A stretch of DNA of 64,000 nt from Acidimicrobiales bacterium (lineage in GTDB: Bacteria > Actinomycetota > Acidimicrobiia > Acidimicrobiales > Aldehydirespiratoraceae), in contig JAWPML010000001.1 in NCBI GenBank assembly GCA_033344915.1, forward strand, positions 1,670,369-1,734,368, in the 5' to 3' direction. The notes beneath the pieces were generated by a model, which was not told the DNA's origin, made no database searches, and worked only from the letters and a program-made list of their open reading frames with translations. Each line of letters starts with the position of its first letter. Position 1 is the stretch's first letter. Shown in pieces: positions 1 to 64,000 of the stretch. The position numbers and the translations under genes are program-made.

Positions 1-860
1 CGGTCGGCCGTCGTTGTTGCTGAAGATCAGGTGCGCGGGTCCGCCGTGCGGGTCCGTGTCGGGTGCTTCGATAGCGGGGTGGGCCTCGAGGTGGGCGGCG
101 AGTCGTTCGGTGAGCTCGCGGGGCACCGGTACTTCACGAGACGGCATGCGGCGGGTCTTGAGCGGCGCGAGGCGCGGGCCTCCCTTCACGGTGACCATCT
201 GTCGGTCGATCCTGGCGGAGCCGCGGAGGAAGTCGACGCGTTCGACGGTGAGCCCGATGGCTTCGGCGGGGCGGAGTCCGAGCGTGGCGATCGTCCACAC
301 GATCGGCCGGTACCGGTCCGACATCGCGGCGGCGAGCTGGCCGACCTGCTCCGCGGTCGGGACGTGGACGCGGCCGGCCCTTGGCCGTTCGGGTAGCACG
401 ATGGTCGAGAGGGGTTGTCGTGCGATCACTCCGTCAGCGTGTGCGGCCCGCATGATGGTCACGAGCCGGCGGTACAGCGCTTCCACGGTGGAGGGTGCGA
501 GGTCCTGGGCGAGTTTGTTGACCCAACCCTGCGCGTCGGTCGGGCGGACAGCGACGAGCGGAACGTCGCCCCATCGCGGTTCGAGGTGGGCGCGCCAGTG
601 GGAGTCGAACGCTTCACGAGTCGAGGGTCGCCACGGACGGGACTCGAGCCAGCCACCATCGCGGGTGACGTAGCGGCCGATGGTGAGTTTCCGATCAGCA
701 GCGGTGACCGACACCCCGGCGCGAGGTCGGATTCGATCCGGCGGCGTTCCGCGTTGGCGTCGGCTTTCGCGGCGAATGTCTGCGATGACTGCCACTTGCC
801 GTCGATGCCGCGCCACTTCACCCGGTAGCGGCCGCTGGGGAGCTTCTCGATCGAGGCCAT
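1..860 (-). pseudogene. tyrosine recombinase (phage-type integrase), frameshifted and cut by window edge
   Basis: Translation from the ATG at 860 begins as a typical integrase N-terminus (MASIEKLPSGRYRVKWRG, an arm-binding-like domain with many basic residues). Near 715-722 the frame breaks; a different minus-strand frame then stays open to position 1 and reads as a core-binding domain followed by the start of the catalytic domain. The motif TLGLRPAEAIGLTVERVDF supplies the first catalytic Arg, and a Lys-containing beta-hairpin follows. The HxxR and Tyr motifs lie beyond the left edge. One missing base beside a run of four G/C would explain the break. The ATG directly follows the TAG of the upstream small membrane gene, so the three genes were probably co-translated. 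Family assignment is firm; whether the frameshift is biological or a sequencing slip is not decidable here. Confidence 0.82.
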
Positions 861-1061
861 CTATCGCTCCCCCTGTCGGACGAGCAAGACAGCTCCTACG
901 ACGGCGCCGGCCGTGACCGCGACGAGATAGACGTTCGCAGCGGCCTCGCTGTCGTGGAGTCCCCAGAGTCCGTAGTACCCCGTGATCAGGAGAGGAAAGG
1001 CGACCACGGTGAGCCCGGCGAGCGCGCCGAGCACTGCGAGGACGATTCGTCTAGCGGCCAT
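861..1061 (-). CDS. small membrane protein (66 aa), unknown function
   Basis: I chose the internal ATG at 1061, which overlaps the end of the upstream small gene by 11 bases, over a start at 1127 that would overlap it much further. The product begins MAARRIVLAV and has two hydrophobic segments (about residues 5-26 and 40-58) separated by a short polar loop, ending in a basic tail. No family is recognised. It is the middle gene of a three-gene set ending in the broken integrase, so it is probably cargo of the same mobile element. Confidence 0.55.
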   Translation of the reverse strand: MAARRIVLAVLGALAGLTVVAFPLLITGYYGLWGLHDSEAAANVYLVAVTAGAVVGAVLLVRQGER

Positions 1062-1311
1062 CCCGACCTCCGCGTCGACGCGCCGACACGAGTCTGGGTA
1101 GCCCGACTCCGCCGACGATCGCGCCAACGATGTCGCCGATGGTGTCGGCTGTGCTGTCTCTCACTCTGTCGAGGTCGTCCGTGCCCATATCACCGCGGAC
1201 TATCTCGGGCACGAGCATGACGCCCCACACCACGTAGTTGGCGATGAGCATGCCGAGGAAGGCGCCCACAAGGACGAGCCCGGCGATCTTCAGCGTTCGG
1301 GTTATCTGCAT
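1051..1311 (-). CDS. small membrane protein (86 aa), unknown function
   Basis: The product starts MQITRTLKIAGLVLVGAFLG. It has one or two hydrophobic stretches in its first 40 residues and a second weakly hydrophobic, Gly-rich stretch near residues 62-74, followed by a very basic C-terminus. A GGGAGCC Shine-Dalgarno-like stretch precedes the ATG. It is the first gene of the integrase operon, and two direct repeats lie just upstream. No family is recognised. Confidence 0.5.
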   Translation of the reverse strand: MQITRTLKIAGLVLVGAFLGMLIANYVVWGVMLVPEIVRGDMGTDDLDRVRDSTADTIGDIVGAIVGGVGLPRLVSARRRGGRDGR

Positions 1312-1323
1312 ACAGAGGCTCCC

Positions 1324-1344
1324 ACGTGGAACAAACGTGGAACA
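1324..1344 (-). promoter_or_regulatory. paired direct repeats upstream of the integrase operon
   Basis: The 10-mer acgtggaaca occurs at 1324-1333 and again at 1335-1344, one helical turn (11 bp) apart. It lies immediately upstream of the ribosome-binding region of the first gene of the integrase operon. This spacing suits a dimeric repressor or arm-type recombinase sites; which of these is inference. Confidence 0.45.
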
Positions 1345-1381
1345 CCACTAGCGCAGTATGGGGTAGTTGTGGGTCCACTGT

Positions 1382-1465
1382 AGGTGGAGTGACCTGCGGT
1401 TTTCTGCGGTTCTTGCTCAGGTACAGGTCAGTCGACCTATCTCCTGCTTACAGGTCGACTCCACC
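1382..1465. repeat. cluster of short inverted and direct repeats between integrase and sigma genes
   Basis: The segment aggtggagtgacct (1382-1395) is an imperfect inverted match to aggtcgactccacc (1452-1465). Between them acaggtcagtcgacct (1423-1438) shares its core with acaggtcgact (1450-1460). The recurring core is AGGTC(G)AC. This divergent intergenic region (1312-1546) holds no gene that I can see and probably contains promoters or recombinase-binding sites. Confidence 0.4.
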
Positions 1466-1546
1466 GTCACCACCACTGAAACCAAAGGGAATCAGCCCAC
1501 GAAACGGCCACCGTGTGCGCCAGATGTGCACGGAGGTGCCACTGCC

Positions 1547-2083
1547 ATGACTGCCCCGACTCCCGCCGACGTGATCGCGGACCTCTCAGGCCGAGCACAC
1601 CCATCTCGTCCAGTTCGCCCGCAAGTGGGGAGCCGCCGACAGAGCCGAGGAGCTCGTCCAGGAGTCCCTCGCACGCTCCCTTTCAATGTGGAGATCGAGA
1701 GGAGTCCGCGATAAGCCGGACACGTACGTCTTCGCCGGGGTTCGCAGCGCGTGTCCAAACCGGGCGCGCCAGAGGTCCGTCCGCCACCGTGCGATGCAGA
1801 GGCTCATCAATGAGTGGATCGTGGGCCAGTCTGAGTCTGATGTCGATCTGGGACCCATTGCGGACGCGCTCAAAGATCTACCCGCGCAACAGAGAGCGTG
1901 TATCGATGCGCGGTTCGCCAAGATCTTGGGTGTCCGGAGATTGCCACGGAACTCGGCATCGCCGAATCGACTGTGCGATCTCACGTCGGCTTGGCGCTGA
2001 CCCGCTTGCGGTCGGCGACCGGGGGAGAGATCGGAGATGATCGTCAGGGCGCTCGGAGATCCCCGCCGTACGACGGTCGCTAG
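1547..2083 (+). pseudogene. ECF-type sigma factor remnant, two frameshifts
   Basis: An ATG preceded by GGAGG starts MTAPTPADVIADLS. Near 1584-1590 the frame shifts and continues as HLVQFARKWGAADRAEELVQ, which resembles sigma region 2. The same frame runs through a PDTYVFAGVRS segment and a linker to LKDLPAQQRACIDARFAKIL. Near 1925-1935 it shifts again to CPEIATELGIAESTVRSHVG, a clear region-4 helix-turn-helix. The three segments assemble end to end in the expected order for a roughly 175-residue ECF sigma-like protein. The two breaks imply opposite net shifts (one extra or two missing bases, then one missing base). Regional order and HTH are clear; the exact sigma class is not. Confidence 0.6.
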
Positions 2084-2092
2084 GGTTCGTGC

Positions 2093-3130
2093 ATGGCGGA
2101 AAGTTCGGGCGGTCCAGGCAGGGCCAGCGAAGAGAGGTACAGCGGGACAAGCTGGTGGGCAGGAACGATGATGGGCTGGCTTGGCGGCGAGCCACCCGAT
2201 TTCAGCATCGCGACCATTCCACTGGCCGGAATGACGGTTCCACCGAGCTGGCGAGAGTCGATCGTTGACCGGGACCTCTCCGCCGGCGTCCGCATCGTGA
2301 TGGAGCGATCGGGATTCGTCCGATACTTCTTTCGGGGCTGGGCACCCGGTGAACGCCGAGAGGAGCCTGAGGACGAATACTCGTTCGAAGACGATGCAGC
2401 GGCAGTGAACGCTCAGCTGGCGCTCATGAACGCACATCGTCTCCTCGTTCACTCCTCGGTTGTACGGCTCCAAGCCAAGTCCCTGGGTCCAGGTCGTGTC
2501 GGTCATGCTGACCTCGTCCACGGACGCGGGCACGACTTTCAGGCAGGCGGCCCGGGTCTCTTTGACTCACCGTTCCTAGTCAGCAACCGCGACTCTGCGA
2601 GGTTCCTCTCGACGTCGACCGCTGCGCTTGATGCCGCCGCTGGGGAACTCGAGCGCGTCTTGAACCACGCCGACGGCGAGCGTGTTGTCGGGCGCCTGGA
2701 CATACTCAACCGAGCGATGGCGGCATTCTCGAATCACGAGTCCGCGCATGCACTCATCGATGCGTGGACCATCTGCGAGCAGCTGATCCAGCAGTACTGG
2801 ACCGACTATGTCGAGCGCGCCGGTGGGACTCTGACGATGTCGGACGGTCTGGTTGTGGAACGAATGAACGCCAGGCGTCGTCAGCTGCTGGAGGGCACCG
2901 CGTATCCGGTCTCCGTAGTCCTTCAGGTTCTGGAGCTGGCCGGCGAGATCAGTCACGAGAGGTTCAGGACGCTGAATGCCATTCGCTCAGGACGGAACGG
3001 ATGGATGCACGACATGCGCGCCGTGGACGCAGATCTCGCGCGCCGAGCACTTCTCGAGGCGGCCGGAATGCTCGATGACCGATATGGCTTCCAGATTCGC
3101 CTCGCCCCGACTCGAGGGCTCTCGGGGTAG
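2093..3130 (+). CDS. HEPN-type (ApeA-like) protein of unknown N-terminal fold
   Basis: This 345-residue protein has a C-terminal helical region (about residues 210-335) that includes AHALIDAWTICEQLIQQYW and then SGRNGWMHDMR. R301-N-G-W-M-H306 fits the RX4-6H signature of HEPN ribonucleases and ApeA-type HEPN domains. The N-terminal 200 residues contain Trp/Gly-rich and beta-like stretches that I do not recognise. It starts 9 bases after the broken sigma factor and lies in the integrase-bearing segment, so an anti-phage or toxin-like RNase role is plausible but inferred. No antitoxin gene directly partners it. The ATG at 2093 has only a weak ribosome-binding site. Confidence 0.6.
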   Translation: MAESSGGPGRASEERYSGTSWWAGTMMGWLGGEPPDFSIATIPLAGMTVPPSWRESIVDRDLSAGVRIVMERSGFVRYFFRGWAPGERREEPEDEYSFEDDAAAVNAQLALMNAHRLLVHSSVVRLQAKSLGPGRVGHADLVHGRGHDFQAGGPGLFDSPFLVSNRDSARFLSTSTAALDAAAGELERVLNHADGERVVGRLDILNRAMAAFSNHESAHALIDAWTICEQLIQQYWTDYVERAGGTLTMSDGLVVERMNARRRQLLEGTAYPVSVVLQVLELAGEISHERFRTLNAIRSGRNGWMHDMRAVDADLARRALLEAAGMLDDRYGFQIRLAPTRGLSG

Positions 3131-3242
3131 CAACGGCGAGGACTGACAGCGCTGTGACAGCACGGCGCCCACTCCAGCGGGGCTCATGTCGGGTCCTTGC
3201 TGCCTTGTCCGAGTGTCCAAGTTGGATGTTTCTGTCTCCGAT

Positions 3243-3479
3243 TCAGACTCGGACACTCCCGATGTCCCTGGACAGGACTCTCTCGACTCTGCGAACGATC
3301 CACCAGACACGGAGTCGGGGGAGTCCGGCGGCGCGAGCGATGTCTCGAAGCTCGAGGTCGCGGTGGCGGTAGATCCCGCGGATCACGAAGTCGCGTCTTT
3401 CGACCGCAGCCGCCACGCGTTGGCGGTGATGGTCGAGCAGTCGACGCGGTCCCCGAAGGCGGCTCTCGGGAATTGGCAT
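3243..3479 (-). CDS. small helix-turn-helix protein
   Basis: The ATG at 3479 is preceded by a good GAGAGGAAG ribosome-binding site, which favours it over the longer frame starting at 3590. The 78-residue basic product contains RHRDLELRDIARAAGLPRLR, a helix-turn-helix in which LELRDIARAAGL resembles the start of a DNA-recognition helix pair. No partner gene is obvious. It may be a small regulator; the family is not recognised. Confidence 0.5.
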   Translation of the reverse strand: MPIPESRLRGPRRLLDHHRQRVAAAVERRDFVIRGIYRHRDLELRDIARAAGLPRLRVWWIVRRVERVLSRDIGSVRV

Positions 3480-3546
3480 GGCACTTCCTCTCGATGACGA
3501 TCGGGGAAGTGGGTTCACGCCGAGGTTAGCCCCTTGCCGGCGATCT

Positions 3547-3891
3547 CTACTGCGGAACCCGGGCGGGAGTGCGAGTCGTCGGCGGGTCACGATGCTCGAC
3601 GCCGTCGGTCATGGTCCGCATCGTCCAGGCCTCACCGTCCCAGTAGCGGCCCTTGAACCGGCCGGACGGGTCCGGCTTCCAGTCCTCACTGGTGTCGTCG
3701 GGATCCGGGAGCGGCTCCACCTCACGCCGCAGGATCGCGACGATCGAGTTCATCCCGAGCGTCTGGTCGTTGTTGGTGATCGACACCAGTTCCCAGCCGC
3801 GAGCCCCGGCGTCGTTGAGGTTCCCGACCAGTCCACGCAGACCGTTCGAGTGACCCTGCAGCCCGATGTACTCCCATTGTGTGCGCGCCAT
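3547..3891 (-). CDS. DUF4177-like plus DUF2510 domain protein
   Basis: The N-terminal half (WEYIGLQGHSNGLRGLVGNL, then ARGWELVSI) matches the DUF4177 pattern of a WEY start and a GWELV strand. The second half carries DWKPDPSGRFKGRYWDGEAW, the DUF2510 signature common in Actinobacteria. The length is 114 residues, with no membrane segment and no signal peptide. The function of both domains is unknown; DUF2510 often precedes membrane segments, but not here. It is encoded 69 bases upstream of a two-TM protein on the same strand. Confidence 0.75.
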   Translation of the reverse strand: MARTQWEYIGLQGHSNGLRGLVGNLNDAGARGWELVSITNNDQTLGMNSIVAILRREVEPLPDPDDTSEDWKPDPSGRFKGRYWDGEAWTMRTMTDGVEHRDPPTTRTPARVPQ

Positions 3892-3959
3892 GTTCAGATC
3901 CTCTCACGCCGTCGGACCGTCGCCCCGATCACGAACGTGAACCCATTCCCGCCTCCACG

Positions 3960-4490
3960 TCATCGGCCGAGGGAACGGCGCAGCGTCGCCGCACCAACGC
4001 GTAGGAGGAGCCCGATCGAGGCGAGAACGATTGCCGCGAATGCGCCGTTGAGCAGGACGGCGAGCCGGGGGATCTCGTCGTCGAAGAGGACCACGAGAAC
4101 GGTGATGACCGCCACGACGATCGCGAGGGTCGTCCACAGATGCCCGAAGACCTCGGCCGTGGAGGCGAGCCGCGAGTCCTCGCGGTGCGTCCGCGCCGGT
4201 CTCGGCCGGGGCGGCGCGGCCACGGTCTCGCTCGCTGCCGTCGGCACGCGGGCGTCCGAGAACCGTGCCCGTGCCTCGTCGAACGACAGGCCGCTGATCG
4301 ACCGGTCGGGGAAGGTCGGCGACGTACCGACGACGGTCAGTTCGTTGGTGTCCACCGCGAAGATGGGCTCCTCAGCCTCCGTGAGGAGGCGGTCGACGGC
4401 AGTACGGCGCATCACCGAGCGGAACGGGCGCAGCTGCCCGTCGAGATCCACGCGGAACAGTTCGAACGGCATCCGCCGAGTGTCGATCAT
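3960..4490 (-). CDS. membrane protein with two C-terminal TM helices, unknown function
   Basis: I start the gene at the ATG at 4490 (MIDTRRMPFELFRVDLDG); a second ATG at 4472 is equally possible. The soluble N-terminal part (about 110 residues) contains ELFRVDLDGQLRPFRS and an FDEAR segment. Two hydrophobic helices follow (near LAIVVAVITVLVVLF and AAIVLASIGLLLRVGA). Divergently, the DUF222/HNH gene starts at 4554. The family is not recognised. A long minus-strand frame continues beyond 4490, but its composition is antisense to the HNH gene. Confidence 0.5.
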   Translation of the reverse strand: MIDTRRMPFELFRVDLDGQLRPFRSVMRRTAVDRLLTEAEEPIFAVDTNELTVVGTSPTFPDRSISGLSFDEARARFSDARVPTAASETVAAPPRPRPARTHREDSRLASTAEVFGHLWTTLAIVVAVITVLVVLFDDEIPRLAVLLNGAFAAIVLASIGLLLRVGAATLRRSLGR

Positions 4491-4553
4491 GGATGCCGAG
4501 CTGTCGAGAAGGCCTCGCCGGTGAGTGTCACACCCCCTTCGTAGTGTGGGGTC

Positions 4554-5771
4554 ATGTTCGGTGATGGTGTTGCGGAGCTCGATGATCTGGGTGAGGCGGT
4601 CGATCTGGCGTTGAAGGTCGATTTCCATGCGCTGTACGCGGATGAGCGTGATGCGGCGGTGGTCGAGATCGCCCGGCTCGAAGCGAAGCTGGCGGCGTTG
4701 CGTTCGAATGCGGTGCAGGCCTATGACGCCCATCTCGACTGGGGCCGCGAAGGCCACCGATCCGCCGCCGCGGGGATACGCCACCGGTGCCGGATGTACG
4801 GCGGCGAAGCCGCCGGCAAAGTCAAACTCGCCCGGGCGCTGGTGCGGATGCCGGCCACCGCGGCGGCGCTGGAGCGGGGCGACATCACCGAAGCGCATGC
4901 CCGCCGGCTGATGCGGTCGGCCACGCGGCCCGAGTTCGCCGGTGCGGAAGCGATGCTGATCGACAAGGCCATGGACCGCTCCTACGCCAGCTGGCACCGA
5001 CGCGTCACCTATTGGGAACAACAGGTCGACGAGGCCCGCCGCGACGAACGCGACCCCGAACCACCCGACGACCGCGAAACACGCCGCGAAGCCCACGCCT
5101 CCAAGACCGTGTTCGACCTGACCCGTATCGACGCGTGGCTCGACCCCATCGGCGGCGAAGCCTTCCGCGAAGCCCTGCGCCGAATCGAACAAGAACTCTT
5201 CGACGCCGACTGGCAACTGGCCAAAGCCGACCACGGCGATTCGGTCACCGTCGACAAGCTCTGGCGCACCCCCGCCCAACGCCGCGCCGACGCCCTCGTC
5301 GAAATGGCCCAACGGGCCATGACCGCACCCGCCAACGGCAAACGACCACTCCCCCTCGTCATCATCCACACCGACCTCGACACCTTCGAACACGCCCTCG
5401 CCCGCGTCATCGGCACCCAAGCCCCCGCCCCGCTCGGCACCGACAGGCTCTGCGAAACCGACGACGGCACCGTCATCGGTCCCACCCAGATGATCGAACA
5501 AGCACTCCTCGGCCACGTTCGCCGTCTCGTCTACGAGGCCCCGGGCGTCATCCTCGACTACGGCCGCAAACAACGCCTCTTCAAAGGCGAACTCCGCCAA
5601 GCCATCCAAGCCCGCGACCGCCACTGCGACCACCCCGGCTGCGACATCCCCGCCCGCCACTGCGACATCGACCACCTCACCGACTGGGACCACGGCGGCC
5701 ACACCGCCCACACCAACGGCAAAGCCCGCTGCAGCTACCACCACCGCAACCACAAACCCCGACCCGGCTAG
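4554..5771 (+). CDS. DUF222 / HNH endonuclease domain protein (13E12-type)
   Basis: This 405-residue protein has a DUF222 helical region (residues 1 to about 300) and a C-terminal HNH nuclease fold. The latter contains RDRHCDHPGCDIPARHCDID, followed by HLTDWDHGGHTAHTNGKARC and a final HH pair; the Cys pairs probably bind zinc. This is the actinobacterial 13E12 repeat family, often present in many copies per genome and of unresolved biological role. The 3' half uses strikingly uniform C-ending codons compared with its first 150 bases. No intein or mobile-intron flanks are visible. Confidence 0.9.
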   Translation: MFGDGVAELDDLGEAVDLALKVDFHALYADERDAAVVEIARLEAKLAALRSNAVQAYDAHLDWGREGHRSAAAGIRHRCRMYGGEAAGKVKLARALVRMPATAAALERGDITEAHARRLMRSATRPEFAGAEAMLIDKAMDRSYASWHRRVTYWEQQVDEARRDERDPEPPDDRETRREAHASKTVFDLTRIDAWLDPIGGEAFREALRRIEQELFDADWQLAKADHGDSVTVDKLWRTPAQRRADALVEMAQRAMTAPANGKRPLPLVIIHTDLDTFEHALARVIGTQAPAPLGTDRLCETDDGTVIGPTQMIEQALLGHVRRLVYEAPGVILDYGRKQRLFKGELRQAIQARDRHCDHPGCDIPARHCDIDHLTDWDHGGHTAHTNGKARCSYHHRNHKPRPG

Positions 5772-5864
5772 GCCGGCGAGTGGTCGCCTCGGCACCGTGC
5801 GTGAGATCACTGAACACGGTTTCGCCAGGTTGGCTAGCGTCGCGAGACGAGGAGGGGGGCGCGC

Positions 5865-6176
5865 ATGAGCGAGATCACCGACGCCGGCGGAAGCAGCGGG
5901 CGAGGGCCGGCTCCCCTGTCGCACGACGCGTTGCGTTGGCTCGAGCATGTGGCCGTCCTCGAGCTCTACACGGATCGCCTTCCCCGTCGTACCGGTCAGG
6001 TCGCCACCGCGCTCGCCTTCCTCGATCGTGACCTGCCGATGAGCTCGCGCGACATCGCCGGGTTCGCTCGCACGGGACACGAGACCGTTCGCCGGTCAGC
6101 GGACGCGCTGGAGGCCGAGCGCCTGATCGATCGCCATCGGCGGCCGATCTATCACGCCCGCGCTCCCCTCGGCTGA
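5865..6176 (+). CDS. small winged-helix-like regulator
   Basis: The ATG at 5865 follows a GAGGAGGGGGGCGC purine-rich stretch. The 103-residue product contains LPMSSRDIAGFARTGHETVR followed by an EAERLIDRH segment, the layout of an HTH with recognition helix and short wing (MarR/Crp-like). The N-terminal 40 residues form a probable dimerisation helix region. It stands alone between the HNH gene and the convergent release-factor-like gene. The regulated target is unknown. Confidence 0.55.
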   Translation: MSEITDAGGSSGRGPAPLSHDALRWLEHVAVLELYTDRLPRRTGQVATALAFLDRDLPMSSRDIAGFARTGHETVRRSADALEAERLIDRHRRPIYHARAPLG

Positions 6177-6197
6177 CGGCCACCCCCGCGCGGCGGG

Positions 6198-6593
6198 TCA
6201 GTCGTCGGCGGACGGTCTGCGGCGCCCCTTCTTGACGTCGCCGCGGCGCCGTTTCGAGTCGAGCCGGCGGCGCTGACTGCCCTTCGTCGGCTTCGTCTTG
6301 CGCCGGGGGCGGTCGACCGTCGCCGCCCGGTCGACCCGGTCCTGGATGCGCTCCAGGGCGATCTGACGGTTGCGGTACTGCGAGCGTTCGTCGTCGACCG
6401 TGACCCGGATCGTGTCGCCGAGCTTCCCGGTGACCCGCTCCTTCAGCCACGCCGGCATGGAGACGCTCCCCTGCACGTCGAAGGTCGCCTCGACCTTCGT
6501 GTTCGACCGGTTGGCGTGCTGCCCACCCGGCCCACCGGAAGCGACGAAGCGGAATGTCACCTCGTCCTCGGACACCGTCCACCGTGACGCCAT
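6198..6593 (-). CDS. arfB: peptidyl-tRNA hydrolase ArfB / release-factor-like ribosome rescue protein
   Basis: From the ATG at 6593 the 131-residue product carries FVASGGPGGQHANRSNTKVE, with GGQ at residues 23-25. This is the catalytic motif of class-I release factors and of ArfB (YaeJ), which frees peptides from stalled ribosomes. A very basic tail (KKGRRRPSADD and preceding RRRLDSKRRR) fits the mRNA-channel-binding tail of ArfB. It lacks the codon-recognition domain of a full release factor. The start at 6593 was preferred over 6680 because the extra residues are Pro/Gly-rich and unconserved in character. ArfB and the related actinobacterial class of short RF-like proteins cannot be separated by eye. 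Confidence 0.85.
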   Translation of the reverse strand: MASRWTVSEDEVTFRFVASGGPGGQHANRSNTKVEATFDVQGSVSMPAWLKERVTGKLGDTIRVTVDDERSQYRNRQIALERIQDRVDRAATVDRPRRKTKPTKGSQRRRLDSKRRRGDVKKGRRRPSADD

Positions 6594-6776
6594 GTCAGAC
6601 CCGCCCACCCGACCTGGGCCGACCGGCCCGGTTGGTCCCGGGGCCGGGGCCGGGACCTGTGACCCGAGCGACTGGTTCATCGGAAGCCATTGGGTTCAGC
6701 ATCGCACTCCCGGCCCCGTTGACACGGATACCGCTCCGAGCACACGGAGCACCAAGGCACCAGGGGTACGGACACC

Positions 6777-6944
6777 ATGAACGAAGAAGCACGGACTTTC
6801 CGGATCGCGCCGGCGTACAACCTCGACCTGTTCACCCAGACACACCGGGTGCGGGGCACGGCGGCGGTGCTGCGGGACGAACGTCTCCAGCTGACCGCCT
6901 CGCCGTCCGGCGAGCTCCAGGCCCGCCCGGTACGCGGCGACTGA
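6777..6944 (+). CDS. small protein (55 aa), unknown function
   Basis: An ATG at 6777, with an AGGGGT-like ribosome-binding site 9 bases upstream, opens a 55-codon frame starting MNEEARTFRIAPAYNLDLFT and ending with TGA at 6944. A strong hairpin terminator follows 29 bases later. The placement of start, SD and terminator suggests a real short gene. The product is soluble and unrecognised. Confidence 0.45.
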   Translation: MNEEARTFRIAPAYNLDLFTQTHRVRGTAAVLRDERLQLTASPSGELQARPVRGD

Positions 6945-6973
6945 ATCTCCACCCAGAGAACCCCACCCACCGG

Positions 6974-7000
6974 AACCGGCCACCACTGCGGTGGCCGGTT
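6974..7000. terminator. bidirectional hairpin terminator
   Basis: aaccggccacc (6974-6984) pairs perfectly with ggtggccggtt (6990-7000) around a 5-base loop. It lies between the convergent small gene (+) and the histidine phosphatase gene (-). A short A/T run flanks the stem on both sides. Confidence 0.7.
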
Positions 7001-7035
7001 TCGCGTGCGGACACGGATCTCAGCCGACCTCCATC

Positions 7036-7602
7036 TCAGAGGTGGGCCACCTCGTTGAAGCTGTGGAGCGCCGGCGTCGATCCTCGTGACGCGATGCGCG
7101 AGATCGAGGCCTGCTGCACGAAACACCGCCATTGCGTCTCGATGCCCACGCCGAGGCTCCAGGCGACGGCCGCCTTGATGGGCGACACGTGGCTCACCAC
7201 CACGATGTCGCGGTCGGCGGATTCGGCGAGGAGGCCGTCGAGCGCCGCGAAGACCCGAGCGGCGAGCTCGTCGAGGCTCTCACCGCCGGGCGGACGCCAG
7301 CCGGTGTCCGCCCGCCACGAACGCCAGGTCTCCGCCGACACGTCGGCCACCGGCGTGCCTTCGAGGTCGCCGTAGTCGAGCTCGATGACGCGTTCGTCGA
7401 TCTCGACCGGCGGACCGATCGCCGCCGCCGTCTCCCGGCAGCGGGCCAGCGGGCTGGAGATCACCCGGTCCGCGCCGGCGAGCGCCCGACCGATCGCGGC
7501 GGCCTGGCGGCGCCCGACCTCGTCGAGGGACGGGTCGCGCCGACCGAGGAGCTCGCCGGAGGCGTTGGCGGCGGTCCGGCCGTGACGGGCGATGATCAGC
7601 AC
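7036..7602 (-). CDS. histidine phosphatase family protein
   Basis: The 188-residue protein begins MLIIARHGRTAANASGELLG. RHG at residues 6-8 is the phosphohistidine motif of the phosphoglycerate-mutase-like superfamily; later IELDYGDLEG and VSHVSPIKAAV supply the acid/base region and second His. The zinc-ribbon gene two positions upstream on the same strand is the partner commonly seen next to RNase H/CobC-type phosphatases in Actinobacteria. That makes a nucleotide or alpha-ribazole phosphate substrate possible but unproven. Confidence 0.85.
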   Translation of the reverse strand: MLIIARHGRTAANASGELLGRRDPSLDEVGRRQAAAIGRALAGADRVISSPLARCRETAAAIGPPVEIDERVIELDYGDLEGTPVADVSAETWRSWRADTGWRPPGGESLDELAARVFAALDGLLAESADRDIVVVSHVSPIKAAVAWSLGVGIETQWRCFVQQASISRIASRGSTPALHSFNEVAHL

Positions 7603-7626
7603 ACTGTCTCCAAACGAATCGGCTCC

Positions 7627-8115
7627 CTAGGCGAGATGGGTACGGGGCAGGCGGCCCGTGCGCACGAGCTGGGTGCGATGGTCGGGCCGGGTGAGCTCGA
7701 AGCGTCGCACGAGCCAGACGAGCGCGCCGATGCCGAGGAGTTCGAGCACCACCAGCACCGCCGGGGCGCGGTCGAACTCGGGCAGCGGCGCCTCGGCGAG
7801 ACCGTCGAGTCCTTGCGCCGGCCACCAGAACAGCTGCGAGCGCGTCCAGGTGCCGGCGGCGACGAGGAAGACGAAGGTGCCGATCGGGATACCGAGCAGT
7901 CGTCGGCGCAGCACCCGACGTCCGACGGTGGCCGCCATCACGAGCGTCATCAGCGCGACCGACCCGAGCAGCGTGTGCAGGATCAGCGGTCGTCCGGTCA
8001 GCGCTTCGACCAGCGGGAGCACACCGCCGAGGGCGACGAACCGATAGTCGATCGCGGGGCTGTCGAACACGAACAGGACCGCCAGGACCGCAGCGGCGAC
8101 GAAGAAGAAGAACAC
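7627..8115 (-). CDS. integral membrane protein, unknown function
   Basis: The gene has a GTG start and 162 residues with about four hydrophobic helices (residues 1-18, 25-43, 45-65 and 75-95, and possibly 120-137). An Arg-rich tail ends it. It is encoded between the zinc-ribbon protein and the histidine phosphatase with 18-24 base gaps, so probably in one operon. No family motif is recognised. Confidence 0.6.
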   Translation of the reverse strand: MFFFFVAAAVLAVLFVFDSPAIDYRFVALGGVLPLVEALTGRPLILHTLLGSVALMTLVMAATVGRRVLRRRLLGIPIGTFVFLVAAGTWTRSQLFWWPAQGLDGLAEAPLPEFDRAPAVLVVLELLGIGALVWLVRRFELTRPDHRTQLVRTGRLPRTHLA

Positions 8116-8133
8116 GGCGCGGCTCCGGCCCCG

Positions 8134-8841
8134 TCAGGTGAGGACGATCCGACCGCACTCGTTGCAGTTCAGGGTGCTCCCGGCCGGCTCGTGCTTCATG
8201 CGGTCCAGTTCCATCGCCGGCATGGTCGACGGACAGCCGACGCAGTTCCCGCCGTCGAAGCGCACGACCGTGGCGACACCCATGCCGGGGCGAAGCCGTT
8301 CGTACTGCGCCAGATCCTCGGGGGACACGACCGCCTCCGCCGCCGCCCGCTCGGAGGCGACCCGCGCCAGCTCACCGTCGATCTCGGCCTCGGCTGCCGC
8401 GATCTCGGCCTCGGTGGTCGTGATCCGGGCCCGGATCTCCTCGAGTTCCGCCTCGCGGTCGGCCAGGCGCGTCGCCAGGGCCTCGCCCTCCTCCATCGCC
8501 TCGAGTGCCCGGTCCTCGATGTCGGCCTGGCGGGCCCGGAGCCCCTTGATCTCCTCCTGGAGGGCCTCCAGGTCCTTGACGCCCACGTCGCCGCCGTAGA
8601 GCCGGGCGTCGTCCTCGTCCGCCTTGTCGGAGAAGACCTGCGCTTCGTCCTCCAGCCGCTTCTGCCGCGTACTCACCTCGACACGACTCACCCCGATCGC
8701 CTCGATCTCGACCTGCACCTTCGCCTGCGCCTCCTGCGCCTCGACGAGGGCGGTCCGGGCCGGGAGGGTTTCACGGCGGTGGCGAAGCTGCTCGGCCTCC
8801 GTGTCGAGGTGCTGGATGTCGAGAAGGGCGTGGTCGGTCAT
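8134..8841 (-). CDS. coiled-coil C4-type zinc ribbon protein (DUF164/CT398-like)
   Basis: Residues 10-185 are almost pure heptad-rich coiled coil (Leu/Glu/Arg/Ala). The C-terminus has CVGCPSTMPAMEL and NCNECGRIVL, two CxxC knuckles that form a zinc ribbon. This architecture and length (235 residues) match the widespread C4-type zinc-ribbon family, which is often encoded beside NIF3 and RNase H/phosphatase genes; here a phosphatase lies two genes downstream. The molecular role is unknown; nucleic-acid or flagellar-chaperone-like roles have been suggested for relatives. Confidence 0.85.
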   Translation of the reverse strand: MTDHALLDIQHLDTEAEQLRHRRETLPARTALVEAQEAQAKVQVEIEAIGVSRVEVSTRQKRLEDEAQVFSDKADEDDARLYGGDVGVKDLEALQEEIKGLRARQADIEDRALEAMEEGEALATRLADREAELEEIRARITTTEAEIAAAEAEIDGELARVASERAAAEAVVSPEDLAQYERLRPGMGVATVVRFDGGNCVGCPSTMPAMELDRMKHEPAGSTLNCNECGRIVLT

Positions 8842-8859
8842 CGGTTGGTGTGCGCTCGC

Positions 8860-11160
8860 TCAGGGTTCGGTGGTGGTCGTCGTCGGCGGATCCGTGGTGG
8901 TGGTCGTCGGCGGCTCGGTCGTGGTCGTGGTGGTGGTCGTCGTCGGCGGATCCGAAGTGGTGGTGTCGGGAACGGTGGTGGTCGTCGTGGTCGTCGTCGT
9001 CGTGGTGGTCGGCGGGATGCAGGCGTCGATCTTGCCGTCTTCGTCGGTGTCGACCGGTTCGAGCAGGCCCGGACACAAACCGATCGCCGGGTCGTACTCG
9101 AAGTCTGGATCCTCGCAGAAATCGACGATGCCGTCCTCGTCCTCGTCCACCTCGGCGTCTTCGTCGCCACACAGACTGTCGAGGAGATCGTTGTAGCGGT
9201 CCTCCTCCTGGTCGGTACGGATCCGCCGGCCCGATCGCGTCGGTGCCGGATCGTCGAAGTCGATCCGATCGAGATCGGCGTGCATGAACTCCATGTACGC
9301 CTGCCAGATCGCGGCGGGAGCGAAACCGCCGGTGACGTTACGCCGACCCAGCTCGGGGATCGACACGCCCCGCATCTCCTCGATCGGGTCGGTCGGGTCG
9401 CCCATCCACACCGCGGTGGACAGGTACGGCGTGTAGCCGACGAACCAGGCGTTGAGGAACTCCTGGCCGGTGCCCGTCTTGCCGGCTGCCGGTTGGTCGG
9501 TGAGCCGGGCCCGGGTGCCGGTGCCACCCACGACATTGGCCTCGAGCACCGACGTCACGAGACGGGCGGACTGGGTCGAGATCGCCCGCTGGGGCGCCGG
9601 TTCGTTGCTGAAGATCACGTTGCCGGAGCGGTCCTCGACCCGTTCGATGAAGATCGGGTCCACCTGGAGTCCGTCGTTGGCGAACGACGCGTAGGCGACG
9701 GCCATGTCGAGTGGCGTGACGTCGAGCGGGCCGAGGGGCATCGACAGGGGAAGTGACGAGAGGTCAGACGTGATGCCGAGCGCCCGAGCGACGTCGGCGA
9801 CGTTGGAGAGCCCCACGATCTGACCCAACCGGAGATAGGCGCAGTTCGACGACGACGTCGTCTGGCTCCGGATCGATCGCACGGATCCGGTGTTCGGTCC
9901 GTTGAAGTTGTTCGCCGAGTACGGGTCCGGGAAACCGCCGGGGTTGTCGAAATAGCAGGTCGCCGAGCCGTTGATCTGGTCGGCCGGGACCAGGCCCTTC
10001 TCCATGGCGGCGGCCAGCACGAAGGACTTGAACGAGCTGCCGGTGGGTCGCCCCTTCTGGGTCGCGATGTTGAACTCGCCGAATCCCTCGACCTCGAATC
10101 CGGGGCCGCCGATCAACGCGCGGACCCGACCGGTGCCGGGCTCCACCGACGCCAGCGCACCGACGAAGCCGCGTGGGTCGTCGGTGGGAGTGAAGCGATC
10201 GACGGCGGCGCGGGCCGCGGCCTGCGCCGCCGGGTCGTACGTCGTGTAGATGCGCAGCCCGCCGCCGAACAACGCCTCGGCCCGTTCCTCCTCGGTCACC
10301 CCGAGTCGAGGGTCGTCGAGAAGCTGGCGCCGCACCTCCTCGATGAAGTAATTCGTCGGCTCCCAACCGGCCGGCACGACACGGGTCGTCGGCACGGGGA
10401 CGGCGCGGTACTCGGTGGCCTCCTCCTCGGTGATGAAGCCGGCCGCGACCATCCGGCCGAGGGCGACATCACGACGGTCCTGGGCATCGAGCGGGTTGAG
10501 CGTGGGGTCATACGTCGACGGGTTGGCGATGAGTCCGGCCAACATTGCCGATTGGGGCACATCGAGCTTGTCGGGGGTCGTGCCGAAGTAGATCTCGGCC
10601 GCGGCGCGGATCCCGTAGGCACCACCGCCGAAGTAGACGGTGTTGAGGTAGGCCTCGAGGATCTCGTCCTTGTCGAGCTGGCGCTCGAGGCGCCACGCCA
10701 ACGCCGCCTCCGGGATCTTCCGATCGATGTCGATCGCGTTGCCCACGACGCCGTTCTTGATCAGCTGCTGGGTGATCGTCGAGCCACCCTCCTCGATACG
10801 TCCGGCACTGACGTTGCGGACCAGGGCCCGCAGGATGGCGGCCGCATCGATGCCGTTGTGCTCGTAGAACCCCTCGTCCTCCACGGCGATGATCGCGTCG
10901 ATCACGGCCTGGCTCACGTCTTCGAGCTCCACGAGCTCGCGGTTCTCGACGTCGTAGAGCTTGTCGAACTCGTCACCGTTGGCGTCGTAGACGATCGAAC
11001 GGAGCGCCAACTCGTTGAGGTTGATCTCGGCGACGGTCGATTCGTTGGCCGCGTAGATCTCCCCGATCCGGGGTCCGAGCGCGGCAAGGGTGAAGGCCAC
11101 CACGATTCCGCCGCCGACGAGTACCGTCGCCAGCCGGACCAGTCCGACGATCCCACGCAC
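8860..11160 (-). CDS. class A penicillin-binding protein (PBP1A-type) with Ca-binding-like, Thr-rich tail
   Basis: This is a bifunctional peptidoglycan synthase of 766 residues. An N-terminal anchor helix (about 5-28) is followed by a GT51 glycosyltransferase domain with EDEGFYEHNG (catalytic E94) and QQLIKN. The transpeptidase domain has SSFK (S375-K378), SxN at 437-439 and KTGT from K561. After the catalytic core the tail changes character: acidic DEDEDG and DTDEDG loops with four Cys (about 664-714), resembling thrombospondin-3 or EF-type calcium loops. It ends in about 50 Thr/Pro-rich residues. Such Thr-rich tails occur in actinobacterial PBPs, but the acidic Cys-bearing insert is unusual. 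It is monocistronic or leads into the zinc-ribbon operon, 18 bases downstream. Confidence 0.95.
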   Translation of the reverse strand: MRGIVGLVRLATVLVGGGIVVAFTLAALGPRIGEIYAANESTVAEINLNELALRSIVYDANGDEFDKLYDVENRELVELEDVSQAVIDAIIAVEDEGFYEHNGIDAAAILRALVRNVSAGRIEEGGSTITQQLIKNGVVGNAIDIDRKIPEAALAWRLERQLDKDEILEAYLNTVYFGGGAYGIRAAAEIYFGTTPDKLDVPQSAMLAGLIANPSTYDPTLNPLDAQDRRDVALGRMVAAGFITEEEATEYRAVPVPTTRVVPAGWEPTNYFIEEVRRQLLDDPRLGVTEEERAEALFGGGLRIYTTYDPAAQAAARAAVDRFTPTDDPRGFVGALASVEPGTGRVRALIGGPGFEVEGFGEFNIATQKGRPTGSSFKSFVLAAAMEKGLVPADQINGSATCYFDNPGGFPDPYSANNFNGPNTGSVRSIRSQTTSSSNCAYLRLGQIVGLSNVADVARALGITSDLSSLPLSMPLGPLDVTPLDMAVAYASFANDGLQVDPIFIERVEDRSGNVIFSNEPAPQRAISTQSARLVTSVLEANVVGGTGTRARLTDQPAAGKTGTGQEFLNAWFVGYTPYLSTAVWMGDPTDPIEEMRGVSIPELGRRNVTGGFAPAAIWQAYMEFMHADLDRIDFDDPAPTRSGRRIRTDQEEDRYNDLLDSLCGDEDAEVDEDEDGIVDFCEDPDFEYDPAIGLCPGLLEPVDTDEDGKIDACIPPTTTTTTTTTTTTVPDTTTSDPPTTTTTTTTTEPPTTTTTDPPTTTTTEP

Positions 11161-11236
11161 GGTGCAACGCTAACGGCTCCCCGTCGGCGACCGCGGTCGC
11201 CTCGCCTGCGCCCCACCAACCTGGGACACTGCACCG

Positions 11237-12133
11237 GTGACACGGATCGGCATCATCGGCGGCGGGCGCGGCGCCACGCTGCACGCCGAGGCCGTGCGAG
11301 CCACGCGAGGGGCCACGCTGAGCGGCGTCGGCGGGCGGCCGAGCTCCGAACACGGCGGCACCGCAGCGATGTTGGCCGACGCGGTGGGCGTGGCGGAGAT
11401 GACGCTCGACGAGCTGGTCGCCGCGAGCGACGGGCTCGTGGTCGCGGTGCCGCCGGCCGCGGTGGGCGACGTCGTCGCGCGGGTACCGACCGAGATGGCC
11501 CTGGTCGTCGAGTGCCCCGCTGCCGACCTCGGCGATCGGCCGCAGGCGATGACGGCCGCCAACCTGCTGCACGCCCCGGCCGTGACACGCGGTCTGCGGG
11601 CGATCGAGGACCTCGGACACGTGCACCATCTCGTCCTGCGGGGTCGGGGCCCGCGGCCCACGTGGGGGGCCCACGGCACGGCGGCGTGGGGCGGCGGCGT
11701 CATGCTCGACCCACACGCGACCACGCTCCCCGTCCTCCTCGCCGCCGCCGGATCCGGGGTCTCGGCGATGACGGGAACCGTCGACGGACCGGCCGGGCTC
11801 GAGTCCGCCGTGCGCCTCCGCTTCTCGCTCGCGGACGGCCGGGAGGCCGCAGCCGAGCTGGCATGGAGCGACGACGACCTCCTCGTCGAGTTGGAGGCCG
11901 CGAGTGATCGGGGCGTCGTGACCATTCGCCTCATGCCCTCGCCCGCGGTCGAGCTCGACGGGCGGCCGGTCGCCGCCGATCCGGACCCGCCCTTGGTGGC
12001 CCTCGGGTTCGTCGCGCAGATGGACCGCTTCGCCGGAGTCGTGCGCGGCGAACGCACAGCATGGCCACCGTTGGGGGTCGGCGCCGCGCTGCGTGGTCTC
12101 GCCGCGTCACTGCCCGACGTGCGGTCCGGCTGA
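11237..12133 (+). CDS. Gfo/Idh/MocA-like NAD(P)-binding protein
   Basis: The gene starts with GTG, divergent from the PBP gene. The N-terminus MTRIGIIGGGRGATLHAEAV is a Rossmann beta-alpha-beta with GxGxxG-like glycines; residues to about 120 alternate strands and helices, as in the Gfo/Idh/MocA family. VVECPAADL occupies the position where that family usually has the EKP Lys motif, but no Lys is seen, so catalysis is doubtful. The C-terminal half is beta-rich with HATTLPVLLAAAG. The length (298 residues) is near the short end of the family. The substrate is unknown. Confidence 0.65.
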   Translation: MTRIGIIGGGRGATLHAEAVRATRGATLSGVGGRPSSEHGGTAAMLADAVGVAEMTLDELVAASDGLVVAVPPAAVGDVVARVPTEMALVVECPAADLGDRPQAMTAANLLHAPAVTRGLRAIEDLGHVHHLVLRGRGPRPTWGAHGTAAWGGGVMLDPHATTLPVLLAAAGSGVSAMTGTVDGPAGLESAVRLRFSLADGREAAAELAWSDDDLLVELEAASDRGVVTIRLMPSPAVELDGRPVAADPDPPLVALGFVAQMDRFAGVVRGERTAWPPLGVGAALRGLAASLPDVRSG

Positions 12134-12195
12134 GCACCGGATTTTGTCACTCCGAGCGCCACCACTACGGTTTGGCGCTGATCTTGGGGGAGAGC

Positions 12196-12942
12196 ATGGT
12201 CGTGCGTGCCGGAGTTCGAATCAGTACCGCGCTCGTCGCCATTGCCCTGTTCGCCACGGCCTGCGGTGGGGGCGATTCCGACGCCGAAGCCGGCGGGCAG
12301 GGCGTGCTCGACGACTTCGTGATCCAGGGCGACGAATCGCTCGACCCCGATGCGATCACGACGACGACCGAGCCGCCGGCCGAAGGCGGCGGTGGCGCGT
12401 CGGAGACCGACGACAGCGGAGACGAGGGCGACCAGCAGTTCGACGAGACGGAGGACACCATCCCGGACGGCGAGGAGGAGACGCCCGAGGGCGAGTTCTT
12501 CGATTCGGTCGGCGTGTTCATGTCCTGCCTCGACTCCGAGGGCTACGGCTTCATCGGCATACCCAATGGCGGCGACGTCAGCGAGCCCGTCAACGATCCC
12601 GGCTACACGTCCGCCCTGAGCACCTGTGCGGCCCAGTCCCAGATCGTGTCGAAGATGGAGGCGGCGCAGGACACCAGCCGGTTCAGCGCCGAGGAGATCG
12701 AGGAGCGCAATCGGGGCTTCGTTGCATTCGTCGACTGCCTTCGCGGTCGCGGGTGGATCATCCCCGAGCTGACCCCGGACGAGAACGGCTCCCTGCAGCC
12801 GCCCTACATCGACATGGCGAGGCTGTGGGAAGGACCGGACGGCAGCGGTCTCATCGACGGAGAAGTGAACGACGACTTCGCGAACTGCGGAGCGACCCCC
12901 GAGCAGATTCGTGGGGACGAAGAGGGAGAGAACGACGAATGA
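12196..12942 (+). CDS. secreted lipoprotein, paralogue 1 of exporter operon
   Basis: The ATG at 12196 follows a GGGGGAG ribosome-binding site. A signal peptide ends in a lipobox (ALFATACGGG), followed by an acidic Thr/Gly/Glu linker. The folded part (about residues 105-245) has paired Cys in MSCLDSEGYGFIGIPNGG, STCAAQ, FVDCLRGRGW and FANCG. It shares long blocks with the next gene (DDFVIQGDE, GGGGASETDD, PVNDPGY), so the two are a tandem duplication. It is co-transcribed with the MacAB-type exporter downstream and is probably an extracytoplasmic accessory or client. The family is not recognised. Confidence 0.75.
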   Translation: MVVRAGVRISTALVAIALFATACGGGDSDAEAGGQGVLDDFVIQGDESLDPDAITTTTEPPAEGGGGASETDDSGDEGDQQFDETEDTIPDGEEETPEGEFFDSVGVFMSCLDSEGYGFIGIPNGGDVSEPVNDPGYTSALSTCAAQSQIVSKMEAAQDTSRFSAEEIEERNRGFVAFVDCLRGRGWIIPELTPDENGSLQPPYIDMARLWEGPDGSGLIDGEVNDDFANCGATPEQIRGDEEGENDE

Positions 12943-13655
12943 ATGTAGGGCTCACGAGAATCGCAACGATCGTCGTGTCGATCGCCCTCCTCGGGGCCGC
13001 CTGCGGTGGCGGATCCGACGACGCGGCCGGCGACGAGGATCCGCTCGACGACTTCGTCATCCAGGGCGACGAGACACTCGACGCCGACGCCATCACGACG
13101 ACGACGACAGCACCGGCCGAAGGCGGCGGTGGCGCGTCGGAGACCGACGACGGCGGCGGCGACACCACCTTCGACACCACGACCGACACCGTCCCGACCG
13201 ACGGCGACGAGGACGAGTTCGGCGTCGGCGGCCTCTTCGCGGCACTCGGATCGTTCACCTCGTGCCTCGAGGTCGAGGGCTACGCGTTCATCGGCCGGCC
13301 GAATCCGGACCTCGAGCCGACCGACCCGGTCAACGATCCGGGCTACGGCGAGGCACTCGGCACCTGCGCGGCGACGAGCAACATCGGTCAGGCGTTCTCC
13401 GATTTCCAGAACGCGTCGGAGAACCTGTCCACCGACCAGATCGAGACCCGCAACCGCACCCTTGTCTTCTGGGTCGACTGCATGGAGGGCCGCGGCTGGG
13501 AGATCGGCGAGCCGGCCACCGATGCCAACGGGCTCCAGCAGCCCAACGACCTCACCCCACCGGAGGGCGAGAGCATCTTCGGCAGCGATGACCTCGCCGA
13601 GTGCAGTGTGATCGCCCAGCGGGAGTACGAGGCCGCGGGCGAGGCGGATTCGTGA
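12939..13655 (+). CDS. secreted lipoprotein, paralogue 2 of exporter operon
   Basis: The ATG overlaps the stop of paralogue 1 by four bases (ATGA). The lipobox is ALLGAACGGG. As in its neighbour, a DDFVIQGDE block and a GGGGASETDD linker lead to a Cys-containing domain (TSCLEVEGYAFIGRPNPD, GTCAA, WVDCMEGRGWEIG, LAECS). The Cys spacing is conserved between the two, which suggests two disulphides. The last codon overlaps the GTG of the fusion protein (GTGA). The strict coupling of four genes argues that the lipoproteins work with the transporter. Confidence 0.75.
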   Translation: MNVGLTRIATIVVSIALLGAACGGGSDDAAGDEDPLDDFVIQGDETLDADAITTTTTAPAEGGGGASETDDGGGDTTFDTTTDTVPTDGDEDEFGVGGLFAALGSFTSCLEVEGYAFIGRPNPDLEPTDPVNDPGYGEALGTCAATSNIGQAFSDFQNASENLSTDQIETRNRTLVFWVDCMEGRGWEIGEPATDANGLQQPNDLTPPEGESIFGSDDLAECSVIAQREYEAAGEADS

Positions 13656-15853
13656 CCCTGAGCCGCAAGCAGATCCTCGGCGTCGCCGCAGTCTTCATCC
13701 TGTTCGCCGGCATCTTCGTGGCCTGGCAGGTCACGGGTGACGATGCGAGTGAGGAGACGCAGGATCCGCCGTTGGTCAACCGGGTCACCCGCCGCACGCT
13801 GCGCGACGAGCTGACCATCAGCGGCGAGCTCCGCCGCGACGAGCTCTCCACCATCAACTCCCCCTTCGACGGCCGCGTGAGCCAGCTCTCGGTGGAGGAC
13901 GGCGACACCATCACCGCCGGCGACGTGCTGCTCGCTCTCGACGGTCGACCCGCGGTGGCCGTCAACGGCGACTTCTCGTTCTACCGTCAGCTCGACGTCG
14001 GCACCGACGGCCCCGACGTGCTCCAGCTCGAACGCATCCTCTTCGAGTCCGGCTACGACCCGGGCGCCGTCGACACCCTGTTCACCGAGGCGACCCGGTC
14101 GGCGCTGCGCCAGTGGCAGATCGCCTACGGCTACGGCGGCGCGACCCCGGAGCCGGAGGAGACCATCGTCGTGACGCTCGCCGACGGCAACGGCTACACG
14201 ATCGCCGACAAGGACACGACCGCCGTCATCATCGGTCCCTCCGTGCCGGGCCAGACGACCGCCGACCAGCCCACCCTCGTGCCGACGCTCGGCGCCGGTC
14301 TGGTCCCCTTCCAGGAGCCCGTCGTTCCCCGCATCGGCATGGACGTCGCCACCGCGACCGTCACCGAGGGCGACACCCTTCTCATCGTGTTGAACGCGGA
14401 TCCCGCGCCGACGGCCGACACCGAGATCGAAGTCGAGTTCGCGAGCACGGCCACCGGCGGCAACCAGGAGGACATCGACGATCCGGACACCGACGTCGAC
14501 TATGTCGACGAGCCGCTGGAGGATCTGCCGTTCATCTGGCCGGCCGGCGAGACGACGGTGACGCTCGAGCTCGAGACGCTGGCGGATGATCTCGACGAGG
14601 ACGACGAGGAGTGGTCCATCACGCTGATCGCCGAGCAGGTCGTCGTCGGTGCGAACTACGGCATCGGCCCGATCAAGTCCACGACGGTCGACATCCTCGA
14701 CGCCAACACGCCGAAGATCCCCACGCTCGAACTGTCGGTCGACGAGGACGACACCGAGGTCGACGAGGGTGGCGCGGCGACGTTCACCATCGAGTCCGAC
14801 ATCGAGCTCGACAACGCCCTGGAGGTCCGGTACGAGGTCATCGGCGGCACCGCGGTGGAGGACGACGACTACGACGAGCAGGACGAGCGCGCCACGTTCG
14901 ACTTCGGCGCCAACGACACCATCGACACCTTCGGCATCGGTACGACCCAGGACGACGACATCGAGCCGGACGAGACGATCACGGTGCGCCTTCTACCCGC
15001 CGACGATCCCGACGAGCAGTACCTCCTCGGCCCCAACATCACGGGCACCGTGACCATCGAGGACGACGACGAGCCCGAGCTGACGATGGTCACCCGGGAG
15101 CAGACCATCCCCGAGGGGTCGCTGATCGAGCTGATCGTGGAGGCCGACCAGGCCCCGAACGAGGACATCTCCGTCGACTACGACATCCAGGGTTCCGCCA
15201 CCATGGGCGTGGACTACGAGGTGATGACCGGCCAGTTCACGTTCCCCCGGGGACGAACCCGGGTCGCGCTCACGATCCAGACGATCGACGACGACGTGAT
15301 CTTCGTGCCGTCCGACATGATCGTCGCCGACTGGCCGGCCCGTATCGGCACCGTCTTCGTCGACGAGGGCGAGACCGTCCAGCTCGGCCGCGAGCTGCTC
15401 ACCCTCACCGAGCCGGACTTCACGATCCGTCTCTTCGCCAATCCGACGGACCGCTCCGAGCTCGCCGTCGGACAGGTCGTGCAGGTCGAGATCGAGGCCG
15501 GCGACCAGGACTCGAGCGGCATCATCACGCAGCTCGACGACGCCGCGACCATCTCCGACAGCGGCGGCGAATCCTACGAGGGCGTGGTGGAGGTGGACGA
15601 CGACCTCGCCGCGGTCGACGGCGCCAACGTGCGCATCGAGGTGATCCTGGAGGAACGGGTCGACGCCATCACGGTACCGATCGCCGCCATCAGCCTGGAC
15701 GGCACCGGCAACGAGGTCGTGTCGGTCGTCGACGAGGAGACCCGGGCGATCACGCTCACCCAGATCGTGACCGGTCTCCAGGAGGGAAGCTTCACGGAAG
15801 TCGTGTCGGGTCTCGAGGGTGACGAGCTCGTCATCGTCAACGTCGACAACTGA
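13652..15853 (+). CDS. membrane-fusion protein with peptidoglycan-binding domain and Calx-beta-like repeats
   Basis: The GTG at 13652 overlaps the previous stop (GTGA). The product is 733 residues. A TM/signal anchor (about 8-27) and a HlyD-like strand pair (DELTISGELRRDELSTI, then GRVSQLSVEDGDTITAGDVL) come first. A PG_binding_1 domain lies near residues 115-160 (GTDGPDVLQLERILFESGYD). Three acidic beta repeats of Calx-beta type follow at about 229-303, 360-446 and 476-550, each with an EGD/EGG/EGS start and a DDD end. The C-terminal 180 residues return to the adaptor fold (RIGTVFVDEGETVQLGRELL and AISLDGTGNEVVSVVD). Adaptors with a peptidoglycan-binding domain are known in Gram-positives; the Calx-beta insertion between adaptor halves is unusual. 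Confidence 0.8.
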   Translation: MTLSRKQILGVAAVFILFAGIFVAWQVTGDDASEETQDPPLVNRVTRRTLRDELTISGELRRDELSTINSPFDGRVSQLSVEDGDTITAGDVLLALDGRPAVAVNGDFSFYRQLDVGTDGPDVLQLERILFESGYDPGAVDTLFTEATRSALRQWQIAYGYGGATPEPEETIVVTLADGNGYTIADKDTTAVIIGPSVPGQTTADQPTLVPTLGAGLVPFQEPVVPRIGMDVATATVTEGDTLLIVLNADPAPTADTEIEVEFASTATGGNQEDIDDPDTDVDYVDEPLEDLPFIWPAGETTVTLELETLADDLDEDDEEWSITLIAEQVVVGANYGIGPIKSTTVDILDANTPKIPTLELSVDEDDTEVDEGGAATFTIESDIELDNALEVRYEVIGGTAVEDDDYDEQDERATFDFGANDTIDTFGIGTTQDDDIEPDETITVRLLPADDPDEQYLLGPNITGTVTIEDDDEPELTMVTREQTIPEGSLIELIVEADQAPNEDISVDYDIQGSATMGVDYEVMTGQFTFPRGRTRVALTIQTIDDDVIFVPSDMIVADWPARIGTVFVDEGETVQLGRELLTLTEPDFTIRLFANPTDRSELAVGQVVQVEIEAGDQDSSGIITQLDDAATISDSGGESYEGVVEVDDDLAAVDGANVRIEVILEERVDAITVPIAAISLDGTGNEVVSVVDEETRAITLTQIVTGLQEGSFTEVVSGLEGDELVIVNVDN

Positions 15854-15861
15854 CTCGAGAC

Positions 15862-16590
15862 ATGCCCGACGGCTCGCTGCTCCAGCTCGAGGAGGTCTCC
15901 CGGATCTACGGCGACGAGGTGAAGGTGCACGCGCTCGACCGCGTGTCCATGACCATCGAAGCCGGGGAGTTCGTCTCGATCGTCGGACCATCGGGTTCGG
16001 GCAAGTCCACCATGCTCGGCCTCCTCGGGCTGCTCGACCTCCCCACGCTCGGCACGATGTGGGTGACCGGCACCTCGGTGCGTGACCTGAGCGACTACGA
16101 GCGATCCCGCCTCCGCGGCGACGTCGTCGGCTTCATCTTCCAGCAGTTCCACCTCATCCCCCATCTCGACGCCCGTCGCAATGTCGAGACGGCGCTGCTC
16201 TACCGCAACCTCTCCCCCACCGAACGGCGTCGCCGGGCGATGGAGGCACTCGACATCGTCGGGCTCGCCCCCCGGTCCGATCACCGGCCCGTCCAGCTGT
16301 CCGGCGGCGAGCAGCAGCGGGTCGCGATCGCCCGGGCCATCGTCACCGAACCGAAGCTCCTGCTGGCGGACGAACCGACGGGCGCGCTCGACTCGACCAA
16401 TGCCGCGAACGTGATGGAGATCTTCCAGGAGCTGCACTCCCCGCTCCGGGCGATCGCGATCGTCACCCACGACCCCGCCGTCGCGGCAACGGCTCAGCGC
16501 CGCATCTCCATGCGGGACGGACAGATCGTCGCGGACGAGATGCTCCGCGCCGACAGCCGACCCACGAGCTACGGCGGGACGATGGGCTGA
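15862..16590 (+). CDS. MacB/LolD-type ABC transporter ATPase
   Basis: The 242-residue nucleotide-binding subunit has Walker [10 protein letters not shown] (residues 42-50), a Q-loop in [17 protein letters not shown], signature LSGGEQQRV, Walker [14 protein letters not shown] and switch His in VTHD. Sequence style and the permease neighbour place it in the MacB/LolD/FtsE (type VII ABC) group, which transmits force rather than moving substrate through the membrane. Its stop overlaps the permease start by one base (TGATG). Confidence 0.93.
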
Positions 16591-17825
16591 TGCGCAGCGT
16601 GCTCGACCTCATCGGCGTGGCCATGAGCGGCCTCACCGCGCGCTTCAGCCGCACGCTGCTGATCATGCTCGGACCGATCATCGGGGTGAGCGCGATCGTG
16701 GCCGCGGTCGGGCTCACCGAGTCCGCCAAGGGCGACCTCCAGGCCGACCTGGCCGAGCTGGGCACCAACCTGATCACGGCGGATGCCGCCGGATCCTTCG
16801 GCGCCCAGAACCCCACGTTCCCCGAGGACGTCATCGAACGGGTCGAGGCCCTCGACGGGGTGCAGAGCGTCACCGGCACGCTGGCGATCGAGGGGGTCAT
16901 CACCGCGCCCTACGACGCGGCGGCGACCTACTACACGGCGTTCCCGACGCCGGTGTTGACGGCCGACGAGGACTTCCTCGACGTGATGCAGATCGAGCTG
17001 CGCAGCGGGCGCTGGCTCAACTCCCGCGACTACGAGGTCGGCGCCCGCGTGGCCGTCATCGGCATCGACATCGCCAACGAGTTCAACTATCGGTCCCGCG
17101 AGAACCGCACCCTCCTGCTGAACGGGCTCGAGTACGCCATCATCGGCGTCTACGACAACGTGCGCCTCGCCGACTCGTTCAACACGTCGGTGCTGATCCC
17201 ACCGCTCACCGCCGACAACGACTTCGACACCGGGCTCGAGACCAACACCCTGTACGTACGGGCCGATCCCGCGCGCGTGGTGGAGGTCGAAGAGAATCTG
17301 CCGATCGCGATCAACCTCGGCGGTTCGGAGGAGGTCAACACCTCCATCCCGTCCGACGCGCTGGAGGCCTCGGCCAAGGCGGACTCGACCCTGCAGGTGA
17401 TCGTCGCGTCGATGGGGATCCTCGCCCTGGTGGTCGGCGGCGTCGGCATCGCCAACGTCATGTCGATCTCGGTCATCCAGCGCTCGGCGGAGATCGGCAT
17501 CCGTCGCGCCCTCGGGCACGGGCGCGGGCTGATCGCCTGGCAGTTCCTGCTCGAAGCGGTGGCCGTCGGCTTCTTCGGCGGGCTCGCCGGTGTCGGCTTC
17601 GGCATCTTCATCGTGGTGTTCGCCTCACGGATCTTCGATTGGACGCACGTCCTCGATCCGATCCTCGTCATCGGCAGCACCGAGTTCCCGAGCCACACGA
17701 TGGGGCTCCCGACCGTCTACTTGCTCGGCATGGGCGCCGCGCTGATCACCTCGATCATCGCCGGGCTGTATCCGTCGGTGAAGGCCGCTCGGCTCGAGCC
17801 ACTCGAGACCCTCCGCCTCGGTTGA
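16590..17825 (+). CDS. MacB-type ABC transporter permease
   Basis: The 411-residue protein has the type VII topology: TM1 near residues 15-38, a large periplasmic MacB_PCD-type domain (about 40-270), then three TMs (about 273-297, 315-345 and 372-398). VGGVGIANVMSISVIQRSAE and EIGIRRALGHGRG match the FtsX/MacB permease signature, and the C-terminus PSVKAARLEPLETLRLG is typical. With the ATPase, the fusion protein and two lipoproteins it forms a complete export or signalling system. The substrate is unknown (peptide, lipid or antibiotic in relatives). Confidence 0.92.
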   Translation: MRSVLDLIGVAMSGLTARFSRTLLIMLGPIIGVSAIVAAVGLTESAKGDLQADLAELGTNLITADAAGSFGAQNPTFPEDVIERVEALDGVQSVTGTLAIEGVITAPYDAAATYYTAFPTPVLTADEDFLDVMQIELRSGRWLNSRDYEVGARVAVIGIDIANEFNYRSRENRTLLLNGLEYAIIGVYDNVRLADSFNTSVLIPPLTADNDFDTGLETNTLYVRADPARVVEVEENLPIAINLGGSEEVNTSIPSDALEASAKADSTLQVIVASMGILALVVGGVGIANVMSISVIQRSAEIGIRRALGHGRGLIAWQFLLEAVAVGFFGGLAGVGFGIFIVVFASRIFDWTHVLDPILVIGSTEFPSHTMGLPTVYLLGMGAALITSIIAGLYPSVKAARLEPLETLRLG

Positions 17826-17828
17826 CCC

Positions 17829-20288
17829 CTAAGGAGCGAGACGCTCCCGGCGGCCCAACCGGTCGCCCATGATCTGCGCGGTCCCGCCGAGTCCGATCAA
17901 CAGGGCGGCGAGACCGAAGAGGCCGTACATCGTGCGACCGGTGATGGCCAGCTGGGTCGCCGTGTTCACCTCCGGCGACGACAGAACCACGGTGGGGATG
18001 ACGAAGCCGACGTCCGCGGTCAGGTCGCGCTCGCCGGAGCGGAGAACCAACGGCGCCGTCCGGCCGGACGACACCTGCATGCCGGTCGGGGTCACGGGCT
18101 CGACGCGGTACCGGCCGGGCGCGAGACCGTCGAAGACGTACGCACCGCCCTGATCCGTCGTCGCCGAGGCGATCACTTCGCCGTCGGCGTCGACGAGCCG
18201 GACCACGACCCCGTCGATGTCCGATTCGTCGTCGGTGCGAATGCCGTCGGCGTCGGCATCGAGCCACACCCGACCGCCGAGCGATGCCGGCTGGAGGAGG
18301 CCGGCCGCCCAGCTGGTGTCGTCCTCACCGGGATCGAGCGTCGTGAGCGGCGTCTGCCCCTCCCCGGAGACATCGGAGTCCACGGTGTCGTCCGCGCCAC
18401 GATCGGCCGGCGACACGTCCCACCCGTCAGGCACGTGGACCGCCAGCTGATAGCGCCCGGGCCCGAGCCCGTCGAAGATGAACGCGCCGGCGTCGTCGGT
18501 CGTCGCACGTGTCACGACGACTTCGTCGGCGTCGAGCAGGTCGACCTCGACCTCGCCCACGCCCGGCTCGTCGGCGTCCTGCACGCCGTCGCCGTCGATG
18601 TCGTGCCAGACGCGATCACCGATCGACGCGGGTTCGGTCGGTGGCGTCGGGGCCGGCTCGGCCGATTCCGAGATCCGCGCGGTGGTCGAGTCCTGCTTGG
18701 ACACGTCGGACAGCCCGATCCCGGACCCATCCGGCTCCACGGGCGTGGCCAACACGGTCACGGTGTTCGTCAGGGGGCCGAGCGGGTCCACCACGGCGAC
18801 GCACCGGAACTGCCACACCTCTCGGGCGAGCGAGTCGTCGAAGTCCACGGCGTCGGCTTCGACGTCGAGGATGCCGTCGGCGTCGAGGTCGCCGACGTTG
18901 TACGGCGAGCCCGCCGTCGGATGGAACGCCGCGTCGACGATCGTGTCGCACGTGTCGTCGGCGAGCCGCGCCTGGTCCCCGAGGTCGAGGTCGACGTCAC
19001 CCGTGTTGACGACCTCGTACGTGTAGGTGACCTCCACCCCGTCGCCGCGCCGCGGGCTCGCGACCACCGACGCGTCGACACCGACACCCGGAGAAACGAT
19101 GCGCACGCCGGCGTCGTAGCTGTCCTCGATCGTCACGGCCCGGCCGAACGCCGGTCCGTACGGGGGCTCCCACCGACCCGACGCCCGGACCACATTGTCC
19201 TGGCCGGCGACCCCGTGGGGCGGATCCGACCGACACGACCATCGTTGGGTCTCGCCGGCGGCGAGGTCGAAGGGGCCCCCGGCGCACGCCGGCGTGGCCG
19301 GGTCGTCGACGATCACGTCCGTCAGGGCGCCCGGACCTTCGTTCGTGACGGTCACGGTGTACTCGATCGGTGACGTCGCGTCGTACCAGGCGACCGCGGT
19401 GCCGTCCGTCCCGGTGACCAGCTTCTCGACCTCGAGCACGGGGGCGTCCGGCACGGCCACGAAGCCGGCGTCGAGCGAGTGGTCGGACTCCCCGGCGCGG
19501 CGTGACGACACCGCGATGTCCGCCGCGGGGTCGAGGTCGCTGTCGAGGCGGTCGTCGCCCACGGTCGGGGTGGTCACCTCCAGTTCGGCGGGGGCGATGT
19601 CGTGCGGCAGGCCGGTGGCCGTCGCGGTGTCGAAGCGCACCGTGTACGCCGTCTCGGCGTCGATCGCGAACTGCCATCCGCCGGCCGAGGTGCCCTCGCC
19701 CGCGGTTTCGGTCGTCTCGACGACGGCGCCGTCCGCGTCGAGCAGCTGGACGGTGACACCGTTGATGCCGGGCTCGTCCGCGTCCTGGACGCCGTTGCCG
19801 TTCCGATCGAGCCAGACCCGGTTGCCGATGAAGACGGGAGCCCCGGGGTCCGGCTCGGAGAGCCGCAGCGACACGTCGGTGGCGTTCGCGTCGACGAACT
19901 GGACGGATGACCCGTTGCCCGGTCCCAGTGGCGTTTCGTGCAGGGCGTCCGGCCATCCGGCGAACTCCACCCGGTAGGGGCCGGCACCGAGCGGCTCACC
20001 GACGGCGGCGCCCAGGTCGATGGCGTACGTGCCGTCGGACCCCGTGGCCACGGGCGCGGTGCGGTTTCCCGCCGCATCGACCGCCACGACCTCGACCCCG
20101 CTCAGCCCCGGTTCGTCGGCATCGACGAAGACGGCACCCGTCACGGTCCCGCTCGCCGCGCCGGCGAGTTGGAGTCCGGCGGCGAGCCCGAGGCCCGAGG
20201 CGAGGAGCGCCACGGCGGTGATGCCGCTGGCCGCGCGCCGCTGGATCGGCGTGTGGTAGGGCGCGGCGGCGGCCCGCTTCACGGCCAT
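17829..20288 (-). CDS. SdrD-B-repeat surface protein with LAxTG sorting signal
   Basis: This is an 819-residue secreted adhesin-like protein. The signal segment is near residues 20-45 (GITAVALLASGLGLAAGLQL). Several SdrD_B/Cna-B-like repeats carry the IGNRVWLDRNGNGVQDADEP motif (also IGDRVWHDIDGDGVQDADEP and LGGRVWLDADADGIRTDDES). A DUF11-like stretch (YTVTVTNEGPGALTDVIVDD) lies in the middle. The C-terminus has LAITG (residues 780-784), a hydrophobic helix and a basic tail, the LAxTG class-E sortase signal of high-GC Actinobacteria. No sortase is encoded in this window. It starts 9 bases after the PilZ glycosyltransferase-like gene, implying one transcript. A role in attachment or the cell wall is inferred. 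Confidence 0.85.
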   Translation of the reverse strand: MAVKRAAAAPYHTPIQRRAASGITAVALLASGLGLAAGLQLAGAASGTVTGAVFVDADEPGLSGVEVVAVDAAGNRTAPVATGSDGTYAIDLGAAVGEPLGAGPYRVEFAGWPDALHETPLGPGNGSSVQFVDANATDVSLRLSEPDPGAPVFIGNRVWLDRNGNGVQDADEPGINGVTVQLLDADGAVVETTETAGEGTSAGGWQFAIDAETAYTVRFDTATATGLPHDIAPAELEVTTPTVGDDRLDSDLDPAADIAVSSRRAGESDHSLDAGFVAVPDAPVLEVEKLVTGTDGTAVAWYDATSPIEYTVTVTNEGPGALTDVIVDDPATPACAGGPFDLAAGETQRWSCRSDPPHGVAGQDNVVRASGRWEPPYGPAFGRAVTIEDSYDAGVRIVSPGVGVDASVVASPRRGDGVEVTYTYEVVNTGDVDLDLGDQARLADDTCDTIVDAAFHPTAGSPYNVGDLDADGILDVEADAVDFDDSLAREVWQFRCVAVVDPLGPLTNTVTVLATPVEPDGSGIGLSDVSKQDSTTARISESAEPAPTPPTEPASIGDRVWHDIDGDGVQDADEPGVGEVEVDLLDADEVVVTRATTDDAGAFIFDGLGPGRYQLAVHVPDGWDVSPADRGADDTVDSDVSGEGQTPLTTLDPGEDDTSWAAGLLQPASLGGRVWLDADADGIRTDDESDIDGVVVRLVDADGEVIASATTDQGGAYVFDGLAPGRYRVEPVTPTGMQVSSGRTAPLVLRSGERDLTADVGFVIPTVVLSSPEVNTATQLAITGRTMYGLFGLAALLIGLGGTAQIMGDRLGRRERLAP

Positions 20289-20296
20289 CCGAGCAC

Positions 20297-22102
20297 TCAG
20301 AGGTTCGCCGTCTCGTGGCGCCCGAGGGCGACGAGACGGCGATCGATGGTCAGGAACTCGACGACGGGGTCGAGCGGCGCATCCGTGGGATCGTCGAACG
20401 TGAGTCCGAGCCGGGTCCCACCGTCGGGATCCGGTGTCCGGTGGGCGACGTGGACGAGCGCGGAGACGTTCTTCCAGGCGCCATCGGCGTCCGGGATCCG
20501 GAAGGAAACGGTGGTCACCTCACCGACCTCGAGGGTCTCCTCGATCGGAGCGGCGACCACGACACCGGCGCCGCCGGTCGAGAGGTCGACCAGCTGCCCG
20601 TCGTGTTCCTCGACCCGGCAGGTCACGAGCCCGAGGCGGACCCGGTGGCCGGCGCGCCGCTGGCGACGGGCCAAGGCGTCGAGGAGCACCTCCATCGCAA
20701 CGCCCAGGAAGCCGGCCGTCAACACGAACGCGAGAGCGGCAACCGAACCCGGGAGCCGGTTCGGCCAATCCCGCCACATCGAGAGCGCCGCGACCACGAC
20801 CGCGACATCGAGCGCGACGACCGCGACCACGATGGCGGTGAGTCCGTTCCGGTTCGCCTCGGCCCGAACCCGCCCGAACGGCAACAGGTCGACCCCGAGC
20901 GAACGGAGCTCGCTGCGCAGGATGGAGAACGGCCCGAGTCGACCGCGGCCGATGAGCAGGTGGCTGTTCCAGCGCAGGAGGTAGCTCGGAGCGGCGAGCA
21001 GCACGACGTCGAACAGGGCCGCATCCATCGGCACCTGGGCGAAGCCCAGGACACAGACGGCCGCGGCGACGAGCAGCACCCGCTGGATCGCGGCGAGGGG
21101 CGAGACGAGGGCCAGCAGGTGGGCATTGCGGGTCTTGCGGTCGACCCCTCGCAGGTTCCCCGGTGTCAACGCCCGGATGGCCTGGCGCGCTCGCTGATGG
21201 CGGCGCACGAGGCTCTCGCCGAGGCCGTGGGGGCCCCGCACGCGGGCGAGGGTCAGCGGCAGGTGGGTCACCGTCATGCCGGCCCGGACGATGTCGAGAC
21301 CGACCCGCCGGCTGTCGTCGAGCATGTGGTCGCCGCGAGCGGGCCGCTCAGGGGAGGGCCCGACGGCGGAGCGACGGACGAGCGCGGGCCCGTCGCCGTA
21401 CCAGGGGATGCTGCCGCGACGGGCCAGCGACGGGCGCACCACCTGCTGGTCGAACGGCTCCAGCGACCAGTGGCCGTCGGGGTCGTGTTCGAACGACGTC
21501 GGGTCGGCCTCCTCCACCCCGACCTGCACAACGGCGACATCGGGCGACGAACAACGCGATGCGCTGACCGAGACGAGGTCCGGCATCGGCAGATCGCCGG
21601 ATCGCAGCAGGAGGACCCAGCTCGTCCCAGCCGCCTGGACCGCCTCGTCGAACGTGACGGACTGCTCCATGACCACGGCATCGAAGCGTTCGGCGATCGT
21701 GCGCAACCACCGCGACCCTTCCCGGTCGACGACGATCACCCGCTCGACACCGCTCACCCGGCGAAGCGACACGAGGGTCGTCCGGAGTTCGTCGATCGAG
21801 GTCCCCGTGGCGTCGACGACCGCTGCGGTGTCGGGATGCGGGGCGTCGGGCGTGGCCACGACGGCGATCGGCTCGGTTCGCGCCGAGCGAACCCGGGCGG
21901 CGAAGACGACGACCGCGAGGATCTCGGCGGCCAGGAGCAGCGCGCCGGCCGGATGATCGGCGCCCACCGTCGTGAAGACCGCGCGCCAGGCGAGATAGAT
22001 CAGCGAGGCGGCCAACGCAGCACGCGTCGAGAGCGTGATGACCCGCTCACTGGTGCGCTGCGTTCGGGCAAAGGGATCGACCCCCGGCGAGTCCGCCGAC
22101 AT
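20297..22102 (-). CDS. degenerate GT2-like membrane protein with PilZ domain
   Basis: The start has an excellent AGGAGG ribosome-binding site. The 601-residue protein has two N-terminal TMs (about 27-45 and 53-70), a GT2-like cytosolic region (about 80-300), a TM block (about 325-475) and a C-terminal PilZ domain. The PilZ domain shows RAGHR (RxxxR) and DLSTGG (D/NxSxxG), the c-di-GMP-binding motifs. The GT2 motifs are weak: LLRSGDLPMPD replaces the DxD region and HQRARQA stands where cellulose synthases have Q(Q/R)xRW. It may be a catalytically altered relative of BcsA, or a c-di-GMP receptor. It is encoded immediately upstream of the LAxTG surface protein. Confidence 0.75.
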   Translation of the reverse strand: MSADSPGVDPFARTQRTSERVITLSTRAALAASLIYLAWRAVFTTVGADHPAGALLLAAEILAVVVFAARVRSARTEPIAVVATPDAPHPDTAAVVDATGTSIDELRTTLVSLRRVSGVERVIVVDREGSRWLRTIAERFDAVVMEQSVTFDEAVQAAGTSWVLLLRSGDLPMPDLVSVSASRCSSPDVAVVQVGVEEADPTSFEHDPDGHWSLEPFDQQVVRPSLARRGSIPWYGDGPALVRRSAVGPSPERPARGDHMLDDSRRVGLDIVRAGMTVTHLPLTLARVRGPHGLGESLVRRHQRARQAIRALTPGNLRGVDRKTRNAHLLALVSPLAAIQRVLLVAAAVCVLGFAQVPMDAALFDVVLLAAPSYLLRWNSHLLIGRGRLGPFSILRSELRSLGVDLLPFGRVRAEANRNGLTAIVVAVVALDVAVVVAALSMWRDWPNRLPGSVAALAFVLTAGFLGVAMEVLLDALARRQRRAGHRVRLGLVTCRVEEHDGQLVDLSTGGAGVVVAAPIEETLEVGEVTTVSFRIPDADGAWKNVSALVHVAHRTPDPDGGTRLGLTFDDPTDAPLDPVVEFLTIDRRLVALGRHETANL

Positions 22103-22150
22103 CTGAGCCTCCTGAAGGATCGCGATGGGTGTTCCCGTCGTCCACAGTCC

Positions 22151-22195
22151 TCAGAAGTGAAGTCCTCAGAAGTGAAGTGCTCGGAAGTGAAGGAT
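22151..22195. repeat. three 15-bp tandem repeats
   Basis: tcagaagtgaagtcc (22151-22165), tcagaagtgaagtgc (22166-22180) and tcggaagtgaaggat (22181-22195) follow one another without spacers. They lie just upstream of the PilZ gene (minus strand) and beyond the cold-shock terminator. The first two copies differ at one base. They may be binding sites or a slippage product. Confidence 0.75.
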
Positions 22196-22218
22196 CTGCC
22201 GACACGCCAAAACGGACA

Positions 22219-22243
22219 ACGGCGCCCCGTGCGGGGGCGCCGT
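22219..22243 (-). terminator. hairpin terminator after the cold-shock gene
   Basis: acggcgcccc (22219-22228) pairs perfectly with ggggcgccgt (22234-22243) around 5 bases. On the minus strand it is followed within 10 bases by a run of four T. It sits 33 bases after the cold-shock stop codon. Confidence 0.75.
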
Positions 22244-22275
22244 GTTCCGAATTACGTGAATTGTGGAGCGTTCGC

Positions 22276-22476
22276 TCAGACGACCTTCACGCCGAGGGCT
22301 TCGTCACCCTTGCGGCCGGGACCGATCTCGAACTCGACCCGCTGGCCTTCTTCGAGGGTCCGGAAACCGGAGCCGTCGATGTTGGAGAAGTGGACGAAGA
22401 CGTCGTCGCCGTCTTCGCGGGAGATGAATCCGTACCCCTTCTCGTTGTTGAAGAACTTCACTGTGCCCGTCGGCAT
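22276..22476 (-). CDS. cold-shock protein CspA family
   Basis: The 66-residue single cold-shock domain begins [26 protein letters not shown] and DVFVHFSNI are RNP1 and RNP2, the surfaces that bind single-stranded RNA/DNA. The start has an AAAGGAA ribosome-binding site, a leader hairpin lies 22 bases upstream and a terminator follows. It is very similar to the domain at 57952-58149 (shared EEGQRVEFE and [10 protein letters not shown]), so the two are recent paralogues. It is an RNA chaperone and probably monocistronic. Confidence 0.95.
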
Positions 22477-22497
22477 TTGGGCATTCCTTTCGATTAC

Positions 22498-22520
22498 GCG
22501 GGTCCCAATGTGGTACCCGC
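22498..22520 (-). promoter_or_regulatory. leader hairpin of the cold-shock gene
   Basis: gcgggt (22498-22503) pairs with acccgc (22515-22520), with further CCA/TGG pairing inside around ATG. It lies in the 5' untranslated region just upstream of the cold-shock ribosome-binding site. A hairpin is in the same relative place upstream of the second cold-shock start (58170-58188). Temperature-responsive leader folding is known for cspA genes; that it happens here is inference. Confidence 0.4.
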
Positions 22521-22603
22521 ACCGACAAGCCTAAACATGTCCGAGACCAAATCGTTGTCGCGTCGGGTTGGAGCCGCCGCGCCGGCTCCGCGAAACTCCG
22601 CCG

Positions 22604-24424
22604 ATGGCCCCCGCGAAGCTCGTCGTTCCTTCGAATTGCACGGTTGTCGCCGTTCCCGTGGCCACGGGGCAGGAAGTCGCGGCGGGCACCGTCGTCGCGA
22701 TCGTCGAGGTGATGAAGATCGAACAGCTGATCACCGCGCCCGAGGACGGCGTGGTCACGAGCCTCGACGCGGCGGTCGGCGACGTGCTCGAAAAAGGAGC
22801 GGTCATCGCCGAGGTCACACCCGCGACGATCACCGCCGCGGCCCCGGTGGAGGATGCCGGGGCGAGGGGCGGGATCCGACCCGACCTCGCCGAGGTGCTG
22901 GAGCGCCGCCGCTTGCTCGAGGACGGGGCCCGGCCCGATGCGGTCGCCAAGGTGCACGGACGCGGTCGCCGTACCGCGCGCGAGAACCTCGCCGACCTGG
23001 TCGACGACGGGAGTTTCGAGGAGTACGGCTCGTTCATGTACGCCGCACAGACCCTGCGTCGCTCGCGTGAGGACCTCATCGCCAACACGCCCGGCGACGG
23101 CATCGTCGGCGGCATCGGCCGGATCAACGGTGACCGCTTCGACGACGACCACAGTCGCTGCGCCGTCATGTCCTACGACTACACGGTGCTGGCCGGCACG
23201 CAGGGTCTACGGGGCCATCAGAAGAAGGACCGCCTGTTCGACGTGTGCGAACGGCTCGAACTCCCCCTCGTCCTGTTCGCCGAAGGGGGCGGCGGGCGTC
23301 CCGGCGACACCGACGGCTCCTCGCTCGCCGGGCTGAACGTGCCATCGTTCGCGGCGATCAGCCGCCTCAGCGGCCTGGTCCCGACCGTCGCCGTGGTCTC
23401 GGGGCGTTGCTTCGCGGGCAACGCCGCCCTCGCCGGCGTCTGCGACGTCATCATCGCCACGCCCGATGCGAACCTCGGCATGGCGGGACCCGCGATGATC
23501 GAGGGCGGCGGGCTCGGCGTCTTCGCCCCGGAGGACATCGGCCCGGTCGACGTCCAGACCGCCAACGGCGTCATCGACATCCTCGTCGAGGACGACGCCG
23601 CCGCGGTGGCGGCCGTGAAGCGCTACCTGGCGTACTTCCAGGGCCCGGTCGACGAATGGGATGCCGCCGACCAGACCGCCCTGCGCGATGTCGTGCCGGA
23701 GAATCGCAAGCGGGCCTACAACGTGCGCGACGCGATCTCCCTGCTGGCCGACACGGGCTCGGTCCAGGAACTTCGGCCCACCTATGCCGAGGGCATGATC
23801 ACGAGCCTCGTCCGCCTCGAGGGGCGCCCCGTCGGCATCATCGCGAACAATCCGCTCCACCTCGGCGGCGCCATCGACGCCCCCGGCTCGGACAAGGCCG
23901 CCCGGTTCATGCAGCTGTGCGACGGCCACGGCATCCCCATCCTGTTCCTCTGCGACACCCCCGGGTTCATGGTCGGTCCCGAGGCGGAGAAGGACGCCCA
24001 GGTCCGTCGCTTCGGCCGGATGTTCGTCGTGGGCGCGAGCCTCACCGTGCCCTTCGCCACCGTGGTCCTGCGCAAGGCCGTCGGCCTCGGCGCCCAGGCG
24101 ATGGCCGGCGGCAGCTTCCACGCCCCGCTGCTGACGATCTCGTGGCCCACCGGCGAGGTCAGCGGCATGGGCATCGAGGGCGCGGTGACGCTCGGGGCCC
24201 GGCGGGAGTTGGAGGCGATCGAGGACCCCGACGAGCGGGCCGAGGCCTACGAGGCCCGGGTTGCCACCATGTACGAACGGTCGAAGGCCCTGAACGCGGC
24301 CGCCCACCACGAGTTCGACGACGTCATCGACCCGGCCGAGACGCGGCGGCGCATCGTCAACCTCCTGCGCGCCGCGCCGACCGGCCGGCCCCACCGGCGG
24401 CGGCCCCACATCGATACCTGGTGA
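22604..24424 (+). CDS. biotin carrier domain fused to acyl-CoA carboxylase carboxyltransferase
   Basis: I started at the ATG at 22604 (MAPAKLVVPSNCTVVAVPV) because the earlier in-frame start adds only an Arg/Pro-rich piece. Residues 1-70 are a biotinyl domain with EVMKIEQ; K38 is the biotinylated lysine. Residues of about 95-600 are a complete two-half (crotonase-fold) carboxyltransferase, with GRGRRTARENLADLVDDGSF and, in the second half, FLCDTPGFMVGPEAEKDAQV. Usually the biotin carrier is fused to the biotin carboxylase or is separate; a fusion to the carboxyltransferase N-terminus is less common. No biotin carboxylase lies nearby. It would transfer carboxyl to an acyl-CoA; chain-length preference cannot be read. 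Confidence 0.88.
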   Translation: MAPAKLVVPSNCTVVAVPVATGQEVAAGTVVAIVEVMKIEQLITAPEDGVVTSLDAAVGDVLEKGAVIAEVTPATITAAAPVEDAGARGGIRPDLAEVLERRRLLEDGARPDAVAKVHGRGRRTARENLADLVDDGSFEEYGSFMYAAQTLRRSREDLIANTPGDGIVGGIGRINGDRFDDDHSRCAVMSYDYTVLAGTQGLRGHQKKDRLFDVCERLELPLVLFAEGGGGRPGDTDGSSLAGLNVPSFAAISRLSGLVPTVAVVSGRCFAGNAALAGVCDVIIATPDANLGMAGPAMIEGGGLGVFAPEDIGPVDVQTANGVIDILVEDDAAAVAAVKRYLAYFQGPVDEWDAADQTALRDVVPENRKRAYNVRDAISLLADTGSVQELRPTYAEGMITSLVRLEGRPVGIIANNPLHLGGAIDAPGSDKAARFMQLCDGHGIPILFLCDTPGFMVGPEAEKDAQVRRFGRMFVVGASLTVPFATVVLRKAVGLGAQAMAGGSFHAPLLTISWPTGEVSGMGIEGAVTLGARRELEAIEDPDERAEAYEARVATMYERSKALNAAAHHEFDDVIDPAETRRRIVNLLRAAPTGRPHRRRPHIDTW

Positions 24425-24442
24425 GCTGATACCTGGTGAGCT
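24413..24442. repeat. perfect 15-bp tandem duplication across a stop codon
   Basis: gatacctggtgagct is present at 24413-24427 and again at 24428-24442. The first copy contains the last Trp codon and the TGA of the carboxyltransferase gene. The duplication lies between convergent genes. Confidence 0.85.
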
Positions 24443-24448
24443 GGGCCG

Positions 24449-25387
24449 CTACTGATCGCGACCGACGGCGTCTCGGAAGACGCCGACCATCTCGGCGATG
24501 CGCTCCTGTGCGTCGGGCGCGTCGTTCGCGAGGCGCAGCATCGCCCGGAAGTCGGACGCCCCGGCCTCGACGAGTGGCGGCACCGTCGCCATGGTGGCCT
24601 CGAGGTCGACGGCGCCGTCGGCGTCCATCGCCATGGGGAGGTTCGCGACGACCTCGATGTCGGCTGGATCCCGATCGTGGGCCTCGACCGCGGCTCGCAT
24701 CCTGGGAATGGCGTCGGCGAGATCAGCCGCGTCCGGACCCCACGGGATCCAACCCGAGCCGAACCGGGCGAGGCGGCGCATCGACCGCTTGTTGACTGTG
24801 CCGCTCACCCAGATCGGGATGCCGCCGGGCTGCACCGGCTTCGGCATCTGGTGGATCCCGTCGAAGGACAATCGGTCGCTCTCGTAGGTCGCCCGTTCGT
24901 CGCGCCAGAGGGTCTGGAGCACCTCGAGGGTGTGGTCGAGCTGGGCGCCCCGGTCGTCGTAGTCGAGGCCACACGCCTCGTACTCCTCACGCTGCCAACC
25001 GACGCCGACACCGAGGTCGATCCGGCCGCCGCTCAGCACGTCGATCGTGGAAAGGGTCTTGGCGAGAACGGCCGGCCGCCGGAGCGCCGCGATCAGGATG
25101 TTCGTCGCGAACCGGAGATTGGTCGTGACCGCGGTGAGGTGGGCAATGGTCGCGAGCGGGTCGAGCCAGTGCCCGTCGGGTCCGGTCGGCTGACGCCCGC
25201 CGGCCGTACCGCCCGCTTTCGGGTCACCGTAGGCCTCCAGGTTCTCGCCGAACGCGACATGGTCCGACAGCGCCACCCGGTCGAGTCCGGCGAGATCCGC
25301 GGCCTGCACGCGTTCGACGAGATGCTCCCAGCTGCCGGGGTCCTCGGCGGCGAAGGTGATCAGCGTGAGCGAGAGCCGGGGGGTCAT
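24449..25387 (-). CDS. LLM-class (probably F420-dependent) oxidoreductase
   Basis: The ATG at 25387 opens a 312-residue TIM-barrel protein. It begins MTPRLSLTLITFAAEDPGSW and contains ATNILIAALRRPAVLAKTLS, a TLSTIDVLSGGRIDLGVG segment and WQREEYEACG. These are hallmarks of the luciferase-like monooxygenase superfamily, most of whose actinobacterial members use coenzyme F420. Its start overlaps the stop of the DoxX-like gene by four bases (ATGA), so the two are co-translated. The substrate is not evident. Confidence 0.9.
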   Translation of the reverse strand: MTPRLSLTLITFAAEDPGSWEHLVERVQAADLAGLDRVALSDHVAFGENLEAYGDPKAGGTAGGRQPTGPDGHWLDPLATIAHLTAVTTNLRFATNILIAALRRPAVLAKTLSTIDVLSGGRIDLGVGVGWQREEYEACGLDYDDRGAQLDHTLEVLQTLWRDERATYESDRLSFDGIHQMPKPVQPGGIPIWVSGTVNKRSMRRLARFGSGWIPWGPDAADLADAIPRMRAAVEAHDRDPADIEVVANLPMAMDADGAVDLEATMATVPPLVEAGASDFRAMLRLANDAPDAQERIAEMVGVFRDAVGRDQ

Positions 25388-25788
25388 GACGCCGACCCTA
25401 CGCGGCGAACATGGCGCCACACGAGAGCAGCGAAGAGGAGTTGGAACGGGAGGCGGACGAGGTTCCGGGTGCGGACGCCGTCGGCCTGTTCGACCCGCAC
25501 CATCCGACCGTCCTCTCCGGGTCGGACGTCGACGTCGTGCAGGTACATGTCGACGTTCGCGGGGAACACACCGGCGAGGATGGCCAGCAGCCCGATCGCC
25601 GCCGGCCGGCGCGTCCGCCGCGAGAACATGCCGAGACCGCACACGATCTCGGCGGCACCGGACGCCTGGTTGGCGAACCGGGCGTTCGGGAACCAGCGGG
25701 GCACGATGGCCTCGAAGAAGTCCGGCCGGGCGAAGTGCATCACCCCGGCTCCGGCGAACATCGCGCCCACGACGCGCCGATGCGTCAC
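25384..25788 (-). CDS. DoxX-like small membrane protein
   Basis: The 134-residue protein has four predicted TMs: a start near GAMFAGAGVMHFARPDFFEA, then AAEIVCGLGMF, AAIGLLAILAGVFPANVD and a last near LPFQLLFAALVW. The GVMHF and NxDM pattern resembles DoxX/MauE-like small quinone-associated membrane proteins. The assignment is at superfamily level only. It is coupled by ATGA overlap to the LLM oxidoreductase. Confidence 0.6.
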   Translation of the reverse strand: MTHRRVVGAMFAGAGVMHFARPDFFEAIVPRWFPNARFANQASGAAEIVCGLGMFSRRTRRPAAIGLLAILAGVFPANVDMYLHDVDVRPGEDGRMVRVEQADGVRTRNLVRLPFQLLFAALVWRHVRRVGSAS

Positions 25789-25809
25789 TCGGTGTCGGCT
25801 TCTCGTCGC

Positions 25810-26655
25810 TCATCGACCGCGCCCCATCGCCGCGAAGGCACCGCCTTCGAGCAGGCCATCGCGCACGGGCTTGAGGAGGTCGATCAGGCGACGCGTGTCG
25901 TCGGCGCCGACCGCGTCGACCATCGCCACGCAGGCCTCGTTGGTTCGCCGCTCGATGTCCTCGCGAAAGGCCCGCCCGGCATCGGTGAACTGCTCGTCGG
26001 GTTGCAGCAGGCCTCGGCTCACGAGCCGGTCCACGCCGGCCTGCCACGCGTCCTCCGGCCACTGACGGGTGGCGACCAACGCCGACTTCGGCACCTGATC
26101 GGTCGCGGCGTGCAGGATCAGCGCCTCGACCGCGTCCACCGGTGCGGCGACGAGGGCGGCGACGTGGGCATCGCCGCGCCACTCGCGCAGCACGGTGATC
26201 CGTTGCCAGAGCAACTCCCAGGCATCGTCGGGTTCGGGCACCGCCCGGTTGGCCGCCGCGAGGGCGCGGCCTTCGTCGCCGAGACCGTCCATCATCGCCT
26301 TGGCGATCGCCGACGCCGCCGCGATGTCTTCGTCGCTCACAGCTCCACAGCTGGCGGCGAGAACCCGGCCGGCGGCCCGCATCCGTGCCGTCTGGATGGC
26401 CGCGGGATCAGCAAGCGTCCACGCGTCCGGGATGACCGCGTGGACGAGCGCGGGGTTGAAGTTGAAGAACGTCGCCACGATGACGCCGGCCGGCACCGGG
26501 CCGAAGCAGGCGCCCCGACTCGCGAAGTACTGGTGCTCGGCGGGCAGGCCGACCGCGGCGTACTCCTCCGCGGCCTCGGGCGCGAAATAGATGAACCCGT
26601 GGGTCAGGTTGGTGATGCCGCCGAGCTTGGCGGCGAGCGTCACGGCGTCGTCCAT
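25810..26655 (-). CDS. SCO6745-type conserved actinobacterial protein
   Basis: The ATG at 26655 gives 281 residues, mostly alpha-helical, with THGFIYFAPEAAEEYAAVGL near the start and DAWTLADPAAIQTARMRAAG. LLWQRITVLREWRGDAHVAAL and a C-terminal winged-helix-like half (about 200-265) follow. The pattern recalls actinobacterial proteins with a SalK/SCO6745-like fold. Function is unknown; DNA binding by the C-terminal half is possible. Divergent start of the DinB gene lies 19 bases away, so they share a promoter region. Confidence 0.6.
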   Translation of the reverse strand: MDDAVTLAAKLGGITNLTHGFIYFAPEAAEEYAAVGLPAEHQYFASRGACFGPVPAGVIVATFFNFNPALVHAVIPDAWTLADPAAIQTARMRAAGRVLAASCGAVSDEDIAAASAIAKAMMDGLGDEGRALAAANRAVPEPDDAWELLWQRITVLREWRGDAHVAALVAAPVDAVEALILHAATDQVPKSALVATRQWPEDAWQAGVDRLVSRGLLQPDEQFTDAGRAFREDIERRTNEACVAMVDAVGADDTRRLIDLLKPVRDGLLEGGAFAAMGRGR

Positions 26656-26674
26656 GCGGGCACCGTAGGACGAA

Positions 26675-27262
26675 ATGGACGGCGAGCCCGATCTCACACC
26701 TGTCACCATGGTGACCATGCCCGATGCCCCGCCCCCGGATTCCCCACCTCCGGATGACAAGGACTGGACGTGGGTCCTCGAGCGGCCCTGCCCCGAATGC
26801 GGGTTCGACCCGGCCGACGTCGACGCCACCGGCGTGGCCGACCTGCTCCGGCGCAACACCACCGAATGGGAACGCATTCTCGCCGGACCGCCCGACGAGG
26901 TGCGCCGCCGCCCCGCCCCGACCATCTGGTCGCCGCTGGAGTACGCGTGCCATGTGCGCGACGTGCACGTGCTCTACCTCGAACGGCTGGAGCTGATGCT
27001 GAACGAGGACGGGCCCCACTACCCGAACTGGGATCAGGACGAGACCGCGATCGCCGAGCGCTACCACGAGGCCGACCCCGCCACGGTGGCGGTCGAGCTA
27101 CGCGCTGCGGCCGACGCCCTCGCCGCCCGATTCGATGGCGTGGCCGACGACGAGTGGGATCGCACCGGCTATCGAAGCGACGGGGCGGCGTTCACCGTCA
27201 CGACGTTCGCCACCTACTTCATCCACGATCCCATCCACCACGTGCACGACAGCACGCGCTGA
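26675..27262 (+). CDS. DinB / mycothiol-transferase-like protein
   Basis: The 195-residue protein starts at an ATG at 26675; internal ATGs at 26708 and 26717 are possible. A Pro-rich lead and CPECGFDP precede the four-helix domain. YACHVRDVHVLYLERLELML contains the first conserved His, and ATYFIHDPIHHVHDS ends with the HxxxH-type metal ligands. This fits the DinB/MDMPI fold, whose actinobacterial members transfer mycothiol or isomerise maleylpyruvate. Metal-binding histidines are visible; the specific reaction is not. Confidence 0.78.
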   Translation: MDGEPDLTPVTMVTMPDAPPPDSPPPDDKDWTWVLERPCPECGFDPADVDATGVADLLRRNTTEWERILAGPPDEVRRRPAPTIWSPLEYACHVRDVHVLYLERLELMLNEDGPHYPNWDQDETAIAERYHEADPATVAVELRAAADALAARFDGVADDEWDRTGYRSDGAAFTVTTFATYFIHDPIHHVHDSTR

Positions 27263-27271
27263 GTCGTCCGG

Positions 27272-28264
27272 TCAGCTACGGCGGCGGCGGCCGCGGCGCG
27301 GCGCACCGTCGGTGGCCCCCCGGTCGGGCGCCTCGTGAACCTCGACGTCGGGCACCGGCAGGGTGCCGTCGAGCACTCCTCGGATCGCGGCGACATGGGC
27401 CGGCGAGTTGCCACAGCAGCCGCCGACGATCTGCACGCCGGCCGCCCGCATGCGATGCGCGTGGGCACCCATGATGTCGGGCGACCCGCTGTAGGAGAGC
27501 TCCGCGCCGTGCCATTCGGGGATGCCGGCGTTCGCCTTCGAGATGACCGGCAGGTGCGTGTTGGCCCGGATCTCTGCGAGCGCCGCCTCGGTCTCCGGGA
27601 GGTTGTTGCCGCAGTTGGCGCCGATCGCGGCGACGCCGAGCGCCGTGAGCCGTTCGGCGGCCTGGGCGCCCGTGACGCCCATCATCGTGCGTCCGGCGGT
27701 GTCGAAGCTCAGCGTGACGGTGATGGGCAGGTCGCTGGCCCGCCGTGCGCCCTCGATCGCGGCTTCGATCTCTTCGAGCGAGCTCATCGTCTCGATCCAC
27801 AGGAGGTCGGCACCACCCTCGGTGAGGCCCTGCGCCTGCTCGGCGAACGAGTCGGCCGCGACCGCGGGCTCGAGGTCACCGAGCGGCACGATCAGCTCAC
27901 CGGTGGGGCCCATCGAGCCGGCGACGAGCACGCCGCGGTCGGACGCGTCGGCCACGGCTCGGGCGTTGCGGGCCGCGGCGGCGTTGATCTCGACGACCCG
28001 GTCGTCCAGCTTGTGGAGGGCGAGCCGGTGGCGGGTGCCACCGAAGCTGTTGGTCAGGATGATGTCGGAACCGGCGTCCACGTAGGCCCGGTGCATGTCC
28101 TGCACGGCATCGGCCATGTCGATGTTCATGCGCTCGGGGGCATCGCCGGCGGGCAGACCGCGGGCGAACAGCTCGGTGCCGGTGGCCCCGTCGACCACGA
28201 GATGACCGCGTTCCGCGATCAATCGGTCGAGCACGGTGGCGCGGAAGTCGGTCTCGGTCGTCAC
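27272..28264 (-). CDS. homocysteine S-methyltransferase family protein
   Basis: I use the GTG at 28264 (MTTETDFRATVLDRLIAERG). Residues 20-300 form the methyltransferase barrel: VVDGATGTELFARGL, DIILTNSFGGTRHRL, GSMGPTGELI, GANCGNN and the terminal VGGCCGNSPAHVAAI. The single Cys of GANCG and the pair in GGCCG are the zinc ligands of the betaine/homocysteine methyltransferase and MetH N-terminal family. It is a stand-alone zinc domain without the cobalamin module of MetH. It ends in an Arg-rich tail. The methyl donor is unknown. Confidence 0.88.
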   Translation of the reverse strand: MTTETDFRATVLDRLIAERGHLVVDGATGTELFARGLPAGDAPERMNIDMADAVQDMHRAYVDAGSDIILTNSFGGTRHRLALHKLDDRVVEINAAAARNARAVADASDRGVLVAGSMGPTGELIVPLGDLEPAVAADSFAEQAQGLTEGGADLLWIETMSSLEEIEAAIEGARRASDLPITVTLSFDTAGRTMMGVTGAQAAERLTALGVAAIGANCGNNLPETEAALAEIRANTHLPVISKANAGIPEWHGAELSYSGSPDIMGAHAHRMRAAGVQIVGGCCGNSPAHVAAIRGVLDGTLPVPDVEVHEAPDRGATDGAPRRGRRRRS

Positions 28265-28303
28265 GCTAGGTGAGGATAGTCCGTCGGCGTGGGGAACGGC
28301 ATT

Positions 28304-28333
28304 GGCTATTCGACCCATGGCTATTCGGCCCAT
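28304..28333. repeat. 15-bp tandem duplication in intergenic region
   Basis: ggctattcgacccat (28304-28318) is followed directly by ggctattcggcccat (28319-28333), one mismatch. It lies between the divergent methyltransferase and PhyH genes, so it may sit in a promoter region. Confidence 0.75.
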
Positions 28334-28373
28334 GGGCCCACGGATCTGACCTACGCCCGGCGAGCGTGCAAAA

Positions 28374-29210
28374 GTGTCCGCCGTGCACGCCCACCCCTGG
28401 AACACCGCGTTTTCGTGGCGGCGACCCTCCGTGTCGCCTCGGCGACTCTGCGAGGCCGAACTCGACCAGTTCCACGACCAGGGCTGGCTGGTGGTGGAGG
28501 ACCTCATCGATGCGGCCACGGTCGCCGCGGTGCGCGCCGAGCTGGACGAGATCGAGGCGGACGTCGATGCCCTGCTGAAGGGTCTCCCCGACGAGCGGAT
28601 GTTCATCGCCGAGGCCGGCGCGATCACGTTCGCCCCCCACGCCGTGAACCAGTCCGCCGCCGCTCGGGCCGTCAGCCGGCATCCGGCCATCGCCGACCTC
28701 TGCCACGACCTCGTCGGCCCCGACGTGCGGCTCTACTGGGACCAGGTCGTCTACAAGAAGCCCGAGAAACCGCGGGCGTTCCCCTGGCACCAGGACAACG
28801 GCTACACCTACGTCGAGCCCCAGCAGTACCTGACCGTGTGGTTGTCGCTCACCGACGCGCCCGTGGAAGCCGGCTGTCCGTGGGTCGTCCCCGGAGTCCA
28901 CCTCGGTGGCACCCTGGCCCACGAGTACGTCGACCCCCTCGGGTACCGATGCTTCGCCGAGCACCCGGACGCGGTCGCCGCGCCGGTCCGGGCCGGCGGC
29001 GCCGTGGTGTTCTCGTCGCTCACGCCCCACATGACGGGACCGAACACCACCGGCGACATCCGCAAGACCTACATCCTCCAGTACGCCCCGGACGGCGCCG
29101 AGGTGCTCCAGGGCGAGGCCCCCGGGCCGCCGACCGGACGCACACCGCAGAACGACGCCGATCGCCAGTACCTCGTGGTCTCGGGCGGCGAGCGAGTCGA
29201 GAACGCATGA
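28374..29210 (+). CDS. phytanoyl-CoA dioxygenase (PhyH) family Fe(II)/2-oxoglutarate oxygenase
   Basis: The gene has a GTG start; a second GTG at 28383 is possible. The 278-residue protein has a double-stranded beta-helix. PWHQDNGYTYVEPQQYLTVW provides the HxD iron motif, and SLTPHMTGPNTTGDIRKTYI the distal His and the Arg that holds 2-oxoglutarate. Length and motifs match bacterial PhyH enzymes that hydroxylate small amines, lipids or phosphonates. Its TGA overlaps the permease ATG (ATGA), tying the enzyme to the transporter operon; the imported compound may be its substrate, which is inference. Confidence 0.9.
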   Translation: MSAVHAHPWNTAFSWRRPSVSPRRLCEAELDQFHDQGWLVVEDLIDAATVAAVRAELDEIEADVDALLKGLPDERMFIAEAGAITFAPHAVNQSAAARAVSRHPAIADLCHDLVGPDVRLYWDQVVYKKPEKPRAFPWHQDNGYTYVEPQQYLTVWLSLTDAPVEAGCPWVVPGVHLGGTLAHEYVDPLGYRCFAEHPDAVAAPVRAGGAVVFSSLTPHMTGPNTTGDIRKTYILQYAPDGAEVLQGEAPGPPTGRTPQNDADRQYLVVSGGERVENA

Positions 29211-31276
29211 CCGACCGGATGAACGTCACGCCGCCGGCCTGGACGGACCGGCTGAACTGGCTCGCGTGGCCGGTGGTGATCCTGCTCGTGCAGTTGATCC
29301 TGTTCCCGGCTCCCGTCGGGGTGATCCTCGACGGCCTCATCCTCGGCCTGATCACGTCGCTCGTCGCGCTCGGTATGTGGCTCATCTACCGGGCGAACCG
29401 CGTGATCAACTTCGCCACCGCGGAGTTCGGCTTCCTCCCCGGCGTGGTCGCCATGCTGCTCATCGTCGAGACCGGCTGGGCGTGGTGGCAGGGCTTCACG
29501 GTGGGCATCCTCCTGGCGGCCTGCCTCGGACTCTTCACGGAGTTCGTCATCATCCGACGGTTCTTCGATGCGCCCCGGTTGGTCCTCACGGTCGCAACGA
29601 TCGGCGTCGCGAACCTCTTCGGCGTGATCGCCATCTTCATCCCGGCATGGTGGGACACGCGGCTGGAGAACCAGCGTCTCGAACCACCGGTCGACTGGGT
29701 GCTGGACGTCGGCGCCGTGCGCTTCAACGGCAACGACCTGATGGTCGTCATCATCGCCCCGATCGCGATCATCGCGGTGGGGGTCCTGCTGCGGTTCACC
29801 CGCCTCGGCGTCGCGATCCGCGCCGCGTCCGAGCTCCCCCGCCGCGCCATGCTGCTCGGCATTCCCGTGAAGGGCCTCCAGTCGGTCGTGTGGACGATCT
29901 TCGGCGTCCTCGCGTTCCTTGCCCTGTTCCTGCGGATCGGCGTGTTCGGCACGCCGGTCGCCGGTGACCTCGGCCTGATCTTCCTGCTCCGGGGGCTCGC
30001 CGCGCTCACGATCGGCCGCTTCGTGCACCTGCCGACGATCATGGCGTCGTCGATGGCGATCGGCATCCTCCAACAGGGTGTGGCCTGGAACACCGACGGC
30101 CAGGAGGCCCAGCAGGTCATCGGCGCGGTGATCGGCATCATCGTCGTGCTGTCACTCCTGCTGCGGCGGGACCGCGGCCTGCGTTCGGACCGGGACGGCG
30201 CGTCGTGGCAGAACGTCGGCGAATCACGCCCGGTCCACGCCGCGTTCCGTCGACTCCCGCTCGTTCGGGTCACCCGGGTCGTCGCCGTCCTCGGTGCGGC
30301 GTACTTCCTGCTGTGGTGGGTCCCCTACGGAAACGTCATCAAGATCCAGGACGTGCACCGCATCGCGATCATCTTCATCTTCACGATGCTCTTTCTCTCG
30401 CTCGGAGTGCTCACCGGCTGGGCCGGCCAGCTCTCGCTCGGGCAACTGGGCTTCTTCGCCGTCGGCGGCGTCGTCGCCGGGAAACTCTCGATCGACTACA
30501 ACGTCGACTACACGCTCGCCCTCCTCGCCGGGGGCATCGCCGGCGCCGCATCGTCGCTGATCGTCGGTGTGCCGGCGATCCGGTTGCGGGGCGCCTATCT
30601 CGCGGTGGCGACGCTCGTGTTCTCCATCGCGATCTCGGGCTACTTCCTGAACCCGCAGTTCTTCGACTGGGTCCTGCGTCCGACCGACCGCATCCCCCGC
30701 AACCCGGTCCTCGGCATCGTGGACTGGAACAGCACCCGGGCGTCCTACTTCGTCGCCCTCATCGTCACCGCCGTCGTGATCATCGGCGTCGAGGCGATCC
30801 GCCGTTCCCGGACCGGGCGCATCCTCGTCGCCCTGCGCGACAACGAGGACGGCACCGAGGCCTACGGCATCAGCGCGGTACGCGCCCGACTGACGGCGTT
30901 CGCCATCTCCGGCTTCATCGCCGCCGTCGCCGGTGGCGTCTCGGTGCACCACAACCAGTTCTTCGAGCCGGACAACCCGGGCTTCAACCTCGGCATCTTC
31001 ATCGGCGCCGTACTCGGCGGCCTCGGCACCGCCGCCGGCGCCGCGCTCGGCGCCCTCTACTTCAACGGCACGTTCTTCTGGTTCCGCGAGGACTGGGTGC
31101 TGTGGACGAGTGCGGCTGGGATCCTCATCATCCTGTGGCTTGCTCCGGCCGGGCTGCACGGCCTCTGGCAGACGATGCGCGACATGTTCCTGCGCTGGTA
31201 CGGGGCCCGGCGGGGGCTGAGTGACGCCGACCTGGCCGAGGATCTGCTCGAGCCGGCCGAGGAGGTCGCACCATGA
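29207..31276 (+). CDS. fused LivH-LivM branched-chain-type ABC permease
   Basis: The ATG overlaps the PhyH stop. The 689-residue protein contains two permeases in one chain. Residues of about 20-320 are LivH-like (MWLIYRANRVINFATAEFGF, then RAASELPRRAMLLGIPVKGL). Residues of about 360-660 are LivM-like (LTGWAGQLSLGQLGFFAVGG, then RTGRILVALRDNEDGTEAYG). The joint is a hydrophilic stretch near residues 325-350. LivH and LivM are separate subunits in textbook systems; the fusion fixes their 1:1 pairing. The TGA overlaps the next ATG. It would pass a branched-chain amino acid, amide or similar polar substrate. Confidence 0.92.
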   Translation: MTDRMNVTPPAWTDRLNWLAWPVVILLVQLILFPAPVGVILDGLILGLITSLVALGMWLIYRANRVINFATAEFGFLPGVVAMLLIVETGWAWWQGFTVGILLAACLGLFTEFVIIRRFFDAPRLVLTVATIGVANLFGVIAIFIPAWWDTRLENQRLEPPVDWVLDVGAVRFNGNDLMVVIIAPIAIIAVGVLLRFTRLGVAIRAASELPRRAMLLGIPVKGLQSVVWTIFGVLAFLALFLRIGVFGTPVAGDLGLIFLLRGLAALTIGRFVHLPTIMASSMAIGILQQGVAWNTDGQEAQQVIGAVIGIIVVLSLLLRRDRGLRSDRDGASWQNVGESRPVHAAFRRLPLVRVTRVVAVLGAAYFLLWWVPYGNVIKIQDVHRIAIIFIFTMLFLSLGVLTGWAGQLSLGQLGFFAVGGVVAGKLSIDYNVDYTLALLAGGIAGAASSLIVGVPAIRLRGAYLAVATLVFSIAISGYFLNPQFFDWVLRPTDRIPRNPVLGIVDWNSTRASYFVALIVTAVVIIGVEAIRRSRTGRILVALRDNEDGTEAYGISAVRARLTAFAISGFIAAVAGGVSVHHNQFFEPDNPGFNLGIFIGAVLGGLGTAAGAALGALYFNGTFFWFREDWVLWTSAAGILIILWLAPAGLHGLWQTMRDMFLRWYGARRGLSDADLAEDLLEPAEEVAP

Positions 31277-34185
31277 CCGCGGTTGACGAAACCGTCGGCG
31301 AGAAGCCCCACTTCATGCGGCGCATCGTCGGCACCGGGCCGATCCTGCCGATCGGCGTGCTGTTCGGACTCAACGCGGTGGACGAACTCGACCGCTCGGC
31401 GGCGGCGATCCTGGCGCCGGAGATCCGCGACGAGTTCGGAATCTCCACCGGCTCGTACTTCCTCATCATCGCGATCGTTCTCTTCTTCGTGCTGATCGCC
31501 CAGCCGCTGGTCGCCGGGTTCGCGGACCGGACGAACCGGGTCCGCCTCGCCCTCATCGGCGCGACGATGTGGGCCGTCTTCAGCTTCTCCACCGGCCTCG
31601 CTGTGGGTCTCGTGATGTTTATCGTCGTGCGGATCGGATCCGGGGTCGGCAAGGCCGTCAACGATCCGACCCACGGCTCGCTCATCGCCGACTGGTACGA
31701 GCCGAACGATCGGCCGAAGGTCTACAGCTTCCACGGCGCGGCGAACGCCGTCGGTCTCGGCATCGGGCCACTGATCGCCGGCATGCTCGCCTACTCGTTC
31801 GGCTGGCGGGCCCCGTTCCTGCTCTACGCCTTCCCGACCCTGATCGTCGTCCTGATCGGGCTGCGCCTCCGGGAACCGATCCGCGGCGCCCTCGAACGAG
31901 CGGCGGCCGGCGGCGACGAGGAGGCGATCAACACGGCGGAGGAGCCGCCGACCTTCGCCGAGGCGTGGCGCATGTGCTGGAAGATCGAAGCGCTACGCCG
32001 TATCTGGTTCGCGACGCCGTTCCTGTCGGCCTCGATCCTCGGGTTCGGCCTCCTCACGACCTTCCTCTACGAGGAGGTCTACGGGCTGGACGAGCGGGCG
32101 CGCGGGGTCATCGCCGCGGCGGGTCAACCGGCGCGGATCCTCGGCCTCGTCATCGGCGGCATCGTCGGCGCCCGGCTCATCAAGCGGGACCCGGGCCTGA
32201 TCCTGCGCTTCCTCGCCCTCGCCTCGTTCATCACCGCGGGACTCTCGCTCGTGTTCGCCCTCGTCCCGAACCTGGCCGTCGCCGTGATCGCCGACATGGG
32301 AATCGGCCTCTGTCTCGCCATCGTCGGGCCGGGCATCATCGCCTCGCTGTCGCTCGCGATCCCGCCGCGGGCGCGCGCCATGGGCTTCTCGATCGGCAAC
32401 CTGTTCGTCATTCCGGGTCTCGTCAATCTGTGGCTCATCGGCGAGGTGGCGGACGCCTGGGGCATCCGCGCCGGCATGGCGATGATGACGCCCATCTTCC
32501 TCATCGGCGGTCTCGTCATCTCCAGTGGCGGCAACGTCATCGGGCGCGACATCGAGGACGTGCGCCACGCCGCGCTCACCCGGTCGCAGGTCTTGTCGGC
32601 TCGTCGCCGCGGCGAGGTCAAGATGCTCTACATCCGGGGGCTCAACGCGGGCTACAACGGGGTGCGCGTGCTCCACGACGTCGACTTCGAGGTCGACGCG
32701 GGAGAGGTCGTCGCCCTGCTCGGCACGAACGGCGCCGGGAAGTCGACCCTGCTCAAGACCATCTCCGGCGTCGTACAGGCCGACTCGGGCGCCATCATGC
32801 TCGACGGGAGGGACACCACCCATCCCCCGCCGAACGAGATCACCGCGCTCGGGATCGTCCAGATCCCGGGTGGCGCCGGCGTGTTCCCCGGACTGACCGT
32901 TCGCGAGAACCTCGAAGCGGCCGGCTGGCTCCAACGCAACGACCCGGCCGCGCTCGCGGCGGCCCATCAGGAAGTCCTCGACGCCTTCCCGGAGCTGGAG
33001 TCCCGGCTCGAGGATCCGGCCGGCGACCTCTCCGGTGGCCAGCAGCAGATGCTCGCCCTCGGGATGACGTTCCTGCTGCGGCCCAAGCTCCTGATGATCG
33101 ACGAGCTGTCCCTCGGGCTCGCACCGATCGTCGTCGAGCGCCTCCTGGAGATGGTCCGGCGGATCGCGGCGACCGGGGTGACGATCATCCTCGTCGAGCA
33201 GTCGGTCAACGTCGCGCTGGAGCTCGCCGACTTCGCCTACTTCATGGAACGGGGCCGGATCCGGTTCCACGGGCGGACCGAGGAGTTGCTCGAGCGCCGT
33301 GACCTGCTGCGCTCCGTGTTCCTCGGCGAGAACGACTTCACGTCGACCGCGCGGATCGCGAAGCCGGCCGCTCCCGTCGGCGATCTCGCCCTGCGGGTCG
33401 AAGGCGTGACCCGCAGTTTCGGTGGCATCCAGGCCGTCTCGGACGTGTCCTTCGAGGTGTACGACAACGAGATCGTCGGGTTCATCGGTCCGAACGGCGC
33501 CGGCAAGACCACCCTCTTCGACGTGATCGGCGGATCGACCCCGGCCGACGCCGGCACCATCGACCTCCGCGGCGTCGCCCTGCATCGTCGCTCGCCGAGC
33601 GCGCGCGCCCGCGCCGGCCTCGGGCGGTCGTTCCAGGACGCACGGCTCTTCCCCGCGCTCACCGTCGAGGAGACGATCGCCGTCTCGCTCGAGCGGTGGA
33701 TCCGGTGGGGCGGTCCCGTCACCGCCGCACTTCATCTCCCGATGGCCTTCGACAGCGAGGCATCGGTCGCGAAGCGGGTCGACGAACTCATCGAGCTGAT
33801 GAGTCTCGAGCGCTACCGCCACAAGCGCATCCGGGAGTTGTCGACGGGCACGAGACGGATCGTCGACATCGCGTGTGTGATCGCCCATCGGCCCACGGTC
33901 ATCCTCCTCGACGAACCGTCGAGCGGGATCGCCCAGCGCGAGGTCGAGGCCCTGGCGCCAGTCCTCGAGCGCCTGCGATCCGAGATGGGCGCCTCGCTGC
34001 TCGTCATCGAACACGACATGAACCTGCTCGCATCGATCGCCGACCGGGTGATCGCGCTGGACCAGGGGGCTGTGATCGCGACGGGCGTGCCCGACGACGT
34101 ACTCAACGACCCGCGGGTGATCGCCGCCTACCTTGGCACGGACGAGGCCGCGATCAGCCGTTCGGGACTGAAACCGGACAACTGA
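31273..34185 (+). CDS. MFS transporter fused to LivF- and LivG-type ABC ATPases
   Basis: This is a single 970-codon frame. Residues of about 20-435 are a complete major-facilitator domain (about 12 TMs) with motif A-like GFADRTNRVRLAL and a central cytosolic loop. Residues 451-690 are a LivF-type ATPase: GTNGAGKST at 484, LSGGQQQ, LLMIDELSLGLAP. Residues of about 703-955 are a LivG-type ATPase: GPNGAGKTT at 739, signature LSTGTRRIV, VILLDEPSSG and a switch His in VIEHD. It lies between the fused permease (ATGA overlap) and the binding protein. An internal ATG at 32623 after GCGAGG could also yield a free ATPase pair. An MFS secondary carrier joined to both ATPases of an ABC importer is highly unusual. 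The frame shows no break in coding character. Confidence 0.92.
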   Translation: MTAVDETVGEKPHFMRRIVGTGPILPIGVLFGLNAVDELDRSAAAILAPEIRDEFGISTGSYFLIIAIVLFFVLIAQPLVAGFADRTNRVRLALIGATMWAVFSFSTGLAVGLVMFIVVRIGSGVGKAVNDPTHGSLIADWYEPNDRPKVYSFHGAANAVGLGIGPLIAGMLAYSFGWRAPFLLYAFPTLIVVLIGLRLREPIRGALERAAAGGDEEAINTAEEPPTFAEAWRMCWKIEALRRIWFATPFLSASILGFGLLTTFLYEEVYGLDERARGVIAAAGQPARILGLVIGGIVGARLIKRDPGLILRFLALASFITAGLSLVFALVPNLAVAVIADMGIGLCLAIVGPGIIASLSLAIPPRARAMGFSIGNLFVIPGLVNLWLIGEVADAWGIRAGMAMMTPIFLIGGLVISSGGNVIGRDIEDVRHAALTRSQVLSARRRGEVKMLYIRGLNAGYNGVRVLHDVDFEVDAGEVVALLGTNGAGKSTLLKTISGVVQADSGAIMLDGRDTTHPPPNEITALGIVQIPGGAGVFPGLTVRENLEAAGWLQRNDPAALAAAHQEVLDAFPELESRLEDPAGDLSGGQQQMLALGMTFLLRPKLLMIDELSLGLAPIVVERLLEMVRRIAATGVTIILVEQSVNVALELADFAYFMERGRIRFHGRTEELLERRDLLRSVFLGENDFTSTARIAKPAAPVGDLALRVEGVTRSFGGIQAVSDVSFEVYDNEIVGFIGPNGAGKTTLFDVIGGSTPADAGTIDLRGVALHRRSPSARARAGLGRSFQDARLFPALTVEETIAVSLERWIRWGGPVTAALHLPMAFDSEASVAKRVDELIELMSLERYRHKRIRELSTGTRRIVDIACVIAHRPTVILLDEPSSGIAQREVEALAPVLERLRSEMGASLLVIEHDMNLLASIADRVIALDQGAVIATGVPDDVLNDPRVIAAYLGTDEAAISRSGLKPDN

Positions 34186-34194
34186 GTCGATGAT

Positions 34195-34210
34195 CGGGGC
34201 GCTCGCCCCG
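34195..34210 (+). other. intra-operon hairpin before the binding-protein gene
   Basis: cggggc (34195-34200) pairs with gccccg (34205-34210) around a 4-base loop, in the 47-base gap between the ATPase fusion and the binding-protein gene. No T run follows, so it is more likely an mRNA-stabilising or processing hairpin than a terminator. Such elements often raise binding-protein expression over permease expression. Confidence 0.45.
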
Positions 34211-34232
34211 TGACCGAACCAAGGGGGACAAC

Positions 34233-36059
34233 ATGCAACCAGCATCGGCAGAAGGGGGCGGGGGCGACCTCGGCCGTCAACTGAAACGCTACGGACCGCT
34301 CGCACTGATCGCGATCGTCGTGATCGTCGTGATCGTCGTCGTGGCGTCGAGCGGCGGGGACGACGACCCCACCGCGGACGACAACGGCGACGCCGAGATC
34401 AGCGATCCGAACGATCCGGCCGACCCCGACGACCCGAGCGACCCCGGCGACCCGGCGGATCCGGCCGATCCCGCCGGACCCCGGCTCGACGTGAACGGTC
34501 GCGAACTCAACGACGGCGTGGTCCCGCTCAGCTGGGCCCGCGAGCAGGGCGTGGAGGACGACTACGAATGGGGCGACCGTTGCGACCTCGAGCGGGGCAG
34601 CATCGCCGTCCCCGACGTGTTCGCGGTCGAGTGCGTCGCCGTGTTCGACGGTGACAACGGCGGGGCCACCGCCCAGGGCGTCACCGAGGACACGATCGTC
34701 ATCGCGTGGTACCAGGCCCAGGAGCAGGACCCGATCCTCAACTACATCACGTCCGCGATCATCAACGACGACACGAACGCCCAGGAGGAGGCCACCGTCC
34801 GGGGCCTGATGGAGTACTTCGAGACGTACTACGAGACGTACGGTCGCTCCGTGGAGCTGGTCGTCGTTCCGGCCAGTGGCAACGTCGCGGACGTGGGTGC
34901 CGCGGTGGCGGACGCCAAGTTCATCGTCGAACAGGTCAAGCCCTTCATGGTGTGGGGTGGACCGAACCTCACGAACGCGTTCGCCCAGGAGCTCCATGCC
35001 AACGGCATTCCGTGCTTCGGCTGCACCGTCGGCGTGAACTTCGACTACTACGAGGAGCGCCCGGGCCTGGCCTATGTGGTCGGCAAGGGCGGCGAGCAGC
35101 TCGACCTGCTCGTCGCGGAGTATGTCGCCAAGCGACTCGCCGGTGACCCGGCGATCCACGCGGGCGATGAGTCGATGCACGACACCGAGCGGGTCTTCGG
35201 GCGGGTGTGGACCACCACGGGCGAGGGCTCCGAGCTCGCCAACGAGCGCTTCGAGGCGAACCTGCGCGATCTCGGCGTGGAGATCACCGAGTCGCAGAGC
35301 TATGTGCTCGACCCAGCGTCGCTGCAGGAATCGGTGACCACCATCATCACCAAGCTCAAGGAGGCCGGCGTCACCTCGGTGATCGTGAGCACGGACCCGA
35401 TCGGTCCGCGCGATCTCACCTTCGAGGCGACGGCGCAGAACTACTTCCCGGAGTGGATCGTGACGGGTTCGGTGCTCGTGGACACCACCGCGTTCGCCCG
35501 CTCGTACGACCAGACCCAGTGGCAGAACGCGTTCGGCATCTCGAACCTGTCGGCCCGGGTCGCCCAGAGCGCCGGAGGGATCTTCTCGATCTACGAGTGG
35601 TTCCACGGCGAGCGGCCGCCGGCCGACGACACGATCGGTGTCCTCTCGCCCAACCCGCAGACGTTCTACTCGTTCCTCCAGTCCACCGGTCCCGAGCTCA
35701 CCGTGGAGAACTTCAACCACGCGGTGTTCGCGGGGGTCCCCACGGCGCGGGCGGTGACGTCGCCGTCGTTGTCCTGGGGAACCGAGAACATCTGGCCGGC
35801 CGACCTCGAGCCCGACTATCGGGGCGTCGACGACATCAGCGAGATCTGGTGGGACCTCGACCAGGAGGGCGTCAACGAGATCGAGGACGAGGGCGTCGGC
35901 ATGTGGCGGTGGGTCGACGGTGGCCTGCGGTTCCAGCCCGGCGAGATCCTCGAGGGGCCACCGAAGGCCTTCGTGATGGAGGGCTCGGTGGACATCTACG
36001 AGCAGCGCCCCGCCGATGAGCAGTTTCCGGGCACCTACGAGCCGCTGCCCGCCGGCTGA
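34233..36059 (+). CDS. membrane-anchored type-1 periplasmic binding protein (LivK/AmiC-like)
   Basis: An AGGGGGAC ribosome-binding site precedes the ATG. The 608-residue protein has an uncleaved N-terminal TM helix (about 20-42), then an acidic Asp-Pro linker (about 45-85) and a type-1 binding-protein fold. GVTEDTIVIAWYQAQEQDP and VVPASGNVADVGAAVADAKF are characteristic early strands; LKEAGVTSVIVSTDPIG and FGISNLSARVAQSAGGIFSI follow in the second lobe. It lacks a lipobox, so anchoring by a TM helix replaces lipidation. It is the last gene of the operon and the probable solute receptor for the fused LivHM/LivFG importer. Its 3' end overlaps nagA antisense by 25 bases. Confidence 0.88.
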   Translation: MQPASAEGGGGDLGRQLKRYGPLALIAIVVIVVIVVVASSGGDDDPTADDNGDAEISDPNDPADPDDPSDPGDPADPADPAGPRLDVNGRELNDGVVPLSWAREQGVEDDYEWGDRCDLERGSIAVPDVFAVECVAVFDGDNGGATAQGVTEDTIVIAWYQAQEQDPILNYITSAIINDDTNAQEEATVRGLMEYFETYYETYGRSVELVVVPASGNVADVGAAVADAKFIVEQVKPFMVWGGPNLTNAFAQELHANGIPCFGCTVGVNFDYYEERPGLAYVVGKGGEQLDLLVAEYVAKRLAGDPAIHAGDESMHDTERVFGRVWTTTGEGSELANERFEANLRDLGVEITESQSYVLDPASLQESVTTIITKLKEAGVTSVIVSTDPIGPRDLTFEATAQNYFPEWIVTGSVLVDTTAFARSYDQTQWQNAFGISNLSARVAQSAGGIFSIYEWFHGERPPADDTIGVLSPNPQTFYSFLQSTGPELTVENFNHAVFAGVPTARAVTSPSLSWGTENIWPADLEPDYRGVDDISEIWWDLDQEGVNEIEDEGVGMWRWVDGGLRFQPGEILEGPPKAFVMEGSVDIYEQRPADEQFPGTYEPLPAG

Positions 36060-37042
36060 CCCCCGACCCAGGTCCGATCGACGGTCAGGCCCGGGGACAA
36101 CGCAACGAGATCGGCGCGACGGCCGGGGGTGATCGACCCCCGGTCGTCGAGGCCGACGACGGCCGCGGGGTTGGCGGACGCCGCCCGGAGCGCATGTTCG
36201 AGGTCGATCCCCGCCTCGTGCACGCAGAACCGGACCGCCCCGTCCATCGTGAGCGCGCTGCCCGCCAGCGTGCCGTCGGGCAGCCGCGGCGCGCCGTCCA
36301 CGAGAGCGATGTCGGCTTCGCCGAGGCGACCGCTGCGCCACCCGACCGCGTCGGAGACGAGGACCACCTTCCCGGCCGGCTTCGCGCGGAAGACGAGGTC
36401 GACGATCCGGGCGTCGAGATGGTGACCGTCGGCGATGAGCGAGACGGCCAGCCGGTCGTCGGTGAGGGCGGCCCCGATGGCGCCGGGTTCACGTTGATGA
36501 AGGGCGCCGCTGGCGTTGAAGACGTGGGTGAAGAGCGTCGCCCCGGCGTCGACCGCGGCCTCCACCTGCTCGGCGGTGGCCGCGGTGTGGCCGAGCGCGG
36601 CCACGACGCCCCGGCTGCCGAGCAGCGCGATCGCCGCGCCGGCACCCTCGCACTCGGGCCCGAGGGTGACGATCGCCACGGTCTCCGGCAGGCCGGCCAG
36701 CCACCCGAGGTCGACCGGACCGGCGGCGACATTCGTGTGGGCACCGTGCTGCGTTCCCAGAAACGGCCCTTCGAGATGCACGCCGACGACGTCGGCGCCG
36801 GACGCGGCGTGGTCCGCGACGCGGGCGAGCCGCCGATCGAGCACATCCAGGGGTGCGGAGACCAACGTCGGGCACCAGGAGGTCACGCCCTGGGCGGTGA
36901 GGAGTTCTCCGAGCCGGCGCCAGCCCGCCGCGTCCGCCGTGGCCACGTCGACGTCGTCGTGCCCGTTGACCTGGAGGTCGACGAACCCGGGGGCCACGAT
37001 CTCGAACTCGGGGTCGGCGCAGGGCCGAACGTCGGTGATCAC
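36035..37042 (-). CDS. nagA: N-acetylglucosamine-6-phosphate deacetylase
   Basis: An amidohydrolase barrel with APGFVDLQVNGHDDVDVATA, GVHLEGPFLG, ALGHTAATAEQV, FTHVFNASGALHQREPGAIG, LIADGHHLD and VLVSDAVGW, all NagA landmarks; E in HLEGPF, the two barrel His and the Asp of VSDA bind metal and catalyse deacetylation. The listed GTG at 37042 gives 335 residues and omits the N-terminal strand. The frame stays open upstream (IAGRRVLTPDGFLVDHEVVV) as NagA would be expected to read, but no ATG, GTG or TTG occurs there. A CTG at 37093 is the only near-start. It lies close behind the acyl-CoA ligase gene. Confidence 0.87.
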   Translation of the reverse strand: MITDVRPCADPEFEIVAPGFVDLQVNGHDDVDVATADAAGWRRLGELLTAQGVTSWCPTLVSAPLDVLDRRLARVADHAASGADVVGVHLEGPFLGTQHGAHTNVAAGPVDLGWLAGLPETVAIVTLGPECEGAGAAIALLGSRGVVAALGHTAATAEQVEAAVDAGATLFTHVFNASGALHQREPGAIGAALTDDRLAVSLIADGHHLDARIVDLVFRAKPAGKVVLVSDAVGWRSGRLGEADIALVDGAPRLPDGTLAGSALTMDGAVRFCVHEAGIDLEHALRAASANPAAVVGLDDRGSITPGRRADLVALSPGLTVDRTWVGGQPAGSGS

Positions 37043-37122
37043 GCCGCGCTCGACGACGACCTCGTGGTCGACGAGGAAGCCGTCCGGCGTCAGGACGCGA
37101 CGGCCGGCGATGGCGCCGATCG

Positions 37123-38673
37123 CTACTCCCGGTCGCGCAGCTCGCGGCGCAGGATCTTGCCGGACGCCGACTTGGGAATGGCGTCGATCTCCTCGAGCAG
37201 ACGGATCTGCTTGTAGCTGACCAGGTGTTCGCCCACGAACTCCTGCACTTCTTCGAGGGTCACGGAGGCACCGGGAGCGACCTGGATGAACGCCTTCGGC
37301 AGTTCCCCGGCGGCTTCGTCGGGCACGCCGATGACGGCCACGTCGACGATCGCGGGATGGGTGATCAGCAGCGCTTCGAGCTCTGCGGGCGGCACCTGGA
37401 AGCCGTTGTACTTGATGAGTTCCTTGATGCGATCGACGATCGAATAGTGGCCGGCCTCGTCGATGACGGCGACGTCACCGGTGTGGAGCCAGCCGTCGGC
37501 GTCGATGGTGTCGGCGGTCGCCTGCTCGTTGTTGAGATACCCCTTCATCACCATCGGACCGCGGACCCAGAGCTCGCCGCGCTCCCCGACCGGCTGATCC
37601 TCGCCGGTCTCGGGATCGACGACGCGGCATTCGACATTCGAGATCGCGACACCGCTCGTGCCGGGGCGGCCGTGACCCTCGACGGTGGAATGCGAGACGG
37701 GGCTCAACTCGGTCATGCCGTAGCCCTGCACGACCTCCACGCCGATGCGGGCGCCCGCCTCGTTCGCGAGCTCGGCACCGAGCGGCGCGGCGCCGGAGAA
37801 CACCTGCTTCAGCGACGACAGGTCGTAGGAATCGACCTGGGGCGACTTGGCGAGACCGAGCACCATCGGCGGGACCGCGAAGAAGCGCGTGATCTTCTCG
37901 CTCTGCACGAGCGCCAGCGCGGCGTCGAGATCGAAGCGGGGCATCGTGACGACCTTCACCCCGTTGGCGATCAGCCCGTTCATCAGCACCTGCATGCCGT
38001 AGATGTGGAAGAACGGCAGCGCGGCCAGCGCCGCCTCGTCGCCCTCGTAGGTGAGGACGTGTTCCATCTGGCAGATGTTGGCCACGAGGTTGGTGTGGGT
38101 GAGCATGACCCCCTTCGGCAGCCCGGTCGTGCCGGAGGAGTACGGCAGGACGACGACGTGATCGTGCACATCGACGGCCACCTGCTCGATCGGATCGCCG
38201 AACAGCGACGCCATCGGCGTCGCGCCGTCGGCCTCGCCCATGACGAACAGCTCCGTGACGTCGGTGCCCTCCATCGCCTCCGCCGCGACCGGTAGGAACA
38301 TCGGCACCGTCAGGAGCAGGGTCGCTCCCGCGTCCTGGAGCTGGAAGCGAACCTCGCCGGCACCGTAGGTGGGGTTGATCGTGGTGATGGTGCCCCCGGC
38401 GACCGCGACCGCGTGGAACACGATCGCGTACTCCGGCACGTTGGGCGCCATGATCCCGAGCGTGGAGCCCGGGCCGAAGCCGCGGGCCTGAAGGCCGCCC
38501 GCCATGCGATGCACGGCGTCGCTGAGCTCGGCGTAGGTGTAGCTCGACGACGCGCCATCGGTGATCGCCACTGCGTCGGGCGTCTCGGCCGCCTTCTGCA
38601 GTACGAACGAACTGACGGCGACCTCGGGGATGTCGACCTCGGGGAGCGGACTCTTGTGGATGATCACGTCCAT
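37123..38673 (-). CDS. 4-coumarate/acyl-CoA ligase family AMP-forming synthetase
   Basis: The ATG at 38673, with an AGAGAGGT ribosome-binding site, gives 516 residues. The adenylation motifs are intact: LPYSSGTTGLPKGVMLTHTN (P-loop), QGYGMTELSPVSH, WLHTGDVAVIDEAGHYSIVD, DRIKELIKYNGFQVPPAELE and the catalytic Lys in IPKSASGKILRRELRD. MAPNVPEYAIVFHAVAVAGG resembles 4CL-type enzymes. It activates an aryl or medium-chain acid as an acyl-AMP and then a CoA thioester; which acid is not readable. Neighbours do not define a pathway. Confidence 0.92.
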   Translation of the reverse strand: MDVIIHKSPLPEVDIPEVAVSSFVLQKAAETPDAVAITDGASSSYTYAELSDAVHRMAGGLQARGFGPGSTLGIMAPNVPEYAIVFHAVAVAGGTITTINPTYGAGEVRFQLQDAGATLLLTVPMFLPVAAEAMEGTDVTELFVMGEADGATPMASLFGDPIEQVAVDVHDHVVVLPYSSGTTGLPKGVMLTHTNLVANICQMEHVLTYEGDEAALAALPFFHIYGMQVLMNGLIANGVKVVTMPRFDLDAALALVQSEKITRFFAVPPMVLGLAKSPQVDSYDLSSLKQVFSGAAPLGAELANEAGARIGVEVVQGYGMTELSPVSHSTVEGHGRPGTSGVAISNVECRVVDPETGEDQPVGERGELWVRGPMVMKGYLNNEQATADTIDADGWLHTGDVAVIDEAGHYSIVDRIKELIKYNGFQVPPAELEALLITHPAIVDVAVIGVPDEAAGELPKAFIQVAPGASVTLEEVQEFVGEHLVSYKQIRLLEEIDAIPKSASGKILRRELRDRE

Positions 38674-38795
38674 ACCTCTCTTCCAGCGCCGCGCAGCGTA
38701 GCAAACCGGCTGGAGAGGGCTGATCGGACCTTTCTCATGGGTCGAACGACTCATCCGACTTCCCCAACCATGCCGAGGCGCCGTACCGTGAGAAC

Positions 38796-39194
38796 ATGCC
38801 TACTGGAGCGAGATACATCGACCGGCTGCTCCCCCGCCACGAGCCGCCGGGCGACCTGGAATTGGACTGGCACGTCCACGTCGAACGGGTCGGATTCCTC
38901 AAGAAGGAAGAGCTGCATCACCGCGGCGTCGTGTGCGACCTCTCGCTGGAGGGCGCGCTCGTCCGCGTCGACGATGCCGACAAGCACCAGGTCGGCGACG
39001 AGATCGCGGTCCGCTTCCGCGGACTCGACGGCACCGCGACGATCCGCCACATCCAGCGCACCGAGGACGACGAAGTGCACTTCGGCGTGCGCTTCGAGCC
39101 GGCACCGGCCTTTCGCGACGCGATCGATCTCGCGGTCGGGGAACTACGCGGTCACTCGTCCGAACTCTCCACAGCCTGGAACCGCGCGAACTGA
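38796..39194 (+). CDS. PilZ-domain protein
   Basis: The 132-residue protein has a central beta domain. CDLSLEGALVRVD matches the D/NxSxxG motif of PilZ, followed by VGDEIAVRFRGLDGTATIRH and VHFGVRFEP strands. The preceding region has KKEELHHRGVV, where the RxxxR motif would be; only one Arg is apparent, so c-di-GMP binding is uncertain. It is the second PilZ protein in the window. It is divergent from the ligase gene with about 120 bases between starts. Confidence 0.75.
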   Translation: MPTGARYIDRLLPRHEPPGDLELDWHVHVERVGFLKKEELHHRGVVCDLSLEGALVRVDDADKHQVGDEIAVRFRGLDGTATIRHIQRTEDDEVHFGVRFEPAPAFRDAIDLAVGELRGHSSELSTAWNRAN

Positions 39195-39207
39195 CGGCCG
39201 GCGCAGC

Positions 39208-40224
39208 TCAGGCTGCGGCTTCGAACTCCGCGAGCACCCGTGCGGGCTCGGCGTGTTCGGCGATGCGGTCGTGCAGGACCTTCCGCTGTTCCACGGCGGC
39301 GAGCTTCGGCTGCTGGACCGTGGCCCATTCCACGAGCCCCGACCAGAACCGGTCGATGAGTTCGGCGCCGCTGACCGTGCCGCCGTCGAGCGTGCGGAAC
39401 GACACCGAGCGCATCTCGCCGAGATAGATGTTCAGCGAACGCACGTGGATCGCCTCGTCGATGCGGATCCGCTCGACGATCTCCGCCGCGAGCTCGGCGT
39501 CCGCCCGGCGATCGGTGAAGACGTCGGGCGTCCGGAGGATCTGCTGGGTGTCGGCGAAGCCCAGTTCGGCGCGAAATTCGATGATCAGCAGGTTGGCGAG
39601 GAACGACACCATGCCCTCGATCTCGGGCGGCACCTCGGGCACGTGGCGGGTGCCGGCGTCCTCGCGACCGATGTTCTCCGGCGGCTCCACGTCGGGGAAC
39701 GCGTCCGGCCCGAAGGCGAGGTCACGGGCCGCGAACCACATGGCGTCGTGACCGCCGATCCCCTCGGCCGGAAGGCCGCCCTCGTCGAGCCCGTGGGCGA
39801 GCAGCAACCCCGTGTTCAGATGACCGATCGCCATCTCGGAGATGTCGTCGACGATCACGGATTGGAGATCCGGGAAGGTCATCTCCGCCAGCAGCCGACC
39901 GCGGGCCTCGATCTTGCCGATGATGGTGAGCGAGTTCCAGAACGACTGGCCCAGACCGTTGCGCAGCAACACGAGTTGCTGTTCGGCCGTGGGCAGGCGC
40001 AACCCGTCGAGCAGCTCGGCCGTCGCGCCGAAGGGCGCGCCGCCGCGCTCGCGCAACGCGGCTTCCCAGGCGTCGAGGGCCACTTCGCGAACGAGGGCCC
40101 GGGGCGGCTGATACGAGCCGTCGGCGAGGAACCCGCCGTGGAGCCGTTCGCCGAGGACCACGTGCTCCGCCGCGTAGTCGTGGTCGGCAAGCAGCTCGGC
40201 TTCGGTGTAGGTCAGTCGCGCCAT
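39208..40224 (-). CDS. helical, ferritin-like-motif protein of unknown function
   Basis: The ATG at 40224 gives 338 residues. The protein is mostly helical. It contains NLLIIEFRAELGFADTQQIL and IVERIRIDEAIHVRSLNIYL; Glu residues with an ExxH on consecutive helices resemble di-iron ligands of ferritin-like domains. A further DISEMAIGHLNTGLLLAHGL helix contains E and H. No signal peptide is seen. It is encoded 5 bases from the end of the cytochrome P450 gene on the same strand, so it may cooperate with it. The di-iron assignment is inference. Confidence 0.5.
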   Translation of the reverse strand: MARLTYTEAELLADHDYAAEHVVLGERLHGGFLADGSYQPPRALVREVALDAWEAALRERGGAPFGATAELLDGLRLPTAEQQLVLLRNGLGQSFWNSLTIIGKIEARGRLLAEMTFPDLQSVIVDDISEMAIGHLNTGLLLAHGLDEGGLPAEGIGGHDAMWFAARDLAFGPDAFPDVEPPENIGREDAGTRHVPEVPPEIEGMVSFLANLLIIEFRAELGFADTQQILRTPDVFTDRRADAELAAEIVERIRIDEAIHVRSLNIYLGEMRSVSFRTLDGGTVSGAELIDRFWSGLVEWATVQQPKLAAVEQRKVLHDRIAEHAEPARVLAEFEAAA

Positions 40225-40229
40225 GCCGA

Positions 40230-41435
40230 TCACTGTACGCGGACGGTGAACTCGTCGAGACCCCGCAGATTGATCCGACCGTTCCACACGGGGTCGCCAC
40301 TGGGCTCGGCGTTCGGGAAGCGACGCAGGAAGCGACCGATCGCCACCTGCCCCTCCAGCTTCGCGAGCGACGCGCCCAGGCAGTAGTGGATGCCGCTGCC
40401 GAACGACACGTGTTGGCCGGCGTCGGGCCGGGTGATGTCCAGCTGCTCGGCCGTGGGGCCGAACTTCGCGGGGTCGTGGTTGGCCGAGCCGAGCGACGTC
40501 TGCACGAACGACTTCGCCGGGATCGTCACGCCGTCGATCTCGGTGTCGTGCAGCGTGATCCGCCGGGAGAACTGCACCGGGGACACCCAGCGCAGCATCT
40601 CGTCGACCGCGTTCGCGTCGAGTGATGGGTCCTTGCGCCAGCGGTCGGCCTGCTCCGGATGGGCGAGCAGCTCCTTGATACCCGTGCCGATCAGGTTGAC
40701 GGTGGTCTCGTGGCCGGCCACGAACAGCAGGTTCACCTGATCCCGCAGCTCCTTCGGGGTCATGCGGTCGCCGGCCTCCTCGACCTCGATCATCGCGGTC
40801 AGGATGTCGTCGGCCGGGTTCGCCCGTTTCCATTCGATCACTGTGTCGAGATAGCCCTCGAGGTTGCGGTTGGCCTCGACCGCCTCGCGCATCTCGTCCT
40901 CCGTGATGATCGGATCGAGGGTCTTGACGATCGCGCCGGACCAGTCCCGGATCTGCACCTTGTCGGCATCGGGAAGGCCGAGCATCTCGGAGATCACGTC
41001 GAACGGGAGCGGGAACGCGAGCTCGCCGACGACATCGGCCGTACCGGCCTCCTCCATCGTGTCGAGCATGGCGTCGACCATCTGCTCGATGCGGGGGCGG
41101 AGTGCCTCGATGGTGCGGGGCGTGAACGCCTTGCTCACGAGACGTCGCAGCCGCGTGTGGTCCGGCGGGTCCATGCCGAGGATCGATTCGAACTCGTCGA
41201 AGTCCGAGTACTGGTCGACCAGCGCCGCCCTCTCCATGTCGTCGATGTTCGCGTTGCGGTCGTCGACGCTCATCTCCGGATCACGCAGGATCGCGAAGAC
41301 ATCGTCGTAGCGGAACAGCGCATACCCGCCGGTGAGCAGCGCGTGGACCGGATCGGCCTCGCGCATCTCGGCGAAGTGGGACCACGGATCGTCCGTGTAT
41401 CCGTCCTGGAGCGGGTTGAAGAAGACGGCCGTCAT
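40230..41435 (-). CDS. cytochrome P450
   Basis: The 401-residue soluble bacterial P450 has I-helix VAGHETTVNLI (acid-alcohol pair), K-helix EMLRW, and the heme loop FGSGIHYCLGASLAKLEG with the Cys thiolate. MDPPDHTRLRRLVSKAFTPR is the C-helix region typical of actinobacterial class I enzymes that draw electrons from ferredoxin. No ferredoxin or reductase gene is adjacent. It is likely co-transcribed with the ferritin-like gene at 39208. The substrate is unknown. Confidence 0.93.
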   Translation of the reverse strand: MTAVFFNPLQDGYTDDPWSHFAEMREADPVHALLTGGYALFRYDDVFAILRDPEMSVDDRNANIDDMERAALVDQYSDFDEFESILGMDPPDHTRLRRLVSKAFTPRTIEALRPRIEQMVDAMLDTMEEAGTADVVGELAFPLPFDVISEMLGLPDADKVQIRDWSGAIVKTLDPIITEDEMREAVEANRNLEGYLDTVIEWKRANPADDILTAMIEVEEAGDRMTPKELRDQVNLLFVAGHETTVNLIGTGIKELLAHPEQADRWRKDPSLDANAVDEMLRWVSPVQFSRRITLHDTEIDGVTIPAKSFVQTSLGSANHDPAKFGPTAEQLDITRPDAGQHVSFGSGIHYCLGASLAKLEGQVAIGRFLRRFPNAEPSGDPVWNGRINLRGLDEFTVRVQ

Positions 41436-41465
41436 GGCGCGACCGTAGCGCTAGCGTCCATCGCG

Positions 41466-42386
41466 GTGAACAGGATCCGAGCGACTGAGACAGATGACAC
41501 ACCGGAGGTGATCGCGCCCTGGGACGGTCGCCGGGTGCCCGTCACGCTGCTCGGCGGCTATCTCGGGGCCGGGAAGACGACGGTCGTCAACGCGGTGCTC
41601 GCCCACACCGATCGACCGATCGCGGTGCTCGTCAACGACGTCGGCGCGGTCAACGTCGACGCCTCACTCGTGCGCCGGCGCAACGGCGACACGATCGAAC
41701 TCACCGACGGCTGCGTCTGTTGCAGCCTCGCCGGTGGCCTGGCTGCCGCCTTCGACGGGCTCCGGGCGCGGCCCGAGCCGCCCGACCACATCATCCTCGA
41801 GCTCAGCGGCGTGGCCGACCCCGCCCGTGTCGCGCCATGGGCGGACAGCGACGGGTTCCGGCTCGACGGGATCGCCGTCCTCGTCGACGCCGAACAGTTC
41901 CTCGACCGGCTCGACGACCCGGCCACCGGACCCCCGGTCGCCACCCAGGCCGCCGCCGCCGACCTCTTCGTGCTGAGCAAGCTCGATCTCGCCGATGCCG
42001 ACCAAGCGGCGCAGACGCGTGCCCGCTTGGCGGCCGATCATCCGGGTGTGCCGGTCCTCGCGGCCGAGGACGCGATCGCGACGGCGTCGTTTCTCGACCT
42101 CGGGACGCGACGCCCCGGTGGCGTCGCCGACACACCGATGCCGGCCCTGTTCGACGCCCACGACGTCGACGTCCGTCCGGTGCCGCGGCCGATCGAGCGG
42201 GCGGACTACGAGGCGATGATCGCCGCACTTCCCGATGACGTCTTGCGAGCGAAGGGCATCGCCGAGACGCCGGACGGCACCCGTCTCCTCGCCCAGGTCG
42301 TCGGGCGGCGCCGGGTGGTCACCGAACTGCCGCAGGCCGAGTCGCAGGAACCGACCGGCCTGGTCGTGATCACCGCTCGGCGGTGA
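41466..42386 (+). CDS. CobW/COG0523 family GTPase (metal chaperone-like)
   Basis: The GTG at 41466 gives 306 residues. Motifs: GYLGAGKTT (Walker A), DVGAVNVDASLV, GCVCCSLAGG (the CxCC metal-binding motif), ELSGVADPARV and SKLDLAD (guanine specificity). These define the COG0523 G3E GTPases that insert or traffic Zn, Co or Fe. The C-terminal CobW_C-like half is short. It is divergent from the P450 gene and overlaps the Nudix gene tail-to-tail by 17 bases. Which metal or client is served cannot be read. Confidence 0.9.
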   Translation: MNRIRATETDDTPEVIAPWDGRRVPVTLLGGYLGAGKTTVVNAVLAHTDRPIAVLVNDVGAVNVDASLVRRRNGDTIELTDGCVCCSLAGGLAAAFDGLRARPEPPDHIILELSGVADPARVAPWADSDGFRLDGIAVLVDAEQFLDRLDDPATGPPVATQAAAADLFVLSKLDLADADQAAQTRARLAADHPGVPVLAAEDAIATASFLDLGTRRPGGVADTPMPALFDAHDVDVRPVPRPIERADYEAMIAALPDDVLRAKGIAETPDGTRLLAQVVGRRRVVTELPQAESQEPTGLVVITARR

Positions 42387-42861
42387 GATCCTCCCGCCAC
42401 GGCTCGCCGGGCGGGCCGTCGGCGAGGATCGCGGCGAGCAGATCCGCCAGCGTGGTCGGGTAGACGGGTTCGTCGAGGGCCCGGAGCTCGTCGACGCCGA
42501 GCCAGCGCATCTCGTCGATCACGGACAGCTCCAGCTCCTCCAGCAACCGAGGCGCCGGCTCGAACTCGGCGTCGACCTCCACCAGGAAGACGGTCTCGGT
42601 CTGGCGGTACCGCTCCCCGGCCAGCGGGAACTCGTTGACCCGCTCCATGACGACCGGGCCCAGATGCGCCACGTCGATGCCGAGCTCCTCGGCGAGCTCC
42701 CGCTTGGTGCCGGCGTCGAGCGACTCGCCGGGGTCGAGGCCACCACCGGGTGTGAACCAGAACCCGCCCCGTTCGGTGTCGGCCGGGTCGGTGCCGCGGA
42801 TGAGCAGGATCCGCCCCGTCGGTGCGAGCACGAGGGCCCGACCGGCGCGCCGTTCGATCAC
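42370..42861 (-). CDS. Nudix hydrolase
   Basis: The GTG at 42861 lies inside one copy of a 17-base tandem duplication. The 163-residue protein contains a Nudix box: GGGLDPGESLDAGTKRELAE followed by ELGID, i.e. Gx5Ex7RExxEExG. GRILLIRGTDPAD and WFTPGGG are the usual flanking strands. It hydrolyses a nucleoside diphosphate linked to another moiety; the substrate is unknown. It follows a second Nudix gene on the same strand. Confidence 0.88.
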   Translation of the reverse strand: MIERRAGRALVLAPTGRILLIRGTDPADTERGGFWFTPGGGLDPGESLDAGTKRELAEELGIDVAHLGPVVMERVNEFPLAGERYRQTETVFLVEVDAEFEPAPRLLEELELSVIDEMRWLGVDELRALDEPVYPTTLADLLAAILADGPPGEPWREDLTAER

Positions 42862-42887
42862 GCGAGCGGCTCGATCACGCGAGCGCC
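42854..42887. repeat. 17-bp tandem duplication at a gene junction
   Basis: tcgatcacgcgagcggc (42854-42870) is followed by tcgatcacgcgagcgcc (42871-42887), differing at the next-to-last base. It spans the end of one Nudix gene and the start codon of the next. Confidence 0.8.
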
Positions 42888-43354
42888 TCGCGGAGCCGGT
42901 CGAGGAAGACGAGCTGTCCCTTCACCAGCTTGACCGCAGCGGTGTCGAGATCGAACCATTCGGCCCGGTCGATCTCGGCCACGGTGACTATTCGGCCCGT
43001 CCCACGGGGCCACTCCATCTCGAAGGTGTTGCTCGAGATCGACGAGGCGTCGAAGTCGCCGGCCCGAGCGAAGATGTGGTTGGTCTTGCGTCCTGCCTTC
43101 GCGGCGCCGAGGTCGAGCGTCTCCCCGGCGGGCGGCGGCGAGCCCATCTCCTCGGTGAACTCGCGTTCGGCGACGGCGAGGAGATCGTGGTCGCCCGGCT
43201 CTCGCAACCCCTTCGGGATCGACCAGCCGTGTTCGTCCTTCTTCGCCCAGAACGGCCCGCCCATGTGCCCGATGAGGACTTCCGGCCCTGCCGGGCCGGC
43301 GCGGTGCAGCAGGAGGCCTGCGCTCAGCTGTTGAGCGGTTTCATGAACGACCAC
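42875..43354 (-). CDS. Nudix hydrolase
   Basis: The GTG start at 43354 overlaps the end of a VOC-like fragment. The 159-residue protein has the Nudix box PKGLREPGDHDLLAVAEREF followed by TEEMG. The lead SAGLLLHRAGPAGPEVLIGH and the loop GGPFWAKKDEHGWSIPKG resemble the MutT/Nudix group that contains an RNA 5' or Ap4A-type subfamily. It forms a head-to-tail pair with the Nudix gene at 42370. Confidence 0.85.
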   Translation of the reverse strand: MVVHETAQQLSAGLLLHRAGPAGPEVLIGHMGGPFWAKKDEHGWSIPKGLREPGDHDLLAVAEREFTEEMGSPPPAGETLDLGAAKAGRKTNHIFARAGDFDASSISSNTFEMEWPRGTGRIVTVAEIDRAEWFDLDTAAVKLVKGQLVFLDRLREALA

Positions 43355-43488
43355 AGGTGCCCCTCACCGTCATGGGCACCGTACTCGCGGTACCCGTACG
43401 GCTGATCGACGGGCCCCATGGAGGCGGTGACGCCGGAGGTGTCGGCCAGTTCGCCGATCTTGTGCATCGGCTCGGCGGTGGGGCTCAT
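43324..43488 (-). pseudogene. VOC/glyoxalase-fold C-terminal remnant
   Basis: The frame from the ATG at 43488 encodes 54 residues. The C-terminal half (YGYREYGAHDGEGHLWSFMK) matches the final strand of VOC-family proteins, where a metal-binding residue and a D-EGH-WSF motif occur. About half a VOC module is missing from its N-terminus, so this is a remnant or, less likely, a tiny gene. It lies between the DNA glycosylase and Nudix genes and overlaps the Nudix start by 31 bases. Confidence 0.55.
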
Positions 43489-43506
43489 GGGAGCGACGGT
43501 AGGGCC

Positions 43507-44097
43507 TCACGTCGCGTGAGGTGCAAGCACTTCTTTCACGCGGGCGCGGATCGCGGGCACCGTCTCCGCCTCGAACCACGGATTCGCCCCCAGCCAGCGC
43601 ACGTTGCGCGGCGATGGATGGGGCATCACCACCCGGTCCGGCAGGAACGCCTCCCACCGGCGCACGGTCTCGGTCAACGACGCCGATCGATCCGGCAGGT
43701 AGCGGGCCTGGGCGTACTGCCCGATGATCACCTGCAGTCGGTCCTCGGGGAGATGGGCCAGCAGTCGCTCGTGCCACAGCGGCGCACATTCCGGGCGGGG
43801 TGGCAGGTCGCCGGACCGGCCCTTTCCCGGGTAGCAGAACCCCATCGGGATCAGCGCCACGCGGTCCGGATCGTAGAACTCGTCCTCGCTCAGCCCGAGC
43901 CAGCCCCGCAGCCGGACGCCGCTGGGGTCGTCCCACGGCACCCCCGACTCGTGGACGCGGCGGCCCGGCGCCTGTCCGATGATCACGACCGACGCGTGCG
44001 ACCCCACCTGCACGATCGGGCGGGGGCCCGCTTCGAGCGATGCCTCGCAGACGCGACACGCCCGCACCTCCTCGAGGAGGTGGGAGAGGCTCGTCAC
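43507..44097 (-). CDS. uracil-DNA glycosylase superfamily protein
   Basis: The GTG at 44097 overlaps the pirin stop (GTGA). The 196-residue protein has IIGQAPGRRVHESGVPWDDP, the motif-1 region of the UDG family (GxAPG type), and MPHPSPRNVRWLGANPWFEA, the motif-2 HPSPxN loop. CRVC near the N-terminus could hold part of an iron-sulfur cluster as in family 4/5 enzymes, but other Cys ligands are sparse. It would excise uracil or related bases; the exact family is not determined. Confidence 0.82.
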   Translation of the reverse strand: MTSLSHLLEEVRACRVCEASLEAGPRPIVQVGSHASVVIIGQAPGRRVHESGVPWDDPSGVRLRGWLGLSEDEFYDPDRVALIPMGFCYPGKGRSGDLPPRPECAPLWHERLLAHLPEDRLQVIIGQYAQARYLPDRSASLTETVRRWEAFLPDRVVMPHPSPRNVRWLGANPWFEAETVPAIRARVKEVLAPHAT

Positions 44098-45125
44098 CCG
44101 TCCGTGGCGTCGATGTCCTCGCGACGACCGTCGGCGTGGATCGCGAAGCGCCCGGCATCGGCACCATGGTTCGGCGCCGGCGACGGCCAGGGCCAGCCGC
44201 CGAACTGGGTTGCCTGGTAGTCGCGGTAGGCGTCCTGGATCTCGTCGTCCGTGGTCATCACGAACGGCCCGTAGCGGGCCACGGGCTCGTCGAGTGGCCG
44301 CCCCTGCAACAACATCATGTCGATCCCGCCCTCACCGGCGACGATCTCGAGTTCGACGGACGCGTCGACGTGAGCGCCCGTGCCGGCGTCGAGCCGCGTG
44401 CCGGCGATCGTGACCGTCGATCCCTCGAACGCGTAGAGCACCCGTTGGGTGCGCGAGCCCGGTGCCGCCGGCAGCGTCCACCGGGCATCCGGCTCCATGT
44501 GGAGGTGCCAGATCGCCACGTCCGCTTCGGCCTTCGCCGCCCACGAGTCGGGAGGCGGGGCCGGCGGCTCGGCGTCCGACCGGCGGCCGGCGATCACCGT
44601 GATCTCCGTGCGCCTCCTGGCAACGTCCTTCTCGATCACCCGGGGCGTGCGATCGCTCCACAGCATCGTGAAATACGGATCGACCATCTTGTCGGCCGCG
44701 GGGAGGTTCAGCCAGATCTGGAAGAGCTCGAGTGGGTTGGGCTCGTCGGTGCGCACGAGGGGGAACATCTCGGCGTGTTGCACGCCGGCGCCCGCGGTCA
44801 TCCACTGGGTGTCGCCCTCACCGAAGCGGGCGGTCGCCCCGAGCGAGTCCGCATGGTCGACGTAGCCCTGACGCACGTAGGTGATCGTCTCGAAGCCACG
44901 GTGAGGATGTTGCGGGAAGCCCGGCACGTCGGACCCGTGGTACATGCTCCATCCGTCCGTGCCGGAGAAGTCGTGACCGATCGAACGACCGGCCAGCGAG
45001 GCCTCCGGGCCGAGCGAGCCGTCGCCCCGAGGATACATGTCGTGATGATGGGCGACGAACAGGAACGGATCGATCGTCGGCCACTGGGGACCCAGCGGAA
45101 AGGTCTGCCGGATCGGTGAAGTCAT
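44094..45125 (-). CDS. pirin family protein
   Basis: The 343-residue bicupin has PGFPQHPHRGFETITYVRQG and TAGAGVQHAEMFP, giving the H-H-H-E metal site of pirins in the N-terminal cupin, plus a second cupin near residues 205-300 (VLYAFEGSTVTIAG). Pirins are Fe-binding proteins, some with quercetinase activity or redox-sensing roles. It leads an operon with the DNA glycosylase (GTGA overlap) and is divergent from the TauD-like gene. Confidence 0.9.
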   Translation of the reverse strand: MTSPIRQTFPLGPQWPTIDPFLFVAHHHDMYPRGDGSLGPEASLAGRSIGHDFSGTDGWSMYHGSDVPGFPQHPHRGFETITYVRQGYVDHADSLGATARFGEGDTQWMTAGAGVQHAEMFPLVRTDEPNPLELFQIWLNLPAADKMVDPYFTMLWSDRTPRVIEKDVARRRTEITVIAGRRSDAEPPAPPPDSWAAKAEADVAIWHLHMEPDARWTLPAAPGSRTQRVLYAFEGSTVTIAGTRLDAGTGAHVDASVELEIVAGEGGIDMMLLQGRPLDEPVARYGPFVMTTDDEIQDAYRDYQATQFGGWPWPSPAPNHGADAGRFAIHADGRREDIDATDG

Positions 45126-45157
45126 GGGACAAGCGTAGAGGGAGTAGACAGGAGCCG

Positions 45158-46201
45158 ATGACGAGCGAGACCATCATCGTCCGCGAGCCGTTGACCGGCC
45201 CGGCCGCTTGGCGCGGCGCCGAGCTGTCGCGCGACGACTACGTCTACGAACTGACCGACGCCGAACTCGCCGGGATCGACCGGCTGCGCACCATGCTCGG
45301 CCCGACGGTCGACAGCCTGGGCGCGATCGCACCGGAGTCCACTCCCACGCCCGAGTTCGCGGATGCCATCGCCGTGTGGCTCGATCGCTTGGAGAACGGC
45401 GTGGGGTTCGTCGTCATCCGCGGACTCGACCTCGAAGGCTGGACCCCACGCGAGGCCGGTCTCGTCTACTACGCGCTCGGACGTCAGCTGGGCGTGCCGG
45501 TGAAGCAGAACGACCGCGGTCATCTCCTCGGCCATGTCCGCGACACCGGAAAGGACATCTTCACCGACCCGAGCGCTCGGGGCTACCAGGTCCGCATCGC
45601 GCTGCCGTTCCACACCGACACATCGACCGACCTCCTCGCCCTGCTCTGCTACCGGACGGCGAAGGAAGGCGGCGACAGCGCACTCGCGCCACTGCAGACG
45701 ATCTACAACGAGGTCCTCCATCGGCGACCGGACCTGATCGACACCTTCTATGAGCCCTTCCGCTTCGACTGCCGTGACGACGAGCACCCGGACGGCGGGC
45801 CGTTCTACACCCGCGTCCTGGCCTCGGTCGGCCGCGACGGCCGCCTGTCGCTGCGTCACAACTCGGGCTACGCCCGTAGCGCCGCCCACCGATTCGAGGA
45901 CTGTCCCGAGCTCACACCGCGACAGGACGAACTGCTGAGCCTCGTCGATCAACTCGCGTCCGACCCCGAGATCCACGTCCGCTTCCGCCTGACGGAAGGC
46001 GACATCGTGCTCGTCAACAACTATGTCGTCGCCCATTCCCGCACCGCGTTCGAGGACCACGACGACGAGGATCGAAAGCGGCACCTCATGCGACTGTGGT
46101 TGGTGCTCCACGAGGGACGGCCACTGGCGCCCGAGTTCGACAACCGGGCCGGATTGATGACGACGGCCGACATCCACGAGGACGGACTCGCTCCCGCCTG
46201 A
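45158..46201 (+). CDS. TauD/TfdA-family Fe(II)/2-oxoglutarate dioxygenase
   Basis: An ATG at 45158 with ACAGGAG ribosome-binding site gives 347 residues. ALPFHTDTSTDLLALLCYRT contains the HxD metal motif, and VNNYVVAHSRTAFEDHDDED supplies the distal His, with the 2-oxoglutarate-binding Arg after it (RKRHLMRLWL). The N-terminal half contains VIRGLDLEGWTP. Taurine or aryloxyalkanoate relatives are known, but the substrate here cannot be assigned. Confidence 0.9.
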   Translation: MTSETIIVREPLTGPAAWRGAELSRDDYVYELTDAELAGIDRLRTMLGPTVDSLGAIAPESTPTPEFADAIAVWLDRLENGVGFVVIRGLDLEGWTPREAGLVYYALGRQLGVPVKQNDRGHLLGHVRDTGKDIFTDPSARGYQVRIALPFHTDTSTDLLALLCYRTAKEGGDSALAPLQTIYNEVLHRRPDLIDTFYEPFRFDCRDDEHPDGGPFYTRVLASVGRDGRLSLRHNSGYARSAAHRFEDCPELTPRQDELLSLVDQLASDPEIHVRFRLTEGDIVLVNNYVVAHSRTAFEDHDDEDRKRHLMRLWLVLHEGRPLAPEFDNRAGLMTTADIHEDGLAPA

Positions 46202-46216
46202 CGGTCGTCCGGAAGG

Positions 46217-47437
46217 TCAACCGAGCACGGCCTCCTCGACCGGGCCGTAGAGCAGCCCGGCCAGCTGGTTGCCGACCACCGAGGAGTCCTCGATCACCAT
46301 GTAGGCGCCGAACCCGTCGTCGAGCTGTAGCCAGCTCACGGCGCCGTACGCGCCCGGGTCGGTGATCCGGCCCGCCGCCGCGTCGGTCCACCAACCCATC
46401 CCGTAGCCGACGGGCGAGTCGTAGACGCGTCCGGTGCGGTTCTCGTGCATCTGCGCGAGCGCGTCCGGCGAGAGCACCTGGGTGTCGCCGCACATGCCGT
46501 CGCGCAGGTGCATCAACAGCAGCTCGGCGTAGTCGCGGGCGGTCGTGTAGACGCCGCCCTCCATGTTCGGATTGTCCGTCGGCGGGAGCAGCGAGAGGTC
46601 GCCGTCCCAGTCGGGGTACTCGAACGACGCCCCCAGGGGCACCCACGGGCTCGTGTAGCCGAAGTTCTCGAGGCCACAGGGCTCGACATAGATCTCGTCG
46701 ACCAGCTCGTTCCACGACTTGCCGGACGCGAGCTCGGCGACCGCGCCGGCCACCTGCCATTGTCCGCCGCCGTAGCGGAACTCCGTGTCGGGCGGGACGG
46801 TGTCCTCATCGTCGATGGTGGTGGTCAGCAGCGTCTCCGCGCACGCCTGGAGTGTGGTGGCGAAGTTGTACTGACAGAGGAAGTCCGCACCTCCGTCCAA
46901 CGCACCGGCGAGTCCGACGAGCCCCGAGCTGTTCGACACGAGCTGGGCGGCCGTGATGTCGGGGTGATCGGCGGCCCACGGGGCCAGGTCCGCGATCGGG
47001 GCGTCCACGTCGAGGGCGCCCTCGTCGTCGAGGTGCATGAGGACGCCGGCGCTCACCATCTTCGACGTCGACATGATCAGCGACACGCGGTCCTCGCTGA
47101 ACTCGCCCCAGTAGTCCTCGTGGATGATGCCCTCGTCACGCTCGACGACGATGAGGCCGGCCCCGTTCAGATCGTTCTCGGCAAGGAACGACTCGACGAT
47201 CGGCGAGATCGCCGAGAAGTCCCGCGCCGACGGTTCCGGCTCCGGTTCGGGTTCCGGTTCGGGGTCGGCGTCGGGGTCGGGGTCCGGCTCGGGTTCGGGT
47301 TCCGGTTCGGCTTCCGTGCCGTCGTCGGCGGCGGCACCGTCGTCGGCCGGTGATGCGTCGTTGCCATCCCCGCCGTCGTCGCCGCAGGCGGCAGCGATCA
47401 GGGTGAGGACGGCGAGAAGGGCGAGCAGACGACGCAT
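46217..47437 (-). CDS. lipoprotein serine hydrolase, beta-lactamase/DD-peptidase fold
   Basis: The signal peptide ends in a lipobox (LTLIAAACGDD). A long Glu-Pro/Asp-Pro repeat linker (about residues 42-70) follows, then a 330-residue class C beta-lactamase-like domain. STSKMVSAGVLMH carries the SxxK nucleophile; FRYGGGQWQVAGAVAELASG is the YxN-equivalent region (YGG here, so the Asn is altered); the third box is not clear. These are usually DD-peptidases or esterases at the cell surface. The EP linker may span the wall. Confidence 0.85.
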   Translation of the reverse strand: MRRLLALLAVLTLIAAACGDDGGDGNDASPADDGAAADDGTEAEPEPEPEPDPDPDADPEPEPEPEPEPSARDFSAISPIVESFLAENDLNGAGLIVVERDEGIIHEDYWGEFSEDRVSLIMSTSKMVSAGVLMHLDDEGALDVDAPIADLAPWAADHPDITAAQLVSNSSGLVGLAGALDGGADFLCQYNFATTLQACAETLLTTTIDDEDTVPPDTEFRYGGGQWQVAGAVAELASGKSWNELVDEIYVEPCGLENFGYTSPWVPLGASFEYPDWDGDLSLLPPTDNPNMEGGVYTTARDYAELLLMHLRDGMCGDTQVLSPDALAQMHENRTGRVYDSPVGYGMGWWTDAAAGRITDPGAYGAVSWLQLDDGFGAYMVIEDSSVVGNQLAGLLYGPVEEAVLG

Positions 47438-47494
47438 CCGGTCAACGGTAGCGGTGGGCGCCTCGCTGATCGAAGTGAGATCCGGTCGGGGGTC

Positions 47495-48234
47495 TCAGAC
47501 CTTGCGCCACACCGAGACGTGTCGCTCGCTCGCCTCGGTGAAAGGCTCGCGTCGCCAGCCCTCCCATCGGTCCACGAGCTCCAGACCCGCCAACCTCGCC
47601 ATCAGGTCGAGTTCGGACGGGAAGACGTAGCGGAAGGGCGCGTGCTGGACGAGGACACCGTCGTCGGTCTCGACATGGTGGTGGGACTCGAGGATCTGGT
47701 TGGGGATGTCCACATAGACGTCGAACCCGGTGTGGCCGCCGCCGTGGTCGAACACCGCGCCCGTTCCCCCGGCGGCAGTCGGCGCAGGTCGGGCACGCCG
47801 ACCTCGATCACGAAGTGGCCGCCGGATTCGAGATGGGCGGCCGCATTGCGGAAGCACGCGACCTGAGCGTCCTGCGTCGTCAGGTTGCTGATCGTGCTGA
47901 ACACCAGGAACACCAACCCGAACGGACCGTCGACGGTGGTCGTGGCGAAGTCACCGATCTCGACGTCGATCTCGGCGCCGCCCGGCTTCTCCCGCAGCTT
48001 GTCGACCATGGCCGGCGACAGGTCGATGCCGGCGACACGGACGCCGCGCCCGGCGAGCGGCAGCGCGACGCGTCCCGTGCCGATGCCGAGCTCGAGTGCC
48101 GGCCGGCCCGCGGCGAGGTCGGCGAGGAAGTCGACGGTCGGACCCAGATCGTCCTCGTGGAACCGACGCGCGATCGCGGCGTCGTATCCGGCGGCGATGT
48201 CCGCGCCGAAGTGGTCCGTCGGCGTCTCGTCCAT
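47495..48234 (-). pseudogene. SAM-dependent methyltransferase, frameshifted
   Basis: The first frame from the ATG at 48234 has the Rossmann motif ALELGIGTGRVALPLAGRGV and runs to PDLRRLPPGE at about 47770. A different minus frame then continues TGAVFDHGGGHTGFDVYVDI to RHVSVWRKV at 47495. Joined, they make a normal class I methyltransferase of about 245 residues. One missing base next to a run of five C/G (about 47758-47775) explains the shift. Function beyond methylation is unknown. It may be a sequencing slip rather than a natural mutation. Confidence 0.8.
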
Positions 48235-48243
48235 CGACGGAGC

Positions 48244-49008
48244 CTAAGCCAGCACGAGCGCGGCCCAGTCACCGTTTTCGCGCCGATCGACCTCGCGGAG
48301 CGGACGCAGGAAGTCGGCCACCGGGTCGCACTGGGCCGGCGAGATCCCGCTGACGGCGAGCCACCCACCGGCCGCGGTGTGGCCGACGAGTCGGTCGGCG
48401 AGCGCCACGATGCCCTCGCGGGCGATGTTGGCGAGGACGACGTCGAACCCGGCGGACGGCACCGGCATGTCGACCATCGCGGTGACCCGCTCGGCGAGTC
48501 CGTTGGCCGCGGCGTTGCGCGCCGTCGCGTCGACGGCCTCGGGCTTCAGATCGACACCGACGACGCGATCGGCGCCGAGGCAGGCGGCCGCCAGGGCGAG
48601 GATCCCGCTCCCGCATCCGACATCGAGGACGCGCTCGCCGCCGTCGATGCGGTCCACCAGCAGCTCGAGCAGCATCCTCGTCGTCGGATGATGGCCGCTG
48701 CCGAAGCCACCCGGTCCGAGTTCGATCGTGGCGGCCGTGTCGGGCGTCGGGTGCTCGGTCCAGGCCAAGCGCACCGCGAGTCGATCACCGATGGTCACGG
48801 GCTCGGTTGCCGCGTGCCATGCCCGCAGCGCCGCGCCCCCGTCCGGTCGAGCGACGGCGCTCAGTCCCTCGGCCCGCAACGCGGCTGCCGCAGCCTCGTC
48901 ACTGCCCGAGTCGAGCCGGGCGAACAGCAGGCAGCGACCGGGATCCGGTTCGAGCACGCGCTCGACGGCGACGCCGAGCGACGAGGCCGCCGCGGTCGCA
49001 GCGTCCAA
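48244..49008 (-). CDS. PrmA-like ribosomal protein L11 methyltransferase
   Basis: The TTG at 49008 gives 254 residues; the frame is open a few codons further (LIVIATTPTG), so the true start may be slightly upstream, overlapping the P450 end. ELGPGGFGSGHHPTTRMLLE and VLDVGCGSGILALAAACLGA are the PrmA SAM-binding motifs, and VLANIAREGIVALA contains the catalytic NI/NP region (ANIA). The long N-terminal alpha/beta part fits L11 recognition, though it is shorter than in typical PrmA. The assignment is PrmA-like. Confidence 0.8.
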   Translation of the reverse strand: MDAATAAASSLGVAVERVLEPDPGRCLLFARLDSGSDEAAAAALRAEGLSAVARPDGGAALRAWHAATEPVTIGDRLAVRLAWTEHPTPDTAATIELGPGGFGSGHHPTTRMLLELLVDRIDGGERVLDVGCGSGILALAAACLGADRVVGVDLKPEAVDATARNAAANGLAERVTAMVDMPVPSAGFDVVLANIAREGIVALADRLVGHTAAGGWLAVSGISPAQCDPVADFLRPLREVDRRENGDWAALVLA

Positions 49009-49034
49009 CCCCGTCGGCGTCGTGGCGATGACGA

Positions 49035-50366
49035 TCAGCGGCGCTTCACCGTGACCGGCAGCTTGGTGTAGCCGTGGACGAACGAGGAGAACGTGCGCTC
49101 CGGCTCCTCCTGCACCTCGATCCGCTCGAAGCGCTGAAGCGCTTCCTCCCAGAGGATGCGGAGTTGGAGCTCCGCGAGGCGGCTCCCCATGCAGAAGTGG
49201 ATGCCGTAGCCGAACGACAGGTGCCGGTCGGCGTTGGGCCGCTCGAGGTCGATCGCCTCGGCGTTGTCGAAGACGTCCTCGTCACGATTGGCGCTGATGT
49301 ACCACATCAGGACCTGGTCGTTCTCCAGGATCTGCTTGCCGCCCAGCTCGGTGTCGCGGGTGGCCGTGCGCCGCATGTAGGGCAGCGGGGTCTGCCAGCG
49401 GATGATCTCCGGCACCATCCGGGGCACGAGGCCCGGGTCGGCGATCAGCTTGTCGTACTGGTCGGGGTACTGGTTCAGGCCGTAGACGCTGCCCGACATC
49501 GTGTTGCGGGTGGTGTCGTTGCCGCCGACGATCAGCAGGAGGAGGTTGCCGAGGTGCGCCATCGTGGGCATGTCCTTGGTGGCCTCGCCGTTCGCGAGCA
49601 TCGACACGAGGTCGAACCCGGGGTTCTTGCGCCGCTCGGCCCACAATCCTTCGAAGTAGGCGACACATTCCATCAGCTCGGTGATCTTCTGCTGCTGGGT
49701 CTCGACCACGCCGCCGGGCTCGGGCACGGCGAAGACGATGTCCGACCAACGGGTGAGCTTGCGGCGATCCTCCAGCGGAAAGTCGAAGAGCGTCGCGAGC
49801 ATGAGGGTCGTCAGCTCGATCGACACGGTGTCGACCCAGTCGAAGGTCTCCCCCTCGGGCAGCGAGTCGAGCACCTTGATCGTGCGCTCGCGGATCTCGG
49901 GCTCGACGTTCTTCAGGTTGCTGGGCGCCGACACGCTGCGCACCGTCTTGCGCTGATCGGTGTGCGTGGGCGGATCCATCGCGATGAACGAGGTCACCCG
50001 CTGCAACATCGCGTCGACTTCGGGGCTCGGCTTGAGGCCGAGGTTGATTCCCCGCGCCGACGAGTAGGTCTGCCAGTCGCCGTCGACGGCGCGCACGTCG
50101 TCGTATTTGGTGATCGACCAGTAGCGGCCGGCCGTGGAGATCTCGTTCAGGTGAACGGGATCCTCGGCCCGGAGACGGGCGAAGTGGTCGCTCCAGCGGT
50201 CCTCCTTGTAGAGGTGCGGGTTCGCCGGGTTGATGTCCGCGATGTCGAGCTCCGCGGCCGCGGGCACGTCTCGGCCGAGGTCGGCCATCTCCATCTCGGG
50301 TGTGTAGATGTTCGGGTTGAAGTCGGCCGTGTCCGGCGCCCCGGCGGTCTCGGTCGTTTCCGTCAT
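49035..50366 (-). CDS. cytochrome P450, CYP153-like alkane/fatty-acid hydroxylase
   Basis: The ATG at 50366 with a GAGGAG ribosome-binding site gives 443 residues. LLLIVGGNDTTRNTMSGSVY, then PEIIRWQTPLPYMRRTA with TELGGKQI, and the heme loop SFGYGIHFCMGSRLAELQLR closely match the CYP153 family that hydroxylates terminal carbons of alkanes and fatty acids. The N-terminal extension (about 40 residues) is also normal for CYP153. Ferredoxin and reductase genes are absent nearby. A divergent SDR and a SnoaL/LEH protein lie 70 bases and 0.9 kb away, hinting at alkane or terpenoid oxidation (inference). Confidence 0.88.
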   Translation of the reverse strand: MTETTETAGAPDTADFNPNIYTPEMEMADLGRDVPAAAELDIADINPANPHLYKEDRWSDHFARLRAEDPVHLNEISTAGRYWSITKYDDVRAVDGDWQTYSSARGINLGLKPSPEVDAMLQRVTSFIAMDPPTHTDQRKTVRSVSAPSNLKNVEPEIRERTIKVLDSLPEGETFDWVDTVSIELTTLMLATLFDFPLEDRRKLTRWSDIVFAVPEPGGVVETQQQKITELMECVAYFEGLWAERRKNPGFDLVSMLANGEATKDMPTMAHLGNLLLLIVGGNDTTRNTMSGSVYGLNQYPDQYDKLIADPGLVPRMVPEIIRWQTPLPYMRRTATRDTELGGKQILENDQVLMWYISANRDEDVFDNAEAIDLERPNADRHLSFGYGIHFCMGSRLAELQLRILWEEALQRFERIEVQEEPERTFSSFVHGYTKLPVTVKRR

Positions 50367-50435
50367 GTCGCTCCTCGATCGGTGGCCAGTCTGCCTGATC
50401 GCTAGGCTGAGCGACACCCGCCCACGGAGGCACCC

Positions 50436-51200
50436 ATGACCTGGACCAAGGCGATCGTCACCGGAGCATCGAGCGGGATCGGTGAGGCAATCGCCCGCCG
50501 GCTCGCCGACGACGGCACCCACGTCGTGCTCGTGGCTCGCACCAAGGACCGGCTCGACTCGCTCGCCGGCGAACTCGGCGGGACCGAGCGCGCGACGGTC
50601 CACGTCGCCGACCTCGGTGAGCCCCGCGATGTCGCGGAGGTGGCGCAGCTGATCGACACGGATCCCGAGATCGACCTGGTGGTGAACAACGCGGGCTTCG
50701 GCACCACGGGGCCCGTCGCCGAATCGGAACTCGACGGACAGCTCGGCCAGATCGACGTCAACGTCCGCTGCCTGACCCAGCTCAGCCACGCGGCCGCGCA
50801 GGCGATGGCCCCGAGAGGCCGCGGCGCGATCCTCAACGTGTCATCGGTGGCCGGCTACTCGGCGACGCCGAACTCGGCGGTCTACGCCGCGACGAAGGCG
50901 TTCGTCACCTCGTTCAGCCAGTCGCTGCACTCCGAGCTCAAGCGCAGCGGCGTCCACGTCGCGTGCATCGCGCCGGGGTTCACCCGCACGGAGTTCCAGG
51001 ACCGGGCCGACTACGACGCGTCGAAGCTCCCGGACTTCCTGTGGCAGACCGCCGACGAGGTCGCGGAGATCGCGCTCGATGCCGCCGCGAAGAACAAGGC
51101 CCTCGTGGTGCCCGGCGCACTCAACAAGATGATGGTGGGCAGCGTGAAGCCGCTGCCGTCCTCCGTGCAGCGCCGCATCGCCGCCGCATTCGGCAGCTGA
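50436..51200 (+). CDS. short-chain dehydrogenase/reductase
   Basis: The 254-residue classical SDR has VTGASSGIGEAIARRLADDG (TGxxxGxG cofactor motif), NNAGFGTTGP, catalytic Ser in NVSSVAGYSA and YAATK (YxxxK). The C-terminal part includes VACIAPGFTRTEFQDRADYD. It is divergent from the CYP153-like gene with a 69-base shared regulatory gap. Substrate unknown; an alcohol or aldehyde product of the P450 is one idea, unproven. Confidence 0.92.
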   Translation: MTWTKAIVTGASSGIGEAIARRLADDGTHVVLVARTKDRLDSLAGELGGTERATVHVADLGEPRDVAEVAQLIDTDPEIDLVVNNAGFGTTGPVAESELDGQLGQIDVNVRCLTQLSHAAAQAMAPRGRGAILNVSSVAGYSATPNSAVYAATKAFVTSFSQSLHSELKRSGVHVACIAPGFTRTEFQDRADYDASKLPDFLWQTADEVAEIALDAAAKNKALVVPGALNKMMVGSVKPLPSSVQRRIAAAFGS

Positions 51201-51252
51201 CCCGGACGACTCGAATTCCGCCCGGGGCGGCGCACCCGGTACGGTCGGCCGC

Positions 51253-51669
51253 ATGAGCGCAAGCAACCGCCAGATCGTCGAGCGATACTGGGATGCCCAC
51301 TTCCGTCGCGACTGGGACGCAATGGCGACCTTCTACGCCGCCGACTGCCACTACACCGACGTCGGCCTCGACCCCACCGGGGCCACCGGACCCGAGGAGA
51401 TCGTGCTGCGGCTTCGGCTCGGCATCGAACCCCTGTCGGGCTACTACCACTACCCGAAGCACATGGTCGCCGAGGGCGACGTGGTGATCACCGAACACAT
51501 GGAGCAGTGGCAGTTCGAGAGCGGCGAGGTGATCGACCACCCGTTCACGTCCGTCATGGAGGTCCGCAACGGCCTGATCGTGCGCTGGCACGACTACTCC
51601 CACCTCGGCAACCTGCTCGATCAGGCGCCCCAGTGGTGGCTCGAACACATCGCCGCCGGGTGGCGCTGA
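51253..51669 (+). CDS. SnoaL / limonene-epoxide-hydrolase-like protein
   Basis: The 138-residue cystatin-like (NTF2) fold protein begins with an ERYWDAHFRRDWDAMATFYA helix. The late strands MEVRNGLIVRWHDYSHLGNL provide the Arg and Asp-like pair that in limonene-1,2-epoxide hydrolase/SnoaL enzymes activates water or binds ligand. It follows the SDR by 53 bases on the same strand, so it may be in the same transcript. The reaction is unknown; epoxide hydrolysis or polyketide cyclisation are the options. Confidence 0.75.
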   Translation: MSASNRQIVERYWDAHFRRDWDAMATFYAADCHYTDVGLDPTGATGPEEIVLRLRLGIEPLSGYYHYPKHMVAEGDVVITEHMEQWQFESGEVIDHPFTSVMEVRNGLIVRWHDYSHLGNLLDQAPQWWLEHIAAGWR

Positions 51670-51675
51670 GCGCAC

Positions 51676-52371
51676 TCAGCGCTCGAACACGTACTCGCTC
51701 GTGATGGTCACATCGGTCTGATCCATCTCCAGCATCCTGGCCACGGTGTCGACCATGCGGCCGATGTTCGCCTGGAACCGCTCCTCGTCACCCACCGCGT
51801 CGAAGAACACATACGGGTCACTCATCGCCTCGATGGGGAACGCCTCCTCGACGATCGCGGCCCACGGCTGGGGCGGGCCCGACAGTTGGCGCACGATCTC
51901 GTTGCGCACGTACTGAAACGTCGACTGCGTCTCGATCGCGCAGGGGCGCTGCTCCTCGTGCCAGATGCGGAGGAACTCGTCGGCGTCGAGGCCGGCCTTG
52001 CGGACGATGCCCGTGACCTGGACCATTCCCGGCGTCCGCTCCCCCAGCGGTGCCAGCCGATCGGTGTTGACGATCGGACGAGATTCCACCACGAGGAACG
52101 CCGCCAGGTCCGCGGCCACGCCGCTCAGGACCGCCTCGATCGGTCCGCGGTCCTCGCTGCACTCGACCCAGTAGGACACCATGGCCGACTTCGGAGGCGG
52201 CGCCGGATTCATCCGCAACGAATCACCGTCGACATCATCGTCCTCGACACAGATGGTGAGCTTTCGCGCCCCGAGTTCGATGAGCCGGGCGGAGCGGCCC
52301 AACAACGCGTCGGCATGCTCCTGTTTGCCCTGTCCGTCCGATTTCCACAACACGGTCACGATCTTCTCCAT
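51676..52371 (-). CDS. EthD-domain protein
   Basis: I used the ATG at 52371 (MEKIVTVLWKSDGQGKQEHA); an ATG 9 bases upstream is also possible. The 231-residue protein has two ferredoxin-like alpha/beta segments. GIVRKAGLDADEFLRIWHEE and ETQSTFQYVRNEIVRQLSG are the EthD-type helix and strand with His. EthD proteins accompany alkyl-ether P450 (EthB) systems in relatives; here a P450 lies 1.3 kb away. Function is unknown. It converges on the SnoaL-like gene. Confidence 0.72.
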   Translation of the reverse strand: MEKIVTVLWKSDGQGKQEHADALLGRSARLIELGARKLTICVEDDDVDGDSLRMNPAPPPKSAMVSYWVECSEDRGPIEAVLSGVAADLAAFLVVESRPIVNTDRLAPLGERTPGMVQVTGIVRKAGLDADEFLRIWHEEQRPCAIETQSTFQYVRNEIVRQLSGPPQPWAAIVEEAFPIEAMSDPYVFFDAVGDEERFQANIGRMVDTVARMLEMDQTDVTITSEYVFER

Positions 52372-52484
52372 GCGCCGCATCGGAGCACAGATCACGGCGC
52401 CGTGCCCGACCGGCGAAATTGACGACGGATCCGCCGGACGGCGAGGCTCGTCGCCGCGCACGAGACCCGCGGGAGGCCGCACCC

Positions 52485-53579
52485 ATGAACATCCGACGCT
52501 CCCGACTCCGCGTGACCCTCCTCGCCGTCGTCCTCTTCGCAGCGGCGTGCAATCAGCCGATCGAGATCGTCGGCGAGGGCGACGTGATCTCGACCAGCGG
52601 CACCCGCGACTGCACGCTGGCCGACCACACCGCCGGCTCGACCAACTGCACGGAGAACGCGATCGTCGGCGCCTACGACGAGACCTACACCGGCGTGGCG
52701 GCGTCCGGATGGCACTTCCATCGCTGGGCCAACTACTGCCCGGACGCGACGGACAACACCTGCAGTTTCGATGTGGAGGCGGACATCATCACCGCCGCGC
52801 AGGGGATGACGGTGCCGCCCCTGGTCGCCATCTTCCGGCCGGATGTCATCACGGGATTCGACTCCCTGTTCATCGGACACAGCTTCTTCGTCCCCTTCGC
52901 CTACGGCATGTCGTCGCACGCCCCGGACGCCGGCTTCACGGATCACACCCAGGACGTCGTCTTCTCCGGCGGCTCGAGCGGCGCACCCGAAGCGCTCTGG
53001 AACAACACGACGAAGCGCAACGAGATCCAGGCGATCCTCGACACCGGCGACGTCGAGCTGTTCGGGATGACGTATCACCCGAGCTATCCGTCGCTGGACG
53101 GCTATCGCCTGTGGGTCGACTACGCCCTCGACCAGAACCCGGACACCCGATTCTTCGTCGCGCTCCCCTGGCTGACGAACCCGGGCTCGTTCACCGCCAG
53201 CGAGTTCGGCATCATCTGGCACGCGGCCGAAGTGGCGATCAACCACGACATCATCGACAACCTCCGGGCCGAGAACCCCGGCGTCGACTTCTACGGCATT
53301 CCCTACGGTCAGGCGGCCGTGGAGCTCTACGAGCTCTACGACGCGGGGGAGCTGCCGGATGTCGACAGTCTCGTCAGCGGATCCGGCGACGCCATCTTCC
53401 GCGATTCCTTCGGCCACGCCGATGACATCCTCGAGGAGCTGGGTCGACTCGTCTGGCTCCGGGCCATCTACGACGTCGACCTCTCGACCTACGACTACGA
53501 CCCCGGCTACACCGTCGACCTCCTCGCCCTCGCCGATGCGATCATGGACGAGCACGACCCGGCGTACGACGCGCCCTAG
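52485..53579 (+). CDS. secreted lipoprotein with SGNH-like motif, unknown function
   Basis: An ATG preceded by GGGAGG starts a 364-residue product. The signal peptide ends with lipobox VLFAAACNQ. Residues of about 40-105 form a Cys-rich beta segment, and FDSLFIGHSFFVPFAYGMSS near residue 120 resembles the first block of SGNH-type hydrolases (GHS in place of GDS). A late DSFGHADD contains a D-H pair, which may complete the triad. The family is not assigned. It is not obviously in an operon. Confidence 0.55.
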   Translation: MNIRRSRLRVTLLAVVLFAAACNQPIEIVGEGDVISTSGTRDCTLADHTAGSTNCTENAIVGAYDETYTGVAASGWHFHRWANYCPDATDNTCSFDVEADIITAAQGMTVPPLVAIFRPDVITGFDSLFIGHSFFVPFAYGMSSHAPDAGFTDHTQDVVFSGGSSGAPEALWNNTTKRNEIQAILDTGDVELFGMTYHPSYPSLDGYRLWVDYALDQNPDTRFFVALPWLTNPGSFTASEFGIIWHAAEVAINHDIIDNLRAENPGVDFYGIPYGQAAVELYELYDAGELPDVDSLVSGSGDAIFRDSFGHADDILEELGRLVWLRAIYDVDLSTYDYDPGYTVDLLALADAIMDEHDPAYDAP

Positions 53580-53614
53580 TCAGGCGTCGCCGAGGAGGGG
53601 GTACAGTCGCCGAA

Positions 53615-54994
53615 ATGAGCGGCCTCCCTCTCGAGCCGAGCGCAGCCGATCGCGACGAACTCAGCCGCGGGGTCCTCGAGTTCCTCCACCGGTGGATCGA
53701 CGAACGGGACGGGGCACCGGCGTCGTGGCCCGAGCCCGACGGCGCGCTCCTCGACTCGCTGCTGCAGGCGCCGACCGACGACGGGGTTCCGCTCGACCAG
53801 CTGCTCGACGCAATCGGGCGGGCGGCCGACACCGGGTTCGACACCGCCGGCGGGGCGATGCTGTCGTACATCCCGAGCGGTGGCATCTACACCGCCGCCC
53901 TCGGTGGCCTCCTCGGTGCCGTCACGAACCAGTACACCGGCGGTGCCCATGCCAGCCCGGGGATGACCGCGATCGAGGAGTCCGTGGTCCGCTGGATGGT
54001 CGAGCTCTTCGGCCTTCCGACGACGGGCGGTGGCGTGTTGCTGTCCGGTGGCTCGATCGCGAACCAGGTCGCGGTCGTGACCGCCCGCTCCCGGCTCGGC
54101 GACGACTTCCGCGACGGCGTCGTCTACTGCTCGACGCGCACGCACCACTCGGTCGAGAAGGCCGCCCGCATCGCCGGCATCAACACGGACCGGATCCGCC
54201 TGATCGCGTCCGACGAGAACCGCCGGCTCGAGATGGACGCCCTCGCACGGCAGGTGGCCCAGGACAGAGCCGACGGACTCCGTCCGATGCTGATCGTCGC
54301 GAACGCAGGGACGACGGACACCGGCGCCATCGACCCCCTCGACGCGTGCGCGGACATCGCGGCGGAGTCCGGCGCGTGGTTCCACGCCGACGCGGCCTAC
54401 GGCGGCTTCTTCCAGTTGACCGAGCGCGGCCGAACCCGCATGCGCGGCATCGAACGGGCCGATTCGATCACCGTCGACGCCCACAAGTCGCTCTTCCTGC
54501 CGTTCGGCGTCGGGGGTCTGCTGGTGCGCGAGCGCGCCACCGTGGTCGAGGCACACCAGGGACGGGGGGCCTACATGCAGGACGTCCCGTCGACCGACCT
54601 GCCGCACTACATGGAGATGGGCCCGGAGCTCACCCGACCGAACCGTGGCCTCCAGGTCTGGCTCGCGCTCAACCTGCACGGCATCCAACGCTTCCGCGAC
54701 GAGCTCGATCGGATGCTCGATCTCGCCGAGCATGCCGCCATCCGCCTGGCGTCGATCCCCGGGGTCGACGTGCTCGACGACCCGGAGCTCTCCGTGGTCG
54801 CATTCCGAGCGTCGTCCGGCGACGACGCCACCCGGCGGCTGCTCGATGTGCTCGTCACGTCCCGGGAGGTGCACGTGTCGAGCACGACGATCGACGGTCG
54901 GGTCTACGTCCGCCTCGCCTTCCTGAGCCAGCGCACGACCACGGCGATCGTCGATCGCGCCATCGACATCATCGCCTCGGCGTCGGCTGATTGA
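53615..54994 (+). CDS. PLP-dependent group II amino-acid decarboxylase
   Basis: The 459-residue fold-type I enzyme has LLSGGSIANQVAVVTARSRL, THHSVEKAARIAGI, ANAGTTDTGAIDPLD, AWFHADAAYGGF and the Schiff-base Lys in VDAHKSLFLPFGVGGL (about K291). This is the glutamate/aromatic-amino-acid decarboxylase family. Length and motifs are complete. It converges with the FAD oxidoreductase (26-base tail overlap). The amino acid used is not readable. Confidence 0.9.
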   Translation: MSGLPLEPSAADRDELSRGVLEFLHRWIDERDGAPASWPEPDGALLDSLLQAPTDDGVPLDQLLDAIGRAADTGFDTAGGAMLSYIPSGGIYTAALGGLLGAVTNQYTGGAHASPGMTAIEESVVRWMVELFGLPTTGGGVLLSGGSIANQVAVVTARSRLGDDFRDGVVYCSTRTHHSVEKAARIAGINTDRIRLIASDENRRLEMDALARQVAQDRADGLRPMLIVANAGTTDTGAIDPLDACADIAAESGAWFHADAAYGGFFQLTERGRTRMRGIERADSITVDAHKSLFLPFGVGGLLVRERATVVEAHQGRGAYMQDVPSTDLPHYMEMGPELTRPNRGLQVWLALNLHGIQRFRDELDRMLDLAEHAAIRLASIPGVDVLDDPELSVVAFRASSGDDATRRLLDVLVTSREVHVSSTTIDGRVYVRLAFLSQRTTTAIVDRAIDIIASASAD

Positions 54995-56267
54995 GGTTCG
55001 GCTCGACTCCCAGCCAGTCCAGCGCGCCCCGGGCCGCCGCGACGCCGGTGCTGAAGGAGCCCTGGAGCAGGTAGCCGCCGGTCACGGCCTCCCAGTCGAG
55101 CATCTCGCCGGCGACGAAGCAGCCGGGAAGCCGGGTGAGCATCAGGCGATCGTCGATCTCGTCGAACGACACGCCTCCGGCCGTGGAGATCGCCCGGTCG
55201 ATGGGCATGAGGGCCGAGACGGTCAAGAGAACATGCTTCGCCAACCTGGCCACGCGATTCGGTTCGGTCGGCAACTCGTTGCCGGTGGCTTCGCGCATGA
55301 GTCCGACCGCGACCGGAGCGAAGCCGGCGCGACGCAGCCATGTCGAGCGGGAGTCCTTGGCCCGTTTCCGCTCGACGAGTCGTCGGGTCAGCGCCTCGAC
55401 GGTGAGGTCGGGTTGGAGGTCGATCACGAGCGTCGCTCCGGCAGCGTCGCCGGCCAGCGCCGCACGAAGGGCCGTCGACTGGGCATAGATCGGCCCGCCC
55501 TCCAGCCCCGTGGTGGTGACGACCGGATCACCGCGTACCGGGTCGACGCCGATGGAGTCGGCGCCCGTCGAGACCGCCACGTTCTTCACCGGCGTGCCTG
55601 CGAAGCGCGCCGCGAACTCGGCGGTCCACGGCACATCGACACCACAGTTGGCCGCCGCCAGGGGCACGACATCCACGCCGCGGCGCGCGAACTCGTCCAC
55701 CCAGCCACCATCGGATCCCACCCGCGGCCAGCTCGCGCCGCCGAGCGCGATCACGACCACGTCGGCGGCGACCTCGACGGTGGAACCATCAGCCCGGATG
55801 AACCGGGCGGTGGTCGGCGACGGATTCCCGTCCCCGTCGTCGGCCCACCCCGACCATCGGTGGTCGCCTCGGATCTCCACACCAAACTCGGCGAGTCGCC
55901 CCAGCCACGCGCGCAGCAGCGGTGCCGCCCGGAACGACTCGGGAAACACCCGCCCGCTCGAACCGACGAAGGTGGGCTCGCCCAGCCCGACACACCAGGC
56001 GCGCAGATCATCGGGCGTGAAGCCCCGGATCAACGGCTCGAGCCGGCCCCTACGAGCTCCGAACCGATCGAGGAGGGAATCGATCGGCTCGCTGTGGGTG
56101 ATGTTCAGTCCGCTCCGTCCGGCGAGGAGGAACTTCCGCCCGACCGACCGTTTGTGGTCGTAGACGGTGACCGCCAGCCCCGCCCCGGCGAGCACCTCCG
56201 CGGCAATCAGCCCGGCGGGACCGCCACCGACGACGACAGCCCGGCGGCGGGGCGTCGACACGCTCAC
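54969..56267 (-). CDS. HI0933-family NAD(P)/FAD-dependent oxidoreductase
   Basis: The GTG at 56267 overlaps the HxlR stop (GTGA), which decides this start over an ATG at 56300. The 432-residue flavoprotein has VVGGGPAGLIAAEVLAGAGL (GxGxxG dinucleotide fold), VGRKFLLAGRSGLNITHSEP (characteristic GRKxxxxGxGxxN of the family), and a C-terminal FVAGEMLDWEAVTGGYLLQG FAD motif. Function in this family (BaiN/RdsA, HI0933-like) is poorly known; reductase for unsaturated substrates in some. It is co-translated with the HxlR regulator. Confidence 0.88.
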   Translation of the reverse strand: MSVSTPRRRAVVVGGGPAGLIAAEVLAGAGLAVTVYDHKRSVGRKFLLAGRSGLNITHSEPIDSLLDRFGARRGRLEPLIRGFTPDDLRAWCVGLGEPTFVGSSGRVFPESFRAAPLLRAWLGRLAEFGVEIRGDHRWSGWADDGDGNPSPTTARFIRADGSTVEVAADVVVIALGGASWPRVGSDGGWVDEFARRGVDVVPLAAANCGVDVPWTAEFAARFAGTPVKNVAVSTGADSIGVDPVRGDPVVTTTGLEGGPIYAQSTALRAALAGDAAGATLVIDLQPDLTVEALTRRLVERKRAKDSRSTWLRRAGFAPVAVGLMREATGNELPTEPNRVARLAKHVLLTVSALMPIDRAISTAGGVSFDEIDDRLMLTRLPGCFVAGEMLDWEAVTGGYLLQGSFSTGVAAARGALDWLGVEPNLNQPTPRR

Positions 56268-56605
56268 CCGGGCGTGCCTCGAGCCCATCGGCGGGCCCAC
56301 TCATCGAGTGGCGCGAGTGCGTCGCCGAGGCCCTCGCCCACACCCGTCAGGGCGTAGTCCCCTCGATCGTCCTTCTCGATCAGTCCCGCCTCGGAGAGCT
56401 CTCGCAGCCGGTCGTAGAGGACGCTCGACGACATCTCATCGCATCGTTCCTTCAGCGCTCGCGCCCCCAGCGGGCCCGATCGCAGCTCCCACAGGACGCG
56501 CAGCGCCCATCGCCGGCCGAGCAGGTCCATCGCCGCCATGACCGGCCGGCCGGAAGACGAGCCGCGGACCGGCTCGCCCGGCCTCGGCACGCTGCTCTCA
56601 CCCAT
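56264..56605 (-). CDS. HxlR-family transcriptional regulator
   Basis: The 113-residue winged-helix protein contains MAAMDLLGRRWALRVLWELR and LKERCDEMSSSVLYDRLREL, then LSEAGLIEKDDRG, the normal order in HxlR. There is no Cys in the usual redox or aldehyde sensing position. It is divergent from a carboxymuconolactone-decarboxylase-like gene and is co-translated with a flavoprotein; the palindrome in the shared gap is the probable operator. Confidence 0.88.
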   Translation of the reverse strand: MGESSVPRPGEPVRGSSSGRPVMAAMDLLGRRWALRVLWELRSGPLGARALKERCDEMSSSVLYDRLRELSEAGLIEKDDRGDYALTGVGEGLGDALAPLDEWARRWARGTPG

Positions 56606-56620
56606 CAGGAACTCGCTTTC

Positions 56621-56674
56621 GTTTCGTTATTCGAAACGCTATCGTCCGGACGACGGAGTTTCGAATAACGAAAC
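56621..56674. promoter_or_regulatory. 54-bp dyad operator in the HxlR/CMD divergent promoter
   Basis: gtttcgttattcgaaac (56621-56637) is exactly the reverse complement of gtttcgaataacgaaac (56658-56674); the 20-base spacer holds a perfect 12-mer palindrome tcgtccggacga (56642-56653) on the same symmetry axis. Each arm is itself partly palindromic (tttcg...cgaaa). Two HxlR dimers could bind. It lies 16 bases upstream of the HxlR start and 26 upstream of the divergent gene, so it can repress both. Confidence 0.8.
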
Positions 56675-56699
56675 ATAGCCGAACTGGAGACACCCCGAC

Positions 56700-57263
56700 A
56701 TGACAGCCCCGCGAGTCGACCCCCTCACCCCGCCCTTCGATCCCGAGGTCGGCGCACAGCTCGAGCAGATGATGCCGCCCGGTGTGGCACCCATCGCCCT
56801 GTTCCGCACGTTCGCCCACAACCTGCCGATGACCCAGGCCATGAGTAGCTGGGGCAGCTACGAGTTGTCCCGACACCTCTCGCTCACGATGCGCCAGCGA
56901 GAGCTCGTGATCGACCGCGTCACCGCCCGATGTGGCTGCGAATACGAATGGGGCGTGCATGTCGCCTTTTTCGCCGACCGGGTCGGACTGACGCCGGTGC
57001 AGCTGCGGTCGATCACCCATGGCTCACCCGACGACGCGTGTTGGGAACCCGAGGAGGCGGTCCTCCTCCGTGCCGTCGACGAACTCCACGATCTCGCGAG
57101 CATCAGCGATGCGACCTGGGCGGACCTCTCGGCGTCGCTCACCGTCGAGCAGATCCTCGATTGCCTGCTGCTCGCGGGCTGGTACCACGCCATCAGCTTC
57201 GCCGCGAACGGGGCCCGTGTCCCGCTCGAAGAAGGCGCGCCCCGATTCGACGACTGTCGATGA
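56700..57263 (+). CDS. carboxymuconolactone-decarboxylase/AhpD-like protein
   Basis: The 187-residue all-helical protein contains QRELVIDRVTARCGCEYEWG followed by VHVAFF, the CMD/AhpD active-site segment (Cys pair and His). The spacing here is CGC, so an AhpD-type CxxC disulphide is altered. Related proteins are peroxidase-like or gamma-carboxymuconolactone decarboxylases. Its start is 26 bases from the operator, so HxlR regulation is likely. Confidence 0.83.
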   Translation: MTAPRVDPLTPPFDPEVGAQLEQMMPPGVAPIALFRTFAHNLPMTQAMSSWGSYELSRHLSLTMRQRELVIDRVTARCGCEYEWGVHVAFFADRVGLTPVQLRSITHGSPDDACWEPEEAVLLRAVDELHDLASISDATWADLSASLTVEQILDCLLLAGWYHAISFAANGARVPLEEGAPRFDDCR

Positions 57264-57265
57264 GC

Positions 57266-57844
57266 TCAGGAGCCCTCGGCGGGATCTTCTGCGTCGGCGG
57301 CGCGGGCGGTCGGGCCGTCGGCGTCGCCGAGGGCGTCGGCCAGACGATCGACCGTGCCGTCGTCCAGGTTGGCGTAGACGAGATCCGAACCGGTGAAGCG
57401 CCGCGCCTCACCGACGAGCGCCTCCTCGTCGAGGTCGGTCGCGAGCAGGGCGACGATCGCGGAGCCGGGGAGCACGGTTTCCTTGAACCAGGCCACCCAC
57501 TCGTCGGAGATGCCGAGATCGACGACCTTCGCGACGAGCGCCCCGGCTCCGGCGCCGGCCGCGATCCCGGTGACCCAGCCGATCGGGCCGCCGACGAGGA
57601 GACCGATCAGGCCCGCCCACACCGCGCCGGACAGCGCAGTACGACCGCCCTGGGGGTCGGTGGTTTCCACGACACGCGTCGTGCCGTCCTCGTTCTTGGT
57701 GATGAGCACCCGGTCCACCAACACCAGGTCACCGCGCGCGGCGAGGCCGAGCGCGGCAGTCATGAACTCCTGCGCTCGGTAGATGTCGGGGAACGCGATC
57801 CCGACCAGGGTCTGCGGGGTCGCGTCAGTCTCTTCGTCAGCCAT
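57266..57844 (-). CDS. DUF1269-type membrane protein
   Basis: The ATG at 57844 gives 192 residues. TLVGIAFPDIYRAQEFMTAA is followed by DLVLVDRVLITKNEDGTTRV, then Gly-rich hydrophobic helices (LSGAVWAGLIGLLVGGPIGW and TGIAAGAGAGALVAKVVDLG), characteristic of DUF1269 proteins. The C-terminal part has a second alpha/beta repeat (GSAIVALLATDLDEEALVGE). Function is unknown. Confidence 0.82.
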   Translation of the reverse strand: MADEETDATPQTLVGIAFPDIYRAQEFMTAALGLAARGDLVLVDRVLITKNEDGTTRVVETTDPQGGRTALSGAVWAGLIGLLVGGPIGWVTGIAAGAGAGALVAKVVDLGISDEWVAWFKETVLPGSAIVALLATDLDEEALVGEARRFTGSDLVYANLDDGTVDRLADALGDADGPTARAADAEDPAEGS

Positions 57845-57898
57845 CGCGTGCACGATAGGCGACGACCGTCCGGTTCCGGCCGAGGCCGGTGGGGACCT

Positions 57899-57934
57899 CC
57901 GCAACGGGGCGCATGCGAACGCGCCCGGTTGCGG
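57899..57934 (-). terminator. hairpin downstream of the helicase/cold-shock frame
   Basis: The arm at 57899-57912 pairs with 57921-57934 over 14 bases with one mismatch around an 8-base loop. It lies 17 bases after the cold-shock stop codon and upstream of the DUF1269 gene. It lacks a T run, so it may be a terminator of the pause-hairpin type or an mRNA 3' stabiliser. Confidence 0.55.
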
Positions 57935-57951
57935 ATGGGTCCAGCCGTTGT

Positions 57952-58149
57952 TCAGATGGCGCGGACGTTCAGGGCTTCGTCGCCCTTGCGGCCGGGTCCG
58001 ACCTCGAACTCGACCCGCTGGCCTTCCTCGAGGGACTTGAAGCCGTCACCGGCGATGTTGGAGAAGTGGACGAACACGTCGGCGTCTCCCTCGCGTTCGA
58101 TGAAGCCGAAGCCCTTGTCGTTGTTGAAGAACTTGACGGTTCCTTGCAT
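57952..58149 (-). CDS. cold-shock protein encoded at the 3' end of the helicase frame
   Basis: An internal ATG at 58149, preceded by AAAGGAAG at optimal spacing, yields a 65-residue cold-shock domain ([29 protein letters not shown]). It is nearly the same protein as the one at 22276-22476. A hairpin (58170-58188) sits right before the ribosome-binding site. A separately made CspA is very probable. Confidence 0.85.
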
Positions 58150-59337
58150 ATTTCTTCCTTTGTTTGCGAGCCCGACATCGTGTCGGGCCCGTCTGGAGAT
58201 GTTGCCCCGCTCCGGCGCGGCGGTGAGCCGCTCGGTGTCGGGGTCGATGATCTGGTGGTCGAGGCCGACGTCGCGCTGCATGCGGCGCACGTCCTTCGCC
58301 TGGTCGGGCTGGACCAGCGACACGACCACACCGCCTCGGCCGCCGCGGGCGGTTCGGCCGGAGCGGTGGATGTAGGCCTTGTGGTCGGCGGGCGGGTCGT
58401 AGTGGATGACCGATGCGACCTCGTCGATGTGGATGCCACGAGCCGCGACATCGGTGGCGACCAGCGCCTGCGTCCGACCTTCGCCGAACTCCGCGAGGGC
58501 GCGGTTGCGCTGGCTCTGGTTGCGTCCGCCATGGATGGCGGCGGCGCCGACGCCGGCGCGTCCGAGCTGCTTCTTGAGCCGATCGGCGCCGTGACGGGTG
58601 CGACAGAACACGATCGCCGGCCAGGCCGCGTTGATCGCGTCGGCCGTGACCCGGGAACGGTCGCTCTGCTCGACCTTCCAGAAATGGTGGTCCGCGGCGG
58701 TGATGTCGGGAGTCTCCTCACCGACCTCGTGGCGGATCGGGTCGACCTGGTACCGGCGGGTCAGCTCGGCGACGTCGCCGTCGAGCGTCGCCGAGAACAG
58801 CAGTGTCTGCCGGTCCGACGCGGTCTGGTCGAGGATCCGACGCACGGCCGGCATGAATCCCATGTCGGCCATCCGATCGGCCTCGTCGAGCACGACCCGT
58901 TCGACGGCGTCGAGACGCACGTCGCCCTGTTGGATCAGGTCCTCGAGACGACCGGGGCAGGCGACGAGGATGTCGACGCCGGAGCGCAGCGCGCTGCGTT
59001 GCTTGCCGTAGCCGACGCCGCCGTAGACCACCGCGACGCGGGTGCGACCGGCGAACACCTCCAGCTCGGAGGCGATCTGATCGGCGAGCTCGCGGGTCGG
59101 GGCGAGCACCAGACTCCGCGGGCGACGCGGTTCTGCTCGTTCAGCGAGAGCCACGAGGGGCACACCGAACGCCAGGGTCTTGCCCGACCCGGTCGGGGCA
59201 CGGCCGCAGACGTCGCGGCCGGCGAGCGTGTCCTCGATCGTTGCCGCCTGGATCTCGAACGGTTCGGTGATGCCGTTGCGCGCGAGTGCGGCGCAGATCG
59301 GCTCGGGCACGCCCAGTCGGGCGAAGGTCTTCGTCAT
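57952..59337 (-). CDS. DEAD-box RNA helicase in continuous frame with a cold-shock domain
   Basis: The ATG at 59337, after GGAGACC, opens 461 codons. Helicase motifs are complete: Q motif (Q30), APTGSGKT (47-54), PTREL (80-84), DEAD (151-154), SAT (182-184), [11 protein letters not shown] and HRSGRTAR. After [20 protein letters not shown] the frame runs on, with no stop, into a full cold-shock domain (residues 397-461). The RecA-type helicase core is short, as in RhlE/CsdA-like enzymes. A strong internal ribosome-binding site before residue 397 means that free cold-shock protein is also made. Whether ribosomes also read through to make a fused product is the open question; the sequence allows it. 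Confidence 0.85.
58170..58188 (-). promoter_or_regulatory. hairpin before the internal cold-shock start
   Basis: gcccgaca (58170-58177) pairs perfectly with tgtcgggc (58181-58188) around a 3-base loop, 21 bases upstream of the internal ATG. It lies inside the helicase-to-cold-shock linker, so it can affect both read-through and re-initiation. A comparable hairpin precedes the other cold-shock gene. Confidence 0.5.
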
Positions 59338-59579
59338 GGGGGTCTCCTCGCCCGCGAAGCAATGGCGGACGAAATCAGGGTTCGGGCGCCTCGGCGTTTT
59401 CGACGAGGTCGGGATCAACTCGGGGTGGCTCACTTGACTGGAAGAACCACGCCGGTCTGCGAACCCACGGGTGGACATCCCACCCGGGCAGCCCCCACCC
59501 TACCCCCGATGGAGCCGAGACCCTCGCCGGTCGCCGCTCGGGCGCGCCACCGCCATCGCCTCGCGCTCGGCCCCCGACC

Positions 59580-60320
59580 TCACGGAGCGGTCAGCGGCGG
59601 GAGGATCTCCTCCCAGAGATCGGCACGGACCCGAAGCGTCCCTGTGCTCACCGAGGTGAATTCGTCGCCGGGCCAGGGCATGACGGACATGATGCCGTAC
59701 GCGTCCTCGAACCGCCCCGTTCCGCCGTCGATCACCCAGTTGGCGACGAGCGGCGTCGCAACGGAGCACAGCGGATTGCGGAGGCGGAAGAAGGCCTCGT
59801 CGCCGGAGAGCGTGGTCATGCTCCCCGACGCCTCGTACACGACCGGATTGCCGATGCTGCCGTCGCTGCCCGTGCAGGACTCATCGAGGTAGGTGGTCCG
59901 AGTCCCCGATTCCGCGTCGAGAGCCTGCCCGAGATGCGTGCCGTAGAGGGTTCCCGTCTGTTCGAACGAACAGACCTCACGATCCGGGTCGGAGGTGTCA
60001 CAGTCCGCCTCCGTGTCCCCGAAGGACTCCCAGACGAACCCGGAGAAGAACGGCAGCTCGATGAAGTCCGCGCCCTCCGCCGTCGCAGGAGCTTGCGTCG
60101 TCGTCGGGGCTTCCGTTGTCGTCGGGACGTGCGTCTTCCTCGGGGCTTCCGTCGTCGTCGGCGCTTCGGTCGGCTCCGCTGATGGCGCGTCGTCTCCACA
60201 GCCGACCGCGAGCAACGCCAGAACGAGGAGTGCGAGCACGAGCAGTGCCGGGCCGCTGCGTGCCGCCTCCCGTCCACGTCGAAGCAGCAACCTCGGTTGA
60301 TGATCCGTACGGTGCTTCAT
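59580..60320 (-). CDS. secreted lipoprotein, unknown function
   Basis: The ATG at 60320 has an AAGGAG ribosome-binding site. The signal peptide reaches a lipobox (ALLAVGCGDD). A Thr/Pro/Ala/Glu-rich spacer (about residues 45-80, APTTTEAP repeated) precedes a beta-rich domain of about 160 residues with Cys pairs (EADCDTSDPDREVCSFEQTG, DESCTGSD). No family is recognised. It is third in an operon behind a sigma factor and its anti-sigma-like partner, 34 bases downstream, so it may be a regulated output or a sensor. Confidence 0.7.
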   Translation of the reverse strand: MKHRTDHQPRLLLRRGREAARSGPALLVLALLVLALLAVGCGDDAPSAEPTEAPTTTEAPRKTHVPTTTEAPTTTQAPATAEGADFIELPFFSGFVWESFGDTEADCDTSDPDREVCSFEQTGTLYGTHLGQALDAESGTRTTYLDESCTGSDGSIGNPVVYEASGSMTTLSGDEAFFRLRNPLCSVATPLVANWVIDGGTGRFEDAYGIMSVMPWPGDEFTSVSTGTLRVRADLWEEILPPLTAP

Positions 60321-60354
60321 GCTTTCGACTCCTTGGTTGACGGCAGAGAAGTTC

Positions 60355-61746
60355 TCAGTCCTCGAGCACCGCGGCGACGGGAACCCTCGCGACGTCACGA
60401 ACGCCGCTGAACTGGTCGGAGACGTCGCGGGGGCCGATCCAGAGGTCTTCGCCCACCAGGGCGAGCTCGCCCGAGACACCGAGTCCGTATCCGGCGTCGA
60501 CCGTGTTGGTGTTGGTGTCGACCCGGAAGATCGTGGCGTCGAGAGCGACCAGCAATGAATCATCGACAAGCACGGCGGATCCTCCGCCGGCGGCGGTCTG
60601 GAGCGGAAGCGTTGCGACGACGCGATCCGTCGCGGGGTCGATGCGGGTCAGCGAGGCTCGAGCGACCACCCACACAGCGTCGTCGGTGACCACGACGTCG
60701 TAGATCTCCCGGGACATGTTCAGCCCCGACCCCTCGGTGCCCGAGAGGTCGAAGCTGACGACCACCCGGCCGGTCGCGGGGTCGACTCGATCGAGACGCT
60801 CACCGACCGCCACCCAACCGGGCGCCTGGCCGGCCAAGGCGGGGCTCGGCACCTCACCGGCCGCGATGATCGTGTTCGTCGCAGGGTCCACTCGCCACGG
60901 CATTCCTTCGCCCGGCCAGATCCAGAACGAGTCCGGCCCGGCAGTGACCCGGAATCGAGGGAGGCCGCCGACCCACGGTCCGGCACTGAGCACGGGACGG
61001 AAGTCGATGGAGGCCACGACCGCATCGGTCGCGGGATCGATCCGGTGGAGAAACCCGTCGCCCGTCGATGCCCAAACCGACCCGAAGGCGTCGATCACCT
61101 CCGACCACGGAGAATCGGACATGTTCAGCTCGCCGCCTCCCGGCGTGGGGATCGTGCCTCCCGGTACGTAGGGTAGCTCGATCGTCGCGACGGCCTCTTG
61201 CGTGGCGGCATCGAGCCGCAGGACGCGCGGTCCGACACCCTCGAGCGACGTCGGCTGAACCCACAGCGAATCGCCGACGGCAACGAAGCTCGCAACCGTG
61301 CCTACCTCCGGCGCGAGGGCGGCGGTCAGCGATTCAACGAGGTCCGGGCGACTCTCGACGCTCGTCAGCGAGAATGGCTCCTGGACCAGGCCCAGCGCAG
61401 CGGCACCATCGACAACCGCCGGTTCGACGAGCGGGACGGTCGTCGGCGACGAATCCGGCACGGTCGTCGACGTTGAAGTCGAGACGGTGGTGGTGGTGGT
61501 GACGGTGACGGTCGCGTCGGGGCCATCGATCGTGCGCGTGCTTCCGTCTTCATCGCCGGCGATCAGCCCGATCGCGACGCCCAAACCCACGATCGCCACA
61601 GCTGCGCCGAGCCCGGACGCCGCGAGACGGTTCTGTCGGCGACGACGGGCGCGCCGCGCGGGTGCCGTTCGATCGAGCGGGGGACCCGTGAGGCCGGTGG
61701 CCGTGAGCTCGAAGTGATCGCGGAGGCGTTGATCGAGGTTCGTCAT
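60355..61746 (-). CDS. membrane protein with extracytoplasmic beta-propeller, putative anti-sigma factor
   Basis: The ATG overlaps the sigma stop (ATGA). The 463-residue protein has a short cytosolic N-terminus (about 40 residues, TNLDQRLRDHFELTATGLTG), one TM helix (about 43-65), a Ser/Thr/Pro linker (about 75-105) and a periplasmic beta-propeller with at least six repeats of an RIDPATDxVVA type (for example LHRIDPATDAVVASI and LTRIDPATDRVVATL). Position right after a sigma gene suggests an anti-sigma factor with an outside sensor. The usual zinc anti-sigma HxxxCxxC is absent, so this is inference. Confidence 0.65.
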   Translation of the reverse strand: MTNLDQRLRDHFELTATGLTGPPLDRTAPARRARRRRQNRLAASGLGAAVAIVGLGVAIGLIAGDEDGSTRTIDGPDATVTVTTTTTVSTSTSTTVPDSSPTTVPLVEPAVVDGAAALGLVQEPFSLTSVESRPDLVESLTAALAPEVGTVASFVAVGDSLWVQPTSLEGVGPRVLRLDAATQEAVATIELPYVPGGTIPTPGGGELNMSDSPWSEVIDAFGSVWASTGDGFLHRIDPATDAVVASIDFRPVLSAGPWVGGLPRFRVTAGPDSFWIWPGEGMPWRVDPATNTIIAAGEVPSPALAGQAPGWVAVGERLDRVDPATGRVVVSFDLSGTEGSGLNMSREIYDVVVTDDAVWVVARASLTRIDPATDRVVATLPLQTAAGGGSAVLVDDSLLVALDATIFRVDTNTNTVDAGYGLGVSGELALVGEDLWIGPRDVSDQFSGVRDVARVPVAAVLED

Positions 61747-62300
61747 CTGGCCGACCCCCCTTCCGGCCGTCCTTCGAGCTGGCGATTGAGCTCGTCGAGC
61801 GCGCGGCTGAGTCGGCTCTTCACTGTCCCCGGCGCGATCTCCAATGCTTCGGCCGTTTGCTCGACCGACCAGTCGTTGAAGTAGCGCAGAACCACGACCG
61901 CCCGGTGATCGTCGCTCAGCGTCTTCAGCGCTTCGGCGAGATCCGTGTCGACCGGTCGCTCATCGACGGCATCGGCCCGGGCCAACAACGGCGCCTTGTC
62001 CTTGGAGCGACGCCGCCGCCGCAACCACGACCTCGCCCAGTTCAGCCCGGTCCGGTACACCCAACCGGAAGGGTTCGAGCCATCACGGATCATGTCCCAC
62101 CGCTCGTAGGCCCTCGCCATTGCCTCATCGGCAGCCTCGAACCCCAACGCCGCGTCGTCCAACATCAACGCGAGACCCCGGCCGATCGCGTCACGATTGG
62201 CCTCGTAGAACGGTTCGAACCCGGAACCGACCGAAACCGACACATCCTCAGCCGAGTCCGGAACGATCGTTCCCGATTCGCTCCCTCCCGGCTGACGCAT
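61743..62300 (-). CDS. ECF RNA polymerase sigma factor (SigE-like group)
   Basis: The 185-residue protein has an N-terminal disordered part (about 28 residues) and region 2 with FEAADEAMARAYERWDMIR and GWVYRTGLNWARSWLRRRRR. Region 4 is KTLSDDHRAVVVLRYFNDWS followed by VEQTAEALEIAPGTVKSRLS, a clean HTH. The signature (WVYRTGLN, YFNDWSVEQTAEAL) resembles the actinobacterial SigE-like (sigma-70 family) group. It heads an operon with the membrane propeller protein (ATGA overlap) and a lipoprotein. Its target promoters are not known; the intergenic region 62301-62500 holds no other gene. Confidence 0.9.
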   Translation of the reverse strand: MRQPGGSESGTIVPDSAEDVSVSVGSGFEPFYEANRDAIGRGLALMLDDAALGFEAADEAMARAYERWDMIRDGSNPSGWVYRTGLNWARSWLRRRRRSKDKAPLLARADAVDERPVDTDLAEALKTLSDDHRAVVVLRYFNDWSVEQTAEALEIAPGTVKSRLSRALDELNRQLEGRPEGGSAR

Positions 62301-62500
62301 CCAGATTCCTCACTCCCGCTTCCCCCGACATACGCCCAACGACCACCAAAGGTTCCGAAACTTCTCAGAGACGGCGCACCGAGCAACCGCCGATCAGGAG
62401 ACCTCCGTTCCGTCTTTCAGGCTCTGCTGCTGACCAGCGGTTCTTCACGCGACCGTTGTCGCGTCGGGATCGGACCCGACTCGCTCCTGCATGCGCCAAG

Positions 62501-63214
62501 TCAGCCGCCGTGAGCGATGTCGATCAGCAACTGCGCGGTCTCGTCGGGCCTCGAGACGAACGGTGAGTGGTCCGTGTCGAGTACGACCGTCCGAGTCGCG
62601 TTCGACGCCATGGAACGCTGAGCCTCGATCGGGATCGCCTGGTCCTGCTCGCAGAGGACGTACGTCGAGGAAACCGATCGCCACGGCGCCCCGAGGCACG
62701 TTGCGCTGGTGCTCGACCCGTGCATCGGGCGCAGCCTCTCGATCGCCCGGTCCGCCAACCCCGCGGGGCACCGTTCGTAGAACGCCGCCACACCGTGAGC
62801 GGGATCGATGCTCGATGTGCCGTCCTCGTGGGTCCGGATGGCGTCCAACACCTTGGCGTGGGGAAGGTCCTCCACCCGACTCAACGAGTCGAAGATCGTC
62901 TCACCCCGATCGGGCATGAACGCACACAGGTAGACCAGATGGGCGAGATCAGACCGGCCCTCTCCGGCGCCGGAGATGACCAGCCCGCCGTAGCTGTGGC
63001 CGACGAGCACCTTCGGTCCGGCAACGCCGTCGAGGACGCTGCGGGTCACCGCGACGTCGTGCTCATGGCCGGTGAACGGAAGATCGACCTCGACGTGTGC
63101 CACGCCGCCGGCATCGAGAAGTGGCGTGACGTGTTCCCAACACCAGGAACCGTGCCATGCGCCGTGCACGAGCACGACCGTCACGTCGCCTGACTCGCGA
63201 TTCAGGTCGTCCAT
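62501..63214 (-). CDS. alpha/beta hydrolase
   Basis: The 237-residue protein has VVLVHGAWHGSWCWEHVTPL (oxyanion HG motif), the nucleophile elbow VGHSYGGLVIS (GxSxG) and a late DTDHSPFVSRPDE supplying the catalytic His, with the acid near CEQDQAIP. This is the salicylate-esterase/methyl-ketone-like branch of alpha/beta hydrolases that has a short cap (RsbQ or MES-like). No operon partner is seen. Substrate unknown. Confidence 0.88.
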   Translation of the reverse strand: MDDLNRESGDVTVVLVHGAWHGSWCWEHVTPLLDAGGVAHVEVDLPFTGHEHDVAVTRSVLDGVAGPKVLVGHSYGGLVISGAGEGRSDLAHLVYLCAFMPDRGETIFDSLSRVEDLPHAKVLDAIRTHEDGTSSIDPAHGVAAFYERCPAGLADRAIERLRPMHGSSTSATCLGAPWRSVSSTYVLCEQDQAIPIEAQRSMASNATRTVVLDTDHSPFVSRPDETAQLLIDIAHGG

Positions 63215-63288
63215 CCGGTGATCCTAGACCGGCCGTCTCGGCCGATCTCTGCCATCATCGCCTCGGCCAATGACTGTTGGGAGCCTGT

Positions 63289-64000
63289 GTGAGCGAAGCT
63301 GTCGATTCCGCCGTCGCCTACAACCCCTACGACGTGGAGATCAACGCCGATCCGTATCCGGTGTTCCGCCGGCTGCGGACGGAGGCGCCGCTCTACTACG
63401 ACGAGGAGTACGACTTCTTCGCCGTCAGCCGCTTCGAGGACGTCGAACGCGGCCTTCGGGACAACGTCAACCTGATCTCGGGCCGCGGCGCGATCCTCGA
63501 GTTGATCAAGGCCGACATCGACCTGCCTGCGGGCACGGTCATCTTCGAGGACCCCCCTGCGCACACGATCCACCGCAAGCTGATGTCGCGGATGTTCACT
63601 CCCAAGAAGGTGGCGGCACTCGAGCCGCAGATCCGCGAGTACTGCGCTCGCGCGCTCGACCCGCTCGTGGGCGGTGACCGGTTCGACTTCGTCAAGGACC
63701 TCGGCGATCAGATGCCCATGCGCTTCGCCGAGTACCTCGACTGGCGCGTCGAGCATCCCTCCGACGACATCATGACCAAAATGCTCACCGTCGAGTTCGA
63801 GGACGAGACCGGCACTGTTCGTCGTCTCCACCGTGACGAGCTGTTGACCTACATCACCGTCATCGCGGCGCCGGCAGTGAGACCACCACCCGGCTGATCA
63901 GCTGGATCGGCAAGGTCCTCGCCGATCATCCCGACCAGCGGGCCCAGATCGCCGGGGACCGCTCGCTCATCCCGACCACCGTCGAGGAGATCCTGCGCTT
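63289..64000 (+). pseudogene. cytochrome P450, internally deleted and frameshifted, runs off window
   Basis: A GTG at 63289 opens an actinobacterial P450 (YNPYDVEINADPYPVFRRLR, FEDPPAHTIHRKLMSRMFTP). Between DQMPMR and FAEYLDWR (63719-63724) about 40 residues normal for this family (helix D-E region) are missing without loss of frame. At about 63866-63872 the expected I-helix AGAGSETTTRLISWIGKVLA appears in a different frame: one G is missing in GCGGCGCC. The first frame therefore stops at 63897, and the second continues to the edge (VEEILRF). The heme Cys is outside the window. A functional enzyme is unlikely as written. Confidence 0.82.

Follow-up and report, generated by a model that had tools for sequence, protein, structure and literature searches.

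The 64,000-nucleotide stretch of an Acidimicrobiales genome that was analysed here (the window) holds, on its forward strand, an operon for an ABC importer of the LIV type, one gene of which encodes an unusual three-part chain. The first gene (29150-31276) specifies a fused LivH-LivM permease of ~700 amino acids with two BPD_transp_2 domains (Pfam E 1.3e-47); its true start lies near 29180. The frame as listed, from 28289, runs across the gene for a PhyH-family dioxygenase directly upstream (28374-29210, forward strand; Pfam PhyH E 4.6e-34). The TGA stop codon of the permease gene overlaps the ATG of the second gene (ATGA), which is preceded by a good Shine-Dalgarno sequence, AGGAGG. This second gene (31273-34185) encodes a major facilitator superfamily (MFS) domain followed by LivF- and LivG-type ATPases, and 47 nucleotides 3' of its stop begins the gene for a binding protein (34233-36059) with an N-terminal transmembrane (TM) helix at residues 14-38. 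The fused protein is thus located where the ATPases of an importer are expected, between the permease and the binding protein, as stated in a preliminary description of this DNA. The PhyH gene stands beside LivH-LivM on the same strand in the window and in three relatives (L046, L055 and L116), and the dioxygenase is a possible member of the operon in close relatives only. Downstream of the operon, an AMP-binding acyl-CoA ligase is encoded on the reverse strand (37123-38754). No RNA elements were found when these were looked for, and a scan for sigma-70 promoters returned nothing.

The operon resembles the LIV/HAAT importers (LivFGHMK; UrtABCDE), which likewise combine LivH, LivM, LivF and LivG with a type I binding protein in a single operon. 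Both permease domains are present and adjoin the ATPase gene in relatives too, where the fused LivH-LivM frame is found in nearly all cases, and the LivF- and LivG-type ATPases carry Walker A, Walker B and signature motifs. The binding protein from the window has no Pfam match of its own, but Peripla_BP_6 is detected in 5 of 16 homologues; a sequence comparison of the protein with the PDB gave no match. Its AlphaFold2 model (pLDDT 81.5) is matched by Foldseek to LivJ and to aromatic-acid, urea and fatty-acid binding proteins, so that, as modelled, it is a membrane-anchored protein with the type I periplasmic-binding fold. Naming a ligand from this fold was considered and abandoned, as the fold matches too many ligand classes. 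The operon departs from the LIV/HAAT plan in four respects: the permeases are fused to each other, the ATPases are fused to each other, an MFS domain is placed N-terminal to LivF, and the binding protein is anchored in the membrane.

The MFS, LivF and LivG domains form a single chain of 970 residues that is read from the ATG at 31273 without an internal stop, which bears out the uninterrupted frame reported in the preliminary description. Pfam identifies MFS_1 at residues 32-378 (E 3.8e-41), followed by a pair of ABC_tran domains and a LivG-type tail (BCA_ABC_TP_C, 934-958). In NCBIfam, the first ATPase is matched best by UrtE, the second by UrtD. In the AlphaFold2 model of the chain (mean pLDDT 84.5) the MFS domain (31273-32535, residues ~1-421) has 12 TM helices at pLDDT ~90. 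A helix at residues 423-445, within the segment encoded at 32536-32625, prolongs TM12 into the LivF-type ATPase (32626-33342, residues 452-690); as the number of TM helices is even, the C-terminus of the MFS domain and LivF would both lie in the cytoplasm, as required. In 48 of 54 proteins, TM12 and LivF are 31 residues apart. The segment joining the ATPases (33343-33384) is unordered in the model, with pLDDT below 50 at residues 681-699, and this linker varies from 20 to 101 amino acids among relatives. It leads into the LivG-type ATPase (33385-34182, residues 705-970). In the model, the two ATPases match the fused ATPase domains of DppD (8wdb_D, TM-score 0.71 on the target). Like this chain, M. 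tuberculosis DppD and OppD carry two ATPase domains, but they have no carrier domain and belong to another importer family. The earlier statement that all ATPase motifs are present holds for the Walker motifs and for the LivF signature (Walker A GTNGAGKS, signature LSGGQQ, Walker B LLMIDE in LivF). It needs correcting for the LivF switch, where glutamine (VEQS, Q643) replaces histidine, as it does in the canonical LivF proteins of the same genome, and for the LivG signature, which reads LSTGT instead of LSGGQ beside an intact switch histidine (IEHD).

The fused chain is widely conserved. Genomes of the same family carry it whole at 82, 71, 67, 61, 59 and 59% identity, and a scan with one genome per species, from which the best 80 of 186 relatives were kept, recovered mostly Acidimicrobiia together with a few Frankiales-type bins. 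The order LivH-LivM, MFS-LivF-LivG, binding protein is found in most of the distinct loci; in the Frankia-type branch the operon begins with the binding protein. A sample of the class contained the full-length chain in 29 of 148 genomes, with three more chains cut at contig ends, and in a phylum sample of 149 genomes it was found in 4 genomes that belong to two families beyond this class, with several copies in each. After removal of identical chains, 99 MFS-LivF-LivG proteins, from Actinomycetota, and 27 MFS-LivF proteins remained. A search of plasmids gave a single distant match, with 28.6% identity over the MFS domain. The architecture recurs throughout the Acidimicrobiia, so that for this lineage the earlier view that a carrier and an ABC ATPase almost never share a chain does not hold. 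Two bins labelled Bifidobacterium breve and one labelled Acidobacteria (L073, L086 and L089) contain operons of acidimicrobial type, and these records are probably mislabelled or contaminated. A Frankiaceae bin (L106) encodes MFS-LivF-LivG (5458-8901) and, a few kilobases away, a LivF-LivG chain without MFS (12800-14881).

The same comparison bears on whether the fusion could be an artefact, that is, an assembly error, a frameshift or a chance run-on of two genes. Many of the relatives are metagenome bins, and in one locus of the sister architecture described below (L198, 5865-8321, reverse strand) MFS and LivF lie in overlapping but different frames, a case that reflects either a genuine separation or a frameshift introduced by sequencing. 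Against this explanation, the chain occurs at about 99 distinct loci, some of them in isolates (Ilumatobacter nonamiensis, L049, and IMCC26207, L074), both the sequence and the length of the MFS-LivF join are conserved, and GC3 stays between 0.88 and 0.97 across the gene (60-codon bins, the last ten codons excepted), including both joins, so no frame switch is hidden at either of them. Separate genes, a stop near 32600 and an indel at the join were also looked for: none of the relatives with the MFS-LivF-LivG chain has a stop there, and L198 is the sole exception to an intact join. Frameshift and misassembly were consequently set aside, and we regard the chance of an artefact as negligible. 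The internal ATG at 32623, proposed as a second start, is preceded by GAGG 5 nucleotides upstream, yet among 54 aligned proteins it is unique to the window, 49 having leucine at this position, so it is not a conserved second start.

A second architecture, in which an MFS-LivF chain is followed by a LivH-LivM-LivG chain, is present at two loci in the same genome and is widespread in the family. Other sister systems (L117, L120-L123, L157 and L161) contain LivF-LivG without MFS, so the importer would have no strict need of the MFS domain. In the LivF tree, L117 and L120 are placed next to a chain that has MFS, which suggests that MFS was lost. In a tree of MFS domains rooted with free-standing MFS relatives, all sampled fused domains together with two free-standing proteins (L199 and L156) form one clade with SH-aLRT support of 100, and the remaining free-standing relatives fall outside it. 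Since the sampled fused domains share this single clade, the join between MFS and LivF looks single and ancient, and the simplest reading of the trees is that LivG was joined later, either to LivF or to LivM, with at least one later release of MFS (L156). The free-standing L156 protein (6837-8780), nested among the fused domains and apparently released from its ATPases, is encoded next to genes for an AMP-ligase, Lgt, a thiolase and a short-chain dehydrogenase. Fusions of other extents also occur: a 1284-codon frame (L125, 2345-6196) unites LivH, LivM, LivF and LivG, the whole importer core, without MFS, and a genome of the same family (L026, 1-3114) has LivM, LivF and LivG in one chain.

The structures closest to the MFS domain by profile comparison are HnSpns (6e8j, E 3e-31), SPNS1 and DgoT (E 3e-31 to 3e-24), which places it near the Spinster and SLC17-like carriers. 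Free-standing MFS relatives exist, so the domain descends from a family of ordinary carriers. Motif A occupies residues 82-92 in the loop between TM2 and TM3, where D85, R86 and R89 are retained in 99, 100 and 101 of 101 chains, respectively, so the proposed check of this motif came out in favour of its conservation; together with D140, these residues are near-invariant in 101 fused chains and in a further 32. Among the helices, conservation is highest in TM1 and TM4. A conserved charge cluster is formed by D37, E38, D40 and R41 (TM1), R120, K127, D131 and H134 (TM4) and H154 (TM5), and buried conserved charges are largely confined to these three helices, with few in the others. R277 was considered as a fusion-specific residue and discarded, as the free-standing L199 has it too. 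Relative to a homologue with 96% identity, dN/dS is 0.043 for MFS, 0.045 for LivF and 0.027 for LivG; purifying selection on the MFS domain is as strong as on the ATPases.

The proton switches of HnSpns are E129, which holds R42, and D41, which is paired with R122, while D142 takes part in the charge relay of motif A (PMC9440201). The fused domain shares with HnSpns, SPNS1/2 and DgoT the Asp-Arg pair in TM1, the arginine in TM4, and motif A with its partner aspartate. D40, R41 and R120 correspond to D41, R42 and R122 of HnSpns, and D40 and R120 are conserved in 95% and 94% of the MFS-LivF-LivG chains. It differs from these carriers in being covalently tied to an ABC ATPase and in its TM4 proton-switch position, where Lys, Arg or Gln takes the place of Glu: residue 127, equivalent to E129 of HnSpns and E133 of DgoT, is Lys or Arg in 83 of 101 chains (Lys in the window) and acidic in 3. 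By its residues, the fused MFS domain retains the parts that serve alternating access and has lost the proton switch, and it is not classed with the proton-coupled members of the Spinster group. The loss of the TM4 acid was initially taken as a fusion-specific mark of coupling to ATP. This idea was dropped, as some free-standing relatives have Gln at the position (L201-L204), and others have Asp (L191 and L192); because Gln occurs in free-standing proteins, the non-acidic residue is a trait of the wider subfamily and, taken alone, is no sign of coupling to ATP.

To ask which component the MFS domain evolves with, pairwise distances were compared across 43 loci that contain all parts. The MFS domain and the binding protein diverge together (r 0.93; partial r given LivF, LivG, LivH and LivM, 0.80; Mantel p 0.001). 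Common phylogeny inflates tests of this kind, and the remaining components of each operon serve as internal controls. The partial correlation is 0.03 between MFS and LivF, its fusion partner, and only 0.55 between LivH and LivM, which are fused physical partners of like rate. The value for MFS and the binding protein is stable to jackknifing (0.79-0.82), stands at 0.68 by ranks and at 0.72 when the Frankia-type branch is left out, and drops to 0.22 (p 0.044) when ranks are used on the most restricted set, of 29 loci. The signal is stronger in the helices that line the cavity (1, 4, 7 and 10; 0.58) than in the outer helices (3, 6, 9 and 12; 0.27) and is about equal in the periplasmic and cytoplasmic halves, without periplasmic bias. 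A signal that is weighted towards the cavity and neutral between the halves fits a common substrate specificity better than it fits physical docking, and the fact that MFS tracks the binding protein of its own system likewise points to a common substrate. The earlier idea that the fusion couples ATP use to a second substrate finds no support here.

These data weigh against the proposal that the MFS domain serves only for membrane anchoring or assembly and has no role in ligand handling. The occurrence of LivF-LivG chains without MFS in sister lineages can be cited on either side: it would mark the additional membrane domain as optional, and it also disfavours a plain anchoring role. The buried charges in TM1, TM4 and TM5, motif A, a dN/dS equal to that of the ATPases and the cavity-weighted co-divergence all count against an anchor, and LivF is already held by LivH-LivM; we consider this explanation improbable.

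We favour, tentatively and at slightly less than even chances, the reading that the MFS domain is a working, proton-uncoupled carrier of the Spinster/SLC17-like type that handles the same substrate as the importer and is tethered 1:1 to its ATPases. The LivH-LivM chain and the LivF-LivG pair would constitute a LIV-type importer fed by the membrane-anchored binding protein, and the rigid helix from TM12 to LivF would hold a bona fide 12-TM carrier beside it. This carrier may bind and move the substrate class of the importer as a facilitator or exchanger uncoupled from protons, offering a low-cost or outward path (overflow or exchange) alongside high-affinity, ATP-driven uptake; the parallel route raised in the preliminary description survives in this form as a possibility. 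Transport by the MFS domain, the common substrate, the stoichiometry of the complex and the direction of flow are what we infer from the comparisons above. Several points tell against the carrier reading. The co-divergence comes from Mantel tests, with their phylogenetic inflation, and is weak in the rank analysis of 29 loci, and some sister systems have LivF-LivG and lack MFS. A sensor that binds ligand and does not transport would leave identical conservation, and the position of the coupling glutamate is mostly Lys or Arg; by analogy, both acids of DgoT are needed for active transport, which is lost in the neutral E133 mutant (PMC6532931).

The sensor just mentioned is the most serious competitor of the carrier reading, and the two draw on mostly common evidence. 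In that case, the MFS domain would be a non-transporting substrate sensor (transceptor) that gates the ATPases through the rigid TM12-LivF helix, in the manner of the regulatory domains on the ATPases of other importers. The near-constant helical join, in contrast to the free linker between LivF and LivG, is in keeping with such gating, as are the placement of MFS on LivF in both architectures, the specificity it appears to share with the binding protein and the replacement of the proton switch. UhpC offers a precedent as an MFS-fold receptor for the substrate that it has in common with the transporter UhpT, although its partner is a histidine kinase and it carries no fused ATPase. However, motif A and a switch of the D40:R120 type, both of which serve alternating access, are retained, and free-standing relatives without any ATPase have much of the same charge cluster. 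In our judgement, a sensor is conceivable but less likely than a carrier.

It has also to be considered that ATP hydrolysis by LivF-LivG drives the MFS domain itself, giving an ATP-powered MFS fed by a binding protein. The rigid helix to LivF, the missing proton-coupling carboxylate in nearly all fused chains and the co-divergence with the binding protein instead of LivF are compatible with this arrangement. However, a complete LivH-LivM, the normal partner of the ATPases, is present wherever the flanks are readable, and the Gln at position 127 of the free-standing L201-L204 proteins makes the loss of the acid nothing special to the fusion. We know of no MFS protein that uses ATP, and direct powering is thus very improbable. 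A broader proposition, that the ATP cycle of LivF acts through the rigid TM12-LivF helix to drive or gate an MFS domain that has the same substrate as the binding protein and has surrendered its own proton switch, and so couples two translocation pathways mechanically, seems to us quite improbable as well.

As to the substrate, an AMP-ligase (acyl-CoA synthetase) gene lies beside 18 of ~83 related loci, about 5-6 of which look independent, in a genome background of ~39 AMP-ligase genes. Together with the kinship of the MFS domain to Spinster proteins, these neighbours give a weak hint of a lipophilic carboxylate.

A search of openly accessible literature for MFS-LivF or MFS-ABC fusions found none described. 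The conserved chain of MFS and ABC ATPases thus seems undescribed so far, its parts being known and their combination new. Teaching keeps primary, ATP-driven transport apart from secondary transport, as two classes that each have their own proteins. Ilumatobacter, Microthrix and other Acidimicrobiia are common inhabitants of oceans and wastewater, and most of their uptake systems have yet to be characterised. A conserved chain that holds components of both classes and is maintained by selection in much of the Acidimicrobiia makes a mechanical linkage between them directly testable, and with it whether an MFS domain can regulate an ABC importer.
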